Shown in pieces: positions 1-64,000 of a DNA stretch of 64,000 nt. A program made the position numbers and the translations under genes. The notes under the pieces were generated by a model. That model was not told the DNA's origin, did no database searches, and worked only from the letters and a program-made list of their open reading frames with translations. The stretch comes from Pedobacter puniceum (GTDB lineage: Bacteria; Bacteroidota; Bacteroidia; Sphingobacteriales; Sphingobacteriaceae), in assembly GCF_009674685.1 (NCBI RefSeq), contig NZ_WKJI01000001.1, positions 1,302,001-1,366,000 on the forward strand, written 5' to 3'. Position 1 is the first letter of the stretch. Each line of letters opens with the position of its first letter.

Positions 1-3000
1 AGTATTGGTATTGCTTGTTGTCCAACGGTTAAGCATATCTTCATGATAGTTAGCATCACCACCTGTATGCATTAAATCTCTATAAAGTCTGCTGTTGATT
101 AAGAATTTTGCACTTCCTGATAAGAAAACAGTAAAATCAAATCTCTTGTAAGATGTTCCGATATTTAAGCCGTAAGTATAACGAGGAATACCATTACCTA
201 AATACGTTCTATCATCTTCATTGATGATGCCATCATCATTTAAATCTTTAAATCTGATATCTCCAACTGTTGTTCCTGGAAATTGTGTAGCATGAGCATC
301 AACCTCTGCTTGGGTTTGGAAAATTCCATCGGCCACCCAACCATAGTGTCTGCCAACCTCGCCACCAATTTCTGTGTAAGAGCCAACTCCTTCTCTAAAC
401 TGAACATCATTACCTAATGATAAAACTTTGTTTTTAATGGTAGTGAAATTAGCGGTGATATCGTATTTAAAATCGCCTGTCATTTTACGATAAGTTGCAC
501 TTAACTCTACCCCGGTATTTCTTAAGGCTCCGGCATTTACTGTTGGGAAACGATTGATAGAACCAACTGAAGCTGGAATTGGAATACCTACTAAAATATC
601 AGAACTTTTACTGTTGTAGTACTCTGCTGATAAATCTAATTTTCCGCTAAATAAGGTTGCATCTATACCTATGTTTGATGTTTCTCTTTCTTCCCATTTA
701 ATGGTTTCTGACACTACGTTGGTTTGTAAGCCGCCAAGTACACGAACATCATTAAAAGTATAAACGATATTAGGGTTAACTGAAGCTAAGTATAAATAGT
801 TACCTATGTTTTCATTTCCTAAACGACCCCAACTTGCTCTAATTTTTAAATCAGACACTAAAGATTTTGGAAGTTTAAAGAAAGATTCTTCACTAATTTT
901 CCATCCTAAAGCTACAGAAGGGAAATTACCATAACGGTTTGCCTTAGCAAATCTTGATGAGCCGTCTCTTCTTAAAGTTGCCGTAATAAGGTATTTATCA
1001 TCATAGTTATAGTTAAGTCTACCTAGGTAAGAAGCAATAGTGTGATATTCTTCAAATGCAGATGAGTTGCTTGTAGCTCCATTTGCCAAAGTAGGAAAAT
1101 ATGGTTTTACAAAACCTTCTGCGTAAGCAAATTTAGTTAAGGCTAAATCTCTTTGATACATTTGTCCTGCTAATAAAGCAATAGAGTGTTTGCCAAAAGT
1201 TTTATCGTAACTTAAAGTGTTTTCTATAAGTGTACTTCCGTATGTTCTAGAATTATCGGTTAGCCTAGCGGTAACATTAGGAAAGAAATAACCTAAGTTA
1301 AATGTTGGGATAAAACCATTATCACGAGCTATAACCCTATCATAACCAACATTAACTTTATATTTTAGGTTATGTCCATTATTTTTTAAAAGCTGTAACT
1401 CGCCGAAGATGGTACCAAACATCCTATCAACATCAGTTTTGTTAGAAACCAAACTGTTGTAACCAATACCGTTTAATGATATAGCATCTTCACGATCTTG
1501 AAGTGTACCGCCAAAACCACCATCAACAGTAGGATCATACAGTGCCATGGTTGGGATGGCAAAAACTAAGTCGTTAATTAATGGCGGACGAGCACCTAAA
1601 AGTACACCTTCATTACCTATTAAAGAGTTTTCATTAGAACGAGTATAGTTAAATGTTTGTCCGATTTTAAAAATCCCTTTTTCTGCCATGGTATTTACCC
1701 TAGCAGTATATCTTTTGTAAGTTGGACCATTACCTACGAAGGTTCCGTTATTATCAAAAAGGTCTAAAGAAACATTGTAAGTTGTATTATTACCACCGCC
1801 AGAAAAATTCACATAATGGTTTTGTCTGTTACCTGTTTTTAAACCTTCTTTTTGCCAATCTGTATCAATATTGGTAATGTATTTATTTGAGTTAGGATCA
1901 TTTGCCGGCGCTAAAGGCTTACCAGCGTTAAATCTTGCTTCGTTGTTTAAAGCTTGATAGTTTGCCCTACCTGTTACAGGCATAATTTGCCAAACTTCAT
2001 CAACACCGTAATAACCAGCGTATTCTACTTTTAAAGGAGAATTTTTCTTCCCTTGTTTAGTAGTGATGATAACAACCCCGTTTGCCGCTCTTGAACCATA
2101 AACAGCACCGGCAGAAGCATCTTTTAATACTTGAACGCTTTCTATATCATTAGGGTTAAAATCTCTAGGTACTCCGTTAATTGGCACTCCGTCTATAACA
2201 TATAGCGGGTCTGAGTTTCCAAAAGTACTGATACCTCTAATTCTTACTTGCGGGAATGCTCCTGGCTGCCCATCGCTGTTAACAGCAACACCAGAAACAC
2301 GACCTTGTAAAAGTTGCCCAACATCATTAGAAGAAACCTGAAGCATATCGCTGGTATTCACAATAGCAACAGAACCTGTGATATCGGCTCTTTTCTGCGT
2401 ACCGTAACCTACAACCACAACTTCACTTAAAGTTTTAGAATCATCTACAAGTGTAACATCTACACTTTTTTGATTATTTACAACAACTTCTTGGCTAGAA
2501 AAACCAATAAAACTAAACACAAGTACGGTACCTGCATTAGGAATATTGATGGTATACCTACCATTAACATCAGTTGTGGTACCTGTTGTTGACCCTTTTA
2601 TACGCACACTTACACCTGGCAAAGGCATACCTGCAGCATCAACAACTTTACCTGTAATAGCAATATCTGCTAAACTTTTCTTGTTTTTATAAATTACGTA
2701 CTGGCTTTCTTTTACCTTTTCGTAATTAAGATCAAACGGACTTAATAATTGTAATAAAACTTGCTCAAGAGGGTTATTTTCTGTGATGATACTAGCTTTA
2801 ACCAGTTTGTCTTTTAATAATTTGCTATCGTAATTGAAACGAACTTTATATTGTTCTTCCAAAGACTTTAACATGATTGATAATTGCTGCCCCTGCTCCC
2901 CAACAGGTTTAGTTGAATCTACTCTGTTACTACTACTTGCATAAGCGTAGGTTTTAGAATAGGCAATGGGTTGTGAGTAGCCGTTCTCTGCTATTTGCAA

Positions 3001-3033
3001 CACCGTAAAAATTCCTAGTATAAAACTTCTCAT
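1..3033 (-). CDS. SusC/RagA-type TonB-linked outer membrane transporter (C-terminus outside window)
   Basis: Outer-membrane beta-barrel that imports oligosaccharides or other large nutrients with a SusD lipoprotein, powered by TonB. Reading the minus strand from ATG at 3033 gives about 1011 codons with no stop before the window edge. In order I see a hydrophobic leader, an STN-like region (about residues 45-115), a carboxypeptidase-regulatory-like beta domain with the usual GVSVRIKGSTTGT segment, a TonB-box-like stretch (LSEVVVVGYGTQKR), and a plug with the typical SusC text VRIRGISTFGNSDPLYVIDG. The STN domain marks a transducer-type SusC that signals to FecR, which is encoded 24 bp upstream. 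This is host-type DNA rather than element cargo. The ORF is open, so the C-terminal barrel and any SusD gene lie before base 1. Confidence 0.93.
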   Translation of the reverse strand, partial: MRSFILGIFTVLQIAENGYSQPIAYSKTYAYASSSNRVDSTKPVGEQGQQLSIMLKSLEEQYKVRFNYDSKLLKDKLVKASIITENNPLEQVLLQLLSPFDLNYEKVKESQYVIYKNKKSLADIAITGKVVDAAGMPLPGVSVRIKGSTTGTTTDVNGRYTINIPNAGTVLVFSFIGFSSQEVVVNNQKSVDVTLVDDSKTLSEVVVVGYGTQKRADITGSVAIVNTSDMLQVSSNDVGQLLQGRVSGVAVNSDGQPGAFPQVRIRGISTFGNSDPLYVIDGVPINGVPRDFNPNDIESVQVLKDASAGAVYGSRAANGVVIITTKQGKKNSPLKVEYAGYYGVDEVWQIMPVTGRANYQALNNEARFNAGKPLAPANDPNSNKYITNIDTDWQKEGLKTGNRQNHYVNFSGGGNNTTYNVSLDLFDNNGTFVGNGPTYKRYTARVNTMAEKGIFKIGQTFNYTRSNENSLIGNEGVLLGARPPLINDLVFAIPTMALYDPTVDGGFGGTLQDREDAISLNGIGYNSLVSNKTDVDRMFGTIFGELQLLKNNGHNLKYKVNVGYDRVIARDNGFIPTFNLGYFFPNVTARLTDNSRTYGSTLIENTLSYDKTFGKHSIALLAGQMYQRDLALTKFAYAEGFVKPYFPTLANGATSNSSAFEEYHTIASYLGRLNYNYDDKYLITATLRRDGSSRFAKANRYGNFPSVALGWKISEESFFKLPKSLVSDLKIRASWGRLGNENIGNYLYLASVNPNIVYTFNDVRVLGGLQTNVVSETIKWEERETSNIGIDATLFSGKLDLSAEYYNSKSSDILVGIPIPASVGSINRFPTVNAGALRNTGVELSATYRKMTGDFKYDITANFTTIKNKVLSLGNDVQFREGVGSYTEIGGEVGRHYGWVADGIFQTQAEVDAHATQFPGTTVGDIRFKDLNDDGIINEDDRTYLGNGIPRYTYGLNIGTSYKRFDFTVFLSGSAKFLINSRLYRDLMHTGGDANYHEDMLNRWTTSNTNT

Positions 3034-3057
3034 TTTTTAGATTTATTGGTTATTGGA

Positions 3058-4074
3058 TTAGTTATTTATAATTAAGTTGTTTCCTTGTTTTTGTATGGTG
3101 ATATTGAAGGTTTTTTGAAGTATGGTGAATAATAAATTGATATTTTCTGTATCGGCAGTTCCTGTGAAAGTAAGATTGGCTAATTCTTCATTAACAAATT
3201 TTACTTTATAGCCATAATTATCTTCTAGTAGCTGAGCTATCTCTCCTAAACTGGTATCTTCAAAAACCAATTCTTTATTTACCCAAGCGCTAAATACTTT
3301 TGTTTTAACTACTTTTTTAATAAAGGCTTTATTGTTAGCAGAAAAATCTACTAGCTCGCCTGGTTTCATATCAACTTCTTGATTTTTTTCTTGGTGCAAG
3401 AATAGTTTAACCTTACCCGAGTTTAAGACTACTCTAGTTTTGCTAGCCCTAGCATTTACATTGAATTTGGTACCTAAAACTTGTACATCTAAATCATTGG
3501 TATGAACTATAAATTTTTGATGATTGGCTGTATGTGTAACTGAGAAGAAGGCCTCTCCTTCTAACCAAACTTCTCTTGGTGATTGCTCATCCCAATCATC
3601 AGCAAAAGAAACGGAAGAGTTAGCATTTAAAACCACGAAAGAGCCATCTGGCAATTGTATTTTTTGGTTTTCTGCATATTGGGTAGAAATATTAACTTTC
3701 TGATTAAGTAAAAACAATATGAGAGCTACTACTACACCAAAGCCTACAAATACAGCAGCTACTTTTTGCCAAGATTTAATAAAACTTAATTGATGAACTA
3801 CTGCATTTTGCTTTGCTTTTTCTTTATCAAAAGCATCATTAGTAGCCTCTATTCTGCTCCATAAATCGTTCAGTTCATCCTGTATAGGTTCATCATCATC
3901 TTTAGCTAATTCTAGAATAATAGCCTTTGCTTGCTCTAGAATAAGTTGATTCTCTTCACTTTTTGCTGCCCAATTGATCCAAAACTGCCCATCTACAGTA
4001 TCGGGGTTTTTAACCCAAGAAATAAATTTTGCGTCTAAAATTAGGTCTTCTAAAGTGATGTATGGAGCATTCAT
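3058..4074 (-). CDS. FecR-family anti-sigma factor
   Basis: Inner-membrane regulator that relays the signal from a TonB transducer to an ECF sigma factor. It has 338 residues: a cytoplasmic N-terminal part (1-100), one membrane span at about 105-124, a periplasmic FecR beta-helical domain (about 131-225, with LPDGSFVVLNANSS, VWLEGEAFFSV and VLGTKFNVNA) and a C-terminal DUF4974-like domain (about 268-335). The length is normal for the family. It sits just upstream of the STN-bearing SusC, as expected. The ECF sigma gene that normally precedes FecR is absent; the integrase gene lies there instead, in the opposite direction. Confidence 0.93.
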   Translation of the reverse strand: MNAPYITLEDLILDAKFISWVKNPDTVDGQFWINWAAKSEENQLILEQAKAIILELAKDDDEPIQDELNDLWSRIEATNDAFDKEKAKQNAVVHQLSFIKSWQKVAAVFVGFGVVVALILFLLNQKVNISTQYAENQKIQLPDGSFVVLNANSSVSFADDWDEQSPREVWLEGEAFFSVTHTANHQKFIVHTNDLDVQVLGTKFNVNARASKTRVVLNSGKVKLFLHQEKNQEVDMKPGELVDFSANNKAFIKKVVKTKVFSAWVNKELVFEDTSLGEIAQLLEDNYGYKVKFVNEELANLTFTGTADTENINLLFTILQKTFNITIQKQGNNLIINN

Positions 4075-4415
4075 GTTCTAATAATTGGCTAATGGCTTTA
4101 TTACTATTAGACATGAAGGATGATTTTTTACCAAAGAATTTTCGATTTTTTTTAAAAAAATATTAGAAGAACGTAAAAATAAGCAAAATGGTTAAGACCA
4201 TTCATATACAGTAGTTTATAAAACGTGAGGAAAAATTCGGAAGTAGGTGTCCGACAGGTTTTGAGCTTAAAATGACAAGGTTAGGTTACTAAATCGTTAC
4301 TGACTATAATCTAATCGATAACGATATAATATCTTATATTTCAGTCATTTGCACTTGTTTTCATATCCCCTTGTAACTCAATAAAATTTAATTTTAAACG
4401 TTAAACAATTGAGTT
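4075..4415. other. Intergenic junction between host FecR and element integrase; probable att side
   Basis: This 341-bp stretch holds no credible gene. It separates host-type genes on the minus strand from the element's integrase on the plus strand, so one end of the ICE (attL or attR) should lie here. Small palindromes are visible: ATGGT-TAAG-ACCAT at 4188-4201, and the repeat-rich sequence around 4310-4335 (ATCGATAACGAT) just upstream of the integrase. No tRNA 3' end is recognisable. The exact crossover site cannot be fixed without the other end of the element. Confidence 0.45.
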
Positions 4416-5681
4416 ATGGAACAAGAGAAAAGATCCACGTTCAAGCTGCTTTTCTACCTGAAAAAGAATGAACCTAAGAAGAACGGGAACGTCCCTGTTA
4501 TGGGGCGTATCACTATTGACGGAACACCAAAATCCTTTAGTACCAAACTGGACATCAACCCCAATAATTGGGATTTAAAGCACGGAAGGGTTTTGGGCAA
4601 AAGTGCCCAGGCGCTGAGCACCAATCTTAAATTGGATAATATACGGGTGCGTATCAATAATATTTACGATGATATGCTCAAAGATGAAGGCTTTGCAACT
4701 GCACAAAAAGTAAAGCTATCATTTTTGGGAGTTGGTGTTATGGATGATGCCATCCTTAAAGTATTCAAGGACCAGAATGAGAATTTTGAAAGAATGGTCA
4801 GCAAGGGCAAGCGTTCTCAAAACACCTTTAATAAATATAAGACTGTCTATAATCACCTTTCCGAATTTATCAAAGAACGCTATCACAGGGAGGATATGGC
4901 GTTTCGGGAACTTACCTCAGACTTTATCCGGGAGTTCGATTTCTTTCTGCGCATAGATAAGGAATGTATGCATAACACGGTTTGGGTTTATAGCATGCCG
5001 GTTATTGCATTGGCGGAACTGGCGATAAAAAAAGGCTTGATTAGACAAAACCCTTTTGAGGATTATGAAATCAGCATGGAGGAAACTGATCGCAGCTATC
5101 TTTTAAAAGAGGATGTAGAAAAGTTAATGCTTCTCAAACCGTCCAAATCCAAATACGAACTTGTAAAAGACCTCTTTATTTTCAGTTGCTTTACAGGGCT
5201 TTCCTATATTGATATTCAAAAGCTGAAATGGAGCAATATACAGTCCTTCTTTGATGGCCACCAATGGATCATTAGCAGAAGGAAAAAATCAGATGTTGCT
5301 TCAAACGTCCGCTTATTGGAAATTCCAAAACGTATTATTGAGAAATACAGGGGCGTTACCCGTAATGAGTATGTTTTTCCGGTTCCATCCAATGCTACTT
5401 GCAATAGTCATGTAAAGAAATTGATAGAGGAAGCGGAAATTGTTACAGAACAGAAAGTAACCTTCCATACTGCACGTCACACATTTGCTACCATGTTCCT
5501 CACTGAAGGTGTGCCACTTGAAAGCCTTAGCAAAATGATGGGGCATAAAAATATTTCCACCACACAGATTTATGCCAAGATCACAAGTCAGAAAATTAGT
5601 AAGGACATGGATTTAGTATCAAATAAATTCGCTGGAATGGAAGCAGCATTTATTGATATGGAAGAAGAGGTTGCTTCCTAA
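4416..5681 (+). CDS. int: Tyrosine recombinase / ICE integrase (IntDOT type)
   Basis: Site-specific recombinase that integrates and excises the element. It has 421 residues: an N-terminal arm-binding beta domain (about 1-95), a SAM-like core-binding domain (about 105-215) and a C-terminal catalytic domain. Visible catalytic residues are H351 and R354 in HTARH, H377 in MMGHKN and the nucleophile Y386 in TQIYAK. The first catalytic arginine, normally in TGLR, is replaced by Ser263 (FTGLSYID). The same Arg-to-Ser change is known for IntDOT of the Bacteroides element CTnDOT, so it need not mean loss of activity. The gene stands alone at the edge of the element and ends in a hairpin terminator. 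Confidence 0.95.
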   Translation: MEQEKRSTFKLLFYLKKNEPKKNGNVPVMGRITIDGTPKSFSTKLDINPNNWDLKHGRVLGKSAQALSTNLKLDNIRVRINNIYDDMLKDEGFATAQKVKLSFLGVGVMDDAILKVFKDQNENFERMVSKGKRSQNTFNKYKTVYNHLSEFIKERYHREDMAFRELTSDFIREFDFFLRIDKECMHNTVWVYSMPVIALAELAIKKGLIRQNPFEDYEISMEETDRSYLLKEDVEKLMLLKPSKSKYELVKDLFIFSCFTGLSYIDIQKLKWSNIQSFFDGHQWIISRRKKSDVASNVRLLEIPKRIIEKYRGVTRNEYVFPVPSNATCNSHVKKLIEEAEIVTEQKVTFHTARHTFATMFLTEGVPLESLSKMMGHKNISTTQIYAKITSQKISKDMDLVSNKFAGMEAAFIDMEEEVAS

Positions 5682-5703
5682 TATTTATTGCTTTTAAAAC
5701 TAT

Positions 5704-5731
5704 AAGCAGGGTTAAATCCTGCTTTTTTTTT
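5704..5731 (+). terminator. Intrinsic terminator of the integrase gene
   Basis: A 7-bp perfect stem, AAGCAGG/CCTGCTT, with a 7-nt loop is followed by a run of T. It starts 23 bp after the integrase stop codon. Confidence 0.85.
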
Positions 5732-5805
5732 GTTTCAATAAACCAGGCATTCTTAATAAATTCTTTTTTAAATTTACTTGTAACAATCCTATAAACAACC
5801 AAACT

Positions 5806-6819
5806 ATGTCCTTATGTAAACTATGTCTTGAACGCGAAGCAAACAAAAAGAATACGCACTATCTTACTGATGCAATAATCCGTACCTGTCTGAATTTGGA
5901 CGGAACAAATGAACGTGAAAAAGGTCTGTACTTTGCCTTGGATAATACCAATCCGTTCATTGATTTCAATTTTCAGCGACTTGATGAATTAACTTTGGAA
6001 GCCACCATCGGAAGAAAACCTACAGATGAAGAAATTGAAAATGCCAAATCTATTCCATTTTCTGTTGATTATGTATTTTGTAGTGAGTGTGAAAAACTTT
6101 TTACCGAGATAGAAGCCTCTTTTATAGAGAAAATATTGCCTCGCTTCAGGCAGAGTGATCTTTCGGGCATTTCTGTGGTCACTGAAGAAGATGTCGTTAC
6201 AATCAGAAATTTCTTTTACATACAGCTCTATAGGAGTGCTATCTGTGAAGATATCTTGAATTTTCCTTCGGATTTTTTAAAGAAGCTACGTTTAAATATA
6301 TTAGAAAAAAACGGCGATACATCTATACCTCTTAGTATTACCTATCTACAAACTGTTGGAGGAAACGCTACTTACACAGAAAATTACATTGGATTTACTA
6401 ATGATAAAAACCCGTTTATTGTCTTTATGAATGATTTCATTATACAGGTGTATGAGAATGAAGAAGCTGTCAAATTTCTTCCTTTTCATGGGCTAAATGA
6501 ACAAGATAATTTTGCAGCTACCATAAACATCAATGAGCAAGTTTTTAATTTCAAAATATTTGACAATGCAAGAAGAAAGCTTTTCCTAAATAGTGTAATC
6601 GTAAATGAAAAGGTTAAGAAGACGATACAATACTATCGGGATATGTTCGATATGTTCTGGAGAAAGCTGTTCGGTGTCGATGCTCCGGTGCTCCAGAAAG
6701 AAAGGTACATACACGGCCTTATTAATGGTGATGAAAACAACTTGATTAAATATTCAAAACAAGAGGTTTTTGAGTTTACAGTAGCTTATATGGCTAAGCT
6801 TTTCAACGTCACCAAATAA
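5806..6819 (+). CDS. Protein of unknown function with CxxC...CxxC zinc-ribbon, HNH-like N-terminus
   Basis: Not assignable to a named family with confidence. The 337-residue protein opens with C4xxC7 and a histidine at H18 in a THYLTDAIIR context, then a second pair C92xxC95. A pair, a His-containing helix and a second pair is the arrangement seen in zinc-stabilised HNH/McrA-like nucleases and related zinc ribbons, but no clear HNH catalytic His-Asn set can be pointed out. The rest (about 100-337) is mixed alpha/beta with no membrane span. It is a single gene with its own terminator, placed directly after the integrase, a usual spot for accessory genes. A nuclease-like or defence role is inference only. 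Confidence 0.5.
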   Translation: MSLCKLCLEREANKKNTHYLTDAIIRTCLNLDGTNEREKGLYFALDNTNPFIDFNFQRLDELTLEATIGRKPTDEEIENAKSIPFSVDYVFCSECEKLFTEIEASFIEKILPRFRQSDLSGISVVTEEDVVTIRNFFYIQLYRSAICEDILNFPSDFLKKLRLNILEKNGDTSIPLSITYLQTVGGNATYTENYIGFTNDKNPFIVFMNDFIIQVYENEEAVKFLPFHGLNEQDNFAATININEQVFNFKIFDNARRKLFLNSVIVNEKVKKTIQYYRDMFDMFWRKLFGVDAPVLQKERYIHGLINGDENNLIKYSKQEVFEFTVAYMAKLFNVTK

Positions 6820-6842
6820 ATTATATATAACTTAATAAATAG

Positions 6843-6870
6843 CCGAGGTAATTAAGCCTCGGTTTTTTTT
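6843..6870 (+). terminator. Intrinsic terminator after the zinc-ribbon gene
   Basis: Stem CCGAGG/CCTCGG (6843-6848 with 6857-6862) is followed by eight T. Confidence 0.85.
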
Positions 6871-7458
6871 ATGTCCATACTAAATCCTTAAAGCACATTT
6901 ATTTGCTCCCTAAAAATCCATCGCTATAAAAGAGCTTTGACAGGATTTGTTGATAAACCATACAAAAAATCTTCCCTTCTACTGCTCAACTACATTTTCA
7001 GTATCATTTACGTGGCTTCCCAAGCCACGATACTTTGAAACAATAAAAGGTCTTTAAAAAATTCTGTTACAACTGAATGCAGATTTTGTAATCACACAGA
7101 ACCGTTTCCTAATGCATTTCCTCCTGCTTCCACATTCATTTTATCCAAAGACCCGTATGCTTTTTTGTCCCATTTCAAGAGCAAAGGTATTTCCGTGTTC
7201 TTAACGCATCACAAAGGTCAGGCAAGTTTGGAAAATAATCTCCACCCGTTGGGTAGTATTTTTTTCCAAAACCTTGGTGCTGCTAAACACGAACCTTTTA
7301 TGCTCATGAAACGAAACATAGCATACTCCGGCTCTTTAAACGAATAAAAAAAATGTCAGACAGAAAGATTAAAAACATTGGAAATGGTAATGAAACGAAA
7401 CAGCACCTCCTCTCATTGCCGAATAAATCTAAAAAATAATAACTAAAAATTAAAGAAT
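6871..7458. other. 588-bp intergenic region before ssb, with a perfect 8-bp hairpin
   Basis: I see no convincing gene. One ORF of 60 codons (7165-7347) has no recognisable features. A perfect hairpin, CGTGGCTT-CCC-AAGCCACG, lies at 7011-7029. The region precedes the long plus-strand maintenance operon that starts with ssb, so it probably carries that operon's promoter and a leader; no exact TAnnTTTG box with good -33 partner stands out. Confidence 0.35.
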
Positions 7459-7836
7459 ATGAACATCACAGGAAGACTGACAAGGGATGCGGAAGTACGC
7501 ACAACGTCACAGGAAAAACAAGTAGTAAACTTTTCGATAGCAACCAACGACAGCTACCGTAACAAACAGGGCGAACGCATAGAGCAAACTACCTATTTCG
7601 ATTGCTCATACTGGATAAGCCCCAATGTAGCGAAGATACTCACTAAAGGCACATTGGTAGAGCTGACAGGCAGGGTAAGTGCTAGGGCGTGGACAGGTAA
7701 TGACGGAGAAGCACACGCAGGATTAAATTTCCATACCTCAAACATCAAACTGCACGGAGGTGGCAAGAAATCAGAAACCGCACAAACTACCACAGGAACG
7801 AGCAACAACAAGTCAGAGGACGACCTCCCATTTTAA
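7459..7836 (+). CDS. ssb: Single-stranded DNA-binding protein
   Basis: Coats and protects single-stranded DNA, likely during conjugative transfer and replication of the element. The 125-residue protein has the OB fold over about residues 1-105 (start MNITGRLTRDAEVR, central ATNDSY and YFDCSYW), a short flexible linker and the acidic C-terminal tip DDLPF that recruits partner proteins. The size is short but normal for element-borne Ssb proteins. It is the first gene of a plus-strand run that continues through the PRTRC genes. Confidence 0.92.
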   Translation: MNITGRLTRDAEVRTTSQEKQVVNFSIATNDSYRNKQGERIEQTTYFDCSYWISPNVAKILTKGTLVELTGRVSARAWTGNDGEAHAGLNFHTSNIKLHGGGKKSETAQTTTGTSNNKSEDDLPF

Positions 7837-7871
7837 CAACGAATATTTCAAACATTTAAAATCATTTTATC

Positions 7872-8945
7872 ATGGCACATAATATCAATTTCAACGAGAG
7901 AACAGGACGTTATTCATTCTTTAGCGTACAACAAAAAGCGTGGCACGGTTTAGGACAAATCGTGGAGCAATACCCAACAAGCGAGGAAGCTATCAAATAT
8001 GCAGGGTTAGATTATGAAGTCGTAAAATCTCCACTGCTTACAAAAGGTTCGGGTATTATCGAAACCACCAATGGAATAGAGATAGGCAGTACTGAATTAG
8101 AAGTACCTAACTATTTCGCCAACATACGCACCGATAACAATGCAGTATTGGGAGTAGTTGGCAAGGATTACCACATTGTACAAAACCGTGAAGCCTTTAA
8201 TTTCTTTGATGCCATTGTAGACGGTGGCGAGGGCATTCTGTACGAAACCGCAGGAGCATTAGGCAACGGAGAACGCATTTTCATCACAGCCAAACTGCCC
8301 GACTATATCCGTGTGGGTAATGGCGATGATGTTACGGAAAAGTACATTTTCTTAACCACTTCGCACGATGGTAGCGGAAGTATCACAGCCGCATTTACAC
8401 CAATCCGTATTGTTTGCCAAAATACCTTAAACGCTTCATTACGAAGTATGACCAATGTAGTCCGTATCAAGCACACTTCGGGAGCGAAACAACGTATCGA
8501 GAACGCTCATAAGATTATGGGACTTGCGAACACATTGAGCGACCAATTAGAGGGGATTTTTAACGAATGGGCAAAAGTAAAGGTAACAGACCGTGAAGTT
8601 AAAAAGCTAATACAATTGGCACTTTGCCCGAATAAGGAAACGCTTGACCTTATCAAAAAAGGTGCAGAAGATGAAATTTCCACCGTGTTCAAAAACACCG
8701 TAGAGGATGCCTTTGCATACGCAATGATAAGCGACACCCAACAAATGGACACTACCAAAGGTACATTGTTCGGAGCGTATAATGCGGTTACTGGCTACTA
8801 TCAGAACGTAAGAAAGTACAAAGATGATGAAGCCAAGTTACAGAGTATTGTACTGGGTGGAACTGCTCAACTCAAGTCACAGAAAGCATTTGAATTGTGT
8901 AATGGCTTTGCATTAGACGGAGCAGAAATCTTTAATCTTAATTAA
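7872..8945 (+). CDS. DUF932 phage/plasmid-like protein
   Basis: The 357-residue protein begins MAHNINFNERTGRYSFFSVQQ and contains AWHGLG, typical of the DUF932 family (phage/plasmid-like protein TIGR03299) common on phages, plasmids and ICEs. Its biochemical role is not established. No membrane span or signal peptide. It lies 35 bp after ssb in the same orientation, in the position where maintenance genes of these elements usually begin. Confidence 0.85.
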   Translation: MAHNINFNERTGRYSFFSVQQKAWHGLGQIVEQYPTSEEAIKYAGLDYEVVKSPLLTKGSGIIETTNGIEIGSTELEVPNYFANIRTDNNAVLGVVGKDYHIVQNREAFNFFDAIVDGGEGILYETAGALGNGERIFITAKLPDYIRVGNGDDVTEKYIFLTTSHDGSGSITAAFTPIRIVCQNTLNASLRSMTNVVRIKHTSGAKQRIENAHKIMGLANTLSDQLEGIFNEWAKVKVTDREVKKLIQLALCPNKETLDLIKKGAEDEISTVFKNTVEDAFAYAMISDTQQMDTTKGTLFGAYNAVTGYYQNVRKYKDDEAKLQSIVLGGTAQLKSQKAFELCNGFALDGAEIFNLN

Positions 8946-8996
8946 ATAACAACAGGCTACCGCTTTCATCGGTGGTAGCCCACTAAAATATTCATT

Positions 8997-9473
8997 ATGG
9001 CAAATTGGTGCAGTAATACAGTTGTATTCGAGGGGAAACCCGAAACAATCACAGCAATACAGAAACTTTTTCAATTAATGAAGAAAGAGGAAGAAGAAAC
9101 AGAAGAAGGACAATTACCCGAATTTATTTCTAAAGACAATGGCGGTTATTTCTTCAATATCTATTGGAACGAGGGCGATGAAGGACAATTTCAGTATGAA
9201 ACAAAGTGGTCGCCTAATATAGAAATCATTCAAAAGATAGCGGAACATTACGATGTGAATTTTACACACGATTATGAAGAAATAGGCAATCTAGTATATG
9301 GCAGAGCAACATTTTTTGACAAGGTACTCACAGATATTTATTTAGAGGACGAGGATTTTGAGCAATACAATTTCAATGAAGAAACAGATACGTACCATTT
9401 CGAGGGGAAAACATTCGATAGCGATTGTGAGATACTAGAAACACTTTTAGAACGAAAACTATCATTGCTATGA
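8997..9473 (+). CDS. Api92-like / DUF1281-like small protein
   Basis: 158 residues starting MANWCSNTVVFEG, a hallmark start of proteins with the ferredoxin-like domain found in Api92-like proteins of phages and mobile elements. Strongly acidic, no membrane segment. Function unknown. Its stop overlaps the start of the next gene by 4 bp (ATGA), so the two are translationally coupled. Confidence 0.7.
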   Translation: MANWCSNTVVFEGKPETITAIQKLFQLMKKEEEETEEGQLPEFISKDNGGYFFNIYWNEGDEGQFQYETKWSPNIEIIQKIAEHYDVNFTHDYEEIGNLVYGRATFFDKVLTDIYLEDEDFEQYNFNEETDTYHFEGKTFDSDCEILETLLERKLSLL

Positions 9474-9679
9474 AAATAACAGACTTGAACGGTTGTCTTA
9501 TTGAGGTAACGAACCTCAGAGAAGCTATTGAAATAGCAAGGCAGTACAAAGAGTATCGCCACGAGGATAAAAGTTTCTCCGAGTTTGACAAACGGCAAAA
9601 AGCCTATTGGGCAGATATGCACGAGAAACTAGAAAAAGCAAAGGAAAAAACAACAACAATTAAAATTTCAGAACTATGA
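9470..9679 (+). CDS. Small conserved-context protein of unknown function
   Basis: 69 residues, charged and helical, not recognised. Support for it being real comes from its packing: the start overlaps the stop of the Api92-like gene and its own stop overlaps the start of PRTRC E by 4 bp (ATGA at both ends). It contains the helix LREAIEIARQYKEYRHED, then a Lys-rich tail. Confidence 0.7.
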   Translation: MKITDLNGCLIEVTNLREAIEIARQYKEYRHEDKSFSEFDKRQKAYWADMHEKLEKAKEKTTTIKISEL

Positions 9680-10200
9680 ACGCAAATTTTTTCAATCAGA
9701 TAGCACAGTTGGACTTTACAGGAATTTTACAACTAAACATAGCCAAAGGAGCAGAAAGCAACCTAATTGTATCAGTAATACTCAACAACGAGCAATGCGG
9801 AGATAACGCCAAAAACCTCATTCCCCCATTGACATTTAACGCTACACCACAGGAGTTTGACGAGGGATTTTTTCAGCAGATAAACACGCCTATACAAAAG
9901 GCTTCGGGCTTAATGGTGGATATGGAAGTATTTATGAAGCAATTGGAAGAAGCTAAAAAACAATCAGCAATGGAGAAAGAAAAAGCAGAGAAAGAGAAAA
10001 AAGATAAGGAAGCCAAAGACAAGAAGTATAAAGACGGTATGGCAAAGGCTGACGAACTGGAGAAAGATGGCAAATTCCGTGATGCGTGGATGAAAGTACC
10101 CGATATAACGGAGTTCCCCGAAAAAGCGGACGAAATCCGTAAACGCAAATCGGAATTATCGGAGAAGTTTTCAACGCCAAGCCTTTTCGGAGCAGAGTAA
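9676..10200 (+). CDS. PRTRC system protein E
   Basis: Member of the PRTRC (ParB-related, ThiF-related cassette) set found on plasmids and ICEs; molecular role unknown. 174 residues: a globular N-terminal part (1-100, NANFFNQIAQLDFTGILQL and the PPLTFNATPQEFDEGFF segment) and a long Lys/Glu coiled coil (about 100-140) before a conserved tail. The start overlaps the preceding stop. Assignment rests on sequence look plus the following C, B and ThiF genes in standard order. Confidence 0.8.
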   Translation: MNANFFNQIAQLDFTGILQLNIAKGAESNLIVSVILNNEQCGDNAKNLIPPLTFNATPQEFDEGFFQQINTPIQKASGLMVDMEVFMKQLEEAKKQSAMEKEKAEKEKKDKEAKDKKYKDGMAKADELEKDGKFRDAWMKVPDITEFPEKADEIRKRKSELSEKFSTPSLFGAE

Positions 10201-10230
10201 ACCAATTGTTTAACACTTAAAACGAGCATC

Positions 10231-10449
10231 ATGTTATTAGCAACGCAATTAGAGAGGGTATTTATACTCAACGATAAAGGACAGCAAATTAAACTGACCG
10301 ACCCAGAACCCAAATGGAGCGTGGAAGCCGTGATGAATTTCTATGCAAATTCTTATCCGATACTGACCACTGCCAAAGTATCTGCCCCTGTTATCCGTGA
10401 CGATACAGTACAGTACCGATTTGAGAGTGTAATGGGAACGAAAGGTTAA
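10231..10449 (+). CDS. PRTRC system protein C
   Basis: 72 residues. The text LERVFILNDKGQQIKLTDPEPKWSVEAV and the end YRFESVMGTKG fit the short PRTRC C family, which resembles a small beta-grasp-like (ubiquitin-like) protein and travels with the ThiF-like E1 protein encoded downstream. The pairing of a small beta protein with a ThiF protein suggests adenylation or conjugation chemistry, but this has not been shown for PRTRC. Confidence 0.8.
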   Translation: MLLATQLERVFILNDKGQQIKLTDPEPKWSVEAVMNFYANSYPILTTAKVSAPVIRDDTVQYRFESVMGTKG

Positions 10450-10466
10450 ACCAAAAATCAAAAAAA

Positions 10467-11621
10467 ATGAATTATGCAAGGCAACATCATATCGGGCATC
10501 ATCAAAACCCCACAACAACCCAAACAGCGGACTTTGCACAAACAATTGGGCGAGTTCGCAGACTGGATGCAAAGACCAAAGAACGCAGACGAAATAAGAA
10601 AAGACAAACTGAAATCGATACCCATAGCGATGCTACCAATGGTTTTCTAAAATGCTCATTTCTGCCTAAACTGCAAGAAGCACAAACCGTACAGGCTTGT
10701 GGAAAACCCGAAAAGACGGAAAGCGATTTTTATCAGTCCCTTTCCAAATTGGCAGGGCATTACGGTATACAACCTATGCAGTCCAGGCAATACGGCTATC
10801 CCTACAATATCGCTTTGGCTTTGGATGATACAGAGGAACAGTTAAGAAAGAAGTTTCGTGACTGGGAAGAACTCCGTTTGATACAGGATAGTAAGAAAAC
10901 CTATTTCGTAAGTGAAGAACGGTACAGTACAGGTGCAACCTTGTATTACATTCCCGTAGTGCCATTGCACCGACTATCCAAGCATCCCAATCGTAAGCAA
11001 GCCGTACAGCTATTACAATCCGTGTGTGCGTACCTATACCAAATTGCAGATGTTCCTTACTATCGGCAGGAAAACAGTTACTTGTATTGGATGTATGAAA
11101 TGGTAACAGAGTGGATTGTAAGCGATGACGAGAATGAGGACACGACAACGTTTGTAAGCGAGATTAGGCAATTAGAACAGATAGGCGAACGTATGGAGCA
11201 GAAAATTTACAACAAGCACAATTTGACCCGATTTGCCCTCCGTTTAAACTCCTTTAAAATCAAAGATAGCTTTGACCAAGATTGTTACAAACTGGCAAGT
11301 GAAGCCTTTGTCTTGTATGAACAATTTCCGAATGCCAACATAAACCGCAATGCCCTGCCAAACGGAGAGGCAAGCGAAGAAGATATGGAAAATAGTATAG
11401 GGATGGAAAAGTATGTTTCCTTTTGTGCCGATGCTAAAGGCATTTTGTTTCAAACACTTTTCGACAGCGTGAACACCGAGTTGCAAGAATACGGACAAAT
11501 GGAAGAACCTACCATTGTGAAAAGGTTTGATGGTAGTGATATTACTGCCAATACCCTTGAATTTGAAAACCGTGTTTTTGCCTTAATTGAGGAATTGATA
11601 TACATACTGAATAACTTTTAG
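10467..11621 (+). CDS. PRTRC-operon protein in the position of protein F; start uncertain
   Basis: The frame is open for 384 codons between PRTRC C and B. From about residue 60 onward (KCSFLPKLQEAQ... through YYIPVVPLHRL and YLYWMYEMVTEWIV to the C-terminus) it looks like a normal soluble helical protein. The first 60 residues are His/Gln/Arg/Lys-rich with poor protein character, and over 10474-10650 a second frame looks more protein-like. The true start may therefore lie near 10640-10780, possibly at a non-ATG codon or at the ATG of MQSRQYGYPYN (10776). Position suggests PRTRC F, not proven by sequence. Confidence 0.6.
   Translation: MNYARQHHIGHHQNPTTTQTADFAQTIGRVRRLDAKTKERRRNKKRQTEIDTHSDATNGFLKCSFLPKLQEAQTVQACGKPEKTESDFYQSLSKLAGHYGIQPMQSRQYGYPYNIALALDDTEEQLRKKFRDWEELRLIQDSKKTYFVSEERYSTGATLYYIPVVPLHRLSKHPNRKQAVQLLQSVCAYLYQIADVPYYRQENSYLYWMYEMVTEWIVSDDENEDTTTFVSEIRQLEQIGERMEQKIYNKHNLTRFALRLNSFKIKDSFDQDCYKLASEAFVLYEQFPNANINRNALPNGEASEEDMENSIGMEKYVSFCADAKGILFQTLFDSVNTELQEYGQMEEPTIVKRFDGSDITANTLEFENRVFALIEELIYILNNF
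10474..10650 (+). CDS. Possible 58-codon overlapping ORF (VirE-N-like fragment)
   Basis: In the +1 frame relative to the long ORF, ATG at 10474 opens a 58-residue frame ending TAA at 10648. Its text (GNIISGIIKTPQQPKQRT, GEFADWMQRPKNADEIRKDK, SIPIAMLPMVF) has normal amphipathic character and resembles the first part of VirE N-terminal (BT4734/BF3469-like) domains. It may be a genuine small gene, or the relic of a longer protein cut by the stop codon at 10648. Reading on past that stop gives a further open stretch in the same frame. Confidence 0.45.
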   Translation: MQGNIISGIIKTPQQPKQRTLHKQLGEFADWMQRPKNADEIRKDKLKSIPIAMLPMVF

Positions 11622-11631
11622 ATACTCTAAC

Positions 11632-12345
11632 ATGAAAGATATAACACAAAACTTCGGAACGCTTTACCACCCTTTATCGGCTTTGGTTTTTTACCAAACC
11701 AAAGGGAATAATAAATACACCTATGTAGAACATTTTGATATGGACAAGAACGGTAATCCTATCAATGCCCATCCTTTGACAGAAAGAGAAGCTAAAGAAT
11801 TGGCAAAAGCACTCAATACCAAAAAGGAAAAGAGCAAGGCATTTTTAAAATCTAACGGCATTCTGCCTACCAACGTCCTGCACATTAATCCGAGTGAAAA
11901 CGGTACGGTGCTTTGGTACACCAAGCCACGAAAAGTAAAAATGTTCTTTACTGAAAGTCTTGAAATACCAAACGGTACGGCGAAAGTACCTGCAATGCTT
12001 TGGTATGCAAGCAAGCAGAGCCTTATTGTTTTCGCCCTTGAAAAAGACCACAGACCTACCGAGAATACCGTATTATTTCACGCACCATTTTTCAATATTT
12101 ACGAGGACGGACACGTATGTATGGGAACTGTAGATATCAATATCAAAAATTCTGCTTCGGTTGAAGAATTTATGCAAGCGTGGGAAAGCTATTTTTTCAA
12201 TAGCTATTTCAGCCACTTGGTAAACGAACACAACCCCATAACAGGGAATTGTGTAAGCCTTTGGAAAGACCTTATCAGCACAGGTAAAGCCTTTCCTAAA
12301 GAAGTATTGAAAAAAACAAACAAGACCATAAAAACGATATTGTAA
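11632..12345 (+). CDS. PRTRC system protein B
   Basis: 237 residues, soluble. Segments such as HPLSALVFYQ, GTVLWYTKPRKVKMFF, YASKQSLIVFALEKD and FHAPFFNIYEDGHVCMGTV match the PRTRC B family. It lies between the F-position gene and the ThiF protein, whose start shares the last base of its stop codon (TAATG), so the two are coupled. Function unknown. Confidence 0.85.
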   Translation: MKDITQNFGTLYHPLSALVFYQTKGNNKYTYVEHFDMDKNGNPINAHPLTEREAKELAKALNTKKEKSKAFLKSNGILPTNVLHINPSENGTVLWYTKPRKVKMFFTESLEIPNGTAKVPAMLWYASKQSLIVFALEKDHRPTENTVLFHAPFFNIYEDGHVCMGTVDINIKNSASVEEFMQAWESYFFNSYFSHLVNEHNPITGNCVSLWKDLISTGKAFPKEVLKKTNKTIKTIL

Positions 12346-13151
12346 TGAACACAGAAATTTTAAAAGTCCATTTTACAGACAGCTATTTGATAAATCCAAC
12401 CAACCCGATAACGGTAAACGTAATCGGGGCAGGTGGCACAGGCTCAAAAGTAATGACCGCTTTGCTTGAAATGAACCATAGCCTAATCGAGTTAGGACAC
12501 GCAGGATTATTTGTACGTCTTTGGGATGACGATGTTATTACCCAAGCCAATTTAGGCAGACAGCGTTTCGCTGAATGCGAGGTCGGGTTGTACAAGTCCG
12601 TTGCCATTATCAACCGTATCAACCGTTGGGCAGGTACGAACTGGAAAGCCGAAGCAAGGAAATTTGAAAAAGACAGTAAGGAAAGGTTGCCCGGAAACGC
12701 AGGAGCAAGTATTTATATTTCTTGTGTGGACAGCGTACAAGCAAGGTTTGAGATTGCGGAAATATTAAATGGATTGAACAACGGCAAAGCCTATTCCAAC
12801 CGCCTACGCTATTGGCTGGATTTTGGCAACAGCCAACATACAGGACAAGCTATACTATCTACAATAGGAACTATACAGCAACCCAAGTCCGAGAAATACG
12901 AAACGGTGGCAAGCCTGCCAATGGTTACGGATGAATTTGGCGAGTTGCTCAAACAATCGGAACTGGAAGACGATACACCAAGCTGTTCCCTTGCGGAAGC
13001 GTTGGAAAAGCAGGATTTGTTTATCAATTCATCTTTGGTGCAGATGGGTTGCTCCCTGTTATGGGGTTTGTTCCGTAACGGATTGACACCATACAGGGGA
13101 TTCTTTCACAACCTGAAGGATTTCCGTACCCACCCTATAAAAGTCGCCTGA
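12345..13151 (+). CDS. PRTRC system ThiF-family E1-like protein
   Basis: 268-residue adenylyltransferase-like protein. The Rossmann nucleotide loop VIGAGGTGS sits at about 27-34, followed by LWDDDVITQANLGRQRF, where the acidic residues and NLxRQ text are typical of E1/ThiF/MoeB proteins, and by ISCVDSVQAR. These proteins activate the C-terminus of a ubiquitin-like partner with ATP; the partner in PRTRC is not established. It is the last gene of the operon. No ParB-related PRTRC gene is visible in the window. Confidence 0.87.
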   Translation: MNTEILKVHFTDSYLINPTNPITVNVIGAGGTGSKVMTALLEMNHSLIELGHAGLFVRLWDDDVITQANLGRQRFAECEVGLYKSVAIINRINRWAGTNWKAEARKFEKDSKERLPGNAGASIYISCVDSVQARFEIAEILNGLNNGKAYSNRLRYWLDFGNSQHTGQAILSTIGTIQQPKSEKYETVASLPMVTDEFGELLKQSELEDDTPSCSLAEALEKQDLFINSSLVQMGCSLLWGLFRNGLTPYRGFFHNLKDFRTHPIKVA

Positions 13152-13209
13152 TTGGAAAATCGGGCGGCAAAAAGACACTCCCTCACGATGGTCGGGACAG
13201 TCTTTTTGC
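13145..13209 (+). terminator. Double hairpin at the end of the PRTRC operon
   Basis: First hairpin: 9-bp stem with one wobble, CGCCTGATT/AATCGGGCG, GGAA loop (13145-13166), overlapping the ThiF stop. Second: perfect 10-bp stem GCAAAAAGAC/GTCTTTTTGC (13167-13176 with 13200-13209) with a smaller TCCC/GGGA stem inside. Probably ends or protects the operon transcript, although the T-run is within the second stem. Confidence 0.55.
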
Positions 13210-13438
13210 ATAAATCGGAGCAACCTCTTTGGCAAAATGGGATGCCTACCCACCATTCATTCCGGCACATTTTACCAAACAGGTTGCGATATTATTTGAG
13301 GGATATTTATTATCCCTTTCTCTGTTTTAGAGAACTTCTTTTCTTACCACATTGGCGACCTAAGAAAAGAAGCAAAAGAACGCCGCTCTTTAATGATGGG
13401 TTCTGATTTAGATCTATTAAAGCAATGTTTTATTTTAT

Positions 13439-13446
13439 TAAATTTG
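13439..13446 (+). promoter_or_regulatory. Putative -7 box for the HEPN operon
   Basis: TAAATTTG matches the Bacteroidota TAnnTTTG box and lies about 82 bp before the first gene of the operon. The expected -33 TTG is only TTA, so support is partial. Confidence 0.4.
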
Positions 13447-13527
13447 GATTTAGTATATAAATTATTACACCAATAAGCTCACTCAATAATATTTTGTTTT
13501 CAATTAATATCCCAAACAAATTGCCCT

Positions 13528-14157
13528 ATGATTGATAATATGCAAAACGCAGAAAAGAATGCTATTAATAAAATAAACGAAAACTATAACGAAATAAAAT
13601 TCCAACTTGAAAATGCATACGGGTCAAGCCAATTTGATTTTCTACGAGAAGAAATCTGTTTATGTATTTTATATGGCTTAAATCAGGCTGCTATAACTCT
13701 AACAAATCATTTTTTTGAAAATTTTTTTAAAACAATGATTCAATTAAAATTAGGCTATGATAAGAATAACACTGATTTAGGAAGCATGTATAAAGATGTG
13801 ATTGATGAATATGATGACAAAAACCTTGAAACTGTACTAAATGTTTGTTGTTCAAGCGGATTAATAACAAAAGAGCAAAAGAAAACTCTTAAAGAACTTA
13901 AGACGAAATACAGAAATCCATATTCACATGCAACAAAAAAAGAAATATTCGGAGAGGATAAATTAGTAGGATTTCAAGTAAACCCTAATCCTACATCTGG
14001 CGAATCTTCTTTCTCAGAAGTTAAAGAATATGAAACTAAATATAATCTTGGGGTACAGGGATTGTTCCAAGAATTGAAGGCAAGAAAAGAAGCGAAAGAG
14101 TATTTCATTCAGTTAGATTCAATTATTAGAGAAACTCTTGATAAATTTTACAAATAA
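13528..14157 (+). CDS. HEPN-like protein
   Basis: 209 residues, all-helical in look, no membrane span. R129-N-P-Y-S-H134 matches the Rx4-6H motif of HEPN domains, many of which are RNases in toxin-antitoxin, Abi and CRISPR-linked systems. The motif follows a long charged helix (KKTLKELKTKY), as in HEPN folds. First gene of a three-gene plus-strand operon (gaps of 20 and 19 bp) with low GC compared with the PRTRC genes before it, which suggests separate acquisition. RNase activity is inference from the motif. Confidence 0.6.
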   Translation: MIDNMQNAEKNAINKINENYNEIKFQLENAYGSSQFDFLREEICLCILYGLNQAAITLTNHFFENFFKTMIQLKLGYDKNNTDLGSMYKDVIDEYDDKNLETVLNVCCSSGLITKEQKKTLKELKTKYRNPYSHATKKEIFGEDKLVGFQVNPNPTSGESSFSEVKEYETKYNLGVQGLFQELKARKEAKEYFIQLDSIIRETLDKFYK

Positions 14158-14177
14158 AAATCTTACACCAATCTATA

Positions 14178-15266
14178 ATGACACTGAATCTATTTGGAAA
14201 ACTGGATGGCATAGAAGAAAATATATTGCATCGAAAATTTAAGCTTCTTCGTGATAATCCTGCTTTGGATGGCGAACGAAAGGTAGTGACAAGTTGGACA
14301 GAAAGCTTTGTAGACAGAGACAACAAAATTGTTAAGGAGTTTCAGACCACTTTCCACTCCAGTTTTTGGGAGTTCTATCTTCATAAGGTCTTCAAGGAGG
14401 CCGGTTTTGTCATTGACTTTAGCCAGGACAGACCTGATTTTATCATTAAGTCACCTATTGATCTGAATATTGAAGCGGTAGTATCAAATATTAGACAGGG
14501 AGGTAAGGGAGAAGAAAATAGAAACATGGACAATATTCTCAGTATGCTGGAACCTCCGCACCTACAGGAGAACTATAATGAATTTCTGGACGAGGCTATT
14601 GTCAGAAATTCAAATGCCATACTTTCAAAGAGTAAAAAATATGTAAACGAGTACGCAAATTGTGAATGGGTTGACCAGGAAACACCTTTTGTCATTGCCC
14701 TGAGTTCATACGGGCAAATAGATTATGGCAGGGAATATTATTACCCATTGCTCGCATTACTCTATGGACTGTATTTTATCCCCTCAAAAAATGGTTTTAG
14801 TACGGTAACGGAAATCACAAAACCCAATACAACATCAACCATTCCCGTAGGCCTGTTCAATGACAACTCATTTGAGCATATCTCTGCAGTAATATTTTCA
14901 TGTACAACTACTCTGGGAAAGTTGACATCGCTTTCCATATCACAATCGTTATCCAGCTTGCAGCTTAATACTGTGCTGAATATCCGACAGGATTACGAGC
15001 TGCCAATATATAAAACACAGATGGTAGACCCGGATAATCCCGAAGAGCTCTCCGATGGCCTTTTTATTTTCCACAATCCGTTTGCTAAAAAGAAAATTTC
15101 AAAGGAAATCTTTGCAGCAACAAATATTCTCCAACTGACTTTTGAAGACAGGGTTCTTGCGGCAGAGGGAGAAAACCTGCCGATTGTTGCACGATTAAAT
15201 ATGCCTAAGTATCTATTTAACAAATTTATATCTATCGATGTCGACAAAAAATTTAATAGACGTTAG
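14178..15266 (+). CDS. Unknown protein, possible PD-(D/E)xK-like nuclease
   Basis: 362 residues, soluble. Around residues 57-101 there is a Glu-containing helix (FWEFYLHKVFKEAGF), then RPDFII with D87 and NIEAVVSN with E99. A helix with Glu, then D, about ten residues, then E-x-A/V is a pattern seen in divergent PD-(D/E)xK restriction-like folds, although the usual Lys is missing. No family name is recognised. Second gene of the HEPN-led operon, 20 bp after the first. Confidence 0.5.
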   Translation: MTLNLFGKLDGIEENILHRKFKLLRDNPALDGERKVVTSWTESFVDRDNKIVKEFQTTFHSSFWEFYLHKVFKEAGFVIDFSQDRPDFIIKSPIDLNIEAVVSNIRQGGKGEENRNMDNILSMLEPPHLQENYNEFLDEAIVRNSNAILSKSKKYVNEYANCEWVDQETPFVIALSSYGQIDYGREYYYPLLALLYGLYFIPSKNGFSTVTEITKPNTTSTIPVGLFNDNSFEHISAVIFSCTTTLGKLTSLSISQSLSSLQLNTVLNIRQDYELPIYKTQMVDPDNPEELSDGLFIFHNPFAKKKISKEIFAATNILQLTFEDRVLAAEGENLPIVARLNMPKYLFNKFISIDVDKKFNRR

Positions 15267-15285
15267 ACCTAACAACATTATTTAA

Positions 15286-16275
15286 ATGATAGAAACAGAA
15301 ATATCAATAAACGTAAACAGGAAATCCGATATTACTATATTAGAGCAAACAATTATAGGGAACAAGTTCCAATTTCCGGTTTACATTCGGGAATATGAAT
15401 TTAGCTATCAAATAGATTTTACAAGTGATTATGAGGAATGGGAATTAGACACCGCCATTCTCAATTCTTTTCCTGGATATGAATTTACTACTGACCTTGA
15501 AAAAGGACGTAAAGAAATACGAGTTCAGATTTCCCGATTCCAATCAGAATTATCAACTGATGGTTGGGGAAGAAGGATTGAAAACCCTTTAGATGAAACT
15601 AAATATCTTGTAAAGGAATCGGCAAATAAATCTGAAAAATTCAACCCTAAAATAAAAGTCCTGTTTGAAGATAAAGAGCAGTACTACTTTGTAAATATTG
15701 TGAATGGTATTAACAGCGCTACTGAAGAAAAAGGTTTTTTACTTCTGGATTGTTTTGAAACCGATGAAGCTAAAGAAGCAGCATTTTTTAAAGATAGATT
15801 GTATAAATCTCCTTTAGAAGCCTTTCATTCAGGATACTATAAGTTGTCTGAATTAGTAGGTAAGGATTTTAGCACTTACATTAAAAATAAAAATAAGGAA
15901 AATAGAAAAATTCAGAAACTACCACGAAAAATCATCAGGGATTTTATAAATGCTTGTAACGCTTCCGACGATAGCAGTATTGTGTATAATCTTGACGAAA
16001 ATATTATTTTTGAAGAACGTAAAAACTGGAAAACTATATTTGAAACCGAAGGTCTTTCAAAATTCAAAGAATATTTGAACTCATCCAAACAACAATTGTG
16101 TGGTAAGAATTTTAAAATTAGGTCGTCTTGGAGTTTTAACTTACCAAATGTGACTATTGGTGTCAAATATTTTCCGCTACCTACAGAAGGTAATATGCAC
16201 CCTACTCAAAAATACGAGCAGATAAGGTTTGTATTAAATGATGAAAAAATAGTCAGCATTTTATATGAATATTAG
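15286..16275 (+). CDS. Unknown protein, third gene of the HEPN operon
   Basis: 329 residues, no signal peptide or membrane span, rich in Lys, Glu and aromatic residues. Not recognised. Notable text: the beta-rich N-terminus (ISINVNRKSDITILEQTI), the Glu/Trp stretch DYEEWELDTAIL, and a C-terminal beta segment NVTIGVKYFPLPTEG. It follows the possible nuclease by 19 bp and closes the operon; the next gene is on the opposite strand. Confidence 0.6.
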   Translation: MIETEISINVNRKSDITILEQTIIGNKFQFPVYIREYEFSYQIDFTSDYEEWELDTAILNSFPGYEFTTDLEKGRKEIRVQISRFQSELSTDGWGRRIENPLDETKYLVKESANKSEKFNPKIKVLFEDKEQYYFVNIVNGINSATEEKGFLLLDCFETDEAKEAAFFKDRLYKSPLEAFHSGYYKLSELVGKDFSTYIKNKNKENRKIQKLPRKIIRDFINACNASDDSSIVYNLDENIIFEERKNWKTIFETEGLSKFKEYLNSSKQQLCGKNFKIRSSWSFNLPNVTIGVKYFPLPTEGNMHPTQKYEQIRFVLNDEKIVSILYEY

Positions 16276-16304
16276 TCGGTTACAGGATGAAATGATTTAA
16301 CGTC

Positions 16305-16703
16305 CTATCTAGCCTCATTCATAGCGGTTTCAATTACTCTTTTAAAATCATCCACATCACTACCAAATAGCAGATAACTTGAAAAACCAATATCCAAAAG
16401 AGATTTCCCAACTTTCTCATCATCTATATCACTATGGGCAATCAGTTTTATTGTAGGATATTCTGTTTTTAATTTGTGAAGCTGCACCAGCACATTTTGG
16501 TCGTAAAAATCCAAATCAATAATACAGATTTTGGGAAGTTTATTCAATGAAGACAAGTGAGATAGTCCATCCTCAATATTTTCTGACCGACATAGGACTT
16601 TCATTTCGGATGCAGCGAGATCTTTACAGATGCTATCGGTTATCGGGCTTTTATCATTAATAAAAGACAGGGAGATTGTTTTTTGTGCAGTACCAGTTTC
16701 CAT
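16305..16703 (-). CDS. Stand-alone receiver-like (CheY-fold) protein
   Basis: 132 residues from ATG at 16703; the frame extends further up to 16796, but the upstream part is Cys/Ala-rich and covers an inverted-repeat region, so the METGTAQK start is preferred. The order fits a response-regulator receiver: ISLSFINDKS, CIIDLDFYDQN with the candidate phospho-Asp, LIAHSD at the Thr/Ser position, then LLFGSDVDDF. The acidic pair of the first strand and the Lys near the end look degenerate, and there is no DNA-binding domain. It may be a pseudo-receiver regulator of the element, loosely comparable to the RteB position in CTnDOT. Confidence 0.6.
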   Translation of the reverse strand: METGTAQKTISLSFINDKSPITDSICKDLAASEMKVLCRSENIEDGLSHLSSLNKLPKICIIDLDFYDQNVLVQLHKLKTEYPTIKLIAHSDIDDEKVGKSLLDIGFSSYLLFGSDVDDFKRVIETAMNEAR

Positions 16704-16768
16704 ATTATACCTTTTTTGTGTTGATGTAGCCCTGCACAAAAAGAAAGCGCAGGCAACTACACTTACCG

Positions 16769-16879
16769 CACATTGAGGTACTGGTATACCCGACAACGAA
16801 TAAGCGAGCGCCCACGCCTATAGCGTGAGCGTTCCTACTTATCTGTCCCGTTGTCTAAAAATTACCAGTTTTCAATGTG
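16769..16879. repeat. Long imperfect inverted repeat with an inner hairpin
   Basis: Left arm 16769-16798 and right arm 16849-16879 pair in three blocks: CACATTGA/TCAATGTG, ACTGGTA/TACCAGT and GACAACG/CGTTGTC. The 50-bp centre contains a further hairpin, CACGC-CTATA-GCGTG (16813-16827), flanked by GCG/GCG-type pairing. It lies between the receiver-like gene and the HTH operon. Confidence 0.7.
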
Positions 16880-16980
16880 GGACTTAAAGCAAAAACACTT
16901 TAAGTATTTCTATATTTTCGATGGTAAAGATACTAAACTCGTTCCTTTTCGACAGCATGTATGGCAAAAAAAGGTTGCAA

Positions 16981-17274
16981 TCATTTTGGTTTAGCGGAAA
17001 CGTAATTTCGCTCCAGTATGGTCAGAATATCGCTTTCCTTATAAATAATCTTACCGGCTATTTGTACGTACGGCAGTATGCTATCATCACGATATTGCTG
17101 TAAAGTCCGTTTGCTGACATGGAGCAGCTTGCACACATCTTCGCCCGAAAGGTATATTTCGCCGTTCATTACAGGACGATAGTTTTCCAATATATCTTCG
17201 ATACGACTTCTTAGCTTAGTTATCATCTCCTGATAGGCAATGATTTCTTCGTTGTCATTCGTAAATAGATCCAT
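16981..17274 (-). CDS. Excisionase-like helix-turn-helix protein (HTH_17 type), second of pair
   Basis: 97 residues from ATG at 17274 (the frame is open further upstream, but that would overlap the preceding gene). An N-terminal helical arm precedes the MerR/excisionase-type winged HTH at about 50-95: LSGEDVCKLLHVSKRTLQQYRDDSILPYVQIAGKI, shown here in part. The start lies 1 bp after the stop of the sister gene, so they form an operon. In CTnDOT, two such small HTH proteins (Xis2c, Xis2d) act in excision and activate tra genes; a like role here is inferred from family and location. Confidence 0.82.
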   Translation of the reverse strand: MDLFTNDNEEIIAYQEMITKLRSRIEDILENYRPVMNGEIYLSGEDVCKLLHVSKRTLQQYRDDSILPYVQIAGKIIYKESDILTILERNYVSAKPK

Positions 17275-17275
17275 T

Positions 17276-17566
17276 CTATATAGTGTTGTACGGCTGACCG
17301 GCTTTGAGCAAAGCCTGTACATCCGAGCGTTTATAATAATTTTTTCGGTTCAGTCGGGAGTATGGTAATAAACCTTTGTCCTTATACGTCTGCAAAGTCC
17401 GCTTGGTAATATTCATCATCAGGCACACTTCCTGGTTATCGAGCCATTGCTCTTCGTTGAAGATGGGCGTATATTTCTGCGTAGCATTTTCGGTCAGTTC
17501 CAAAAGTGCTTTCAGTTCATTCTTCATTCCGTCCAATGCGGATTTTTGTATTGCGATTACTTCCAT
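17276..17566 (-). CDS. Excisionase-like helix-turn-helix protein (HTH_17 type), first of pair
   Basis: 96 residues: an N-terminal helix, then an HTH_17 domain (about 43-90) with LDNQEVCLMMNITKRTLQTY and KGLLPYSRLNRKNYYKRSDV. Paralogue of the gene that follows it by 1 bp. A copy of the element-wide 24-bp motif starts 72 bp upstream of its ATG, the same distance as for the coupling-protein gene, which hints at autoregulation or shared control with transfer. Confidence 0.83.
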   Translation of the reverse strand: MEVIAIQKSALDGMKNELKALLELTENATQKYTPIFNEEQWLDNQEVCLMMNITKRTLQTYKDKGLLPYSRLNRKNYYKRSDVQALLKAGQPYNTI

Positions 17567-17638
17567 TGTTTGCTCAATTTTGCTATGGAAGTCGAATTTA
17601 TAAACGCTTATGACAGCGTTAGAAAATGTTGCAGGCTT

Positions 17639-17662
17639 TGGCTCTGAAAGGTAGTGTTTGGC
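17639..17662 (-). promoter_or_regulatory. Shared transfer motif, copy D (upstream of HTH operon)
   Basis: Read on the minus strand: GCCAAACACTACC, then TTTCAGA, then GCCA. It matches copies A, B and C at all 16 positions conserved in the set and lies 72 bp before the HTH operon. Downstream sequence also resembles that after copy C (CTGCAACATT against CTGCCACATT). Confidence 0.6.
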
Positions 17663-17693
17663 TCCGCGATAAATTTCAGCATAGTTTATTTTG

Positions 17694-17701
17694 TAAATTT
17701 G
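17694..17701 (+). promoter_or_regulatory. Putative -7 box for the PLD pair
   Basis: TAAATTTG fits TAnnTTTG and lies 39 bp before the ATG at 17741. The -33 element is weak. Confidence 0.45.
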
Positions 17702-17740
17702 AAAAATATAGGTTAATAATAAATCAATATGAATTTTTAA

Positions 17741-19342
17741 ATGGCAGTTTTACAAAAAGGCAAATCAAACTATCCGTTTTGGGGAGCGTCAATAAATTTA
17801 ATTACAGGACTTGACCCATTAGGGCTTCAGACAACGTCAGAGGCAACTTATGCAACGATGTTGCCCGGAATTTCTAACTTGACTAATCGGCTGCGTTACT
17901 ACGGTTTTTATTGTTGGTTGTTAGATTTTTACTTTAAAACGGAGAAACAAGGAAATTCAAAAGAACAATACCGATTTATTCGTAGGGCTGAGTTGATGAT
18001 TGCCATCATAATGCAAAGCCAGCGGAAGGGAGTTCAGCAAATTACTGGTAGTAACTTCGCATCAAACCTTCTCAGTACAGTTGAAGAAAATTATTTTGAT
18101 TTAGCCGAGGGAGCTGATAAAGACGGTACCGACAAAAATGTGTATTGGAAATATCCGTCAGGTGCTTTCGGACAATATTATTACGGGGCTATGCAAGCTC
18201 TTTCATTGATTATTACTGCGGTTAATGATTTTGGCGATGTTGTTTACAATATCAGCCAACCACATCCAAGACAAAAAGTTTCAGGAAAACAATTGGCTGA
18301 CGCTTTTGAAATGTCATTATCCGCTGAAATAAAAGAACTGTTCTACAACAACATAAAAAAAGGAAAGCTTTACCAATCGGATATTCCAGAACTAATCAAA
18401 TATTTTGCGATTGAGACTATAGAAACTGAAAGCAGTGAATGGCAATTGTATATGGAAATGCTCCTTGACAAAGATGAGCCAAGCCAAGAAGTTGAAGAAT
18501 TGGTGACTTTTCATAGAAGAGAAACCATTTTATCGCTAATAAAAACAGCGGTTCAAAACGATAATGACTATAATTGGTATAAATTTTTGCTCGAAAGCTA
18601 TCATAAAAAATTAGGTTCAAGCACTCAACCCGAAACAGAAACCAATATGGGTTGGTATTGCTATCAACTCAATGAATATTGGCAATACAGTTGCGGAACA
18701 ATATTTTGGGCAGTACTACAACATCTTTACGATTTTCAGCAAGACCAATATTTGCCGTCTTTTGTCGGGAAGTTTTCGGCTAGTATCACCAAAGAAATTT
18801 GTAAGGATTTTAACCAAACATTACAGCCAACATCATTGGTTGCAGAAATTCTGTCCGTTATTCCAGAAACAAACGACGAAGAGGAAACGAAAAAAGCAAT
18901 CGACCAAACCAAAGACCCAATTCTTGCTGGTAAATACGGTTTCATCCTTTTACTTCAGCTATTCAAAAATAATAGAGAACAATTGCATCCTTTGAAAGAA
19001 TTTATGAGTAGAAAGAGAACAGAAAGAGATGGAAATATGGTTGATGGAATCCTTACAGTTCATAAAGCAGAGAAAGAAACACTTAAAGATTTTGTTGAAC
19101 AATTTATTTTACGCAAAATAATTTACAGACACACAATGGTTGCACTTAGAAAAATGGGTAATGGCTCACAATCCACGCATAAATTTTTTATAGAAGAACA
19201 ATACATCCGTTTTATAGATATATTTCCACCAAGAAATACATCGCCGAGAATGAATGCTTTGCAAAACATAATGTTTGATTTGCAGGTAATCGATGAGGAA
19301 AAGGTTTTGTCTCCGCTTCACACAAAACTTTTGGTTGACTAA
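17741..19342 (+). CDS. Unknown 533-residue protein coupled to a PLD-like protein
   Basis: Not recognised. It has no signal peptide or membrane span and is helical throughout. Visible landmarks: N-terminal YPFWGASINLITGLDPLGLQ, then LPGISNLTNRLRYYGFYCWL (about 40-60), which is probably the most conserved part, a Glu-rich middle, and a C-terminal RHTMVALRKMGNGSQSTHKF. Its stop codon overlaps the start of the PLD-like gene (TAATG), so the two proteins are made together and probably work together. The pair is AT-rich and stands alone between divergent element modules, as defence cargo often does. Confidence 0.65.
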   Translation: MAVLQKGKSNYPFWGASINLITGLDPLGLQTTSEATYATMLPGISNLTNRLRYYGFYCWLLDFYFKTEKQGNSKEQYRFIRRAELMIAIIMQSQRKGVQQITGSNFASNLLSTVEENYFDLAEGADKDGTDKNVYWKYPSGAFGQYYYGAMQALSLIITAVNDFGDVVYNISQPHPRQKVSGKQLADAFEMSLSAEIKELFYNNIKKGKLYQSDIPELIKYFAIETIETESSEWQLYMEMLLDKDEPSQEVEELVTFHRRETILSLIKTAVQNDNDYNWYKFLLESYHKKLGSSTQPETETNMGWYCYQLNEYWQYSCGTIFWAVLQHLYDFQQDQYLPSFVGKFSASITKEICKDFNQTLQPTSLVAEILSVIPETNDEEETKKAIDQTKDPILAGKYGFILLLQLFKNNREQLHPLKEFMSRKRTERDGNMVDGILTVHKAEKETLKDFVEQFILRKIIYRHTMVALRKMGNGSQSTHKFFIEEQYIRFIDIFPPRNTSPRMNALQNIMFDLQVIDEEKVLSPLHTKLLVD

Positions 19343-21993
19343 TGGCATTAGAAAGAGAAAATATTTTGACTTTAATTGGAAGCAGAAGATATCATTCTTG
19401 TATTCTTACCACTTTCAGCTTTGACTTTTACTACTTTGAAATGAAAGCAATGAAATGGTTGCGTTCGTGTGGTGTGAGAAACATTAATGTTTTTATTGAC
19501 GGCTACTATTATTCAGAGTTGATGAGCCAAGCCACTGGCGAAGAAATGCAACTTACTGCCGGTTATTCACTTTATCCTGTTTTTCAAAAATCAGTATTTC
19601 ATCCAAAAATTTGGATGCTATTTGGCGATAAGGAGGGTTTGTTAATTGTTGGTTCGGGAAATCTTACCAATTCGGGAAATGGAAACAACGATGAAATTTG
19701 GGGAGCATATCATTTTGATATTCGTTCGACCGAGAACGCCCCAATATTTTCATCTGCTTGGAATTATTTATCGATGCTTTCATCAACAGTTAAAGGTCAG
19801 ATGAATGAAAAGACCACAAGGTGGATAATTGAACATTCAAAATGGCTTAATGAATTACCAGCAGTAAAACCGTTTGAATTTTTAAATACTTCACAAAAAG
19901 AGAAAGTTGCTTTTTTATTCAATTCCGAAGCCTCTTCGATTTGGAATGAGCTATTAAAACATATTAGCAACGAAAAAATTGTTGAAATTACTACCATTTC
20001 TCCATTTTATGATAGCAAAGGAAAGGTACTGCAAGAGCTGAAAAATCTTTTCCCAAAAGCAGATATTAATGTTGTTTTAGAAGAAAGTGGTTTTATTCCA
20101 TCGGCAATGGATTTGAGTAAAACATTTTCATTTTACGACTGGTGCAATGCTGGTATCAGTAGAGTTCAATATTCGAAATCTGATAATTCAAACTCTAAAC
20201 TTCACGGAAAGATTATCCATTTTAAAACAAAAGATGGAAAAGAATTTTGCCTTTTCGGAAGTGCCAATATAACACCGGAGGGCTTGGCATTAGCAGGAAA
20301 AAATGCAAATGCAGAAGTTTCACTTCTTATACAATCTGAAAAAGGTGGCTTGCTTAATAAATTAGGCATAAAATTGAAAGTTGGCAACAAAAAACAACTT
20401 TCAGATTTTACTTCTACAGCTCATAAATCCATTTATGAAACGATAATCAAGAATAATAAATTTCAGGTTCAACTTCTTAGCGCAGAATTGATTTATGATG
20501 AGCTTACAATTCACTTAAATGGCAATTTCTCAGAACCGTTTAAATTTATGCTTTTTGATAAAGAGAACCGATATTTTCATTCCCAAACATTCTCGAAGTT
20601 TGAGCAAGAACTAAAAGTAAAACTCAATGCAGAATTAGGTAGTTTTCAGTACGTTCAATTGGCTAATATAGAGGATGAATTTGTATCAAACAAACTTTTG
20701 GTGTCTGATTATTTTCTTCTTGCCAAAACCCATCCAAATCCTAAAACTGAAGACATAGAAAGGATTTACAGCGAAATCCAAAATGGAGAACTAAGCAAAG
20801 TTCTCGACTTGTTGCATTATGCGATAATTGATGAAACGGAAAACGAAGAAAGTGCAAGTATTCTGAATAGCCGTAAAACTACAGATGCAAAAAGAGACGG
20901 AAACAACGAGCCCGAAAAGCTGTATGACCTTTCTTCTTACAAACCAATTGAGCATTCTGCGTATGAGAAAAGTCTTTTGCTTTCTTCTCTTTCGCTTCGG
21001 GTTTTAGATGTTTTAAAATTCATTCACTCCAAATCTCTATCCACAAACAGACAGATTGATATTAGCATTGATGAACAGGAAGAAAATTTAGGTAACATTG
21101 ATGGAAATGAGGAAAACGAAGTGAAAACAGTTCGCAATCTTTCTTTTGCGTTGCTAAAATCTGAAAAAAGAAAATTGACAAGCTATTTTGATAATCTGTA
21201 TTATAATCAGCAAGAGCTTCTTTATGGTAGCAATAGACCTCAAAACTATAAACCCACATTAACAGACTTAACCAAATATTTGATAACGCTTGAGCTAATG
21301 CTTGAATATGGAGGCAAGACAGAAAAATACGACGAGCAAGACAAGCAACATTTCTTTAGCTATCTTCCGTTTAGTAACAATTATGACAACAATAATGTGA
21401 AAGGTTGTTGTTTGAACTTAATAGGCGATTTTTTAATGTTGGCAAGAACAGGCTTTAAAGAATACGAATTTGATTATACAAAAAAGAAAGTTGAGGAATT
21501 AAAAGCCGATGCACTTGTAAACACGATTGTTTGCCTGATAAACAATTATTGGAAAGATGGCGAGATGCATTACTTTTTTTCAATGCTTCTAAACACGCTT
21601 CATTATTTAGGGTGGAAAAATATTGATGATTTTGAAAATAATTTTGATGATTTGCAAACTAAAATCAATCTTAGAATTTCTGACCTAAAACAGCGAACCA
21701 AAGGACTTGAACAAAATCTGATGGTGTTTTATTACAAAGTTTGTCCAGCATTTAAAAAAGTTATGAAGCAACTTGCAGAAAAAAACTTCGATACACTTGC
21801 AGTTCAAGGTCAAATTATTTACAAATCTCCGTGGGGTTACAGCTATGTTCAATCAGTAAATAAAATAAATGACTTCACGCTTGTTAGACCAGGCTTTATG
21901 TGGGATGATGTTAAAGAAGATTATATAAAACATAGCCCAGATGAAATATATTTGCCGTTAAGGCTCTCTTCTTTTATTTGTACGGATTTGTAG
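19342..21993 (+). CDS. Phospholipase-D-like nuclease-family protein with two HxK motifs
   Basis: 883 residues. Two PLD half-sites are visible: H87-P-K89 with GSGNLT at 104-109 and E118, and H288-G-K290 with GSANIT at 306-311 and a following NAE. Together these make one active site of the PLD superfamily, which includes nucleases such as DrmC and restriction enzymes. Residues from about 360 on are a long region of unknown fold, including an acidic stretch (EENLGNIDGNEENE) and a C-terminal part ending in LRLSSFICTDL. The start overlaps the preceding stop by one base. A role in DNA cleavage or defence is inferred from the family and context. Confidence 0.8.
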   Translation: MALERENILTLIGSRRYHSCILTTFSFDFYYFEMKAMKWLRSCGVRNINVFIDGYYYSELMSQATGEEMQLTAGYSLYPVFQKSVFHPKIWMLFGDKEGLLIVGSGNLTNSGNGNNDEIWGAYHFDIRSTENAPIFSSAWNYLSMLSSTVKGQMNEKTTRWIIEHSKWLNELPAVKPFEFLNTSQKEKVAFLFNSEASSIWNELLKHISNEKIVEITTISPFYDSKGKVLQELKNLFPKADINVVLEESGFIPSAMDLSKTFSFYDWCNAGISRVQYSKSDNSNSKLHGKIIHFKTKDGKEFCLFGSANITPEGLALAGKNANAEVSLLIQSEKGGLLNKLGIKLKVGNKKQLSDFTSTAHKSIYETIIKNNKFQVQLLSAELIYDELTIHLNGNFSEPFKFMLFDKENRYFHSQTFSKFEQELKVKLNAELGSFQYVQLANIEDEFVSNKLLVSDYFLLAKTHPNPKTEDIERIYSEIQNGELSKVLDLLHYAIIDETENEESASILNSRKTTDAKRDGNNEPEKLYDLSSYKPIEHSAYEKSLLLSSLSLRVLDVLKFIHSKSLSTNRQIDISIDEQEENLGNIDGNEENEVKTVRNLSFALLKSEKRKLTSYFDNLYYNQQELLYGSNRPQNYKPTLTDLTKYLITLELMLEYGGKTEKYDEQDKQHFFSYLPFSNNYDNNNVKGCCLNLIGDFLMLARTGFKEYEFDYTKKKVEELKADALVNTIVCLINNYWKDGEMHYFFSMLLNTLHYLGWKNIDDFENNFDDLQTKINLRISDLKQRTKGLEQNLMVFYYKVCPAFKKVMKQLAEKNFDTLAVQGQIIYKSPWGYSYVQSVNKINDFTLVRPGFMWDDVKEDYIKHSPDEIYLPLRLSSFICTDL

Positions 21994-22000
21994 TCATAAA

Positions 22001-22031
22001 AAATCGGATAGCCCAAAAGGTTATCCGATTT
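22001..22031. terminator. Bidirectional terminator between the PLD pair and the tra operon end
   Basis: Stem AAATCGGATA-G-CC against GG-T-TATCCGATTT (one mismatch), loop CAAAA. A-run on the left and T-rich DNA on the right allow termination from both sides, serving the plus-strand PLD gene and the minus-strand gene ending at 22056. Confidence 0.8.
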
Positions 22032-22055
22032 GCTTTTAAATTTATGCTGTAATAA

Positions 22056-22337
22056 TTATCTGCGTTGGGCAGGTTGTTCGGTTGTTACTTCAGGCTGTTG
22101 TTTTTCCTTTTTCTCACGAGAATAAACCCACAACGACAATAGCCCAAATATAATCAAGGCGTAAGCTAGCCATTTACCAATCTTTTCAATTAATTTAATG
22201 AAAACCGAACTTTCATAAGAGGAGAAGCCTTCTGCTCCCATAGGGCTACGCCTGTAAAACTTTCTCCGGTTAATCCAATAACGAAGTCCCAAGCCTGCAA
22301 CCAAAAATATGATACCTATAACTAGTGATGCGACCAT
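22056..22337 (-). CDS. Small two-span membrane protein at the end of the tra operon
   Basis: 93 residues with hydrophobic spans at about 2-20 and 56-71, separated by a basic/Ser-rich loop, and a Glu/Lys/Gln-rich tail. Small membrane proteins of this kind often sit at the 3' end of tra clusters of Bacteroidota ICEs, sometimes annotated as molybdenum ABC permease-like, which I do not support. Function unknown; association with the mating apparatus is inferred from position only. Confidence 0.6.
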   Translation of the reverse strand: MVASLVIGIIFLVAGLGLRYWINRRKFYRRSPMGAEGFSSYESSVFIKLIEKIGKWLAYALIIFGLLSLWVYSREKKEKQQPEVTTEQPAQRR

Positions 22338-22420
22338 AACAAAAACACTTTATTTCCACTATTTGAATTTAAGAAAAATATTTTTTCAGCCTGTAAACGA
22401 TTTGTACTTAATGCGGAAAC

Positions 22421-22441
22421 GGCTTACCCATCGGATAAGCC
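22421..22441. other. Hairpin after traQ
   Basis: GGCTTA/TAAGCC stem with a 9-nt loop, 27 bp after the end of traQ. It could slow or end transcription, but the T-run is on the plus-strand side. Confidence 0.3.
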
Positions 22442-22467
22442 ATTTTTAATGAATTGAAATACTGCTC

Positions 22468-22917
22468 TTAATCGCTGCTGTTAAACTGGAAGCTCACTTG
22501 CTTTTCATTCCCGAAGCTGTCCGAAATCCAAACATCAAACGATTGCGATACGGAAGACGTTGAAGTGTAGTATAGACGAAACTGCTCCGTTGGTAGCTGG
22601 TACAGGTCATTGGGATGATACGGCGGTTCATTGTAGTATTGCAACGTTCCCTGCCCGTCAAATTGAAAGTAACGGAGGAAATACTGCGTATTGCTATAAT
22701 TTCCTGTACGCTGTATGGTAATGCGTATTTCTACGGTCTGCCCATTGGCAATAGCTTCAGGCACTGGCATTACACTCACCTCGAAAGGAAAATTATTCTG
22801 TATTTCGAGGTCATCATCTTTGCTGCAAGATACCAACGTAACCGAAGCTGTGAGGATTGTCAGGAATACATATAGTGGCAGTAGCCCCGTTCTGAATTTA
22901 TTGAATATTGCTATCAT
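22468..22917 (-). CDS. traQ: TraQ-like conjugative transposon lipoprotein (DUF3872)
   Basis: 149 residues. N-terminal hydrophobic segment followed by a lipobox-like LVSC at about residue 30, so probably an outer-membrane or periplasmic lipoprotein. The mature part is beta-rich (VEIRITIQRTGNY, YFLRYFQFDGQGTL, FDVWISDSFGNEKQVSFQF), as in DUF3872/TraQ of CTnDOT-type elements. Lies 12 bp after traO. Confidence 0.85.
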   Translation of the reverse strand: MIAIFNKFRTGLLPLYVFLTILTASVTLVSCSKDDDLEIQNNFPFEVSVMPVPEAIANGQTVEIRITIQRTGNYSNTQYFLRYFQFDGQGTLQYYNEPPYHPNDLYQLPTEQFRLYYTSTSSVSQSFDVWISDSFGNEKQVSFQFNSSD

Positions 22918-22929
22918 CGTTTTTACGTT

Positions 22930-23490
22930 TTAAAAGTTAAACCTTAATCCCACACCTGCCGACGGTCGGAACTGTTGTAAATCCGTACCCCAAAGGACTT
23001 TTGTACGCCCTTGCAGGACTAATACAAAACGGTCGGACAGGTACGTTTCAAAAGTGAGGCGACCGCCTGCTCCGTAGATAAAATTATCTTCGCTCAATAT
23101 CTTTGCACCGTCGTACAGCATCGCTTCGCCCCGGTTAATGGTTTCGTAACCGACCACACCCGTTACGGCGAAATTCAGCGTGATGTTCTTACGGGCATCG
23201 CCCAACAAGAAGAAGCTGTAACCGCCCTCTGCGGAATAGGTTTCCTGCGGTATGCGGAGGTCTTTGTAGTCGTGGTACTGGTGGGTATATCCCAATGTCC
23301 AAAGCTGATAGTTGCCGTTCTTACCGTTTAAGGTCATTGCTGCGCTGATGTAGTAATCATTGCCAATCTTATCATCGAACAATACACCTGCACTTATTTC
23401 CAATCCTTTCTGCTTTGGCAGCATCCTTTGCGCCTGTGCAGCCGTGATGCCTATCAGGACAAGCAGCACGGTATAGATATACTTTTTCAT
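22930..23490 (-). CDS. traO: Conjugative transposon protein TraO
   Basis: 186 residues with a signal peptide (MKKYIYTVLLVLIGITAAQAQ) and an outer-membrane-barrel-like mature part ending in the aromatic GVGLRFNF. Matches the TraO family of CTnDOT-like mating systems, thought to contribute to the outer-membrane part of the channel. Placed between traN and traQ as usual. Confidence 0.9.
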   Translation of the reverse strand: MKKYIYTVLLVLIGITAAQAQRMLPKQKGLEISAGVLFDDKIGNDYYISAAMTLNGKNGNYQLWTLGYTHQYHDYKDLRIPQETYSAEGGYSFFLLGDARKNITLNFAVTGVVGYETINRGEAMLYDGAKILSEDNFIYGAGGRLTFETYLSDRFVLVLQGRTKVLWGTDLQQFRPSAGVGLRFNF

Positions 23491-23510
23491 ATTCTTGCTT
23501 TAAAGGGTTA

Positions 23511-24410
23511 TTAAAATTTCAGGTGCATATCGTCAATCAAACGGGCTTTGATTAAATCGGAATTTTCTACCTGCAATGTTTGATGCCTGCCGCCGTTCTT
23601 CTCGAAAATCTCAATCAACAACACCTTGTCATCGGCAATGGTAAACTGGTCCAACAGGAACACGTTTTGTTCGGTCGATTTTCCGGCAATACCGTCCAAT
23701 GGCTTGTATGTTCTTAAAGGCGTTAAAGGGCGTTCCTGGACTACGGTACGTTTGGCTACTTTCTTATCCACCACTTTGAAATTGATAAAATCAATCTCGA
23801 AAGGCACATTGGTACGGTTTCTCAATTCGGTATGGAAATAGTATTTGCCGTTGTGTATGTAAATCCCTCTCAGGATAAACTGAATGCCGAAGCTCTTAGC
23901 CCCGATATGCTTTACAATGCGCTTGTCTTTCTTGTAAATGGTTTTCAGTAACAAGTCTGCCAGTGAGGGCGAATTGTTGCCCAGTTCCTCAAAAAGCACA
24001 TCGTTTCCGTTGGCTTTATCCACCGCTTTTTGCATTGTGAGCAGGTCGTAGCTCAATGCCTCCGGGTAGGAACTGTAATACACGTTGAAGCTGTAAAAAC
24101 GCCCGTCATTCGTGATAACTGAAAAATTAGTTTCCGGCTCAAAGTTCCTTACCGATGCTTTTACACGCAATACGTTTTCCGCATCTTCAGCCTTACCTGC
24201 AATCAGGTATTCGCTGCCCAAATCCACGTAACGAATGGCGGTCGGGAAAATCAGGTGCGACGTTTTATCGTAGGTAACTTCCATACGGTACGGTTCTATC
24301 TTGCCCAATGCAAGCGGTGCTTTTGCAGTGGCACTATCCTGTGCATAAGTTGTTACGGCAAAGCCGAGTATCAGGGCAATAGCCCAGAATATTTTTAAAC
24401 GATTTTTCAT
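23511..24410 (-). CDS. traN: Conjugative transposon protein TraN
   Basis: 299 residues with a signal peptide (KIFWAIALILGFAVTTYAQ). VTYDKTSHLIFPTAIRYVDLGSEYL (shortened: KTSHLIFPTAIRYVDLG) is the conserved TraN start of the mature domain, followed by FEPETNFSVITNDGRFYSF. TraN (DUF4138) is VirB9-like in role: periplasmic, next to the outer-membrane part of the channel. 20 bp upstream of traO. Confidence 0.92.
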   Translation of the reverse strand: MKNRLKIFWAIALILGFAVTTYAQDSATAKAPLALGKIEPYRMEVTYDKTSHLIFPTAIRYVDLGSEYLIAGKAEDAENVLRVKASVRNFEPETNFSVITNDGRFYSFNVYYSSYPEALSYDLLTMQKAVDKANGNDVLFEELGNNSPSLADLLLKTIYKKDKRIVKHIGAKSFGIQFILRGIYIHNGKYYFHTELRNRTNVPFEIDFINFKVVDKKVAKRTVVQERPLTPLRTYKPLDGIAGKSTEQNVFLLDQFTIADDKVLLIEIFEKNGGRHQTLQVENSDLIKARLIDDMHLKF

Positions 24411-24497
24411 TGTCTTTAATATTTAATTTTTAATGGTAATGAAGCGTGTTCCGTTGCCCGGAACAGGTTTCATTGTTTTATTTATTTGAGTTCAACA

Positions 24498-25838
24498 TTA
24501 TTTTTTAGATACAAGGAAGACCTGATAACCCGCTTTCAGCATAACCTTTGGCGTTCTCACTTTCTTGGCGAAATAGCCCGAAATACCCTGTACTACGCCA
24601 CGGCTAAGGTCAGCCGCTACCTGCTGTCCGGCATTCTGCGTGAGCATTACGCTTGTTCCCCCGGTCTGGCTCATATTGCCCGCCATTTCGGTAAGGGCGT
24701 TCATTTCCGGCGAATACGGAACGTACAAGCCTTGCTGTCCGTCCAAATCGTAAATGGTAATATCTACCGGGATGATATTGCCCTCCAGTTCTACGGAGGT
24801 AACTTTTAATTGCAGCCTGCCATTCTGAAATTTAGCGTTAGCCGTTACAATCGTTCCTTTGGGGATGGTACGTTGCGGGGTTTTGGCAGGCTCTAACAAG
24901 CGTAAACGCACACCTGTTTCGCCAACTACCGTTTGGGCTTCGTGTACACAGGCTTTGATACTGTTTTTGGGCTGTACCACCTCTTCAGTAGAACCTGCGG
25001 TATAAAATCCCCTGTTTTTTGTTTGGCTCCAATCGGCTGCAAAGGCACTGTCCGACGGTTCACGGTACAAGGCTGATACAATGTTCTTTCTTGTTGGTGT
25101 GAACGATACAAATTGCTCTTTTTGGTTAGCACCCGCAGCCCCAGTAGTTGCACCGTTGGCAGGAGCAGCGTTTCCGGTATTGGCATTTTGCGGAAGATAC
25201 TTTGCAGCCATTTCATAGGATTTCTCCATTAGTTTGAGTTGGTCGTCAACGGTGGCCACAGGTGGCACATCTTTTTCCGACAACTTTGCTTTAAGTTCGT
25301 CCACTTGCTTACGGAGTTCTATTGTTTCGACATTGTCATTATTATAAAATGAACCCAGTGTGCTTCGTGCATTACGGTAGCTGTTCAATGCAGAATTACC
25401 GTTTCGTCCCGAATTTCTGCCACCACCGCCAAATCCGTTGCTTTCTTCATCTTCTTCAGGTAAACTTTCTTCATTGTCAGCAGATGCACTGTCTTCAGTA
25501 TTCCAATAGTCAGAAAGCGTGGTCAGTGCATTACGCTTTTCCTGTTCTTTGCGTTCGAGCATTTCCTGCTCATACGCTTTGCTTTTATCGTCGGGCATTC
25601 CTGCTCCGGTAGCCTGCGGCACGGCATCGTTCAGCCCAATATTTTCAACCGCCTTTTTATCTTTCGACGGTTTAAAGATGAGGTACATACAGCCGAGAAA
25701 TACCACGCCCATCAAAAGGAATATGATTGGTTTTTTGAGCTTATCCTTATTACTCTTCTTATTATCCGGCAGATTTGATGCTGCGTTTGGATCTTCCCCC
25801 TCAACGAGAAAGCTGACCCTTTTTTCATTTTCTTTCAT
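24498..25838 (-). CDS. traM: Conjugative transposon protein TraM
   Basis: 446 residues. One N-terminal membrane span (about 33-54, KKPIIFLLMGVVFLGCMYLIF), a long Gly/Asn/Ser/Glu-rich periplasmic linker (about 100-260) and a conserved C-terminal domain with KACVHEAQTVVGETGVRLRL, PKGTIVTANAKF, and VYDLDGQQGLYVP-like text (IYDLDGQQGLYVPYS). Related in role to VirB10, bridging inner and outer membranes. Its start overlaps the end of traL. Confidence 0.92.
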   Translation of the reverse strand: MKENEKRVSFLVEGEDPNAASNLPDNKKSNKDKLKKPIIFLLMGVVFLGCMYLIFKPSKDKKAVENIGLNDAVPQATGAGMPDDKSKAYEQEMLERKEQEKRNALTTLSDYWNTEDSASADNEESLPEEDEESNGFGGGGRNSGRNGNSALNSYRNARSTLGSFYNNDNVETIELRKQVDELKAKLSEKDVPPVATVDDQLKLMEKSYEMAAKYLPQNANTGNAAPANGATTGAAGANQKEQFVSFTPTRKNIVSALYREPSDSAFAADWSQTKNRGFYTAGSTEEVVQPKNSIKACVHEAQTVVGETGVRLRLLEPAKTPQRTIPKGTIVTANAKFQNGRLQLKVTSVELEGNIIPVDITIYDLDGQQGLYVPYSPEMNALTEMAGNMSQTGGTSVMLTQNAGQQVAADLSRGVVQGISGYFAKKVRTPKVMLKAGYQVFLVSKK

Positions 25839-26109
25839 AAATCTGATTTTTTAAAATTGTTGATACACTATCCTGCAACCTTGCAGGATTTTTACTTTTT
25901 AGAACAGGGTTCTCGATATGCTCAATGACCATATCATTACCAGGCTTTGAAGTGTCGTACAGCACTTTGCCAACAACCGCTACAGTAAGCAGCAGGTAAC
26001 CCACAAAGAAGTACAGCGTATATTTATGCTGTTTGCGTAAAGGCAATGCCCGCCAACGCTCATCTAGCTTGTCAAAGTACCTGTCCATATTTGCTCTTAA
26101 TTTTTTCAT
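25825..26109 (-). CDS. traL: TraL-like small membrane protein (DUF3989)
   Basis: 94 residues, basic N-terminus and one membrane span at about 28-48 (YTLYFFVGYLLLTVAVVGKVLY). Fits DUF3989/TraL by size, topology and position before traM, with which it overlaps by 14 bp. Confidence 0.8.
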   Translation of the reverse strand: MKKLRANMDRYFDKLDERWRALPLRKQHKYTLYFFVGYLLLTVAVVGKVLYDTSKPGNDMVIEHIENPVLKSKNPARLQDSVSTILKNQIYERK

Positions 26110-26127
26110 AGCCTTACTATTTCTGTG

Positions 26128-26556
26128 TTACAGCTTGAAACGCTTAGGACTTTTACCCGCCTGTTGCTTTGGCGCATCGTTGACCAGTGCGACCGCTTCC
26201 GTTAATTTAGGTGCGGACATTACGGACAAGTTTGCCAGTTCCGATTTTTTGAGCAGTTGCCCAAAGCCGTCTTTCTTGGTTACTTCCATACGGCTCAATG
26301 AGAATTTGCCATTCAGGTACTTTACCCACATATTGCATTCTACACGGGGCTTGTCATCGCCCGACCATTGCAGGTAGCCTGTCAGCAGTAAATCCTGCTT
26401 TGGCAAAGTGTCTGCACCTTTTTGGCAGCTTTCGAGGTATTCGCTGATGCTGTCTTTCAGCTTTCCGGCATACGCACCTTGCGTATGGAAATATCCGTTG
26501 TATCCTTTATCGGTAAGGATTTTTGTGAACGTGCTTAAATCTGATAATGCTTCCAT
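26128..26556 (-). CDS. Unknown protein between traK and traL
   Basis: 142 residues, soluble, not recognised. Text: YNGYFHTQGAYAGKLKD, LLLTGYLQWSGDDKPRVECNMWVKY and a Lys-rich tail ending SPKRFKL. It is read with the tra genes (11 bp after traK, 18 bp before traL), so it is probably part of the transfer operon of this ICE class, though CTnDOT lacks an obvious counterpart at this point. Confidence 0.7.
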   Translation of the reverse strand: MEALSDLSTFTKILTDKGYNGYFHTQGAYAGKLKDSISEYLESCQKGADTLPKQDLLLTGYLQWSGDDKPRVECNMWVKYLNGKFSLSRMEVTKKDGFGQLLKKSELANLSVMSAPKLTEAVALVNDAPKQQAGKSPKRFKL

Positions 26557-26567
26557 AAGATTGTTTT

Positions 26568-27191
26568 TTAGCGTTCGATAACCTCTATATCCTTATTTTC
26601 CACGACTGCAAATTTTTCAATATTGAAGCCCTGCGGATTGTTGTCGGAACGAACGGAGTTGACGAGATAGCAGGTAGTAATCAGGTTACGTCTGGTTACA
26701 TTGCTTGACCGGATAATAAATTGTTTGGCATAGGTGCGCACTGCATACGGGTAGTTGTCGAAATTGCACACGACACTATCCACCTCAATGCGTTGCTGCA
26801 CGTTCCCCGAAATGATACGGCTGTAATAGCCCTTTTCCGACAAGTCTTTGTAGTAATCAAAAGCACTTTTATCGGCAAGGTTAAATGCCCTGCTCATATT
26901 GCTTTCAATAGCGTTCTTGTCGGGCGCAAGCGTAAAGAACAGTTCGTGAAATCTCCTGACGTGTTCCCTTGCTTCAACCGGGCGGTTGATGCTCGCATCC
27001 TGCGACAAGGCAAGCATCAGGGATTTGCCGTTATCCAGTACATAGATTTTTTGGCGTTGTTCTTCTGCAAAGCGGTAGGAACGCCATACGGCGTAACCTA
27101 CCACGCTAATGCAGAGAACCGCAAACACAATGGCATATAATCTTATCTGCCTAAAGCTGTTTTCGATATTTCTTAGCGTTTTAAATTCCAT
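26568..27191 (-). CDS. traK: Conjugative transposon protein TraK
   Basis: 207 residues, one N-terminal membrane span (about 18-34, AIVFAVLCISVVGYAVW). The text ENSFRQIRLYAIVF, VLDNGKSLMLALSQDASINRPVEARE (shortened: LDNGKSLMLALSQD) and HVRRFHELFFTLAPD is typical of TraK. VirB8-like component. 19 bp after traJ. Confidence 0.93.
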   Translation of the reverse strand: MEFKTLRNIENSFRQIRLYAIVFAVLCISVVGYAVWRSYRFAEEQRQKIYVLDNGKSLMLALSQDASINRPVEAREHVRRFHELFFTLAPDKNAIESNMSRAFNLADKSAFDYYKDLSEKGYYSRIISGNVQQRIEVDSVVCNFDNYPYAVRTYAKQFIIRSSNVTRRNLITTCYLVNSVRSDNNPQGFNIEKFAVVENKDIEVIER

Positions 27192-27210
27192 TTTTTAGAA
27201 TGATTAATGT

Positions 27211-28206
27211 TTATTTATTCATCAGTTTACCGCCGATGTTTCCAACTGTTGAGCCTGCACCTGCTCCGGCGATGTTTCCGGCTTTCATTGCTGTAGAGTT
27301 TACATTGCGGGTAAAGTTTCCTGCGCCTCCGGCTTGGATTACCCAACCTGTTACTGTCGGGATAGTGAAGTACCCGATGATGCCGATAATCATAAAGATG
27401 ATGTACACGGTATTGCTCGTATCAGGTATATAGGTGGGGTCGGCAAGCATTGCTATATCCCGTTCTAAAATGAGGGATTGTATTCTTGCCAACATTGAGC
27501 TGAACAAATCCGAAACGGGAAGCCACAGGTAAACGCTGACGTACCTCGTGAGCCATTGCGTGAGCGTGGACTGAAAGCCATCCCATACGGAAATAGCAAA
27601 GGCTATTGGTCCGAGTATGGAGAGGACTATCAGGAAAAACGTCCGTATGGTATCAATGACCAATGCTGCCGCCTGAAAGAGTATTTCCAGTAGATTGCGA
27701 AACCAATCCTTTATGGCTTTCTCTATCTTGTAGGCTTGCCTGTCCATATACATACCCGCCATCGTGCCAATGTCGGAGGGCGACCAACCCAGTTCGTCCA
27801 GTTTCTTATCAAACTCTTCGTCTGATACCATATAGGCGGTTTCGGGGTTCCTTACCATTGCCTCGTATTCCAACTTGTCTTTCTGCTGTTGCAGCTTGTT
27901 CAGGTCAAGCACCTGGTCTTCGAGTATTTGGTGGGTTCCTACCACCACCGGGCTTAGTACCGCATTGATGGTTCCCAATACGATGGTCGGGAAGAACATA
28001 ATACAAAGCCCCAAAGCGAACGGGCGCAGCAAAGGGAACATATCAATAGGTTCGGCACGGCTTAAAGCCTGCCAAACCTTTAATGCCACATAGAACAATG
28101 CTCCCAATCCCGCCAAACCTTTAGCGACTGCCGCCATATCGCCTGCAAGCGGCATCATATCATGATAAAGCGACCGCAGGAGTTCGTGAAGATTATCCCA
28201 TTCCAT
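27211..28206 (-). CDS. traJ: Conjugative transposon protein TraJ
   Basis: 331 residues, multi-span inner-membrane protein comparable to VirB6. Hydrophobic segments at about 28-48, 70-90, 183-210 and 268-290, and a Gly/Ala-rich tail (AGAGAGSTVGNIGGK). Landmarks: IDMFPLLRPFALGLCIMFFP and GPIAFAISVWDGFQSTLTQW. The stop-start distance to traI is 3 bp. Confidence 0.93.
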   Translation of the reverse strand: MEWDNLHELLRSLYHDMMPLAGDMAAVAKGLAGLGALFYVALKVWQALSRAEPIDMFPLLRPFALGLCIMFFPTIVLGTINAVLSPVVVGTHQILEDQVLDLNKLQQQKDKLEYEAMVRNPETAYMVSDEEFDKKLDELGWSPSDIGTMAGMYMDRQAYKIEKAIKDWFRNLLEILFQAAALVIDTIRTFFLIVLSILGPIAFAISVWDGFQSTLTQWLTRYVSVYLWLPVSDLFSSMLARIQSLILERDIAMLADPTYIPDTSNTVYIIFMIIGIIGYFTIPTVTGWVIQAGGAGNFTRNVNSTAMKAGNIAGAGAGSTVGNIGGKLMNK

Positions 28207-28209
28207 AGT

Positions 28210-28842
28210 TTACCAGTATTTTTGGTTAGCAGTTCCGTAGAGTTCAAGCACTCTTTGGGCATCGTTTTTCTTTTTCGCTCTTAGGTAGCTTACAGAAATG
28301 TTCTTGTTGGTGTAGTAGCGTACAAGACTGTGGTAATCCTTAACCTCTTTGTACACACGGTCAATCACATCCATACGCTCTTTGTCATTTAGCGAAAGGC
28401 TTGATGAGGTTATAATCTGCTTCAATTCTTTCAGCAGTTCAGTACTTTCATTGAGCAGTGCCGAATAACCGTTGCCGATAGCGGTCAGTTCCTGCGGTGT
28501 GAAATTTGGGTCGTTCATCATCTTACCGAAATTTTGCACATACATTTCGGAAACATCGCCCACCAACAAAACCGTTTGCTGCACCTTGCGGGCATCTTTC
28601 ACAAGGTTGTTGATGGCTTTCAGCTTGTCGTAGTATTCCTTGCCCTGGTCATACACTTTTTTCACTTCGTTAAAGTTTTTTATCACGTTACTCACGGTGG
28701 AAGAAGTCTGCACGATTTCGTTTGCAGAGTTGATAATGCCCGAAGCCAAATTAGCGGGGTCGGTTACAACCCACTGGGCTTTTGCTGACGGTGCTACGGC
28801 AAGCATAAGTGCCGTACACACCAGATACAATACTTTTTTCAT
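28210..28842 (-). CDS. traI: TraI-like periplasmic protein (DUF4141)
   Basis: 210 residues with a signal peptide (LYLVCTALMLAVAPSAKAQW) then WVVTDPANLASGIINSANEIVQTSS (first part quoted: WVVTDPANLASGI), the signature of DUF4141/TraI. Helical mature part, VirB5-like by position. Follows traG by 28 bp. Confidence 0.93.
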   Translation of the reverse strand: MKKVLYLVCTALMLAVAPSAKAQWVVTDPANLASGIINSANEIVQTSSTVSNVIKNFNEVKKVYDQGKEYYDKLKAINNLVKDARKVQQTVLLVGDVSEMYVQNFGKMMNDPNFTPQELTAIGNGYSALLNESTELLKELKQIITSSSLSLNDKERMDVIDRVYKEVKDYHSLVRYYTNKNISVSYLRAKKKNDAQRVLELYGTANQKYW

Positions 28843-28870
28843 TGTTTCTGAATTTTTAAATTGTTAATGA

Positions 28871-31375
28871 CTATTGATTTGAATTGTCCCGCCTTTGCAT
28901 TGCGATATGCTTAATGGCGAGTTCCACATTGCCGTCCAGTTCAGCAGCAAGCTGCATCACTTCCATTTTCTCAGTTTCTTCGGTCGTGTAAGCGAGGTAT
29001 TCCTCCAAACTAACTTCGGTGGCATAGACTGCCGAGTGCGTACCACCTAAGCCAATCCAAACCTCTTTGTAAAGGCGGCTTGCATCGTTGTTCATATTGA
29101 TGGAAAGTACCTGCCCTTTCTCTTTGTCAGTAAGCCCCAACATCGCCTGTATGTCATCAAACTTGTTCATATACTTGCGTTGGTCAAGCAGGATTTTGCA
29201 GTCGGAGTTGTTGATGATACTTTCTTTCACAATGGGCGACTGGATAATATCATCGACCTCTTGCGTTACGACAATCGCTTCGCCGAAAAATTTGCGGACG
29301 GTTTTAAACAGGTACTTGATGTATTCCGCCATTCCCTCTTTGGCAATCGCTTTCCAGGCTTCTTCAATTAGGATGAGCTTGCGAATACCTTTCAATCGGC
29401 GCATCTTGTTGATGAACACCTCCATAATGATAATCGTGACTATGGGAAAGAGGATTTTGTGGTCTTTAATCGCATCAATTTCAAACACGATAAAGCGTTT
29501 GGAAAGCAGGTCTAACTGCTTGTTTGAGTTCAGCAGGTAATCGTATTCGCCACCCTTGTAATAGGGTTCGAGTACGTTCAGAAAGTTGGCAATGTCAAAG
29601 TCTTTTTCCCTTACCTGCTTTTCCTCCAATACCTTGCGGTAATCGCTCTTTACATACTCATAAAAACCGTTGAATGAGGGATAAACATCTTGGTGCTTGA
29701 TACGCTCGATATAACCGCTTACCGCATTGGAAAGGGCAACTTCTTCAGAACGGGTTGGCGGTTCATCATCACGTTTCCATAAAGTCAGTATCAAAGTCTT
29801 GATACTTTCCCTTTTCTCAATATCAAAGACGCCGTCATCAGTATAGAAAGGATTAAAGGCAATCGGGTTGTCTTCGGTGTAAGTGAAGTAAACGCCGTCT
29901 TCGCCTTTGGTCTTTCCTTTGATGAGTTCGCATAAGCCCTGATAAGAGTTACCCGTATCTACCAACAGCACGTGTGCGCCCTGCTCGTAATACTGCCGTA
30001 CCATATGGTTTGTGAAGAACGATTTACCACTGCCTGATGGCCCTAATATGAACTTGTTCCGGTTCGTGATGATACCCCGCTTCATAGGCAGGTCGGAAAT
30101 ATCCAGATGGATAGGTTTTCCGGTCAGGCGGTCAGCCATCTTGATACCGAACGGCGAGGGCGAATTGTGGTAGTTGGTTTCTTCCGTAAAGAAGCACAGC
30201 GCAGGCTCAATGAACGTGTAAAAACTTTCCTCACTGGGAAAGTCGCCTGCATTGCCCGGCATTCCTGCCCAGTACAAGGTAGCCACATCCGCAGTGTTGT
30301 GCCGGGGTTTACACTCCATCAGTGCCAACGCACTACCGCAATCGTTCTTTAGCTGTTTGAGTTCCGAAAGGTCTTCCGACCACGCCATAATGTTGAAGTG
30401 CGCACGTATAGAAGACAGCCCGAAGCTGCGCGCTTCGTTCAGGTACTTTTCTATCCACTCTTTGTTGATTTGGTTGGCACGGCTGTACCTTGCCAGTGAG
30501 TGCATATTACGGGCAGATTTCTCAAACTTTTGCAGGTTGTCTTCACTGTTATCCAAAAACAAATACTGGTTGTAGATGTGGTTGCAGCTCAACAGCAAAC
30601 CCACGGGTGCGGCGAATGACAAACGGCAGTCGCTACGGTCGGTGGATAGCTTTTCAAAACGGGTATCTGCCGATACGGTTCCGGGCAGGTCGTCTGTGTC
30701 TGACAAGGTGTGCAGGCTTAACCTTTTGTTGCCAATGCGTACTTCTTCGTTTCCAAGTGCGATGTCCTGCATTGGTGTTCCGACTCCCCTCGATAGCGTG
30801 AGGTACTGCTCCAGTAATCCCTGTGTATCTTCCGTACCGATGATTTCATCTTCGGTCAGGCATTTCAGGCTTACAAAACCGCTATCGTTCACGATACGCT
30901 CAAATTGGGCGACCGCCTCCATAAAGCGATGTATCGTTTCCTTGTTCCTGATTTCCTTTGGTATCAGTTTGCCTTTGCAAAGCGAACTGAAGTTGCTTTG
31001 CATCCGCATTCTTTCCTTAGTGGTCTTCGTCAAGAACAGGTAACAATAATGGTTCAGGAACGGTCGCTCATTGAAATGGCGTTGATAAGACTTTGATAAA
31101 AAACTTTGGTCTTCTATTGACAGATCGGGCGCATAGCTTTCCTTGATGTACCAATCCTGTTTGTGAATGACCGTAAAATCAGGCAGGGTTTTAATCGCTT
31201 TGTGCCAGGCGGAATGTATCACTTCATATTCCGCAGAAGCTACCGTGAACAGTTCCGGCAGGCGCACTTCAAAGCAGGCGGTAATGTCCGCATCTTTGGA
31301 AAGGATGCAGTTGTTCTCTACTGCCAACAACGGAAATTTGTTTTCCAGTGTGGTGGTCTTTGCTACATTTCTCAT
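28871..31375 (-). CDS. traG: TraG conjugation ATPase (VirB4 type)
   Basis: 834-residue cytoplasmic motor for channel assembly. Walker A GPSGSGKS at about 445-452 (Lys451), Walker B LILIEEAWKA at about 665-675, then the conserved EAIVVTQEVDDIIQSPIVKE. Full length for the family. The ATG overlaps the traF stop (ATGA), so translation is coupled. VirB4-like, not the coupling protein, which is encoded at 45961-47946. Confidence 0.95.
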   Translation of the reverse strand: MRNVAKTTTLENKFPLLAVENNCILSKDADITACFEVRLPELFTVASAEYEVIHSAWHKAIKTLPDFTVIHKQDWYIKESYAPDLSIEDQSFLSKSYQRHFNERPFLNHYCYLFLTKTTKERMRMQSNFSSLCKGKLIPKEIRNKETIHRFMEAVAQFERIVNDSGFVSLKCLTEDEIIGTEDTQGLLEQYLTLSRGVGTPMQDIALGNEEVRIGNKRLSLHTLSDTDDLPGTVSADTRFEKLSTDRSDCRLSFAAPVGLLLSCNHIYNQYLFLDNSEDNLQKFEKSARNMHSLARYSRANQINKEWIEKYLNEARSFGLSSIRAHFNIMAWSEDLSELKQLKNDCGSALALMECKPRHNTADVATLYWAGMPGNAGDFPSEESFYTFIEPALCFFTEETNYHNSPSPFGIKMADRLTGKPIHLDISDLPMKRGIITNRNKFILGPSGSGKSFFTNHMVRQYYEQGAHVLLVDTGNSYQGLCELIKGKTKGEDGVYFTYTEDNPIAFNPFYTDDGVFDIEKRESIKTLILTLWKRDDEPPTRSEEVALSNAVSGYIERIKHQDVYPSFNGFYEYVKSDYRKVLEEKQVREKDFDIANFLNVLEPYYKGGEYDYLLNSNKQLDLLSKRFIVFEIDAIKDHKILFPIVTIIIMEVFINKMRRLKGIRKLILIEEAWKAIAKEGMAEYIKYLFKTVRKFFGEAIVVTQEVDDIIQSPIVKESIINNSDCKILLDQRKYMNKFDDIQAMLGLTDKEKGQVLSINMNNDASRLYKEVWIGLGGTHSAVYATEVSLEEYLAYTTEETEKMEVMQLAAELDGNVELAIKHIAMQRRDNSNQ

Positions 31376-31704
31376 ACGGCATTCTGTTTAGGTGTGAATT
31401 TTAAATAGCGGTGTACAGGCTTGCGGCAGATGATGTAGCGGGGATGCCGTTTATTAGCTGCAATTTTCATCAGCCCGTGTTCACCGTACTTCCTGTTGAG
31501 TGAAAAGGTCTGCCATACAATGAGCGATGCACCGCCTGCTCCGAGGAATAGGCAGATGTAAGAGTTTACGCCTGCCATATACAGTATCATTACGAAGATT
31601 AGCGTACCGAGTAGTCCGCCAGCGAAGATGAAAAGGTATTGCGCTTTCAATCCTTTAAATTCTACCGTTCTTCCGATGCCTTTGTTGATATTGTAATTGT
31701 TCAT
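31372..31704 (-). CDS. traF: TraF-like membrane protein (DUF4133)
   Basis: 110 residues from ATG at 31704 (MNNYNINKGIGRTVEFKGLK); an open frame runs to 31779 but would overlap traE. Two membrane spans at about 24-44 and 48-67, then a basic tail with KRHPRYI. VirB3-like by place and topology. The stop overlaps the traG start. Confidence 0.9.
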   Translation of the reverse strand: MNNYNINKGIGRTVEFKGLKAQYLFIFAGGLLGTLIFVMILYMAGVNSYICLFLGAGGASLIVWQTFSLNRKYGEHGLMKIAANKRHPRYIICRKPVHRYLKFTPKQNAV

Positions 31705-31715
31705 AAGGCTAGGGA

Positions 31716-32021
31716 TTAAAGGAAGAATGAACGCAGGATAGTAGCCGCTACAATCAAGAATATACACGCACCAAACCACGAAGCCGCAGTTTTCGATGTG
31801 TCAGGGTCACCCGAACTGAATTTGTTGTACACCTTAACGCCCCCGATGAGCCCAACAACTGCACCGATAGCGTAGATCAATTGAGTAGCGGGGTCGAAAT
31901 AACTTGTTACCATTTGGGTGGCCTCGTTGATACCTGCAGAACCGTTTCCCTGTGCGAATGCACCAATTCCTGACAGCATTGTCACTGCTACCAGCAAAAC
32001 TTTTTTTCTTTGTTTTTCCAT
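31716..32021 (-). CDS. traE: TraE-like small membrane protein (DUF4134)
   Basis: 101 residues with signal peptide (KVLLVAVTMLSGIGAFAQ) and two hydrophobic spans (about 46-64 and 80-98). Text GINEATQMVTSYFDPATQL and GVKVYNKFSSGDPDTSKTA is typical of DUF4134, VirB2-like. First gene of the traE-Q unit; copy A of the shared motif lies 91 bp upstream. Confidence 0.92.
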   Translation of the reverse strand: MEKQRKKVLLVAVTMLSGIGAFAQGNGSAGINEATQMVTSYFDPATQLIYAIGAVVGLIGGVKVYNKFSSGDPDTSKTAASWFGACIFLIVAATILRSFFL

Positions 32022-32112
32022 AATTGAAACACATTAATTTGTTACTGTTTATCCCGCACCTTGCGAGCTTTCGGGACAAATGTCTTATGGAAAAAGAGGC
32101 GTTACCTTAAAG

Positions 32113-32136
32113 TGGCAGTCAGAGGAATTGTTTGGC
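32113..32136 (-). promoter_or_regulatory. Shared transfer motif, copy A (upstream of traE)
   Basis: Read on the minus strand: GCCAAACAATTCC, then TCTGACT, then GCCA. All 16 conserved positions of the four-copy set are met. It lies 91 bp before traE. A TCCCG/CGGGA hairpin lies between it and the gene. Confidence 0.6.
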
Positions 32137-32203
32137 TGCTAGTGGCGGTTGTAAAAGGTATTTTTATAACTTAGGCATCTATTTATTTTAATACGCTAAC
32201 ATT

Positions 32204-33346
32204 ATGATTGATTTTGAAATAGCAGAAATTGAAGCTACTAATCAATTTGCCCAATTACTAAACCCAAGGGTAGATTTTGCAACACCATACGTATTCTATT
32301 ACGATGAAACCAATAATATCAAAACATTCTATGTAAGAGAAAATGATTTCAATTATACGTTTACAGCTAATTTTGTTTTGGGAGGAGTTCTACATGAAGG
32401 AGCAGTACCGGATGTACAGCCATTGATAGATAGTTTTAAATTACAGAAGACAGCCAAGGAAGTAAAATTTAAACATATCGCATTTGGAGATTTTCTTGAT
32501 TGTCTAAAATCCCAGAAGCTAAACCTCTTCTTTCGCTTTTTAAAAGAAAGCGATCTTTATGTCCATTATTCAAGTTTAAATATTTTGTACTGGTCTGTAG
32601 TTGATATTGTAGATTCTGCGATAATGAATTCTGACGCAGCTATGCAATTAAGACCTGGATTTGACAATCAAATGAAGAATGACCTTTACAAACTCTGTCG
32701 TCTTGAAATAGATGCCGTCGTTCAACTTTTTTATGCTTTCGAATATCCTAATGTTAAACCTGAGAAAATTGGTGATTTCATAGAAGCATTGAGTAATCTT
32801 TTCGAAGAATATCTTCCGTTACAAGAATTTCATTTTGGGTTGGAATCTTTACGGCAGATATTGAAAGAGTCTAAAAAGAAAGGTGAGCTAGCTTTTGTTA
32901 TGGATGAAAAAGATCACGTACTGTTAGCAGATTTGACACACTTTTATCTCAGACCTATATATACCTTCAAGAATTCAACTCATATTTTTGACAACGAGGA
33001 TTCTATCCGAGAAGCTTTGAACGATTACAGAATGCTAGATAAAGGTGTAGAGTTTAAAAACTATTCTTTTGTTGATTCTCAGGGCAGCCAATTGACACAA
33101 CTATCTGATATTTTTATTGGTTTCATGGGTAAATATACCCAATACAGGAATACGCATACTATGGAAGAAATTAAAGCGGATATCGACTCTTTCTCAGCCT
33201 TACAGTTAGTAAATATGAAGTTATTTATTGATATCATTAATAAATCAGATCAAAAAAATCCTGCCTTTCTACACGCAACAGATAGTTATGAAGAGGTAAT
33301 GAAATTTGGGGAGCTATGCGAAATTATTGCAGGAAAACAACCTTAA
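32204..33346 (+). CDS. DUF3800-like protein (RNase-H-fold family)
   Basis: 380 residues, soluble. The early motif VFYYDETNNIKTF (about 30-42) corresponds to the YIDESG-type start of DUF3800, and the late SQGSQLTQLSDIFIGF (about 294-309) to its D-x-QLADL motif, acidic positions of an RNase-H-like fold. DUF3800 proteins are frequent in mobile elements and defence islands; activity unknown. It points away from traE and faces the Ubl operon, ending in a shared bidirectional terminator. AT-rich compared with tra genes. Confidence 0.7.
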   Translation: MIDFEIAEIEATNQFAQLLNPRVDFATPYVFYYDETNNIKTFYVRENDFNYTFTANFVLGGVLHEGAVPDVQPLIDSFKLQKTAKEVKFKHIAFGDFLDCLKSQKLNLFFRFLKESDLYVHYSSLNILYWSVVDIVDSAIMNSDAAMQLRPGFDNQMKNDLYKLCRLEIDAVVQLFYAFEYPNVKPEKIGDFIEALSNLFEEYLPLQEFHFGLESLRQILKESKKKGELAFVMDEKDHVLLADLTHFYLRPIYTFKNSTHIFDNEDSIREALNDYRMLDKGVEFKNYSFVDSQGSQLTQLSDIFIGFMGKYTQYRNTHTMEEIKADIDSFSALQLVNMKLFIDIINKSDQKNPAFLHATDSYEEVMKFGELCEIIAGKQP

Positions 33347-33379
33347 TTAGTATTAGATAACCCAAAGACAGTATATAAA

Positions 33380-33407
33380 TAAAGCCGAAGAATTACCTTC
33401 GGCTTTA
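33380..33407. terminator. Bidirectional terminator between DUF3800 gene and Ubl operon
   Basis: Perfect 11-bp stem TAAAGCCGAAG/CTTCGGCTTTA with a 6-nt loop, between two converging genes. Confidence 0.88.
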
Positions 33408-33427
33408 TAGAAATAAAAATCAAAGTT

Positions 33428-33841
33428 CTACAATCGGAAAAATTTGGAGATTTTCTGCCAAATAGAAGATTTTTGACTTTCTTGAGGTTCTTCTTTTGGA
33501 ATATCCGGCATGTCAAAATACTCCGTCTTACGTTCTAAGTCATTTTCTCTACCTAGACGGATTTCCTTTTCTGTCCAATGACCAGCAAACTCAACGTTAT
33601 TGTTTCTTATCCAATAATGAGACTGACATTCAAAATTCCAATTGCCTATAGACGGATAAAGCGTAATTGATTTGCCATTAAATGTCAACCTCCAATCAGT
33701 CGGAGACAATGGAGTTACCACTTCGTTACCGCAACCACATACACATTTATGTATTGCAGTGCAGTATTCGATTGAGACGTATAAAATACCTTCTTCAACC
33801 TTCTCGGGAATGAACTCAACGAACTTATGCTGTAACGACAT
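33428..33841 (-). CDS. DUF6527 protein, third gene of ubiquitin-like operon
   Basis: 137 residues from ATG at 33841 (MSLQHKFVEFIPEKVEEG); ATG at 33847 is an equally possible start. The frame is open to 33907, but further extension would read into the ThiF gene. C27, H31, C33, C35 and C37 form a compact Cys/His cluster (HKCVCGCGNEV), followed by PLSPTDWRL and SIGNWNFECQSHYWI, the DUF6527 signature, probably metal binding. It overlaps the end of the ThiF gene. DUF6527 genes commonly accompany multiubiquitin and E2-E1 genes. Role unknown. Confidence 0.82.
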   Translation of the reverse strand: MSLQHKFVEFIPEKVEEGILYVSIEYCTAIHKCVCGCGNEVVTPLSPTDWRLTFNGKSITLYPSIGNWNFECQSHYWIRNNNVEFAGHWTEKEIRLGRENDLERKTEYFDMPDIPKEEPQESQKSSIWQKISKFFRL

Positions 33842-34982
33842 CTTCATTAAAAATTTTAGATGTGCTAATAGCATATGAGCTATGATGCTCATTTTCCAAA
33901 TCAACATAAATTCCAGATAGCTTCTTCCATTTCAGGATAGCAAAAATTGCATTCAATGCATTCAATTCCGCAATTTGAATATTAGTAGCATATTCATTAT
34001 TATCGGAATCTTCTGAAAAAATACGAAGAGGTAAATGGTCATTTTTGTCACGGGTGGCAGAAGTAACTCTTACAGCACCCGTAAGCTTGTCATCAACGAC
34101 ATTCACACCCAAACCTACATCGGAAAACGGAATACCTGCGCTAGCCAAATAATCTGTTACCATCTTCCTGACAGCATTTTTATCAACACATATAAATACA
34201 TAATCCATTTTATCTAACTCTAATAGATTCTCTTTCTTCACATAGTAGTCATGGACATAAATGTATTTGTGCATGTTAGAATACAACTTTTGATAATATG
34301 CAGCCTTTCTCGGATTTTCATCAAGGTCACTCATTGATGCAGCACCAGGCGAACGGAATGCATTGTGTTGGTCAAAGCTATCCCCATCAAAAAGATGGAT
34401 TTCCTTTACCGGTGTTTTAGCCACCATATCCAAAATATATGCTCCAGTTCCTCCTAAACCAACAATTGCTATTTTCTGATTTTCCAATTTCGAATTAATA
34501 GCTTCTATGTTAGCGCGGCTTGAATTAGTATCAATGTATTGGAATACTGTTTCATTAGAGCTGTCTGCTATCAGCTTAAAAGTCTTTTCCGTAACTGACG
34601 GATACAAATATTTGGCGGGAGCGGAAATGATATCTACATACCTCTTGACCTTTTCGTAATAGTTAGGATATCCACCAGTAGGCTTATTAGAAAATGATCT
34701 ATTTACGGTAATCTGATTGTTTAATACAGAATTACTGTTGCCATGTTGAATAGCGGTAATAAAGTTGCCGTCGATTTCACAGGGATTATCTCCTATAAAA
34801 AAAATAACATGGTTTTGAATATCATGTAATGTAGTTACCAATATACCGTATTGTAGATTTTTGTTTTGATCAACAAAGGGTATATGATGGATAAGTAAAT
34901 ATCCACCACGTACCTCGATCTCATAACCTTCGTCTCTTAGACGTTTAAGGTCGGGACTATGATTTATCAGTTGCTGTGACAT
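33825..34982 (-). CDS. E2-E1 fusion: ThiF-family adenylyltransferase with N-terminal E2-like domain
   Basis: 385 residues. N-terminal part (about 1-130) resembles DUF6791/E2-like domains: HVIFFIGDNPCEIDG places C68 as the candidate E2 cysteine. The C-terminal part is an E1/ThiF domain with nucleotide loop GLGGTG (175-180), acidic LFDGD around 197-201 and R210 in NAFRSPG. It would activate the C-terminus of a ubiquitin-like partner and pass it on. It overlaps the multiubiquitin gene by 26 bp and the DUF6527 gene at its end, so all three are co-translated. No JAB-type deubiquitinase gene is visible here. Confidence 0.83.
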   Translation of the reverse strand: MSQQLINHSPDLKRLRDEGYEIEVRGGYLLIHHIPFVDQNKNLQYGILVTTLHDIQNHVIFFIGDNPCEIDGNFITAIQHGNSNSVLNNQITVNRSFSNKPTGGYPNYYEKVKRYVDIISAPAKYLYPSVTEKTFKLIADSSNETVFQYIDTNSSRANIEAINSKLENQKIAIVGLGGTGAYILDMVAKTPVKEIHLFDGDSFDQHNAFRSPGAASMSDLDENPRKAAYYQKLYSNMHKYIYVHDYYVKKENLLELDKMDYVFICVDKNAVRKMVTDYLASAGIPFSDVGLGVNVVDDKLTGAVRVTSATRDKNDHLPLRIFSEDSDNNEYATNIQIAELNALNAIFAILKWKKLSGIYVDLENEHHSSYAISTSKIFNEDVVTA

Positions 34983-35658
34983 CGAAGATCATTTTATTTT
35001 TGACACGAACAACTGAACCTTTAACCATAGTGCCTTCTGGTTTAGGTTCCCAACCTCTACTGTAAGTAACTGTATAACCTTTGTTTGGATTATTATCATA
35101 TGATCCAAAGGCTAAAACAACCAATTGCTCAAAAGAAATGTTTATTTCTTTCCATATGTGCGGACGTGCATTGACAATGATGGTTACTTCAGTTGGTCTT
35201 GGCTTAGAAAAGAATCTCTCTTTACCCGGACGAGCTAAATCAACTACTTCATCATCGAATATTTGATCGTCTTGCCAGCCTTCCTTGATGTCAAGGAAGA
35301 TATCATCTTCCGCAGGTATGTTGCCCAGCTCTCTGATTTGAACACCTCTGATATATTGCTTATACCAAGTAAAAGGCTTGTCGTTAATGAAAAACTGGAG
35401 TTTTTTCTTTACAAAGAAATATTCAGTTTCTGGCCGAGCCAGATTTACCTGCTTTTCATTTTCAATAAGCTCATCCTGATAAGGTTTACTAATTGATAAA
35501 AACAACTCGGTATCTAAAGGTATCCCAGCAAGTTGTTTTAATTCTGCCCCTGTTTTGTATTGGTCAAAAGTCTCATATTCTTTGCCTTCTATTACAAATT
35601 TTAGGGGTATTTTTGGGCTATGGGAATGCAAATCCCCTTGATGATTATCTAACTTCAT
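34957..35658 (-). CDS. Multiubiquitin protein with three beta-grasp repeats
   Basis: 233 residues made of three ubiquitin-like units at about 17-83, 86-151 and 156-227. The first two share the pattern K-x-x-F-x-I-x-x-K-x-[YF]..., then G-x-[EQ]-[LI]-[KR]-x-L, then a LARP end (VNLARPETEYFF and VDLARPGKERFF). The third lacks that end and closes with RVKNKMIFDV. Proteins of this type (multiubiquitin, PF14452) are encoded with E1/E2-like partners in bacterial ubiquitin-like operons. First gene of the operon. Confidence 0.88.
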   Translation of the reverse strand: MKLDNHQGDLHSHSPKIPLKFVIEGKEYETFDQYKTGAELKQLAGIPLDTELFLSISKPYQDELIENEKQVNLARPETEYFFVKKKLQFFINDKPFTWYKQYIRGVQIRELGNIPAEDDIFLDIKEGWQDDQIFDDEVVDLARPGKERFFSKPRPTEVTIIVNARPHIWKEINISFEQLVVLAFGSYDNNPNKGYTVTYSRGWEPKPEGTMVKGSVVRVKNKMIFDVTATDKS

Positions 35659-35724
35659 CGTAAATTAAATTTTGATATTAACTAATAAATAATTGCTTAT
35701 TGCCTATCATTTCAGCAATAAATA

Positions 35725-35957
35725 AGGGCTTGCCCTACGATAGTTTTAATCCTGATGCAATTGAAATTTTATACTATTAATACCAAGCCCTACTGCCTGA
35801 ATTGCAATGACAGCAGGTTAAAATCACGAAAAGCTTGTTTATTACAAATAAAGGAAGTAGTTTTGAAGTGCAAAAACATTACTACCAAGAGCCTTGCAAG
35901 GGCTTTTGTTTCCTTTAAGGAATCAAGCCAGGTGATTTTCGCCTGGTTTTTTATTTT
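35725..35957 (+). ncRNA. Candidate structured RNA with intrinsic terminator
   Basis: The 317-bp gap (35659-35975) has no convincing gene, but the plus strand shows a chain of hairpins: AGGGCTTG (35725-35732) pairs with CAAGCCCT (35784-35791); CAAGAGCC/GGCTTTTG (35886-35908, one wobble); TTCC/GGAA (35910-35922); and a terminator CCAGGTGA/TCGCCTGG (35928-35946, one wobble) followed by TTTTTTATTTT. The terminator points along the plus strand, where no gene ends. No promoter is certain. Confidence 0.4.
35928..35957 (+). terminator. Orphan plus-strand intrinsic terminator
   Basis: 8-bp stem CCAGGTGA/TCGCCTGG with one wobble, 3-nt loop, then TTTTTTATTTT. It serves no visible plus-strand gene and is wrongly directed for the flanking minus-strand operons. 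Confidence 0.7.
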
Positions 35958-35975
35958 CTTACCTGCCTTTTTTCA

Positions 35976-36221
35976 TTAAAATTTTGTGTCTGTTATTGAT
36001 TTCGGATCGTTTCCGGGTTTAACAGTATCGCTATCTCTAATAGGTCCACCATTCGGGCGATGTATTCTAACTTCTCCTCCGCCATTTTTTGATGAAAATT
36101 GTTTTGCAAGTTGTTCAGCTTGCTTTTGAGTACTGACAATTGCTGATGCTTTCTTGCCGCCTTCCTTTTGGACGTTCCACCCGTCTTGTCCTTTTTTCTG
36201 TGTTACATGATAATTTGCCAC
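35976..36221 (-). CDS. DUF2188 small protein
   Basis: 81 residues from GTG at 36221 (VANYHVTQKKGQDGWNVQKE); the longer ATG frame up to 36338 would run into the protease gene and adds unrelated sequence. The pattern YHV...GW.V...ASA...T..A...A, ending in VRIHRPNGGPIRDSDT, is that of DUF2188, a short beta-alpha domain of unknown function. It follows the protease by 16 bp and is the third gene of the AAA-protease operon. Confidence 0.78.
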   Translation of the reverse strand: MANYHVTQKKGQDGWNVQKEGGKKASAIVSTQKQAEQLAKQFSSKNGGGEVRIHRPNGGPIRDSDTVKPGNDPKSITDTKF

Positions 36222-36237
36222 AATTATAAATATTAAA

Positions 36238-38718
36238 TTAAACTCTTGGTACAATTCGAGCTGCAGTTTTGATATCAACGGCTTGGACTCCAAGCGACTG
36301 TAGCATTTGTCGCATATCATTAAATACTGGTTTCTCACTATCAGGATCAGAAATTGTTAGTATTGCTGTAAACGGTACACCTGCAGCTGGTAGAGTTACA
36401 CCATCTCTTGATAAGTACTCTACATCTAGTTTCCATTCTGTCGATGGTCCAACTCCTCGGGGGAAAGTTTTTTCATAAACTTTCACTGGACTCCATTTGA
36501 AAGAATGTTCAATCTGATCTTTCTCGTATAAACTTCCATCACCATCTTCAGGCGTGTAAATTGCATTCAACCTTCCTTTATAGTTACCATTATTTTGCAG
36601 TTGTCTTAAAGCTGCGTCGATATTTATTCTGACAAACTCAGAACCAAATCTGTAATCAAACCTTGGCGTACTTACAATGGTAAGTTTTGCATGCCCAAAG
36701 CATTTACCATCCCTTACTAAACTTGAAGGCCACGTAAATTTAAAACTCATCTTATGTCCACTTATAGCTCGGTTTGCAAATACTAATGTTATTGCAGACG
36801 AACTTCCGTTCAAAATATCTTCAGAACCGTCTGGCATACCAAATCCAACCAAGTGTTTGGAGACGTTTCTCAAATTTTTGTCGTTAAGGGACTCTGGTAA
36901 TACAGCATGATGGATTCCCAGAGCGATTAGTGTTTCTCTTGAAACAATACCTTCAATTGAATGATCAAGACTTGCTAAAGTCTTTGCTACATTAGGAGCA
37001 GCATAGCTAGTTCCGCAACCATCGACAATGTTACTCGTAGGGTCTAGAGATAGAAGACCATGTCCTAAAATTGGATGACTAGTCCCGGATCCACCGATAT
37101 GAGCAACATCAGGTTTAAGGCCTACTCGTAGTCCAGGTCCTCGACAGCTGTAATTACTTAGAGCGTAAGGAACAACACCGTCAAGATGTGGAGGATTTAA
37201 AGCTGAAACACTGATATTACGACAGCTTTCAGCTGGTTTTTTAATAGCATCATTTCTCGAAGAAGCTAATATTTTTAATGCATCAAAATGATCCGAAGGC
37301 CATTCTTTTCTAATATCTCTCGGATGGGTATTACCCGCCGAAATAACAAAAACGACATCATTTTCTTCCGCAATCTTGTCCAAAATTTGTGCAGGAATGC
37401 TATAACCTGTAGTTGATGCATGTTCTTCTATATTCAAGCTGAAATTAAATATTCGAACTCCAGTTCTAGCTTTTAATTCCTGAACAGCAGTTTCAAGTTC
37501 ATTAAAAAATTCTAAAGGTTTTGAATAGTAGGAACTATATCTGTCAACACGAGGCAATATATCAAGATCTACAATTTTACAACCATCAACCTCCCTGCAA
37601 ATAGCCTTTCCGTTTAATTGTTGACCAAAGATTGCTAATCCAGCTATAAAAGTACCGTGATTTTCGTCTTTATCCGTGCTGCTAATTAATCCCCAACGAT
37701 CTTCTATCCAGTCACCATAAACGTCCGAAACACCACCGTCTACAACGCATATTTTCGGATATGAGCCTTTGTGATCAGGAGCAAGAACAGTAAAGTTTTT
37801 ACCTTTGACCTGAGATTTGACAGTTGAGCTTTGTGTAATGATGGGAGGAAGAGTAACTTTTTTTACCAATGGATGATTTCCTAAATATTCTAACAATTGG
37901 TTATGTCTCTCCAAATCGAGGTCGATAGATTTTTTCTCTCCTGATTTGCCTGCTGTTGACGATGAATAAAGCTGTATTACCGGAGACGAATCTGTTTTCT
38001 CTAATTTTATACCAAACACAACAGATGAACCCTGACCGGTAGTAATTCTTGATACAAATAAGCCTGTGCCCAAAACGGTTAACCCGCCAAAAAAGCTATC
38101 AAACAAATCGAATTTGTATTTGCTTAGTAGATCCCAATCTTGTCTCGCTGGAGGAGCTTCAAATAATTCTACCATATACGAACCGCCAGTTTGAGGATTA
38201 GATAGCCATTTTACGGCTTCTTTGACAGAAAAATTCCTTTTGTCACTTGCGGTGTATGGACTAATTTCTTCAATTGCACCAACTTCACTTCTTAATCTTG
38301 AAGGATTAGGTTCATTTTTTCCATTCTTTTCTTTATATCTTGTTTCAGGCTCGGCCTGTCCAACTTTAGTATTTATTTTATCAATACTTTCAGGAGTCAG
38401 TTCGACAAATAATTCTCCCAAATCCCCAGCTCCAATTATAGGAGCAACATCCCTTTTGAAAACTTGGGAAGTTGGACGATGGCTTTTTGCTAATGCAGTT
38501 TGCTTTAATGTAACTTTCGCATAAGAAACCTTGGCGAAACTATTTACCAACTGCATACTCTTTATCTCACTAAGCTGATTTTGAATGTTATCCCTATGCT
38601 CAATGAATTCATTATCATTTCCAGCAAAAAAGTCTTTAGAACCACCGCCACCATTATTTTCTAATGCTTCAATAAAAGCATCGCTATTTAATACTATTTG
38701 AACAGGACTATTTGCCAT
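36238..38718 (-). CDS. Subtilisin-like (S8) serine protease
   Basis: 826 residues. The catalytic triad is visible: D327 in CVVDGGVSD, H354 in ENHGTFIAG and S571 in CGTSYAAPN, with VFVISAGNTHPRD (oxyanion Asn region) between. No signal peptide or prodomain is obvious, so the enzyme is probably cytoplasmic. The N-terminal 300 residues and the C-terminal 200 (beta-rich, with DYRFGSEFVRINIDAALR) are extra domains that may hold substrate. It begins 3 bp after the AAA+ ATPase gene. This pairing of an intracellular subtilase with an AAA+ ATPase suggests an ATPase-controlled proteolytic switch. Confidence 0.88.
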   Translation of the reverse strand: MANSPVQIVLNSDAFIEALENNGGGGSKDFFAGNDNEFIEHRDNIQNQLSEIKSMQLVNSFAKVSYAKVTLKQTALAKSHRPTSQVFKRDVAPIIGAGDLGELFVELTPESIDKINTKVGQAEPETRYKEKNGKNEPNPSRLRSEVGAIEEISPYTASDKRNFSVKEAVKWLSNPQTGGSYMVELFEAPPARQDWDLLSKYKFDLFDSFFGGLTVLGTGLFVSRITTGQGSSVVFGIKLEKTDSSPVIQLYSSSTAGKSGEKKSIDLDLERHNQLLEYLGNHPLVKKVTLPPIITQSSTVKSQVKGKNFTVLAPDHKGSYPKICVVDGGVSDVYGDWIEDRWGLISSTDKDENHGTFIAGLAIFGQQLNGKAICREVDGCKIVDLDILPRVDRYSSYYSKPLEFFNELETAVQELKARTGVRIFNFSLNIEEHASTTGYSIPAQILDKIAEENDVVFVISAGNTHPRDIRKEWPSDHFDALKILASSRNDAIKKPAESCRNISVSALNPPHLDGVVPYALSNYSCRGPGLRVGLKPDVAHIGGSGTSHPILGHGLLSLDPTSNIVDGCGTSYAAPNVAKTLASLDHSIEGIVSRETLIALGIHHAVLPESLNDKNLRNVSKHLVGFGMPDGSEDILNGSSSAITLVFANRAISGHKMSFKFTWPSSLVRDGKCFGHAKLTIVSTPRFDYRFGSEFVRINIDAALRQLQNNGNYKGRLNAIYTPEDGDGSLYEKDQIEHSFKWSPVKVYEKTFPRGVGPSTEWKLDVEYLSRDGVTLPAAGVPFTAILTISDPDSEKPVFNDMRQMLQSLGVQAVDIKTAARIVPRV

Positions 38719-38721
38719 AAC

Positions 38722-39909
38722 TTATATTTTTTCAGAATCTTTAAATTTTGATAACTGTTTACTCAAAGTTGACGGAGTCATTCCGAACAATGATGCTAGA
38801 TCTTTCTGTTTAAAAGAGTAAACCTTATCGTTTAATAACATATTGATAAAATCTTCATCACTGTGAACCATAACATTTCTCTTTTTTGCGTCCACCCTTC
38901 CAGAGTTAAGTACAGCAAATTGCTTCATTACTTCCACTATATTGCTTTCCCTTTCTAAAACAAAAGCTCTTTTTAGCCATTTAGAAAGCATTTCTGCATC
39001 AGCACCTGATGAGCCATCTAAGCACCATGCAAAAAACTTAATTTCACTTTCGTTAAATTCTAAAGGCGTAATAAAAGTCTTAAGTAATTGAATCATTACC
39101 TCAGGGGAAGGTTTGGGAATTTCAACCTGTATATCAAACCTTCTCCAAATAGCAGGATCAAGAAGACTTTCATGGTTAGTTACACCAATGGTAAAACCTT
39201 TTTCATGACGTGAATCCAAACTTTGCAACAAGGTATTCACCACTCTTTTTACTTCACCAACCTCCTGCGGATCGTTACGGAGTTTAGCAATTGCATCAAA
39301 CTCATCAAGAAGTAGGATGCATTTATACCTATTAGCAAAAGTGAATAGATTGCCAATATTTCGAGATGTAGTTCCTAGATACGAAGACATAAGCCCTTCC
39401 AACCTTGCCAGTACTACAGGTAATCCAATTTGTTTTGCAATCCATTTTGCTAAATGTGTCTTACCAGTTCCTGGCGCACCGTAAATTAAGCAGGAGCTAG
39501 CTGGAGTAGCATTAATTTCTAAAAGTTGATCGAATTTGCTCCATTCATTTACAATTGAGTGAATAGCAAGCTGGATGTTATCATCAAACATTGGAGCTTT
39601 CTCTGGTAGATCATCAGGAAAAAAAATCTCTGCTAATGGTGTTGATGTCTCCTTATCTACAGGAATTGATGTCTTAGGAGTTATCTCTTCACCTTTTAAA
39701 ACCACGAAAGATCTTTGGATTTTACTTGGGGACATCTCAAGCGAAGATTCAGAGGCAGTCAGTAAAGCCTCCAATGACTTAGCCTCTTTAGTAAATCCAT
39801 CTTTTTCCAAGCTCTCTTTTAGTCTTCTAATTTGATGAGTGACAGCTTCATTCGGCATTGCCAATGCGGACCTGCTTAAAGCTTGTACTATACTGAAATA
39901 TTTGAGCAT
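38722..39909 (-). CDS. AAA+ ATPase with C-terminal helix-turn-helix, partner of the S8 protease
   Basis: 395 residues from ATG at 39909; the frame is open to 39960, but that start would lie upstream of the promoter box. Walker A GAPGTGKT at 144-151, Walker B CILLLDEFDAI at about 200-210, arginine-finger region LDPAIWRRFD. The C-terminus (about 370-395, FKQKDLASLFGMTPSTLSKQ) reads as a helix-turn-helix, so the protein may also bind DNA. First gene of the AAA-S8-DUF2188 operon. Just upstream are four TTTCC repeats at 20-bp spacing, a plausible binding array for its own HTH. Confidence 0.85.
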   Translation of the reverse strand: MLKYFSIVQALSRSALAMPNEAVTHQIRRLKESLEKDGFTKEAKSLEALLTASESSLEMSPSKIQRSFVVLKGEEITPKTSIPVDKETSTPLAEIFFPDDLPEKAPMFDDNIQLAIHSIVNEWSKFDQLLEINATPASSCLIYGAPGTGKTHLAKWIAKQIGLPVVLARLEGLMSSYLGTTSRNIGNLFTFANRYKCILLLDEFDAIAKLRNDPQEVGEVKRVVNTLLQSLDSRHEKGFTIGVTNHESLLDPAIWRRFDIQVEIPKPSPEVMIQLLKTFITPLEFNESEIKFFAWCLDGSSGADAEMLSKWLKRAFVLERESNIVEVMKQFAVLNSGRVDAKKRNVMVHSDEDFINMLLNDKVYSFKQKDLASLFGMTPSTLSKQLSKFKDSEKI

Positions 39910-39937
39910 TTGCTTATTGTTTCTTAATTTATAAATG

Positions 39938-39945
39938 CAAATATA
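39938..39945 (-). promoter_or_regulatory. -7 promoter box of the AAA-S8 operon
   Basis: TATATTTG on the minus strand fits TAnnTTTG exactly and lies 28 bp before the ATG at 39909. A CTTG 17 bp upstream could be the -33 element. It supports the 39909 start. Confidence 0.6.
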
Positions 39946-39950
39946 GTAAT

Positions 39951-40030
39951 AAATTTCCAAAACAAGATTTTAATTTCCCTTTTTTGATATAAATTTCCAA
40001 AAACAGACTTTAGTTTCCTTTTTTTCTTTA
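39951..40030. repeat. Tandem 40-bp repeat carrying four TTTCC iterons at 20-bp spacing
   Basis: Units 39951-39990 and 39991-40030 match at 31 of 40 positions. TTTCC starts at 39954, 39974, 39994 and 40014, exactly 20 bp apart, i.e. on the same face of the helix. The array overlaps the -33 region of the AAA-S8 promoter, so it is probably an operator. Confidence 0.75.
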
Positions 40031-40100
40031 TATCATCTTTAATAGCGTGAAAATGAGGATGTTTAAGGAAACATTAAAAATGTAAATCATTTTCAAATAG

Positions 40101-40129
40101 AAAAAGGGAGTTCGCTTACACAAACTCCC
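40101..40129 (-). terminator. Terminator overlapping the traD stop codon
   Basis: Minus strand: GGGAGTT/AACTCCC stem with the traD stop in the loop, followed by TTTTT. It ends the traA-D unit before the accessory block. Confidence 0.78.
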
Positions 40130-40751
40130 CAATGTCAAAATCACTCAAACCACTTTTCCGCAAAGTGGAAGAACTGTTGTCCGTTTCAGCCGAAAGTGTG
40201 CTGTCCAAAAGCTCGGCAATTTTTCGGGAAGCACCCTCAACGGAATTTTCCAGCAGGCAGAATAATTCAGTTCCCTGCAATTTTTGAACTATCGCAACCG
40301 CTGTTTCCTTTTGGGATTGTTCCAAATTTTCTTTTTGGAGCAATGCCTCTACGGAGCTTAGTTCGTCATAGGTAACCCCTTGGGCAAGACTGTCATCGCT
40401 ACCGGATATTCCGTACCTGTTCCACTCTTCTTCCTCTTCCTCCAAATCAGGCATATTACTGAAAACTTTGTCCAGCTCTTCCTGCGGAATTTGAATACCT
40501 ACGTTTTCATTTTCGTCGTATTCAATGTCTAAATTATCAGGGTTTATCTCTTGTTCCTCAATTTGGCTTTCATCGGCAGTGTTTGGCACTAAAAAGCTTC
40601 TTACAGGCTTGGGCTGACCCATAATATCGGGCAGGTTCGGGTTAACCTTTTCCTGCATTGGCTTATGCTTCGACCTTTTTTTAATGACAATCTTGTCTTG
40701 CAAAAGCAGGGCAATGACGATGAGCAGACAAATAATAATTAATATTTCCAT
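40116..40751 (-). CDS. traD: TraD-like conjugal transfer protein
   Basis: 211 residues with one N-terminal membrane span (about 3-18, ILIIICLLIVIALLLQ), an acidic linker with a run of Glu (about 100-110), and a helical C-terminal part (SVEALLQKENL, ETAVAIVQKLQGTELFCLL). Position after traA and the DUF3408 gene fits TraD of CTnDOT-like elements. Its role is not well defined. Last gene of the traA-D unit. Confidence 0.78.
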   Translation of the reverse strand: MEILIIICLLIVIALLLQDKIVIKKRSKHKPMQEKVNPNLPDIMGQPKPVRSFLVPNTADESQIEEQEINPDNLDIEYDENENVGIQIPQEELDKVFSNMPDLEEEEEEWNRYGISGSDDSLAQGVTYDELSSVEALLQKENLEQSQKETAVAIVQKLQGTELFCLLENSVEGASRKIAELLDSTLSAETDNSSSTLRKSGLSDFDIGEFV

Positions 40752-40762
40752 AACCAGGTGCT

Positions 40763-41212
40763 TTAAAAAATAGGTTTAAACTTTTCGTTGAAATCATCGG
40801 TAATGGCTTTTTCAAATTGCTCAAAATGATGCTCCAAGATATTGTCGAGGTATGCATAAAGGGGTATCGCATCTTTACCGATTACCTGTACAATACGGGA
40901 TAAGCGTTCGTGGTATTCCTGCCGGATATAAATGCTTTTATCGCCCCGCTTTGTCATCGAGTGCGTTTTCAAAAAATGTTCGCCGTAGCTGCCGTCAAGA
41001 TTTTTCTTGGTGCGGTTACGTTCCCTTTGTACTGACTTGCTTGGAAGTAATTCTTCCTGTTTTGCTTCTTCTTTTACAGTTTCCTTTTCCGGTTCTTCCG
41101 GCAGTTCAGGTGGAAGCTGTAAACCCTCTTTTTTAACTCCGTTTACCATCAAGTTCATCATCAACTCTTCGTTGATGTCCGGCGTGGCTTTCCTTTTATT
41201 ATCTTTTTCCAT
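40763..41212 (-). CDS. DUF3408 protein (TraB/TraC position)
   Basis: 149 residues: acidic Pro/Glu-rich N-terminal half, then a basic C-terminal half with KTHSMTKRGDKSIYIRQEYH and ERLSRIVQVIGKDAIPLYAYLDNIL, the DUF3408 pattern, a ribbon-helix-helix-like domain that may bind DNA or pair with the ParA-like TraA. Follows traA by 4 bp. Confidence 0.82.
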   Translation of the reverse strand: MEKDNKRKATPDINEELMMNLMVNGVKKEGLQLPPELPEEPEKETVKEEAKQEELLPSKSVQRERNRTKKNLDGSYGEHFLKTHSMTKRGDKSIYIRQEYHERLSRIVQVIGKDAIPLYAYLDNILEHHFEQFEKAITDDFNEKFKPIF

Positions 41213-41216
41213 AAGG

Positions 41217-41984
41217 CTATAATTGAACGATTTTTAAAAATTCGTTGATGAACAGGTCTAACTGGCAGGCTTTCATTAAACGTTCATCAGGTGGCATTAC
41301 GGTAGAACGGAAAACCGTTTTACTGTCGGCTTCGCTTTCTTTGCGAAAGCGGGTACTGTTCTTCACTTGGCTCTGCATCAGCCTTAATCCCAGCTGCTCA
41401 ATAAGCTGATTGTACACGTCATATAAGGGAGTGCTTTCCCTGCCGTCCACCTGGTTCCAAAACAGGTTAATGGTCTGTATGGAAGTTTCGCCCTTTTTCA
41501 TAATCACATCCTGTAAAAGCTGGGTAAAGATGAGCGTACTTTCCATTACCACACGGTCTGCGGTAATAGGCGTAAAAATATGGTGTATTCCTGCGAGTGC
41601 TTTCAGAATGCCGGGCGTGTTCACGGTTCCAGGCAGGTCAAAAAACACCACGTCGATCGGAACGGCGGAAGCCATTACAAATTCGTGAGCAGCATCCAGT
41701 ACGCTATCTGCTTTATGCTGTGTAATGGGATAGGCTTTCTTGTTGATGGTGGTAAATTGCTTATATGCCATTTTTTTTAAAGCCTCATTTTCCATTACCA
41801 TTGCCAAATCGCGGTTTTTCATTTTCATCAGGCTATGCTGCGGAAAATCCGCATCAAATACGGCTACGTTGTAGCCCAACCGATAGTGCATCGTACTTGC
41901 CACAAGCGTGGTAAATGTGCTTTTACCAACACCGCCTTTTTGTGAAGAAAAAGCGATAAACAGAGGTTTCTTTTTTGTGTCCAT
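41217..41984 (-). CDS. traA: ParA-family ATPase TraA
   Basis: 255 residues from ATG at 41984 (MDTKKKPLFIAFSSQKGGVGKS); an open frame to 42134 is low-complexity and is left out. Deviant Walker A KGGVGKST at about 15-22, VAVFDADFPQHS at about 45-56, and VVFFDLPGT at about 125-133. In this family it helps position DNA or the transfer machinery. First gene of the traA-D unit. Confidence 0.92.
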   Translation of the reverse strand: MDTKKKPLFIAFSSQKGGVGKSTFTTLVASTMHYRLGYNVAVFDADFPQHSLMKMKNRDLAMVMENEALKKMAYKQFTTINKKAYPITQHKADSVLDAAHEFVMASAVPIDVVFFDLPGTVNTPGILKALAGIHHIFTPITADRVVMESTLIFTQLLQDVIMKKGETSIQTINLFWNQVDGRESTPLYDVYNQLIEQLGLRLMQSQVKNSTRFRKESEADSKTVFRSTVMPPDERLMKACQLDLFINEFLKIVQL

Positions 41985-42360
41985 ATTTTTAAAATTTAAA
42001 GTTTTCAAATTCCTGTTTTCAGGCTTGCAGGCGTCCCGGCAAGCCGTTCTGATTTCCTGCGTTCTTTCAGGATAGCTATCAGGGTTGCCTGCGTTCCTAC
42101 CTACTTCCTTGCAGTACAGCAGCCTTGCAATCATTCCGGTAGTTTATCAGGAAGGCTTGCCGTCATTCTTTCATTCCGTCAATCAACCAACCATTCAGGC
42201 GAGCCGTATAGTTGGATAGCAAGTGTTCACGCTTTCCGGCAGTCGTGCAATCTTGCTTTCTTGCATTCCTGCAATCAGGCAGGCAGGATTGCCTGCGTTT
42301 CTGAATGCGTGCTATCTGCTATTCATGAAGCACGGGCTGCCTGTCTTCCTGCCATCATTC
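41985..42360. other. Long leader of traA with dense short GCAGG/GCAAG repeats
   Basis: No gene is supported. On the minus strand the sequence is full of short GCAGG, GCAAG and CTTGC/CCTGC words every 6-20 bp (for example around 42255-42300), a composition unlike its surroundings. If transcription starts near copy B of the shared motif, this would be a leader of about 400 nt before traA. Confidence 0.4.
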
Positions 42361-42402
42361 AAAGGCAAAGAACCAATCACTCTCTTTCGATTGTACGCCT
42401 GT

Positions 42403-42450
42403 GGCATTGTTTGGCGGTCAGAGGCACTGTTTGGCACTGTGGCACAGTGC
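42403..42450 (-). promoter_or_regulatory. Shared transfer motif, copy B, with adjoining direct repeat and palindrome
   Basis: Copy B occupies 42412-42435 (minus strand: GCCAAACAGTGCC, TCTGACC, GCCA). GGCAYTGTTTGGC occurs twice, at 42403-42415 and 42423-42435, 20 bp apart. A perfect palindrome, GCACTGTG-G-CACAGTGC, follows at 42434-42450. The cluster lies 428 bp upstream of traA. Confidence 0.6.
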
Positions 42451-42614
42451 AACGCTATCGGGAACAGGGCTTTACTTTGTATTGTGATTTTTATTAACGG
42501 ATTTATGCAAAAGTCTTTTGACAAATTGGAGGGTAACGGGAACGGCATCTAGCCGCTTTTCCCTGTTACATTCAATCCGTCCCGCAGGGCGGATTTTTGT
42601 GTTCACCGGAACAC

Positions 42615-42670
42615 GGCAAGTTGTGTTTTGAGGCACTCGAAACCGAGTTAGTGCCTCAAAACAACTTGCC
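42615..42670. other. Candidate origin of transfer (long inverted repeat)
   Basis: Left arm 42615-42637 (starts GGCAAGTTGT, ends GAGGCACT) and right arm 42650-42670 (starts AGTGCCTC, ends CAACTTGCC) are complementary over 21 bp with only a 2-nt insert in the left arm. The loop can form its own ACTCG-AAAC-CGAGT hairpin. A second hairpin, CCGTCC/GGGCGG, lies about 25 bp to the left. The site is 67 bp upstream of mobA, the normal location of oriT. Confidence 0.55.
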
Positions 42671-42736
42671 CTGCTGGGAGCTTAAAAAACGTCTTCCGAA
42701 GTCAGCGTTTTGTGTGGATTTAAAAATGGATTAGTG

Positions 42737-43168
42737 ATGAACGAGAACAATAACAAAAAACAGAATAAGGGCGGACGGAGAGCTAAGACCGACCCAAGCA
42801 TCCATCGCCACGTTTTCCGCCTTACAGACGAAGAAAACGCCAAACTTTTATCGCTTTTTGAAGCATCGGGAATGCCCAATAAAGCAAAGTTTATTATTTC
42901 CCTGCTGTTTAGTAAGGAAATGAAATCGGTTAAAATTGACAAAGGAACAGTTGATTTTTATATGCGACTGACTTCTTTTCACAGCCAGTTTCGCTCCATA
43001 GGTGTAAACTATAACCAGATTGTAAAGCTGTTGTACAAGAATTTTTCGGAGAAAAAAGCCGCAGCGTTCCTGTACAAATTGGAAAAACAAACGGCTGAAA
43101 TGGCGATGCTATGCCAAAAAATCATTCAGATAACCGAAGAATTTGAAGCAAAGAACCTGAAAAAATAG
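42737..43168 (+). CDS. mobA: MobA-like relaxosome accessory protein
   Basis: 143 residues from ATG at 42737 (MNENNNKKQNKGGRRAKTDP); a TTG-initiated frame begins at 42710. The basic N-terminus and the FRLTDEENAKLLSLFEASGM segment form a ribbon-helix-helix-like DNA-binding part, followed by a helical region (FHSQFRSIGVNYNQIVKLLY) shared by MobA/MobC accessory proteins. It binds oriT to help the relaxase, encoded 8 bp downstream. Confidence 0.88.
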   Translation: MNENNNKKQNKGGRRAKTDPSIHRHVFRLTDEENAKLLSLFEASGMPNKAKFIISLLFSKEMKSVKIDKGTVDFYMRLTSFHSQFRSIGVNYNQIVKLLYKNFSEKKAAAFLYKLEKQTAEMAMLCQKIIQITEEFEAKNLKK

Positions 43169-43176
43169 CAGTACAG

Positions 43177-44457
43177 ATGATAGCAAAGATTGGCAGAAGC
43201 GGGAATTTATACGGTGCATTGGCGTACAATCAGCTCAAAGTAGAGAATGAAAACGGGAAAATTCTGTTCGCAAATAAGATAATCGAAACGCCAACTGGAG
43301 CATATACTGTTGCACAATTAGCACAATCTTTTGCACCTTACCTGATTGCCAACCGCAATACGGAAAAGCATACGTTGCATATTTCGCTCAATCCCGACCC
43401 GAAAGATAAGGTTAGCGATGACAGGTTTCGGCAAATGGCGGAAGAATATATGCGGGAAATGGGCTACGGCGAACAGCCTTTTGTGGTATTCAAACATACC
43501 GATATCGACCGCAGCCATATACACATTGTATCGGTTTGCGTGGACGAGCAGGGCAAAAAGATTTCGGACAAATTCGAGAAAATGCGGTCTATGAATGTGT
43601 GCCGTGAACTGGAAAGACAACACGGCTTGATACCCGCAACCGATAAAGAACACAAGCAGAACGACAAGATTTTCCGTCCGGTAGATTATCGGGCAGGCGA
43701 TGTGAAAAGCCAAATCGCTTCGGTTGTCCGCCACCTACCGAATTATTATAAGTTTCAGACTTTGGGCGAATACAATGCCTTGCTTTCCCTGTTTAATGTT
43801 ACCACCGAAAAAGTGGAGGGCGAATTGCAGGGAAAAATGCGGCAAGGCTTATTATATATTCCTTTAAACGAGAAAGGCGAAAGAGCCGGGCATCCGTTCA
43901 AGGCTTCGTTGTTTGGTAAAAATGCAGGGCTTCCGGCTTTGGAACTGCATTTTGCAAAATGCAAAGAGGATTTAAAAGACCACCCAAGTAAGCAGACCCT
44001 AAAAGCTGCAATTTCTATTGCTCTGAAATCCACAAATGATGAGCAGGCTTTTAAAAAGCAGTTGAGTGAACAGGGCATTAATGTAGTGGTCCGCCGGAAC
44101 GATACAGGTCGTATTTATGGTATCACTTTCATAGACCACAATTCAAAGGCGGTTTGGAACGGTTCACGCTTAGCAAAGGAACTTTCTGCCAATACCTTTA
44201 ATGATTATTGGAACAATAATATCAAACCGGAGATTAAAGAACCTGTCGTACAACTTCCAAAAACATCCACATCAAATGATGCAGATCTTCCTGCGGAAGA
44301 ACCTCATCATTTGTTCGACTTCCTGAATACTACTGAAAAACACGAAGACGGTTTGATTGAGGCATTTGGCGGTTTGTTACCCGAAGCACAGGGCGATGAT
44401 TACGAGGAACAGGATTTTGCTAACAAAATGAAGAAGAAAAAAAAAAGAAGACTGTAA
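43177..44457 (+). CDS. mobB: Relaxase / mobilisation nuclease MobB
   Basis: 426 residues. Nicks oriT and pilots the strand. The three-His metal motif is clear: H107-TDIDRS-H114-I-H116 in HTDIDRSHIHIV. Y12 or Y17 near the N-terminus (GNLYGALAYNQLKV) is the likely nucleophile. HTLHISLNPDP precedes the His motif as in MOBP-type relaxases of Bacteroidota. The C-terminus is Glu-rich and ends in a run of Lys. The gene is followed by a strong terminator. Confidence 0.93.
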   Translation: MIAKIGRSGNLYGALAYNQLKVENENGKILFANKIIETPTGAYTVAQLAQSFAPYLIANRNTEKHTLHISLNPDPKDKVSDDRFRQMAEEYMREMGYGEQPFVVFKHTDIDRSHIHIVSVCVDEQGKKISDKFEKMRSMNVCRELERQHGLIPATDKEHKQNDKIFRPVDYRAGDVKSQIASVVRHLPNYYKFQTLGEYNALLSLFNVTTEKVEGELQGKMRQGLLYIPLNEKGERAGHPFKASLFGKNAGLPALELHFAKCKEDLKDHPSKQTLKAAISIALKSTNDEQAFKKQLSEQGINVVVRRNDTGRIYGITFIDHNSKAVWNGSRLAKELSANTFNDYWNNNIKPEIKEPVVQLPKTSTSNDADLPAEEPHHLFDFLNTTEKHEDGLIEAFGGLLPEAQGDDYEEQDFANKMKKKKKRRL

Positions 44458-44462
44458 GAGGT

Positions 44463-44490
44463 CAGATTTTGGAATTAAAAATCTGTTTTT
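44463..44490 (+). terminator. Intrinsic terminator of the mob operon
   Basis: Perfect 8-bp stem CAGATTTT/AAAATCTG, 7-nt loop, then TTTTT, 5 bp after the relaxase stop. Confidence 0.9.
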
Positions 44491-44541
44491 AAAAAGATTT
44501 ATTGAGCTGTCACTTTATAATTCTGAAAGAATTTGAGTTGT

Positions 44542-44581
44542 ATTTAAGTAATTGCTTAAATAAACAAATTGACTATCTTTG
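44542..44581 (+). promoter_or_regulatory. Promoter and ArsR-type operator of the merTP operon
   Basis: TTG (44552-44554), exactly 19 bp, then TATCTTTG (44574-44581) is a textbook Bacteroidota promoter. The inverted repeat ATTTAAG-TAATTG-CTTAAAT (44542-44561) overlaps the -33 element, as expected for an ArsR/SmtB repressor site. The gene starts at 44586, so the message would have almost no leader. Confidence 0.8.
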
Positions 44582-44585
44582 TGCT

Positions 44586-44960
44586 ATGGACAATAATTCT
44601 TGCATACGACAACAAGCAGACATTAAACAAATAAACCGCTGTAAAGACCGAGTTTCAGAACTCAACGGTTCTTTTGACTATTTATCGAACGGACTTGAAT
44701 TAGCGGGAAACAATGTAAGACTGAAAATACTCTTTCTACTTTATGAAGAAAAACGACTTTGTGTTTGTGATATAAGTGATATTCTTGGTATGACAATTTC
44801 AGCGGTTTCACAACACTTGCGGAAACTCAAAGACAGAAAACTTATTGAAACCGAACGAGAAGCTCAAACTATTTTTCACTCACTGACTAAAGAGTATGAA
44901 AAAATGCTGAAACCATTTTTCAAAATACTTGACGAAAACAAAATATTAGAAACAATATGA
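44586..44960 (+). CDS. ArsR/SmtB-family metal-responsive repressor
   Basis: 124 residues from ATG at 44586 (MDNNSCIRQQADIKQ); an earlier in-frame ATG at 44502 would include the promoter and is rejected. Winged HTH with LAGNNVRLKILFLLYEEKRL, then CVCDISDILGMTISAVSQHLRKL, where CVC is the usual metal-binding pair of ArsR-type sensors. It overlaps merTP by 4 bp. It probably represses its own operon and is released by Hg or a related metal ion. Confidence 0.88.
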   Translation: MDNNSCIRQQADIKQINRCKDRVSELNGSFDYLSNGLELAGNNVRLKILFLLYEEKRLCVCDISDILGMTISAVSQHLRKLKDRKLIETEREAQTIFHSLTKEYEKMLKPFFKILDENKILETI

Positions 44961-45550
44961 AAACTGACAAAAAATTAATTGGTGCAGGACTTTTGACTAC
45001 AATTGCAGCTTCTCTTTGTTGCATCACACCAGTATTGGCTCTTATTGCAGGAACAAGCGGTCTTGCTTCCACTTTTTCTTGGCTTGAACCTTTTCGACCC
45101 TATTTTATCGGGTTGACAATTTTGGTTCTTGGTTTTGCTTGGTATCAAAAGTTGAAACCCAAAAAGCAGATAGATTGCAATTGTGAGACAGAAGAAAAAC
45201 CAAAATTCATTCAGTCAAAAATGTTTTTAGGAATTGTAACAGCATTTGCAATCGTAATGCTTGCCTTTCCATACTACTCAAGCATTTTCTACCCAAAGAC
45301 AGAAAAGCAAATTATAGCGGTGGACAAATCCAATATTCAAAAAGTAGAATTTACGATTAGCGGAATGACTTGTGCAAGTTGTGGCGAACACGTAAATCAC
45401 GAAGTAAATAAATTGACAGGAATAATAAGTTCAAACGCCTCATACGAAAAAGGAAACGCAATCGTGGAATTTGACAACTCAAAAACGAATATTTCTGAGG
45501 TCGAAAAAGCAATTAACTCAACAGGATATTCTGTAACCGACAAAAAATAA
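44957..45550 (+). CDS. merTP: Mercuric transport fusion protein MerTP
   Basis: 197 residues. N-terminal MerT-like part with membrane spans at about 8-38, 50-62 and 88-107 and the vicinal cysteine pair in ASLCCITPVLAL. The C-terminal MerP-like HMA domain (about 127-195) has GMTCASCGEHV. Such fusions bring Hg(II) into the cell for reduction by MerA. No merA is present in the window, so import without detoxification would be harmful unless merA is elsewhere or the cargo ion differs. The start is coupled to the repressor. Confidence 0.88.
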   Translation: MKTDKKLIGAGLLTTIAASLCCITPVLALIAGTSGLASTFSWLEPFRPYFIGLTILVLGFAWYQKLKPKKQIDCNCETEEKPKFIQSKMFLGIVTAFAIVMLAFPYYSSIFYPKTEKQIIAVDKSNIQKVEFTISGMTCASCGEHVNHEVNKLTGIISSNASYEKGNAIVEFDNSKTNISEVEKAINSTGYSVTDKK

Positions 45551-45556
45551 AACCAA

Positions 45557-45763
45557 ATGGAAATCATATTGCAATCAACAATTACTTGCCCCAACTGCGG
45601 ACACAAGAAAGAAGAAACAATGCCGACAGACGCTTGCCAATATTTCTACGAATGTGAAAAATGCAAACAAGTTCTTAAACCAAAACAAGGAGACTGTTGT
45701 GTTTATTGTAGTTACGGAAGTGTTCCTTGTCCACCAATTCAGCAGGACAAAAAATGTTGCTGA
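45557..45763 (+). CDS. GDCCVxC-domain small protein
   Basis: 68 residues with CPNCGHKKEE, CEKCKQ and the family-naming core GDCCVYCSYGSVPCPP, ending in KKCC: ten or more cysteines in CxxC and CC pairs. These small proteins are encoded beside merT-like genes and probably bind soft metal ions in the cytoplasm. Follows merTP by 6 bp. Confidence 0.85.
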   Translation: MEIILQSTITCPNCGHKKEETMPTDACQYFYECEKCKQVLKPKQGDCCVYCSYGSVPCPPIQQDKKCC

Positions 45764-45864
45764 CGGACAGAAAACAGAAGAGCAACTAAAAGTATTTTTT
45801 ATTTGGATGCTTCATAAATGTTACGATACAAAAGGATCATAGAAGCTACAACTCTTATCACTTC

Positions 45865-45888
45865 GCCAAACACTGCCACGCACCGCCA
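45865..45888 (+). promoter_or_regulatory. Shared transfer motif, copy C (upstream of coupling protein)
   Basis: GCCAAACACTGCC, ACGCACC, GCCA on the plus strand, 72 bp before the coupling-protein ATG, the same distance as copy D to the HTH operon. It is followed by TGACTGCCAC, a block also found after copy A but 10 bp closer there. Confidence 0.6.
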
Positions 45889-45960
45889 TTGACTGCCACA
45901 TTCTTATAGCCGCTGTGTAGAGCCTTTAAATTCACGCCCGAACATTAAAACTAAAAAAGA

Positions 45961-47946
45961 ATGCAGGGAGAAGACGATTTAAGAGGTTTAGCCAAAATAA
46001 TGGCTTTTATGCGGGCAGTCAGTATTCTTTTGGTGCTGATGCACCTTTATTGGTTCTGCTACGGGTTCTTTTTAGAACGTGGTTGGACGTTGGAAATAAT
46101 CAACAAGATATTAGGCAATTTCGACCGGACGGCGGGCTTGTTTTCACATACCCTTTATACCAAGGCGTTCGCTTTGGTTTTGCTTGCTTTGAGTTGTTTG
46201 GGAACGAAAGGCGTAAAGAATGAGAAGATAACCTGGGCTAAAATCTACGTGGCTTTGGGCGTTGGTTTTGTGCTGTTCTTTCTGAACACGCCGTTGTTAA
46301 AGCTATCTCCGGTAATAGGCACATTTCTGTATATCCTTACTATCTCGTTAGGTTATATTGCTTTGCTGATGGCGGGCGTATGGATGAGCCGCTTGCTTCG
46401 TACCAACTTAATGGACGATGTTTTCAACAACGAGAACGAGAGCTTTCAACAGGAAACAAAGCTGATGGAAAATGAATATTCCGTTAACCTGCCCACCAAA
46501 TTTTACTACAAAGGCAAATGGAACAACGGTTGGATAAACATTGTAAATCCTTTCAGGGCATCAATCGTGTTGGGTACTCCGGGTTCCGGTAAATCTTATG
46601 CCATCGTAAACAACTACATCAAGCAGCAGATTGAGAAAGGCTTTAGTATGTATATATATGATTTTAAATTTGACGACCTTTCCACCATTGCCTACAATCA
46701 TTTATTGAAGCATCGGGATAAGTACAAAGTTCAACCAAAATTCTATGTGATAAATTTCGATGACCCACGCAAGAGCCATAGGTGCAATCCACTCAATCCC
46801 GATTTTATGACAGACATTTCCGACGCTTACGAAGCGGCTTACACCATAATGCTGAACCTCAACCGTAGCTGGATACAGAAGCAAGGGGATTTTTTCGTGG
46901 AAAGCCCAATTATCCTATTGGCTGCCATTATTTGGTATCTGAAAATCTATGAGGATGGTAAGTATTGTACATTCCCGCACGCCATTGAATTGCTGAATAA
47001 AAAGTATTCGGACGTATTTACCATTCTGACCTCATATTCCGATTTGGAAAACTATCTTTCTCCGTTTATGGATGCCTGGCAAGGTGGCGCACAAGACCAA
47101 TTGCAGGGACAGATTGCATCGGCAAAAATCCCTTTGTCAAGAATGATTAGCCCGCAGTTGTATTGGGTTATGACTGGCGATGACTTTACGCTCGACATCA
47201 ATAACCCAAAAGAGCCTAAAATTTTGTGCGTGGGTAATAATCCCGACCGCCAAAATATCTACTCCGCAGCATTGGGTTTGTACAATTCCCGTATTGTTAA
47301 GCTCATCAACAAAAAAGGGCAATTAAAGAGTTCAGTAATCATAGATGAGCTGCCCACAATTTATTTTAGGGGACTGGATAATCTTATCGCAACAGCGAGA
47401 AGTAATAAGGTGGCTGTATGTTTGGGCTTTCAGGATTTTTCGCAATTAACAAGGGATTATGGCGACAAGGAAAGTAAGGTAATTCAAAATACCGTTGGTA
47501 ATATTTTCTCCGGGCAGGTAGTTGGCGAAACGGCAAAGAGCCTTTCGGAACGTTTCGGAAAAGTATTGCAGAAACGCCAAAGTATGACGATTAACAGGAA
47601 TGATAAATCTACCTCTATCTCCACACAGTTAGACAGCCTTATTCCGGCTTCTAAAATCTCAACACTTACACAAGGTATGTTTGTCGGTTCGGTATCAGAT
47701 AATTTTGATGAACGTATTGAGCAAAAAATCTTTCACGCTGAAATTGTAGTGGACAATGAAAAAGTTGCCGCAGAAACTAAAGTATATCAGAAGATACCGG
47801 AAATCCTATCCTTTGTTAATGAACAGGGAGAAGATAAAATGAAACAGGAAATTGAAAGCAATTACCGTCAGATAAAATCAGACATCCTGCATATTGTGGA
47901 AAGCGAAATAGAACGGATCAAGAACGACCCGAACTTGCAGCATTAA
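45961..47946 (+). CDS. mobC: Type IV coupling protein (TraG/VirD4 family, MobC)
   Basis: 661 residues. Inner-membrane ATPase that hands the relaxase-DNA complex to the mating channel. N-terminal membrane spans at about 17-38, 65-85, 97-113 and 118-140, then Walker A TPGSGKS (206-212), the Walker B-like SSVIIDELPTIYFRGLDNLI (about 458-477), and CLGFQDFSQLTRDYG. Length and order match MobC-type coupling proteins of Bacteroidota ICEs. It is a separate unit, away from mobA/B because the mercury genes lie between. Confidence 0.92.
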   Translation: MQGEDDLRGLAKIMAFMRAVSILLVLMHLYWFCYGFFLERGWTLEIINKILGNFDRTAGLFSHTLYTKAFALVLLALSCLGTKGVKNEKITWAKIYVALGVGFVLFFLNTPLLKLSPVIGTFLYILTISLGYIALLMAGVWMSRLLRTNLMDDVFNNENESFQQETKLMENEYSVNLPTKFYYKGKWNNGWINIVNPFRASIVLGTPGSGKSYAIVNNYIKQQIEKGFSMYIYDFKFDDLSTIAYNHLLKHRDKYKVQPKFYVINFDDPRKSHRCNPLNPDFMTDISDAYEAAYTIMLNLNRSWIQKQGDFFVESPIILLAAIIWYLKIYEDGKYCTFPHAIELLNKKYSDVFTILTSYSDLENYLSPFMDAWQGGAQDQLQGQIASAKIPLSRMISPQLYWVMTGDDFTLDINNPKEPKILCVGNNPDRQNIYSAALGLYNSRIVKLINKKGQLKSSVIIDELPTIYFRGLDNLIATARSNKVAVCLGFQDFSQLTRDYGDKESKVIQNTVGNIFSGQVVGETAKSLSERFGKVLQKRQSMTINRNDKSTSISTQLDSLIPASKISTLTQGMFVGSVSDNFDERIEQKIFHAEIVVDNEKVAAETKVYQKIPEILSFVNEQGEDKMKQEIESNYRQIKSDILHIVESEIERIKNDPNLQH

Positions 47947-47990
47947 GTGCAAGAGGGATAATTTTCTCAAATTGCTTGTGTATTTAGAAA

Positions 47991-48014
47991 TAATATCGTA
48001 ATATTGCGATATTA
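47991..48014 (+). promoter_or_regulatory. ArsR operator of the arsenic operon
   Basis: Inverted repeat TAATATCG-TAATATTG-CGATATTA, 8-bp arms, ending 13 bp before the arsR start. A further AATATCG half site follows. Confidence 0.72.
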
Positions 48015-48027
48015 AAATATCGAAACA

Positions 48028-48354
48028 ATGGGAGCAAGCAAAACAGACCATTTTACAGATCAGCAAAACCAAATTGCGATTATCGCAAAAGCGTTGGGGC
48101 ATCCGGCAAGAATAGCCATTATAGAGTATCTCCTAAAAGTGAATGCCTGTATATGCAGCGATATAGTTGATGAACTTCCCTTGGCACAGCCTACCGTTTC
48201 GCAGCATTTGAAAGAATTAAAAAACGCAGGATTGATAAAGGGAAATATTGAAGGTAATTCTATTTGCTACTGCATCAATGAAAAAACCTTTGATTTACTG
48301 AAAGAATATTTTTCAAAAATCATCTTTACCGTAACCAATCAAAAATGTTGCTAA
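48028..48354 (+). CDS. arsR: ArsR-family arsenic-responsive repressor
   Basis: 108 residues: winged HTH with AKALGHPARIAIIEYLLK, NACICSDIVDELPLAQPTVSQ (shortened: CICSDIVDELPLAQPTVSQ) and YCINEKTFDLL. The CIC pair at the recognition-helix side and the C-terminal CC are candidate As(III) ligands. First gene of an operon that continues to the arsenite pump; the palindrome just upstream is its likely site. Confidence 0.9.
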   Translation: MGASKTDHFTDQQNQIAIIAKALGHPARIAIIEYLLKVNACICSDIVDELPLAQPTVSQHLKELKNAGLIKGNIEGNSICYCINEKTFDLLKEYFSKIIFTVTNQKCC

Positions 48355-48358
48355 TCGT

Positions 48359-48925
48359 ATGGAAATCGCATTTATCATTTCAATAGTATTGCTCATAGCT
48401 TATTCTTTTCTTGCATTGTTTGACGGTGTATTTCTGCATCTGTACAAATACCGTTTGTACGAACATAAGGAAAGTAAATTTGAACATCTTACGCATACCG
48501 TAAGAGCAATTCTGTTTACAGGTATTCTCGTTTCATTATTCATCAACATAGAAAATAATAGCTTATTTTTATTTGGTGCAGCGTTGGTAGTAGCTGATAT
48601 TATCACATTGATTGTTGATGCTTATTTAGAAAAAGACAGCCGTAAATTTATTGGAGGTTTGCCACGTTGGGAATACATTTTACACCTGTTGGTAAACGGT
48701 TTTCATTTCGCAAGTATAGCGGTATTTTTAGTCATTAAAATAAACCTTGACAGCAACGGAATTACATTAGCTAATAATTTTCAGCAGATAGAGAGCTTTC
48801 ATACATTTAGAACTATAGCTATAAACCTTTTACCCGGAGCAGTGCTTATAAGCCTGTTACATATTTTGGTTTATTTCCCAAAATTCAATTTCTATTTTAA
48901 TAAGTTGAACTTTAAATGTTGCTAA
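48359..48925 (+). CDS. Multi-span membrane protein of the ars operon, unknown role
   Basis: 188 residues with about five hydrophobic segments (3-22, 50-63, 68-85, 108-125, 150-170) and a C-terminal CC. Not a known arsenite pump; the pump is encoded later in the operon. Its place directly after arsR and its terminal CC pair suggest a role in arsenic handling, unproven. Confidence 0.65.
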   Translation: MEIAFIISIVLLIAYSFLALFDGVFLHLYKYRLYEHKESKFEHLTHTVRAILFTGILVSLFINIENNSLFLFGAALVVADIITLIVDAYLEKDSRKFIGGLPRWEYILHLLVNGFHFASIAVFLVIKINLDSNGITLANNFQQIESFHTFRTIAINLLPGAVLISLLHILVYFPKFNFYFNKLNFKCC

Positions 48926-48977
48926 AAATTTGCTTATAATAATCGCAATATTACTATATAACAATAATACAAAAACA

Positions 48978-49439
48978 ATGAAACTATCAGAAATTAAAGA
49001 AATCCTACCAACATTAGAGAATGTTGAATTTCAATTAGAGAACGGAACATTTGTACCGGAACATTTCCACGTTACCGAAGTGGGACAAATCAATAAAAAT
49101 TTTATTGATTGTGGCGGAACCATCAAAAATGAAAAAGTTGTCAATTTCCAATTATGGAATGCTAACGATTTTGAACATAGACTAAAGCCAACCAAACTAT
49201 TAAATATCATCAAATTATCCGAAGAAAAATTAGGTATTGAAGATGCTGAAATCGAAGTAGAATACCAAAGTGATACTATCGGAAAATATGATTTGGATTT
49301 CAACGGAAAAACATTCGTACTAAAAAGTAAAACAACGGCTTGCTTGGCAAATGATGCCTGTGGCATTCCTGCCGAAAAACAAAAAATAAAATTATCGGCG
49401 TTGAATAATGCGTGTACACCTAATTCAGGATGTTGTTAA
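48978..49439 (+). CDS. DUF6428 protein of the ars operon
   Basis: 153 residues from ATG at 48978 (MKLSEIKEILPTLENVEFQL); the open frame from 48930 is AT-rich leader. PEHFHVTEVGQI and FIDCGG in the N-terminal half, and Cys-bearing C-terminus (TACLANDACGIP and NNACTPNSGCC). DUF6428 genes recur in Bacteroidota ars operons; function unknown. Confidence 0.8.
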   Translation: MKLSEIKEILPTLENVEFQLENGTFVPEHFHVTEVGQINKNFIDCGGTIKNEKVVNFQLWNANDFEHRLKPTKLLNIIKLSEEKLGIEDAEIEVEYQSDTIGKYDLDFNGKTFVLKSKTTACLANDACGIPAEKQKIKLSALNNACTPNSGCC

Positions 49440-49458
49440 ACCCTATAAATCAATCAAA

Positions 49459-50073
49459 ATGTATAAGAATTTAGTTGAAACAATAAACAATGTTACTACT
49501 TTTCAAAATATCAGTGAGGAACGAAAAAACACATTACAACCGCTGATAGATTTTGTACAGCAAAAAGTAATCAATAGACAGGAAATAAATATCAATTTTA
49601 TTTGTACCCACAATTCCCGAAGAAGCCATTTATCGCAGGTTTGGGCACAGGTGGCATCAGCACACTATGCTATCCTCAATGTACATTGTTATTCAGGCGG
49701 TACAGAGGAAACAGCATTATTCCCGAAAGTGGCAGAAACATTGAACCATCAGGGTTTTAACATTTTCAAAATAGCAGATACCAACAATCCTGTATATGCC
49801 ATAAAATACAGCGATAATTCTTTGCCAATTATCGGCTTTTCAAAAAAATACGATAGCCCGTTCAATCCTGTATCAGCATTTGCAGCTATTATGACCTGTT
49901 CACAGGCAGATGGCGGATGCCCTTTTATTGCAGGTGCTGAAAAAAGAATACCTATCACATTTGAAGACCCTAAAATTTCAGACAATACGCCGGGGCAAAC
50001 AAATGCATATGCAGAAAGAAGTTTGCAGATAGCAACCGAAATGTTTTATGTCTTTTCAAAAATCAGCCAATAA
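49459..50073 (+). CDS. arsC: Arsenate reductase of the low-molecular-weight phosphatase type
   Basis: 204 residues from ATG at 49459. Reduces arsenate to arsenite for export. The P-loop-like site is FICTHNSRRSHLSQVW, with Cys in the C-x5-R-S position of LMW phosphatase-like ArsC. A second Cys region, MTCSQADGGCPF, matches the extended arsenate reductase family of Bacteroidota. It precedes the arsenite pump by 3 bp. Confidence 0.86.
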   Translation: MYKNLVETINNVTTFQNISEERKNTLQPLIDFVQQKVINRQEININFICTHNSRRSHLSQVWAQVASAHYAILNVHCYSGGTEETALFPKVAETLNHQGFNIFKIADTNNPVYAIKYSDNSLPIIGFSKKYDSPFNPVSAFAAIMTCSQADGGCPFIAGAEKRIPITFEDPKISDNTPGQTNAYAERSLQIATEMFYVFSKISQ

Positions 50074-50076
50074 CCA

Positions 50077-51108
50077 ATGCAACCAAAACTAAAATTTCTT
50101 GACCGTTACCTAACCTTATGGATATTCCTTGCAATGGCAGTAGGCATAGGATTGGGATATTTCTTTCCGGGTATATCAAAAATTACGGATGTCCTATCCG
50201 TAGGCACTACAAACATTCCTTTGGCAATAGGTCTGATACTAATGATGTACCCGCCATTGGCAAAAGTGGATTATTCATTATTGCCTATGGCATTTAAGGA
50301 TAAAAAAGTAATCGGTATATCCTTATTGCTGAATTGGGTTATCGGTACAGTGCTGATGTTCGGATTAGCTGTTTTGTTTTTACGGAATGAACCCGATTAT
50401 ATGACAGGGTTGATACTGATAGGTTTGGCAAGATGTATCGCAATGGTAATCGTTTGGAGTGACTTAGCTAAAGCAAACAGAGAATATACAGCTATGTTAG
50501 TTGCATTAAACAGCATCTTCCAGATATTTACTTACAGCTTTTTAGTTTGGTTATTCATCAACATATTACCTGCAAAATTGGGGTTAGCCAATTTCAATGT
50601 AAGCGTATCAATGAAAGATGTTACCGAAAGTGTATTAATATATTTAGGCATTCCATTCTTGGCAGGTTTTCTAAGTCGTTACTTCCTTGTAAAATTAAAA
50701 GGTATAGAATGGTATAACAGAAAATTTGTACCCCGAATATCGCCCATTACATTGTATGCTTTACTGTTTACGATAGTATTAATGTTCAGTTTGAAAGGCG
50801 ATAAAATATTGGAGTTGCCAATGGACGTGGTAAAAATGGCTATACCCTTAATCATCTATTTTGTACTGATGTTTTTTGTGAGCTTCTTTATCAATAAATC
50901 CCTTAAAGTTCCTTACGACAAAAACGCATCCATCGCATTTACAGCCACAGGAAACAATTTTGAATTGGCAATAGCCGTAGCCATAGCGGTTTTCGGTATT
51001 CATTCACCACAGGCATTTGTGGGCGTTATCGGTCCACTTGTGGAAGTTCCGGTACTCATATTATTGGTCAGGGCAAGCTTGTGGTTGAAGAAGAAATATT
51101 ATAAATAA
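50077..51108 (+). CDS. acr3: Acr3-family arsenite efflux permease
   Basis: 343 residues, about ten membrane spans. Pumps As(III) out of the cell. [20 protein letters not shown] contains the conserved Cys of Acr3, and [20 protein letters not shown] is the second family signature. Last gene of the arsR-X-DUF6428-arsC-acr3 operon. Confidence 0.94.
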
Positions 51109-51172
51109 AAATACTTATAAGGCATAAATCACGAATAGATATTTGAAAACTAATTTTTAATATCTTAGCAAA

Positions 51173-51484
51173 ATGAAATTTATATCTTTAATATTAGCCG
51201 TCTATGTAATGCTGTTATCAGCAGTACCGACTTTTATTGAAGATAAATGTATGCAGGAGCAGACAACCGAGCAAAGACAAAACGGACAGGAAGACCAAGA
51301 TTGCAATAAAGGTTGTTGTTCGCCATTTTTTAGCTGTAACACCTGTACAGGATTTGTTTTAACTACTTTTCATTTTTCGGCTACACATTCAGTAAAAGAA
51401 CCGCAAAGAAAATTAGGGACAATGCCAACACCGCCTGTTTCTGATTTTCCCTTTTCCGTTTGGCATCCCCCACAGCTTGTTTAA
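51173..51484 (+). CDS. Secreted Cys-rich small protein (DUF6660-like)
   Basis: 103 residues with a signal peptide (FISLILAVYVMLLSAVPTF), then a Cys/Asp/Gln-rich segment with CNKGCCSPFFSCNTC, likely metal binding. The end SVWHPPQLV is seen in similar small proteins encoded before TonB receptors for metals. Probably read with the receptor that follows. Confidence 0.65.
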   Translation: MKFISLILAVYVMLLSAVPTFIEDKCMQEQTTEQRQNGQEDQDCNKGCCSPFFSCNTCTGFVLTTFHFSATHSVKEPQRKLGTMPTPPVSDFPFSVWHPPQLV

Positions 51485-51490
51485 TATGTA

Positions 51491-51532
51491 GTGCTTTCAG
51501 CACAGTTTATTACCTGCGGTGCATAGCACCGC
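51491..51532. other. Two hairpins in the leader of the TonB receptor gene
   Basis: GTGCT-TTC-AGCAC (51491-51503) and GCGGTGC-ATA-GCACCGC (51516-51532) between the small secreted protein and the receptor start at 51570. The second is perfect over 7 bp. No strong T-run follows; possible attenuation or processing structure. Confidence 0.35.
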
Positions 51533-51569
51533 TATCATTCATTTATTCATATTAAGCATTATTTTTTCA

Positions 51570-53741
51570 ATGAAAAAAATATTCATTGTGTCATTATTTA
51601 TGACATTCAACCTTTGTGTATATGCACAAAATACGTTCAAAGCTGTAATAAAAGACAGTGAAAAAAAAGAGCTTTTAATGGGCGTAACCGCACAGGTTAC
51701 AGGAACTACAATCGCAACAACTTCAGACGAAAACGGACAAATCATATTAACAGGTATTCCAAACGGTTTACAGGAAATTCAATTTAGTTATATTGGTTTT
51801 GCCCAACGTACCGACAGCTTTAATTTTCCGTTAGCAGATACAACCCCGATTGAGATTTTACTTTATGAAAGTTCAACGGAGTTAGACGGTATTGTTATTT
51901 CATCAACAAGAAGTACAAGAACTATACAAAATATCCCTACACGCATTGAGTTTATAGGAAGTGAGGAGTTAGACGAAAAAGGCAATATGAAAGCAGGGGA
52001 TATTCGTATGCTTTTGAGTGAGAGTACAGGTATTCACGTACAAACCACATCGCCCACAAGTGCCAACGCAAGTATTCGTATTCAAGGGCTTGACGGACGA
52101 TATACGCAAATTTTAAAAGACGGTTTTCCTATTTATTCGGGTGCTTCAAGTGGGTTAGGCTTGTTGCAAATTCCACCGCTTGACTTAAAGCAGGTTGAAG
52201 TTATTAAGGGTTCAACATCTACGCTGTACGGTGGTGGAGCAATAGCAGGTTTGGTAAACCTGATTTCCAAGACACCAACGGAAGAAAGGGATTTGCGTTT
52301 TCATTTAAACGGAACATCGGGCAGAGGTTTAGACATCAACGGTTTTTACGGACAGAAGTTTAAGAAAATCGGAACAACAATATTTGCTTCGCATAATCGT
52401 AATGGAGCTTACGACCCTGCACAAATCGGGCTTTCTGCCATTCCTAAATTTGAAAGGTATGTACTGAACCCTAAATTATTTGTTTACTTCAATGATAAAA
52501 CAAAAATGAACTTTGGTATTAACACCACCATTGAAAACCGTTTGGGTGGCGATATGCTTTACATCAAAGGCAAAGGCGATAACACACACCAATATTTTGA
52601 AGAAAACAAAACACAACGCTATTCTACCCAATTTGTTTTTGACCATACTGTAAACGAAAACAGTTTTGTACAGATAAAGAACAGCGTAAGTTATTTTAAC
52701 CGCAATACAGCTATTCCCAATTACGAGTTTGAGGGAACACAAACAGCCACTTTTACGGAAGCAAGCTATACCCACAGCAAAGAAAAATCAGAATGGGTAA
52801 CAGGCGTTAATGTTTGGACGGACAATTTTAAAGAAAAGCAGATTACCGCATTTCCTTTGAGAGATTACAACCAAACCACATTCGGGGCTTTCGTTCAAAA
52901 TTCTTTTAAGGCTACGGATTGGCTTCAATTAGAGACAGGTTTAAGAACAGATTACGTGATAGATTATGGAGCTGTTTTTTTGCCAAGAGTATCGGCATTG
53001 TTTAAGATTGCAAACGGATTGACTTCACGTATCGGGGGCGGATTTGGCTACAAAACACCAACCATTTTTACCGAAGAAAGCGAACGCATACAATATCAAA
53101 ACGTAATGCCTATTGATGATAATACCAATAAATTAGAAAAGAGCTACGGAGCAAATGCTGACATCAACTACCGCATTAATATGGGCGATGATTGGACTTT
53201 TAGCATAAACCATTTATTCTTTTACACCTATTTGGATAATCCTTTGTTGCTTCAAAATACATCTGCAAACGTTTATCAGTTCATCAACTCATCGGGCTAC
53301 ATTCATACCAAAGGAACGGAAACCAATATCAAAATCGGCTATGACGATTTGAAACTGTTTTTGGGCTATACCTTTACCGATACCCGATTGATTGAAAATG
53401 GAACAAACACCGAAAATCCATTAACCCCAAAACACCGTGTTAATTCTGTATTGATGTATGAAATAGAAGATAAATGGAAGATTGGCTTGGAAGCCTATTA
53501 TTTCAGTCCGCAAAAGCTAAATGACGGAACAATAGGAAAAGAGTATTGGATGTGTGGCTTTATGGCTGAAAAGATTTGGGAAAGGTTTTCTTTGTATATC
53601 AACTTTGAAAATTTCTTTGATACAAGACAGACACGTTTTGACAACATTTATACAGGAACGATAACCAATCCTGTTTTTAAAGACATCTATGCACCATTAG
53701 ACGGATTTGTAATTAACGGAGGAATAAAATTTAGACTATAA
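51570..53741 (+). CDS. TonB-dependent outer-membrane receptor
   Basis: 723 residues from ATG at 51570 (MKKIFIVSLFMTFNLCVYAQ signal peptide). A carboxypeptidase-regulatory-like domain (about 20-110), a TonB-box/plug start at LDGIVISSTRSTRTI, plug text SIRIQGLDGRYTQILKDGFP and GSTSTLYGGGAIAGLVNLIS, then a 22-strand type barrel ending in FVINGGIKFRL. Its setting between arsenic and Zn/Cd/Cu genes suggests it handles a metal chelate, though substrate cannot be read from the sequence. Confidence 0.92.
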   Translation: MKKIFIVSLFMTFNLCVYAQNTFKAVIKDSEKKELLMGVTAQVTGTTIATTSDENGQIILTGIPNGLQEIQFSYIGFAQRTDSFNFPLADTTPIEILLYESSTELDGIVISSTRSTRTIQNIPTRIEFIGSEELDEKGNMKAGDIRMLLSESTGIHVQTTSPTSANASIRIQGLDGRYTQILKDGFPIYSGASSGLGLLQIPPLDLKQVEVIKGSTSTLYGGGAIAGLVNLISKTPTEERDLRFHLNGTSGRGLDINGFYGQKFKKIGTTIFASHNRNGAYDPAQIGLSAIPKFERYVLNPKLFVYFNDKTKMNFGINTTIENRLGGDMLYIKGKGDNTHQYFEENKTQRYSTQFVFDHTVNENSFVQIKNSVSYFNRNTAIPNYEFEGTQTATFTEASYTHSKEKSEWVTGVNVWTDNFKEKQITAFPLRDYNQTTFGAFVQNSFKATDWLQLETGLRTDYVIDYGAVFLPRVSALFKIANGLTSRIGGGFGYKTPTIFTEESERIQYQNVMPIDDNTNKLEKSYGANADINYRINMGDDWTFSINHLFFYTYLDNPLLLQNTSANVYQFINSSGYIHTKGTETNIKIGYDDLKLFLGYTFTDTRLIENGTNTENPLTPKHRVNSVLMYEIEDKWKIGLEAYYFSPQKLNDGTIGKEYWMCGFMAEKIWERFSLYINFENFFDTRQTRFDNIYTGTITNPVFKDIYAPLDGFVINGGIKFRL

Positions 53742-53775
53742 AACAAGTGAAAATAATCATTAAATAAACTTGACA

Positions 53776-55800
53776 ATGGAACATAAACATATATACGACA
53801 AAGACGGTAAACAGCTTTGTTGTACACAAGAAGAAAAAATATACACCAATGCAGGTGCAAAAGAGATGATAGATGATACCTGTTGTTCAGTTGAAAAAAA
53901 GGATAACACCATCAAACACAGCAGGGAAATTAGTAAAAACAGCACTATTAAAATGTTTTTGCCAAGCATTATTTCATTAATACTGTTACTCATAGCCATT
54001 TACTTTGATAATGTCCTGAAACCCGAATGGTTTACAGGTTGGATAAGGATTGTTTGGTATGCCGTAGCCTATATGCCTGTTGGTTTACCTGTAATAAAAG
54101 AAGCGTTTGAAAGCAACGGTAAAGGAGAGATATTTTCAGAATTTTTATTGATGAGTATTGCTACAATCGGGGCTTTTACCATTGGCGAATATCCAGAGGG
54201 TGTTGCGGTAATGCTGTTTTATACCGTTGGCGAAGTCTTTCAAACATTGGCAGTAAAGAGAGCTAAAACAAACATCAAATCTTTGCTTGACCAACGACCT
54301 GATGAAGTTACAATTTTACAAGATAATCAGCCAAAAGTTGTAAAAGCGGAAACGGTTGCTATTGGCGAGATTATACAATTAAAGTCGGGCGAAAAATTAG
54401 GATTGGACGGAGAATTATTATCCGAAAAAGCATCTTTCAACACATCTGCACTCACAGGAGAGAGCAAACCAGATACTAAATCAAAAGGAGAAACCGTATT
54501 AGCAGGAATGATAAACCTGAACACCGTTTCACAGGTAAGAGTGACCACAGCATATACAGATAGTAAGTTGAGCAAGATTTTAGAATTGGTACAAAATGCC
54601 ACTTCTCAAAAAGCACCCACAGAGTTATTCATCAGGAAGTTTGCAAAAATTTATACACCTATCGTAGTGCTGTTAGCCGTTGCCATTTGTGTACTGCCTT
54701 ACTTTTTCGTTGCCGATTATCAGTTTTCGGATTGGTTGTACAGGGCATTGGTATTTTTGGTTATATCGTGTCCTTGTGCATTAGTGATAAGTATTCCGTT
54801 AGGCTATTTTGGTGGAATTGGTGCAGCGAGCAAAAACGGAATACTGTTTAAAGGAGGCAATTTTTTAGATGCACTTGCCAATATCCAAAACGTGGTAATG
54901 GACAAGACAGGTACAATGACAGAGGGTGTTTTTAAAGTGCAAGAAGTTGTTTTTGATGCAGCATTTAATCAGGCTGAAACTCTGCAAATGGTCAACGCTT
55001 TGGAAAGCCACAGCACGCACCCCGTAGCAACTGCCATTCAAGAATATGTTGGTGCTGTAAACCATAATATCCCATTGCAAAATGTAGAAGAAATAGCAGG
55101 ACACGGATTAAAAGCCAGTGTAAACGGAAAAGAACTCTTGGTAGGAAATTTTAAGCTGATGAATAAATTTTCTATCGCTTACGGCATTGACCCGAATAGT
55201 ATTGTTTACACCGTAATTGCAGTGGCTTATGATAAAAAATTTGTAGGCTATATCACTATTGCAGACACCATAAAAGAAGATGCCCAAATTACGATTGAAA
55301 AACTAAAATCACTCAATGTAAAAACTACAATGTTGAGTGGCGATAAAGCTACGGTAGTAAAATTTGTTGCAGAAAAATTGGGTATCAATAATGCGTTTGG
55401 CGATTTATTACCCGAAGACAAAGTAAACAAAGTCAAAGAGATAAAAGCCAAAAATGAAAGCGTTGCCTTTGTCGGGGACGGTGTGAATGATGCACCTGTT
55501 GTAGCATTAAGTGATGTGGGTATTGCAATGGGTGGTTTGGGAAGCGATGCTACTATTGAAACCGCCGATGTAGTAATACAAGACGATAAGCCGAGTAAAA
55601 TACCAATGGCAATCAATATCGGTAAACAGACAAAGAAAATAGTTTGGCAAAATATCGCTTTAGCATTTGGAGTGAAAGCCATTGTATTGATACTTGGTGC
55701 AGGTGGATTAGCCACAATGTGGGAAGCCGTATTTGCTGATGTAGGTGTGGCATTATTGGCTATATTGAATGCAGTAAGAATACAACGAATGAAGTTTTAA
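53776..55800 (+). CDS. Zn/Cd/Co-type P1B ATPase
   Basis: 674 residues from ATG at 53776. Metal-exporting P-type ATPase. The N-terminus is not an HMA fold but a His/Cys-rich tail (HKHIYDKDGKQLCC and DDTCCSVEKK). Core motifs: SALTGESKP, membrane CPC in VISCPCALV, DKTGTMTEG (phospho-Asp), HP motif in SHSTHPVA, and GDGVNDAPV. The final span carries ADVGVALLAILNAVR, the Asp typical of the ZntA/CadA (P1B-2) group. Confidence 0.92.
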   Translation: MEHKHIYDKDGKQLCCTQEEKIYTNAGAKEMIDDTCCSVEKKDNTIKHSREISKNSTIKMFLPSIISLILLLIAIYFDNVLKPEWFTGWIRIVWYAVAYMPVGLPVIKEAFESNGKGEIFSEFLLMSIATIGAFTIGEYPEGVAVMLFYTVGEVFQTLAVKRAKTNIKSLLDQRPDEVTILQDNQPKVVKAETVAIGEIIQLKSGEKLGLDGELLSEKASFNTSALTGESKPDTKSKGETVLAGMINLNTVSQVRVTTAYTDSKLSKILELVQNATSQKAPTELFIRKFAKIYTPIVVLLAVAICVLPYFFVADYQFSDWLYRALVFLVISCPCALVISIPLGYFGGIGAASKNGILFKGGNFLDALANIQNVVMDKTGTMTEGVFKVQEVVFDAAFNQAETLQMVNALESHSTHPVATAIQEYVGAVNHNIPLQNVEEIAGHGLKASVNGKELLVGNFKLMNKFSIAYGIDPNSIVYTVIAVAYDKKFVGYITIADTIKEDAQITIEKLKSLNVKTTMLSGDKATVVKFVAEKLGINNAFGDLLPEDKVNKVKEIKAKNESVAFVGDGVNDAPVVALSDVGIAMGGLGSDATIETADVVIQDDKPSKIPMAINIGKQTKKIVWQNIALAFGVKAIVLILGAGGLATMWEAVFADVGVALLAILNAVRIQRMKF

Positions 55801-55870
55801 ACAACGTTCAGTTCAACTTAAATCGTAAATTTGTGCATTAGTTTGATATGAATATAAATGTGAGTAAGGA

Positions 55871-56435
55871 ATGAATATACTCTTTATAAAAAATATGGTT
55901 TGCAACCGCTGTATTATGGTGGTACAAAATGAATTGGACAAGTTGGGTTTAAACGTAAAGAACATAAAACTTGGAGAAGTAGTACTTAGCAAAGAACCTA
56001 CAGCCGAAGAAAAAAATAAATTGGATAAAGCCTTAGTTTTATTAGGGTTTGAACTCATTGATGATAAGAAAAGTAGAATTATCGAAAAAATAAAGAATAT
56101 AATTATTGAGTTGGTTCATCATCAAAACAACGATGCCAAAACCAATCTTTCAGATGTGTTAAGCAGTCAATTACACCACGATTATAATTATTTATCCAAC
56201 CTGTTTTCGGAGATAGAGGGTACTACCATTGAAAAATACTTTATAGCCCAAAAAAATAGAAAAGGTAAAAGAGCTATTGGTATATGATGAACTGTCTTTG
56301 AGTGAAATTGCTTTTCGTCTGAACTATTCGAGTGTAGCTTATTTAAGCAACCAATTCAAAAAAGTAACAGGACTGACACCGAGCTATTTCAAGCAAATAC
56401 GGGATGATAAAAGAAAACCTTTGGATAAGGTCTAA
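55871..56435 (+). pseudogene. HMA-AraC metal-responsive regulator broken by a +1 frameshift in an A7 run
   Basis: The first frame (55871-56287) gives 138 residues: an HMA-like N-terminus with MVCNRC and a middle helical linker up to EKYFIAQK, then nonsense. Removing one A from the seven-A run at 56250-56256 restores a normal AraC-type end: IEKVKELLVYDELSLSEIAF, then LNYSSVAYLSNQFKKVTG and LTPSYFKQIR, stopping at 56435. So the AraC HTH is intact but out of frame. It could be a real mutation, a sequencing error in the homopolymer, or a site of slippage. Its likely targets are the promoters before copA and the downstream HMA gene. Confidence 0.85.
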
Positions 56436-56510
56436 GTAAATCTTACAAATCCATTCCATAATTCCACAATAATTCCCATCCATATTATCGCCAATTTTGT
56501 ATTGTTAATT
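56435..56510 (+). promoter_or_regulatory. Copper-type promoter, copy 1 (before copA)
   Basis: Collinear with 58945-59020 without gaps. Shared blocks: AGTAAATCTYACAAATC, AATTCCRCAATAAT (56460-56473) and an AAnTTTGT-type box near 56493-56500. ACAAAT and RCAAT half sites are 21 bp apart, a spacing usual for AraC-type activators. Confidence 0.65.
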
Positions 56511-56523
56511 AAAGCAAGCGAAA

Positions 56524-58941
56524 ATGGCAACAAATAAAAATAAAGAAATCATCTATCTTCCGTTGGAAGATGTAGAAAGCGAGCATTGTGCATTAATCGT
56601 TGAAAAAGGATTGGCACAGGTAAAAGGCATAGAAACCCACAAAGTAGAACTGAATAACCGCAGGGCAGCCATTACAGTAAATAATACAGAAGTTGTAGGC
56701 GAAGCGGTAAAAGTAATTAAAGATTTGGGTTATGGCGTTTCTACTGTAAAAAACACCTTTCCTGTTTTGGGTATGACCTGTGCTTCTTGTGCGGGCAGTG
56801 CTGAAAGCATCGTTAAATACGAACCAGGTGTAGTAAACGCTTCTGTAAACTTTGCCACGGGAAATCTTACCGTTGAGTATCTTCCCAATATGACCGATGC
56901 TGCCAAACTGAAAAAAGCAGTTCAGTCCATCGGTTACGATTTGTTGATTGAAGATGAAACCAATCAGCAGGAAACATTAGAAGCCATCCACACTCAAAAA
57001 TTTCAAAAACTAAAAACTAAAACCATTTGGGCGGTTATACTTTCTCTTCCGGTAGTAGTGATAGGAATGTTTTTTATGGATATGCCTTATGCCAACGAAA
57101 TTATGTGGTCATTTTCTACACCTGTTGTATTGTGGTTGGGCAGGGATTTTTTTATCAATGCATGGAAGCAGACAAAACACCGTTCAGCCAATATGGATAC
57201 ATTGGTAGCATTGAGTACAGGTATCGCCTATCTGTTCAGTGTATTCAATATGTTGTTTGCCGACTTTTGGCATCAAAGAGGATTACACGCCCACGTATAT
57301 TTTGAAGCAGCGGCGGTTATTATTGCATTCATCCTGTTAGGGAAACTGTTGGAAGAAAAAGCCAAAGGCAATACCTCTTCAGCTATTAAAAAGTTAATGG
57401 GGTTGCAGCCGAAAACTGTCATCGTGATACAAGCGGATGGAACAGAAAAACAGACCGCTATTGAAGAAGTAAATGCAGACGATGTTATTCTTGTAAAGCC
57501 GGGCGAAAAAATTGCGGTGGACGGTATGGTAACTTCGGGTAGTTCCTACGTTGATGAAAGTATGTTGAGCGGAGAACCTGTACCTGTATTGAAAAACGAA
57601 AACGAAAAAGTATTTGCAGGAACTATTAACCAAAAAGGAAGTTTCCAGTTTAAAGCGGTTAAAGTAGGAAAAGAAACAATGCTTGCCCATATCATCAAAA
57701 TGGTGCAGGACGCACAAGGAAGCAAAGCACCTGTACAGAAATTGGTAGATAAGATTGCTGGTATCTTTGTTCCGGTTGTGATAGGGATTGCCATTCTCAC
57801 ATTTATCCTATGGTTTGTTTTAGGAGGCGATAACGGAATTGTTCAGGGGCTATTGGCAGCCGTTACGGTATTGGTTATTGCCTGTCCTTGTGCTTTGGGA
57901 TTGGCTACACCTACGGCTATAATGGTTGGCGTTGGCAAAGGTGCTGAAAAAGGTATTTTGATAAAAGATGCCGAAAGTTTGGAATTAGCGAAAAAAGTTG
58001 ATGCCATTATTTTAGATAAAACAGGAACAATTACAGAGGGAAAACCAGAGGTAACAGGCGTTCAATGGCTGAATAATGATGATGCGACCAAAGACATTTT
58101 ATTAAGCATCGAAAAACAATCGGAACACCCATTGGCAGAAGCGGTGGTAAAACACTTAGATGGAGCAACAACCACAACTTTAACACAATTTGACAGTATC
58201 ACAGGTAAAGGAGCAAAAGCCAATCATAATAACGAAACCTATTTTGTAGGCAATAAAAAACTATTGGCAGAAAACAATATCAGTATTGCGGAACAATTAC
58301 AAAATCAAGCCGATGAATGGGGCAAACAATCGAAAACTGTTATTTGGTTTGCCGACAGCAAACAGGCACTTTCCGTATTAGCCATATCAGACAAGATTAA
58401 AGAAACATCTGTACAGGCTATCAAAGAAATGCAGGATATGGGCATCGACCTGTATATGCTAACCGGAGATAATGAAGCTACTGCCAAAGCCATTGCAGAG
58501 CAAACAGGCATTAAGCATTACAAAGCAGAAGTATTGCCACAGCACAAAGCCGATTTTGTAAAAGAGTTACAAAGTAAAGGTAAAGTAGTGGCAATGGTTG
58601 GGGACGGTATCAATGACAGTACCGCTTTGGCAACAGCCGATGTGAGTATAGCAATGGGCAAAGGTTCGGACATTGCAATGGACGTCGCCAAAATGACCAT
58701 CATTTCATCAGACCTGACTAAAATACCGCAGGCAATAAAATTGTCAAAACAAACCGTAGCCACCATTAAGCAAAATCTGTTTTGGGCATTTATTTATAAT
58801 TTAATAGGTATTCCCATTGCGGCAGGTATTCTCTATCCGATAAACGGTTTCCTATTAAACCCGATGATTGCAGGTGCAGCAATGGCATTGAGTAGCGTGA
58901 GCGTAGTAACTAACAGCCTGCGGTTGAAATGGAAAAAGTAA
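56524..58941 (+). CDS. copA: Copper-transporting P-type ATPase CopA
   Basis: 805 residues. Exports Cu(I). Two N-terminal HMA domains: the first (about 10-75) lacks the CxxC pair; the second has MTCASC with C86 and C89. Core motifs: SMLSGEPVP, membrane CPC in VIACPCALGLATPTA, DKTGTITEG, SEHPLAEA (HP), and GDGINDSTALA. The last span region has MALSSVSVVTNSLRLKW, with the Met/Ser pattern of the Cu(I) P1B-1 group. Confidence 0.94.
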   Translation: MATNKNKEIIYLPLEDVESEHCALIVEKGLAQVKGIETHKVELNNRRAAITVNNTEVVGEAVKVIKDLGYGVSTVKNTFPVLGMTCASCAGSAESIVKYEPGVVNASVNFATGNLTVEYLPNMTDAAKLKKAVQSIGYDLLIEDETNQQETLEAIHTQKFQKLKTKTIWAVILSLPVVVIGMFFMDMPYANEIMWSFSTPVVLWLGRDFFINAWKQTKHRSANMDTLVALSTGIAYLFSVFNMLFADFWHQRGLHAHVYFEAAAVIIAFILLGKLLEEKAKGNTSSAIKKLMGLQPKTVIVIQADGTEKQTAIEEVNADDVILVKPGEKIAVDGMVTSGSSYVDESMLSGEPVPVLKNENEKVFAGTINQKGSFQFKAVKVGKETMLAHIIKMVQDAQGSKAPVQKLVDKIAGIFVPVVIGIAILTFILWFVLGGDNGIVQGLLAAVTVLVIACPCALGLATPTAIMVGVGKGAEKGILIKDAESLELAKKVDAIILDKTGTITEGKPEVTGVQWLNNDDATKDILLSIEKQSEHPLAEAVVKHLDGATTTTLTQFDSITGKGAKANHNNETYFVGNKKLLAENNISIAEQLQNQADEWGKQSKTVIWFADSKQALSVLAISDKIKETSVQAIKEMQDMGIDLYMLTGDNEATAKAIAEQTGIKHYKAEVLPQHKADFVKELQSKGKVVAMVGDGINDSTALATADVSIAMGKGSDIAMDVAKMTIISSDLTKIPQAIKLSKQTVATIKQNLFWAFIYNLIGIPIAAGILYPINGFLLNPMIAGAAMALSSVSVVTNSLRLKWKK

Positions 58942-58944
58942 AAC

Positions 58945-59020
58945 AGTAAATCTCACAAATCAAATAAGAAATTCCGCAATAATACAGAATGGTATCGTAC
59001 CGAAATTTGTATCAATAAAT
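58945..59020 (+). promoter_or_regulatory. Copper-type promoter, copy 2 (before the HMA chaperone)
   Basis: Offset of exactly 2510 bp from copy 1. Same order of AGTAAATCTCACAAATC, AATTCCGCAATAAT and AAATTTGTAT, with the variable stretches between blocks differing. Ends 22 bp before the chaperone ATG. Confidence 0.65.
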
Positions 59021-59042
59021 AACATTCTAAAAAAGTAAAAAA

Positions 59043-59267
59043 ATGGAAAATAAAAATCTTCAATTCAAAACAAATATTAATTGTGGCGGATGTGTAGCAT
59101 CTGTAAAACCGCATTTAGACAATGCTGATGGCATTTGCCATTGGGAAGTGGACACAACTAATAAAGACAAGGTATTGACCGTAAAATCGACGGGAATTAC
59201 AGAGGAACAAGTTATCGAAACGATACAAAAAGCAGGTTTTAAAATAGAGCCTCTGACTATAAAATAA
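59043..59267 (+). CDS. Heavy-metal-associated (CopZ-like) chaperone
   Basis: 74 residues: a single HMA domain with the metal loop INCGGCVASV (CxxC), and the typical end IIEIQKAGFKIEPL-type text (IETIQKAGFKIEPL). Likely shuttles Cu(I) to CopA in the cytoplasm. It has its own promoter, a copy of the copA one. Confidence 0.88.
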   Translation: MENKNLQFKTNINCGGCVASVKPHLDNADGICHWEVDTTNKDKVLTVKSTGITEEQVIETIQKAGFKIEPLTIK

Positions 59268-59277
59268 CTTTCTATTT

Positions 59278-59339
59278 GGGATGCCTATCTAATTATTTTC
59301 ATTTGAAATATTTGAAGGTAGTAATTAAATAGGTATCCC
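59278..59339. other. 18-bp inverted repeat after the HMA chaperone
   Basis: 59278-59295 (GGGATGCCTATCTAATTA) pairs with 59322-59339 apart from one wobble and one mismatch, 26-nt loop. No T-run follows directly. Possibly a terminator-like or RNA-stabilising structure. Confidence 0.5.
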
Positions 59340-59444
59340 TTTCAAGGGAACGGAAATCGCTAAAAAACTTATAGAGTGCAGTATATAATTTAGGTTGAAG
59401 ATTTAAGAAAGTGCAAAATATAGCAGTTAAAAGAAATAATTTCA

Positions 59445-59452
59445 TAATTTTG
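59445..59452 (+). promoter_or_regulatory. -7 box for the secreted Cys/Lys-rich protein
   Basis: TAATTTTG fits TAnnTTTG and lies just before the start at 59455/59458, which would give an almost leaderless message. Confidence 0.45.
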
Positions 59453-59454
59453 TA

Positions 59455-59847
59455 GTGTTGAAAAATTTGAGTAAACATATCAGCTTTGTCATCTTATTGT
59501 GTTTGGGCTTTTTCCTAATGCCAAGCATAAGCTATGCTTGTGCAAAAAAAACAGCTAAGACAGAACAAAAAAGTTGCTCAAAAGAAAAATCTGAAAAATC
59601 TCAACATAAAGACAGTTGCAAGGACAAGTCCTGTAAAAAATGTAAGGATGGTCACGACTGCGACGGCAATTGTAAACACGGCTCTTGTGGATGTAGTACT
59701 TCTTCATCTTCTGTTAGTTTACAAATACCAATAGATTTAAAAATAACAACCCCTTTTGCCGAAACTAAAAAGCAAAAATTCGGGTTTAAACAAGCCAACT
59801 ATTCTTCGGGCTACTCTTCCATTTGGCAACCGCCTAAAATAAGCTAA
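59455..59847 (+). CDS. Secreted Cys/Lys-rich metal-binding protein
   Basis: 130 residues from GTG at 59455, with TTG at 59458 as alternative; no ATG fits. Signal peptide (ISFVILLCLGFFLMPSISYA), then a Lys/Cys/His-rich stretch with CKDKSCKKCKDGHDCDGNC, and a C-terminal part ending in SSIWQPPKIS, like the WHPPQLV end of the small protein at 51173. Likely an extracytoplasmic Cu or heavy-metal buffer. Not a named family for me. Confidence 0.65.
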   Translation: MLKNLSKHISFVILLCLGFFLMPSISYACAKKTAKTEQKSCSKEKSEKSQHKDSCKDKSCKKCKDGHDCDGNCKHGSCGCSTSSSSVSLQIPIDLKITTPFAETKKQKFGFKQANYSSGYSSIWQPPKIS

Positions 59848-59851
59848 AACG

Positions 59852-59867
59852 GTGGCTTGTTAGCCAC
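59852..59867. other. Small hairpin between metal-binding protein genes
   Basis: GTGGCT-TGTT-AGCCAC, perfect 6-bp stem, 5 bp after the stop at 59847. No T-run. Confidence 0.3.
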
Positions 59868-59940
59868 AGGTATGTCTTGTCGAAAGCTATTTAGTTTTCG
59901 CACAATCTTTGTTTATCTTACTAAATTAAAAATTTTCAAA

Positions 59941-60819
59941 ATGAAATCATTATCAAAAATAGTGATGGTAATTGGCGTATTACTATCATCAGTAAACAGT
60001 TTCGCACAAATCAAGAATGCGAAAACAGAAACCGTAAAAATTTACGGCAATTGCGGTATGTGTAAAGCCACTATCGAAAAAGCAGGAAACGTGAATAAGG
60101 TAGCCAGTGTAGAATGGAATAAAGATACCAAAATGGCTACGCTCAACTATGATGATAAAAAAACAAATCAGGATGAAATATTGAAACGAATTGCTTTGGC
60201 TGGTTACGATAGCGAAAAATTTTTAGCACCTGATGATGTTTATGCTAAACTTCCTGGATGTTGCCAGTACAGCAGAGAATTAAAGCCAGTCGCAAAATCT
60301 AATGATGCGGGTATGCATATGAAAAATGAACACGCCAACCATAACCAAAGCGATATGGCTAAAAAAAATACCGCTGAAACGCAAAATGCAACACAACTTA
60401 AAGCCGTTTTCGACAATTATTTTTCAGTGAAAGATGCTTTGGTAAAAACTGATGCAGGTACTTCATCGGCAAAAGCTGCCGAATTGGCAAAAGCTATCAA
60501 AGCGGTAGAAATGGCAAAACTTTCTACTGACGAACATACAACTTGGATGAAAGTAATGAAAGACTTGACAGTAAATGCCGAAAAAATTTCCACTTCTAAA
60601 GATGTTGCAAAACAAAGAGAAACATTCGCTTTGCTTTCCAAGAATATGTACGAATTAGCTAAGGCATCAAAACAAGAAACACCTGTTTACTATCAGCATT
60701 GCCCAATGTATAACAATGGTAAAGGTGCAAATTGGTTAAGCAAAGAAGAAGCAGTTAAAAATCCATATTACGGTTCTCAAATGCTTACTTGTGGCAGTGT
60801 ACAAGAAACTATTAAATAA
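59941..60819 (+). CDS. Periplasmic HMA plus DUF3347 protein
   Basis: 292 residues from ATG at 59941; the open frame from 59857 is leader. Signal peptide (IVMVIGVLLSSVNSFAQ), then an HMA domain with YGNCGMCKATIEKAG, a Cys pair in LPGCCQYS, a His/Met-rich linker (GMHMKNEHANHNQSDM), and a DUF3347 domain ending with YYQHCPMYNNGKGANWLS and NPYYGSQMLTCG. The Met/His/Cys content suggests copper binding in the periplasm. Shares the DUF3347 end with the gene at 61400. Confidence 0.85.
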   Translation: MKSLSKIVMVIGVLLSSVNSFAQIKNAKTETVKIYGNCGMCKATIEKAGNVNKVASVEWNKDTKMATLNYDDKKTNQDEILKRIALAGYDSEKFLAPDDVYAKLPGCCQYSRELKPVAKSNDAGMHMKNEHANHNQSDMAKKNTAETQNATQLKAVFDNYFSVKDALVKTDAGTSSAKAAELAKAIKAVEMAKLSTDEHTTWMKVMKDLTVNAEKISTSKDVAKQRETFALLSKNMYELAKASKQETPVYYQHCPMYNNGKGANWLSKEEAVKNPYYGSQMLTCGSVQETIK

Positions 60820-60838
60820 CAAATAAAAAGCAATTGTT

Positions 60839-61360
60839 ATGGAAAGTATGAAAAACCAACACGGAATGCAACATACCCACAAGAGTGAAGAAAATAATTC
60901 CAATCATTCTTTGGCAATGTACAAACGCTTTGCTGTAATGGCTGTTGCAATGTTTGTAGCTATGTATTTTATTATGTATGCTATGATTGACGGATTGAAT
61001 AATCTTATCCCAAACATCAACAATTTATATATGACGCTGCTAATGGTTTCAGCAATGTTGATTATTGAATTATTGATAATGAAAGGAATGTATCAAAACA
61101 AAAAAATCAATTGGGCTGTAATTACAGTTTCTCTTGCGATTGGTATCTTCTCGTGGTTTGGCATTAGGGAGCAAATAAATGTGGGCGATAAGCAATTTGT
61201 AAAAGGGATGATACCGCATCACGCAGCAGCGGTATTAATGTCCGAAAAAGCTAAGCTTACCGATCCCGAATTAATTGAGCTACAAAAAAACATACTCGAA
61301 ACACAAGCAAAGGAAATCGAATTTATGAAGCGAAAGCTGAAAGAATTTGAAAACAAGTAA
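60839..61360 (+). CDS. DUF305 membrane protein
   Basis: 173 residues. Met/His-rich N-terminus, three spans (about 30-52, 60-80, 90-108), then FVKGMIPHHAAAVLMSEKA, the DUF305 signature (MIPHHxxAV). DUF305 proteins are often found with copper-resistance genes and are predicted ferritin-like four-helix proteins. Lies 19 bp after the HMA-DUF3347 gene. Confidence 0.85.
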   Translation: MESMKNQHGMQHTHKSEENNSNHSLAMYKRFAVMAVAMFVAMYFIMYAMIDGLNNLIPNINNLYMTLLMVSAMLIIELLIMKGMYQNKKINWAVITVSLAIGIFSWFGIREQINVGDKQFVKGMIPHHAAAVLMSEKAKLTDPELIELQKNILETQAKEIEFMKRKLKEFENK

Positions 61361-61399
61361 ACAACAAAAATTTCTTTAATAACATTAAATAGCATTAAA

Positions 61400-62062
61400 A
61401 TGAAAAATATATTTTTCTCCATCATCGCATTGGCAACGGTTGCAACAATAACAGTTTCGTGCAATCAGTCTTCCAATAAAAATAGCACCCAACAGGCTAA
61501 TGATAGCACCGGAGTATCAGAAACTAAGGATTTATCATCAGCGGTACAAAATGATACTGTAGCTACTGTTACTTCAACAGATATGTCTTCTCAGAAAGAG
61601 GAAAAGTCCACTGTAAAGGAACAAGCACAAAACTTTACAATCACACCGATAATTAAGGATTATTTGGCTTTGAAAAATGCACTCGTTGCTGATAATGATA
61701 AAGCAGCTGCAAATGCTGGAAAACAACTTTTTGCTACTTTAAAGAAGGTGGATATGAAAACCATACCTGCCAGCAAGCATAAGGAGTTTATGGATGTTTT
61801 CGAAAATGCTAAGGAAAATGCAGAACACATTGGCGACAATGCTGGTAAAATAGACCACCAGAGAGAGCATTTAGCATCGTTAAGTAAAGACGTTTCCGAC
61901 CTTATCGCATTGTTTGGAACAACTCAAAAATTATATCAGGACTATTGCCCAATGTACAATGATGGCAAAGGTGCAGTTTGGATTAGCGAAGCTAAAGCAA
62001 TAAAAAATCCGTATTACGGTAGTCAGATGCTTACCTGCGGTTCTGTAAAAAAAGAATTTTAA
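61400..62062 (+). CDS. DUF3347 lipoprotein
   Basis: 220 residues with a lipobox (TITVSCNQ, Cys at about 21), a Ser/Thr/Glu-rich linker and a DUF3347 domain (about 90-215), whose end LYQDYCPMYNDGKGAVWIS and NPYYGSQMLTCG is nearly the same as in the gene at 59941. Probably a membrane-anchored copper-binding paralogue. Confidence 0.85.
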   Translation: MKNIFFSIIALATVATITVSCNQSSNKNSTQQANDSTGVSETKDLSSAVQNDTVATVTSTDMSSQKEEKSTVKEQAQNFTITPIIKDYLALKNALVADNDKAAANAGKQLFATLKKVDMKTIPASKHKEFMDVFENAKENAEHIGDNAGKIDHQREHLASLSKDVSDLIALFGTTQKLYQDYCPMYNDGKGAVWISEAKAIKNPYYGSQMLTCGSVKKEF

Positions 62063-62063
62063 A

Positions 62064-62513
62064 ATGAACAGAGTATTAAAGATAATATTAGCAATAGTGC
62101 TGTTTATTTTTATTGCAATTCAATTTTATCAGCCTGCCCTTAATGTAGATAAAGGGCAGGTTTACACAACAGATTTTACCCAATTCTATAAAATGCCTGT
62201 TCAAGTAAAAGCGATGTTTCAAACCTCTTGCTACGATTGCCATAGCAACAATACCAACTATGTTTGGTACGATTACATACAGCCCGCAAGAGCATTGGTA
62301 GAGAGCCATATCAAAAACGCAAAAGAAGATTTGAATTTCAATGAATGGGGTACATACTCAAATAGGAAACAAGAAAGATTATTAAACTCAATCAAAGAAC
62401 AAATAGAAACGAAGCAAATGCCCCTGTCCTCATATACACTGATGCACAAAGATGCAAAACTGAATGACGAGCAAATCAAAACATTAACCGACTGGCTAAA
62501 AGAACAGGAATAA
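62064..62513 (+). CDS. Haem-binding domain protein (c-type CxxCH)
   Basis: 149 residues. One N-terminal membrane span (about 5-20), then periplasmic domain with SCYDCHSN, a c-type haem site, and WYDYIQPARALVESHI, as in the Haem_bd (PF14376) family. It starts 1 bp after the preceding stop. May take part in redox chemistry linked to the multicopper oxidase that follows. Confidence 0.86.
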   Translation: MNRVLKIILAIVLFIFIAIQFYQPALNVDKGQVYTTDFTQFYKMPVQVKAMFQTSCYDCHSNNTNYVWYDYIQPARALVESHIKNAKEDLNFNEWGTYSNRKQERLLNSIKEQIETKQMPLSSYTLMHKDAKLNDEQIKTLTDWLKEQE

Positions 62514-62535
62514 GTTTCATTAATAAAATATCAAA

Positions 62536-64000
62536 ATGAATATACCCATAAATAGTAAAAGGAGATTGTTGCAAGCGGTATTTATACTGCTGTGTTCGCA
62601 ATCCGTTTTTGCACAAAAAGTAGTGAGATATGAGCTGTATGTAAAAGATACGCTTGTAAACTATGCAGGCAAAGAAAAAAGAGCTATTGCCGTAAATGGA
62701 CAAATACCAATGCCTACACTTACTTTCACAGAAGGCGATACAGCCGAAATAGTAGTCCATAACCAATTAAAAGAAAGTACCTCGCTCCATTGGCACGGTG
62801 TGTTCCTACCTAATAAAGAAGATGGTGTGCCGTGGCTGACACAAAAACCTATTAAGGCAGGTACAACTTATACCTATCGTTTTCCGATTATCCAACACGG
62901 AACGCATTGGTATCATTCCCATTCAGGTTTGCAGGAGCAAATTGGAATGTATGGCAGTTTTGTAATGAAAAAACGTAATGACGATAAAACCTTTAGAAAA
63001 GGAATTGATGATTTGCCGACCGTACCCATCATTTTAAGCGAATGGACAAACCTAAATCCCGATAACATTAACCGCATGTTGCATAATGCCAATGATTGGG
63101 CTGCGATAAAAAAGAACGCTACACAGTCCTACGCGGAAGCAATCAGGGAGGGGCATTTCAAAACCAAATTGACCAACGAATGGAAACGGATGTTGGCAAT
63201 GGACGTAAGCGATGTGTATTATGACAAAATATTAATCAACGGAAATCATACTACCGATTTAAAAACAGTTGATGGCAAAACACTAAAAGCGGGAGATAAA
63301 GTAAGATTAAGAGTGTCAAACGGCGGAGCATCATCCTATTTTTGGTTACGATATGCAGGCGGTAAAATTACAGTAGTAGCCAATGATGGGAATGATGTAG
63401 AGCCAGTAGAAGTAGATAGATTAATCATTGCGGTTTCCGAAACTTATGATATAGTGGTAACAATTCCTGACGATGGAGTTGCCTACGAGTTTTTAGCCAC
63501 AACCGAAGACCGAACACAATCGGCAAGCTATTTTGTAGGCAATGGCGTCAAACAGTTAATATCGCCGCTCCCAAGATTGAAATATTTTGAGGGGATGAAG
63601 ATGATGAACGATATGATGAAGATGAACGGCGATTTGGATGATATGGGTATGAAAATGAGCCTGAACCAAATGGATATGAATGTGGTAATGTATCCCGAAA
63701 TTACTGGAGAGGCTAAACCTAAAGAAGACCATAGCGGGCACAATATGAATATGGATAATGACCCCAACCGTTACAATGCAAATGCTTTGGGAGAAATAAA
63801 AACACTGAATTATGCAATGTTACAATCTCCTTACAATACAGAACTTCCTAAGGATGCTCCGGTCAAAGAATTGAAGTTTACCCTTACGGGAAATATGAAC
63901 CGATATGTATGGAGTATGGATAATAAAATACTTTCTGAAACCGATAAAATACCCGTAAAAAAAGGAGAAATTTTACGAATTACCATATATAACAACTCAA
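62536..64000 (+). CDS. Multicopper oxidase (cut by window end)
   Basis: Open from ATG at 62536 to the window edge, 488 codons. Signal peptide (LLQAVFILLCSQSVFAQ), first cupredoxin domain with H85-W-H87-G and H127-S-H129-SG of the trinuclear copper site, second domain to about 340, then a Met/His-rich insert (about 350-415, with KMMNDMMKMNGDLDDMGMKM and HSGHNMNM). The C-terminal type 1 copper domain is outside. Periplasmic CopA/CueO-like enzyme that oxidises Cu(I). This copper oxidase is not the copA ATPase upstream. Confidence 0.93.
   Translation, partial: MNIPINSKRRLLQAVFILLCSQSVFAQKVVRYELYVKDTLVNYAGKEKRAIAVNGQIPMPTLTFTEGDTAEIVVHNQLKESTSLHWHGVFLPNKEDGVPWLTQKPIKAGTTYTYRFPIIQHGTHWYHSHSGLQEQIGMYGSFVMKKRNDDKTFRKGIDDLPTVPIILSEWTNLNPDNINRMLHNANDWAAIKKNATQSYAEAIREGHFKTKLTNEWKRMLAMDVSDVYYDKILINGNHTTDLKTVDGKTLKAGDKVRLRVSNGGASSYFWLRYAGGKITVVANDGNDVEPVEVDRLIIAVSETYDIVVTIPDDGVAYEFLATTEDRTQSASYFVGNGVKQLISPLPRLKYFEGMKMMNDMMKMNGDLDDMGMKMSLNQMDMNVVMYPEITGEAKPKEDHSGHNMNMDNDPNRYNANALGEIKTLNYAMLQSPYNTELPKDAPVKELKFTLTGNMNRYVWSMDNKILSETDKIPVKKGEILRITIYNNS

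What the first reader, a model, noticed from the sequence alone, without database searches (positions are those of the whole stretch)
33428..35658. Ubiquitin-like conjugation operon: multiubiquitin, E2-E1 fusion, DUF6527
Three overlapping genes encode a triple beta-grasp protein, a fusion with candidate E2 Cys68 and an E1 loop, and a Cys/His-cluster protein. There is no deubiquitinase. The compact layout differs from four-gene bacterial ubiquitin-like antiphage operons, and the role of DUF6527 is open.
Basis: partly seen in the sequence, partly recalled or inferred. Interest (0 to 1): 0.65.

Follow-up and report, generated by a model that had tools for sequence, protein, structure and literature searches.

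The report
Ubiquitin-like tagging operon, relative of Bub
A mobile three-gene bacterial operon encodes a ubiquitin-like tag, a fused activating-and-conjugating enzyme and a small probable metal-binding protein; the gene set has been in print since 2006, but it seems to work without the usual cysteine chemistry or tag-trimming protease.

Summary
The three genes are real and at the stated place: a triple-Ubl protein (PF14452), a DUF6791-ThiF fusion and DUF6527. This gene set is Iyer, Burroughs and Aravind's 2006 operon type 6e in its 'domain X instead of JAB' form. It is widespread: 109 plasmid records match at least 80% of the fusion, and all 65 DUF6791 loci gathered carry DUF6527.

New here: predicted alone, DUF6791 resembles E2 (UBC) enzymes, closest to BubB of the characterised Bub pathway. 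The E1 half is Bub-like: no conserved cysteine, and a near-invariant Tyr331 aligns with BubCD Tyr370. A Citrobacter Bub operon also ends in DUF6527. So the fusion reads as a BubB-BubD enzyme without the BubC protease.

The Ubl ends in Ser in 62 of 63 operons (the exception is a broken gene); Bub instead appears to expose a Gly from a BubA-BubB precursor. The proposed catalytic Cys68 is not universal (52 of 57); H58 and S98 are (57 of 57). So E2-E1 fusion is supported, Cys68 catalysis doubtful. Conjugation and a defence role remain inferred. IetAS, an AAA ATPase plus subtilisin pair, often sits upstream.

The parts
34957..35658 (-). Triple ubiquitin-like (Multi_ubiq) protein, 233 aa, BubA-like, ending in an encoded Ser
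   Evidence: PF14452 three stretches, E 1e-31; PDB 9cd2 matches residues 23-233, 2e-22, and also ends TDKS
34960..34962 (-). Codon of the C-terminal Ser233 of the Ubl
   Evidence: Ser in 62 of 63 operons; all four TCN codons used in 42 aligned overlaps while E1 residue 8 varies
34957..34982 (-). 26-nt Ubl/E2-E1 gene overlap, conserved across phyla
   Evidence: annotated overlap 41 nt in Sinorhizobium and Novosphingobium
33825..34982 (-). DUF6791-ThiF fusion, 385 aa: E2-fold domain fused to a Bub-like E1
   Evidence: PF20590 and PF00899; models and fold searches
34605..34982 (-). DUF6791 domain, residues 1-126: predicted E2/UBC-like fold closest to BubB
   Evidence: pLDDT 86.0, pTM 0.81; VIA Z 8.7 to 9eae_C BubB, 115 aligned, rmsd 3.4, next row Z 5.7; Foldseek alone not significant
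34809..34811 (-). Codon of invariant H58
   Evidence: 57 of 57 distinct fusions
34779..34781 (-).
   Evidence: C in 52 of 57; at least three changes on the tree
34689..34691 (-). Codon of invariant S98; in a low-confidence profile alignment it faces the Ser of the BubB RWSRH motif
   Evidence: 57 of 57; hhalign
33867..34529 (-). E1 (ThiF) domain, residues 152-372
   Evidence: VIA Z 22.6 to BubCD, tied with ThiF 22.1; best profile match in PDB BubCD 1.7e-11
33990..33992 (-). Codon of Y331, aligned with Tyr370 of BubCD
   Evidence: Y in 55 of 57, in the other two one residue away
33428..33841 (-). DUF6527 protein, probable start 33841, 137 aa, Cys/His cluster
   Evidence: PF20137 1.2e-25; C33, C35, C37, C72, H75 conserved; present in 65 of 65 DUF6791 loci
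36238..38718 (-). IetS, S8 subtilase; associated neighbour, membership not shown
   Evidence: PADLOC PDLC02199, E 0; recurs upstream of the operon
38722..39960 (-). IetA, AAA ATPase; associated neighbour, membership not shown
   Evidence: PADLOC PDLC02195 4.9e-162
35976..36229 (-). DUF2188 small protein between IetS and the Ubl gene; start uncertain
   Evidence: PF09954 2e-18; a homologue lies upstream of the operon in 13 of 65 loci and downstream in one

Best explanation
A mobile ubiquitin-like conjugation module related to Bub, with a simpler, protease-free design. The Ubl is translated with its working C-terminus already exposed: an encoded Ser instead of a Gly uncovered by a JAB protease. 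The E1 half of the fusion adenylates that Ser carboxylate. The E2-fold DUF6791 half, fused in cis and corresponding to BubB, then passes the activated Ubl to a target. Chemistry is probably Bub-like and independent of Cys68, with Y331 of the E1 and H58/S98 of the E2 fold as the candidate residues. DUF6527, a probable metal-binding protein that many Bub-type operons also carry, most likely selects or presents the target (E3-like adaptor). Shown by computation: families, predicted fold, conservation, C-terminus, absence of a Prok-JAB match. Inferred: adenylation, transfer, the acceptor, DUF6527's role, and a role in phage or stress defence.
For: E2 fold: DUF6791 alone matches BubB at Z 8.7 over 115 of 128 residues, three units above the next rows, which by title are mostly E2, UEV, Cap2 and Atg3 chains. 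E1: BubCD is the best PDB sequence match for single sequence (1.2e-6) and profile (1.7e-11); Y331 aligns with BubCD Y370 in two MAFFT modes, and the title of PDB 9eav names a Y370F mutant. No invariant Cys in 27 aligned fusions; C265 is C in 41 of 57. DUF6527 is the last gene of a Citrobacter operon whose Ubl-E2 chain matches the crystallised Citrobacter BubA and BubB, and is in 65 of 65 DUF6791 loci. C-terminal Ser in 62 of 63; TCA 25, TCG 6, TCT 8, TCC 3 while E1 residue 8 varies H/R/L/P, so selection acts on the Ubl. No Prok-JAB match in the genome. An HTH gene with an M78 (ImmA/IrrE) gene, paired or fused, lies upstream in at least ten loci, and CapH+CapP or CapW regulators are reported for 219 of 544 Bub operons (PMC13373217, passages).
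Against: No activity is shown for this subtype. Foldseek alone found no significant fold match for DUF6791 (best E 0.61), VIA only re-ranks Foldseek's list, and no significant PDB sequence match exists. hhalign of DUF6791 against the BubB family is weak (probability 3.5%, P 0.012; probability 1.6%, score 18.0 against a maximum of 17.5 in 60 column shuffles). By structure the E1 ties with ThiF. A non-Gly C-terminus is unlike the Gly of Citrobacter BubA. DUF6527 was not found in 4 of 9 loci classed as JAB-type, and it occurs in genomes without a Multi_ubiq match, so it is not a strict Bub partner. Bub itself has not been shown to protect against phage (PMC13373217).
Confidence: 0.57

Rival explanations
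1. One reading: a thioester E2-E1 fusion in which Cys68 accepts the Ubl, in the style of CBASS Cap2.
For: C68 is present in 52 of 57 distinct fusions, and H58-x9-C68 repeats the canonical E2 spacing between the HPN His and the Cys (spacing recalled). Cap2 is among the structural matches (Z 5.6).
Against: Five otherwise intact homologues have Y, H or L there, with at least three changes on the tree (long branches make it unsure). In the model C68 lies 5 residues after the fourth strand and 40 before the following long helix, whereas S98 lies 10 before it. The E1 half has no invariant Cys to pass a thioester.
Confidence: 0.2
2. Sulfur-carrier or small-molecule chemistry: the E1 activates the Ubl C-terminus for sulfur transfer or nucleotide attachment (ThiF or MccB style), with no protein conjugation.
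For: ThiF ties with BubCD by structure and MccB is close; MccB also acts on a non-Gly C-terminus (recalled).
Against: A fused E2-fold domain, DUF6527 found also in Bub-type operons, tandem Ubls, and no sulfur-transfer or export genes seen among the annotated neighbours of the DUF6791 regions read.
Confidence: 0.08
3. The E2-fold domain is a non-catalytic holder (UEV/RWD-like); the E1 adenylate reacts directly with targets brought by DUF6527.
For: C68 is dispensable; UEV domains are among the structural matches; Iyer called the type 6e E2 inactive.
Against: H58, G64, P67, G72, S98 and Y115 are invariant in 57 of 57, which suggests more than a scaffold.
Confidence: 0.15

Closest known systems
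Operon type 6e of Iyer, Burroughs and Aravind 2006 (PMC1779556), superscript-b form: polyUbl, E1 with 'domain X' in place of JAB, metal-binding protein Y
   Same: Same gene set; the prototype Ubl protein (Mesorhizobium mlr6139) has three tandem Ubls.
   Different: They left domain X unassigned and speculated about a JAB-like role; here it models as an E2 fold. Their Y signature is C-x3-C-x35-38-H-x2-C, while here it is C-x3-C-x34-C-x2-H.
Bub (bacterial ubiquitination-like), Citrobacter BubA, BubB, BubCD (PDB 9ea4, 9ea8, 9eae, 9eav; Ye et al. 2026, paper not held)
   Same: Multi-Ubl; E1 with the aligned Tyr; E2 fold closest to BubB; DUF6527 as the last gene in the Citrobacter operon read; CapH/CapP-like regulators in relatives (likeness inferred from HTH and M78 domains).
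   Different: No JAB; E2 is DUF6791 (not Prok-E2_E PF14462) and is fused to the E1, not to the Ubl; C-terminus Ser, not Gly229 of a BubA-BubB chain.
CBASS Cap2 and 6A-MBL E2-E1 proteins
   Same: E2-like domain N-terminal to the E1 in one chain; Cap2 is a structural match.
   Different: Different E2 family. The best stretches of the PADLOC E1-E2 models lie within residues 136-281, i.e. the linker and E1 half.
Bil (BilABCD) antiphage operon
   Same: Ubl, E1 and E2 in one operon (PMC11354881, passages).
   Different: Bil has separate E1 and E2 genes and a JAB; here E2 and E1 are fused and there is no JAB.

Membership tests
Operon type 6e, JAB-less (superscript b) form | One to three tandem Ubl domains in one protein | tested here: met
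   PF14452 three stretches; Ubl proteins of relatives run from 83 to 256 aa, i.e. about one to three domains
Operon type 6e, JAB-less (superscript b) form | E1 with an N-terminal non-JAB domain | tested here: met
   PF20590 plus ThiF; no Prok-JAB match in the genome
Operon type 6e, JAB-less (superscript b) form | Metal-binding protein Y with C-x3-C-x35-38-H-x2-C | tested here: inconclusive
   C33-x3-C37-x34-C72-x2-H75 here; the Synechocystis copy has both orders, 'HCQCH'
Bub | E1 with Tyr at the position of BubCD Tyr370 and no Cys before it in the crossover region | tested here: met
   that Tyr370 matters is suggested only by a PDB title
Bub | BubB E2 of family Prok-E2_E (PF14462) | tested here: not met
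   Fold matches BubB, but the Pfam family is DUF6791, with no PF14462 match at E up to 1; none in the genome either (whose controls were silent)
Bub | BubC JAB protease | tested here: not met
   none in the operon
Bub | Ubl C-terminal Gly within a BubA-BubB chain | tested here: not met
   Ser before a stop codon, against G229/E230 in Citrobacter; that cleavage happens there is inferred from the PDB constructs
Bub | DUF6527 gene in the operon | tested here: inconclusive
   Present here and in Citrobacter, but found in only 5 of 9 loci classed as JAB-type; whether published Bub definitions require it was not readable
E2 (UBC) fold | Helix, four-strand meander, then the active-site loop and a helix | tested here: met
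   predicted topology; Z 8.7 to BubB; Foldseek alone not significant
Catalytic Cys E2 | Invariant active-site Cys | tested here: not met
   C68 in 52 of 57
Antiphage defence system | Protection against phage | not testable with these tools
   Context only: IetAS and PDC-S51 neighbours

The most novel reading that the evidence does not exclude
A thiol-free, protease-free ubiquitin-like pathway: a Ser-terminated poly-Ubl is attached to proteins by an E2 fold that uses an invariant Ser/His in place of Cys, and tagged proteins are handed to the adjacent IetA-IetS AAA ATPase-subtilisin pair for destruction, a bacterial parallel to ubiquitin plus proteasome that travels on conjugative elements.
Probability: 0.08. 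Interest if true: 0.92.

Novelty: new member of a known kind. Interest (0 to 1): 0.5.

Why it matters
It gives an unassigned domain (DUF6791, 'domain X' of 2006) a testable identity as the E2 of a common plasmid- and ICE-borne system. It removes Cys68 as the obvious catalytic residue and names replacements (H58, S98, Y331). It also points to a natural Ubl pathway in which a stop codon, not a protease, defines the tag's end, with an invariant Ser instead of Gly. If conjugation is shown, it would test directly how little machinery ubiquitin-like tagging needs, and whether Cys thioesters are dispensable. The recurring IetAS neighbour makes a link between tagging and AAA-protease action testable.

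Tried and rejected
Cys68 as an invariant nucleophile: held in 33 of 34 rows (L014 has a gap there) but failed in the wider set. Sequence search of PDB with DUF6791 and DUF6527 profiles: one insignificant hit each. The whole-model fold search said nothing about the N-domain, so it was predicted alone. Viral structure library: nothing significant for DUF6791. hhalign of DUF6791 to the BubB family: weak; only a permissive setting reached S98, and the global mode failed.

Limits of the counts. In one search the Ubl tails of L075-L081 were found with a filter demanding a final Ser, so that list is biased; one search repeated it with a profile that leaves out the last 12 residues. The 'JAB-type' column includes L047, a cut DUF6791-type contig, leaving five true rows. 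I class L051 and L066-L073 as JAB-type from layout and reading; Pfam confirmed the JAB only in L073 (L069 weakly, under the cut-off), the others were not scanned. Of these nine, L066, L067, L071 and L072 gave no DUF6527 in the stretch fetched. The 65 loci contain near-copies and leave out the second records of the window and of L032; 57 distinct full-length fusions remain after dropping L014 (94 aa). The 42 overlaps are hand-chosen rows with near-copies. Context counts are lower bounds: many loci hold under 4 kb, the window itself was not in that search, and (L011; L065) show M78-type genes that it missed. 'Bacteroidota' for the 296 genomes is inferred from the window's nearest relatives; the tool names no phylum.

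The Bub papers (Ye 2026, Gong 2025) could not be read: whether they treat the DUF6791 form is unknown, and my searches for DUF6527, DUF6791 and related terms do not show that it is absent from print.
Full report
WHAT IS THERE. The three genes lie on the minus strand of a genome that is Bacteroidota by its nearest relatives (window = G000:C1:1302001-1366000). Pfam gives Multi_ubiq (three stretches), DUF6791 plus ThiF, and DUF6527; NCBIfam calls the fusion PRK06153.1-4, 'hypothetical protein'. Around them are conjugative-transposon genes (TraM, TraJ, DUF4138, relaxase, T4SS coupling protein; I read the 834-aa protein at 28871-31375 as a conjugation ATPase but did not scan it) and defence cargo: IetS and IetA upstream, a PDC-S51 (DUF3800) gene downstream and a DUF2188 gene next to the Ubl.

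HOW COMMON. tblastn of the fusion finds 127 of 72,556 plasmid records; 109 cover at least 80% of it, and some of the rest match only its E1 half. The rows and regions read span Bacteroidota, three proteobacterial classes, Cyanobacteria, Bacillota and Actinomycetota. Of 296 genomes of the window's phylum, 6 carry DUF6791, 14 DUF6527 and 13 Multi_ubiq; all seven DUF6791 loci carry the other two genes beside them. Of 398 genomes drawn from the phylum of the Methylophilus locus L032 (handle G296, itself counted), 8 carry DUF6791. In all 65 DUF6791 loci gathered, DUF6527 is present, and 63 hold a Ubl reading frame; in the other two it is cut by the contig end.

KNOWN KIND. Iyer and colleagues (PMC1779556; section 14 and passages read) described this in 2006 as operon type 6e: a polyUbl, an E1 usually fused to JAB, an E2/RWD-like protein and a metal-binding protein. 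In a subset the JAB is replaced by an unassigned 'domain X'. They suggested that X might act like JAB and that the metal protein might recognise targets. The studied relative is Bub. I could not read the Bub papers and know them from PDB entries and from passages of PMC13373217 and PMC12687455. [quoted passage not shown]

THE FUSION IS E2-E1. The full model is confident over much of both domains, with a loose linker (mean pLDDT 78.7). Its E1 part matches BubCD (Z 22.6, rmsd 3.0, 215 aligned), tied with ThiF (22.1). By sequence BubCD is best, for a single query and for a profile. DUF6791 alone (pLDDT 86.0, pTM 0.81) matches BubB best: Z 8.7, rmsd 3.4, 115 of 128 residues, 12% identity. The second row is at Z 5.7, and the listed rows are, as far as their titles tell, E2s, UEVs, Cap2, Atg3 and UFC1, with one Knl1/Nsl1 entry. 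The tool warns that Z under 8 may mean only a common arrangement; only the BubB row is above that. Foldseek's own scores for the same model are not significant (best 0.61, a human E2), so the fold rests on the aligner's margin and on topology: helix, four-strand meander, loop region, long helix.

CYS68 IS NOT THE ANSWER. Among closer relatives C68 is kept in every row that covers it (33 of 34). In 57 distinct full-length fusions it is C in 52 and Y, H, H, H, L in Cupriavidus, Sulfitobacter, Sinorhizobium, Novosphingobium and Rhodococcus. Those operons keep the Ubl, its final Ser, and DUF6527. The five need three changes on the tree, which well-supported branches force; long branches make this less firm. 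H58, G64, P67, G72, S98 and Y115 are present in 57 of 57. No Cys is invariant in 27 aligned fusions (C265 is C in 41 of 57). Y331 (55 of 57, and one residue away in the other two) aligns with Tyr370 of BubCD. A permissive profile alignment puts S98 opposite the Ser of BubB's RWSRH; its score is 18.0 against at most 17.5 in 60 column shuffles and its probability 1.6%, so this is only a lead.

THE TAG ENDS IN SER. In 62 of 63 operons the Ubl ends in Ser, usually preceded by K, R or Q; the exception, L014, is broken. The Ubl and fusion genes overlap by 26 nt in nearly all aligned cases (annotated 41 nt in two), so a constraint from the other frame had to be excluded. In 42 aligned overlaps the last codon is TCA 25, TCG 6, TCT 8, TCC 3, while the fusion's residue 8 is H 25, R 6, L 8, P 3. 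The Ser is kept and the other frame drifts. The solved homologue 9cd2 also ends TDKS. In Citrobacter, BubA and BubB form one chain; PDB BubA constructs end at G229 and one BubB construct starts at residue 230. So Bub appears to need its JAB to expose a Gly, while here a stop codon exposes a Ser. No Prok-JAB match exists in the whole genome.

DUF6527. It follows the E1 gene in the Citrobacter operon (Prok-JAB confirmed) and in Synechocystis, and was found in 5 of 9 loci that I class as JAB-type, so it is shared with Bub-type operons but not required there; it also occurs in genomes without a Multi_ubiq match. C33, C35, C37, C72, S74, H75 and Y76 are kept in nearly all of 58 distinct copies from DUF6791 loci. 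No relative was found in PDB. Metal binding and an adaptor role are inferences, first proposed in 2006.

NEIGHBOURS. IetS lies by 17 of 65 DUF6791 loci and an M78 (ImmA/IrrE) gene by 18, never both (lower bounds, window not counted). Two IetAS types were confirmed by PADLOC upstream of the operon (PDLC02199 in L016 and the window, PDLC02201 in L002, L018, L022); in L021 an IetS lies on the other strand. In the 296 genomes only two IetS matches (model PDLC02197) are below 1e-100, and both lie directly upstream of this operon. Those two share ICE flanks on both sides; L033 shares the flanks but has M78 instead, L002 shares one flank, and L018 and L022 show neither. In a Hymenobacter plasmid IetAS precedes a different E1/E2 system, 6A-MBL. 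Against a strict link, IetAS has no E1 gene beside it in three other plasmids read. A shared defence hotspot explains this as well as a functional link does.

VERDICT. A real, widespread operon of a known predicted kind, best read as a protease-free cousin of Bub. 

Noticed in passing
36238-39960 and L002, L018, L022, L082, L088: IetAS (AAA ATPase plus subtilisin) of different types recurs directly upstream of the operon; in Hymenobacter (L088) it precedes the 6A-MBL conjugation system instead.
   Followed up: partly
L011, L013, L026, L029, L030, L033, L059-L064: HTH and/or M78 (ImmA/IrrE) genes, often as a divergent CapH/CapP-like pair (likeness inferred), lie upstream of the operon; no locus had both M78 and IetS.
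   Followed up: partly
35976-36229; L061, L057, L060, L065: A small DUF2188, DUF1508 or DUF3892 gene sits upstream of the Ubl gene in several loci.
   Followed up: partly
32204-33346: PDC-S51/DUF3800 candidate defence gene, convergent with the operon (PADLOC 1.1e-138).
   Followed up: no
23511-28206 and 43177-47946: CTnDOT-like conjugation genes (TraM, TraJ, DUF4138), a relaxase and a coupling protein, so the operon is probably cargo of a conjugative element.
   Followed up: partly
L014; L065:2650-3060: Broken copies: in L014 all three genes are interrupted or cut short; the Streptomyces Ubl gene is split between two frames and not annotated.
   Followed up: no
L023 and L024: Contigs of equal length with the same match are filed under Pontibacter and Amaricoccus, which suggests cross-contamination between assemblies.
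   Followed up: no
33428-33841 and homologues: DUF6527 copies end in a variable linker plus an aromatic, basic tail that looks amphipathic to the eye (not measured); His31 is Phe or Leu in the five JAB-type copies.
   Followed up: partly
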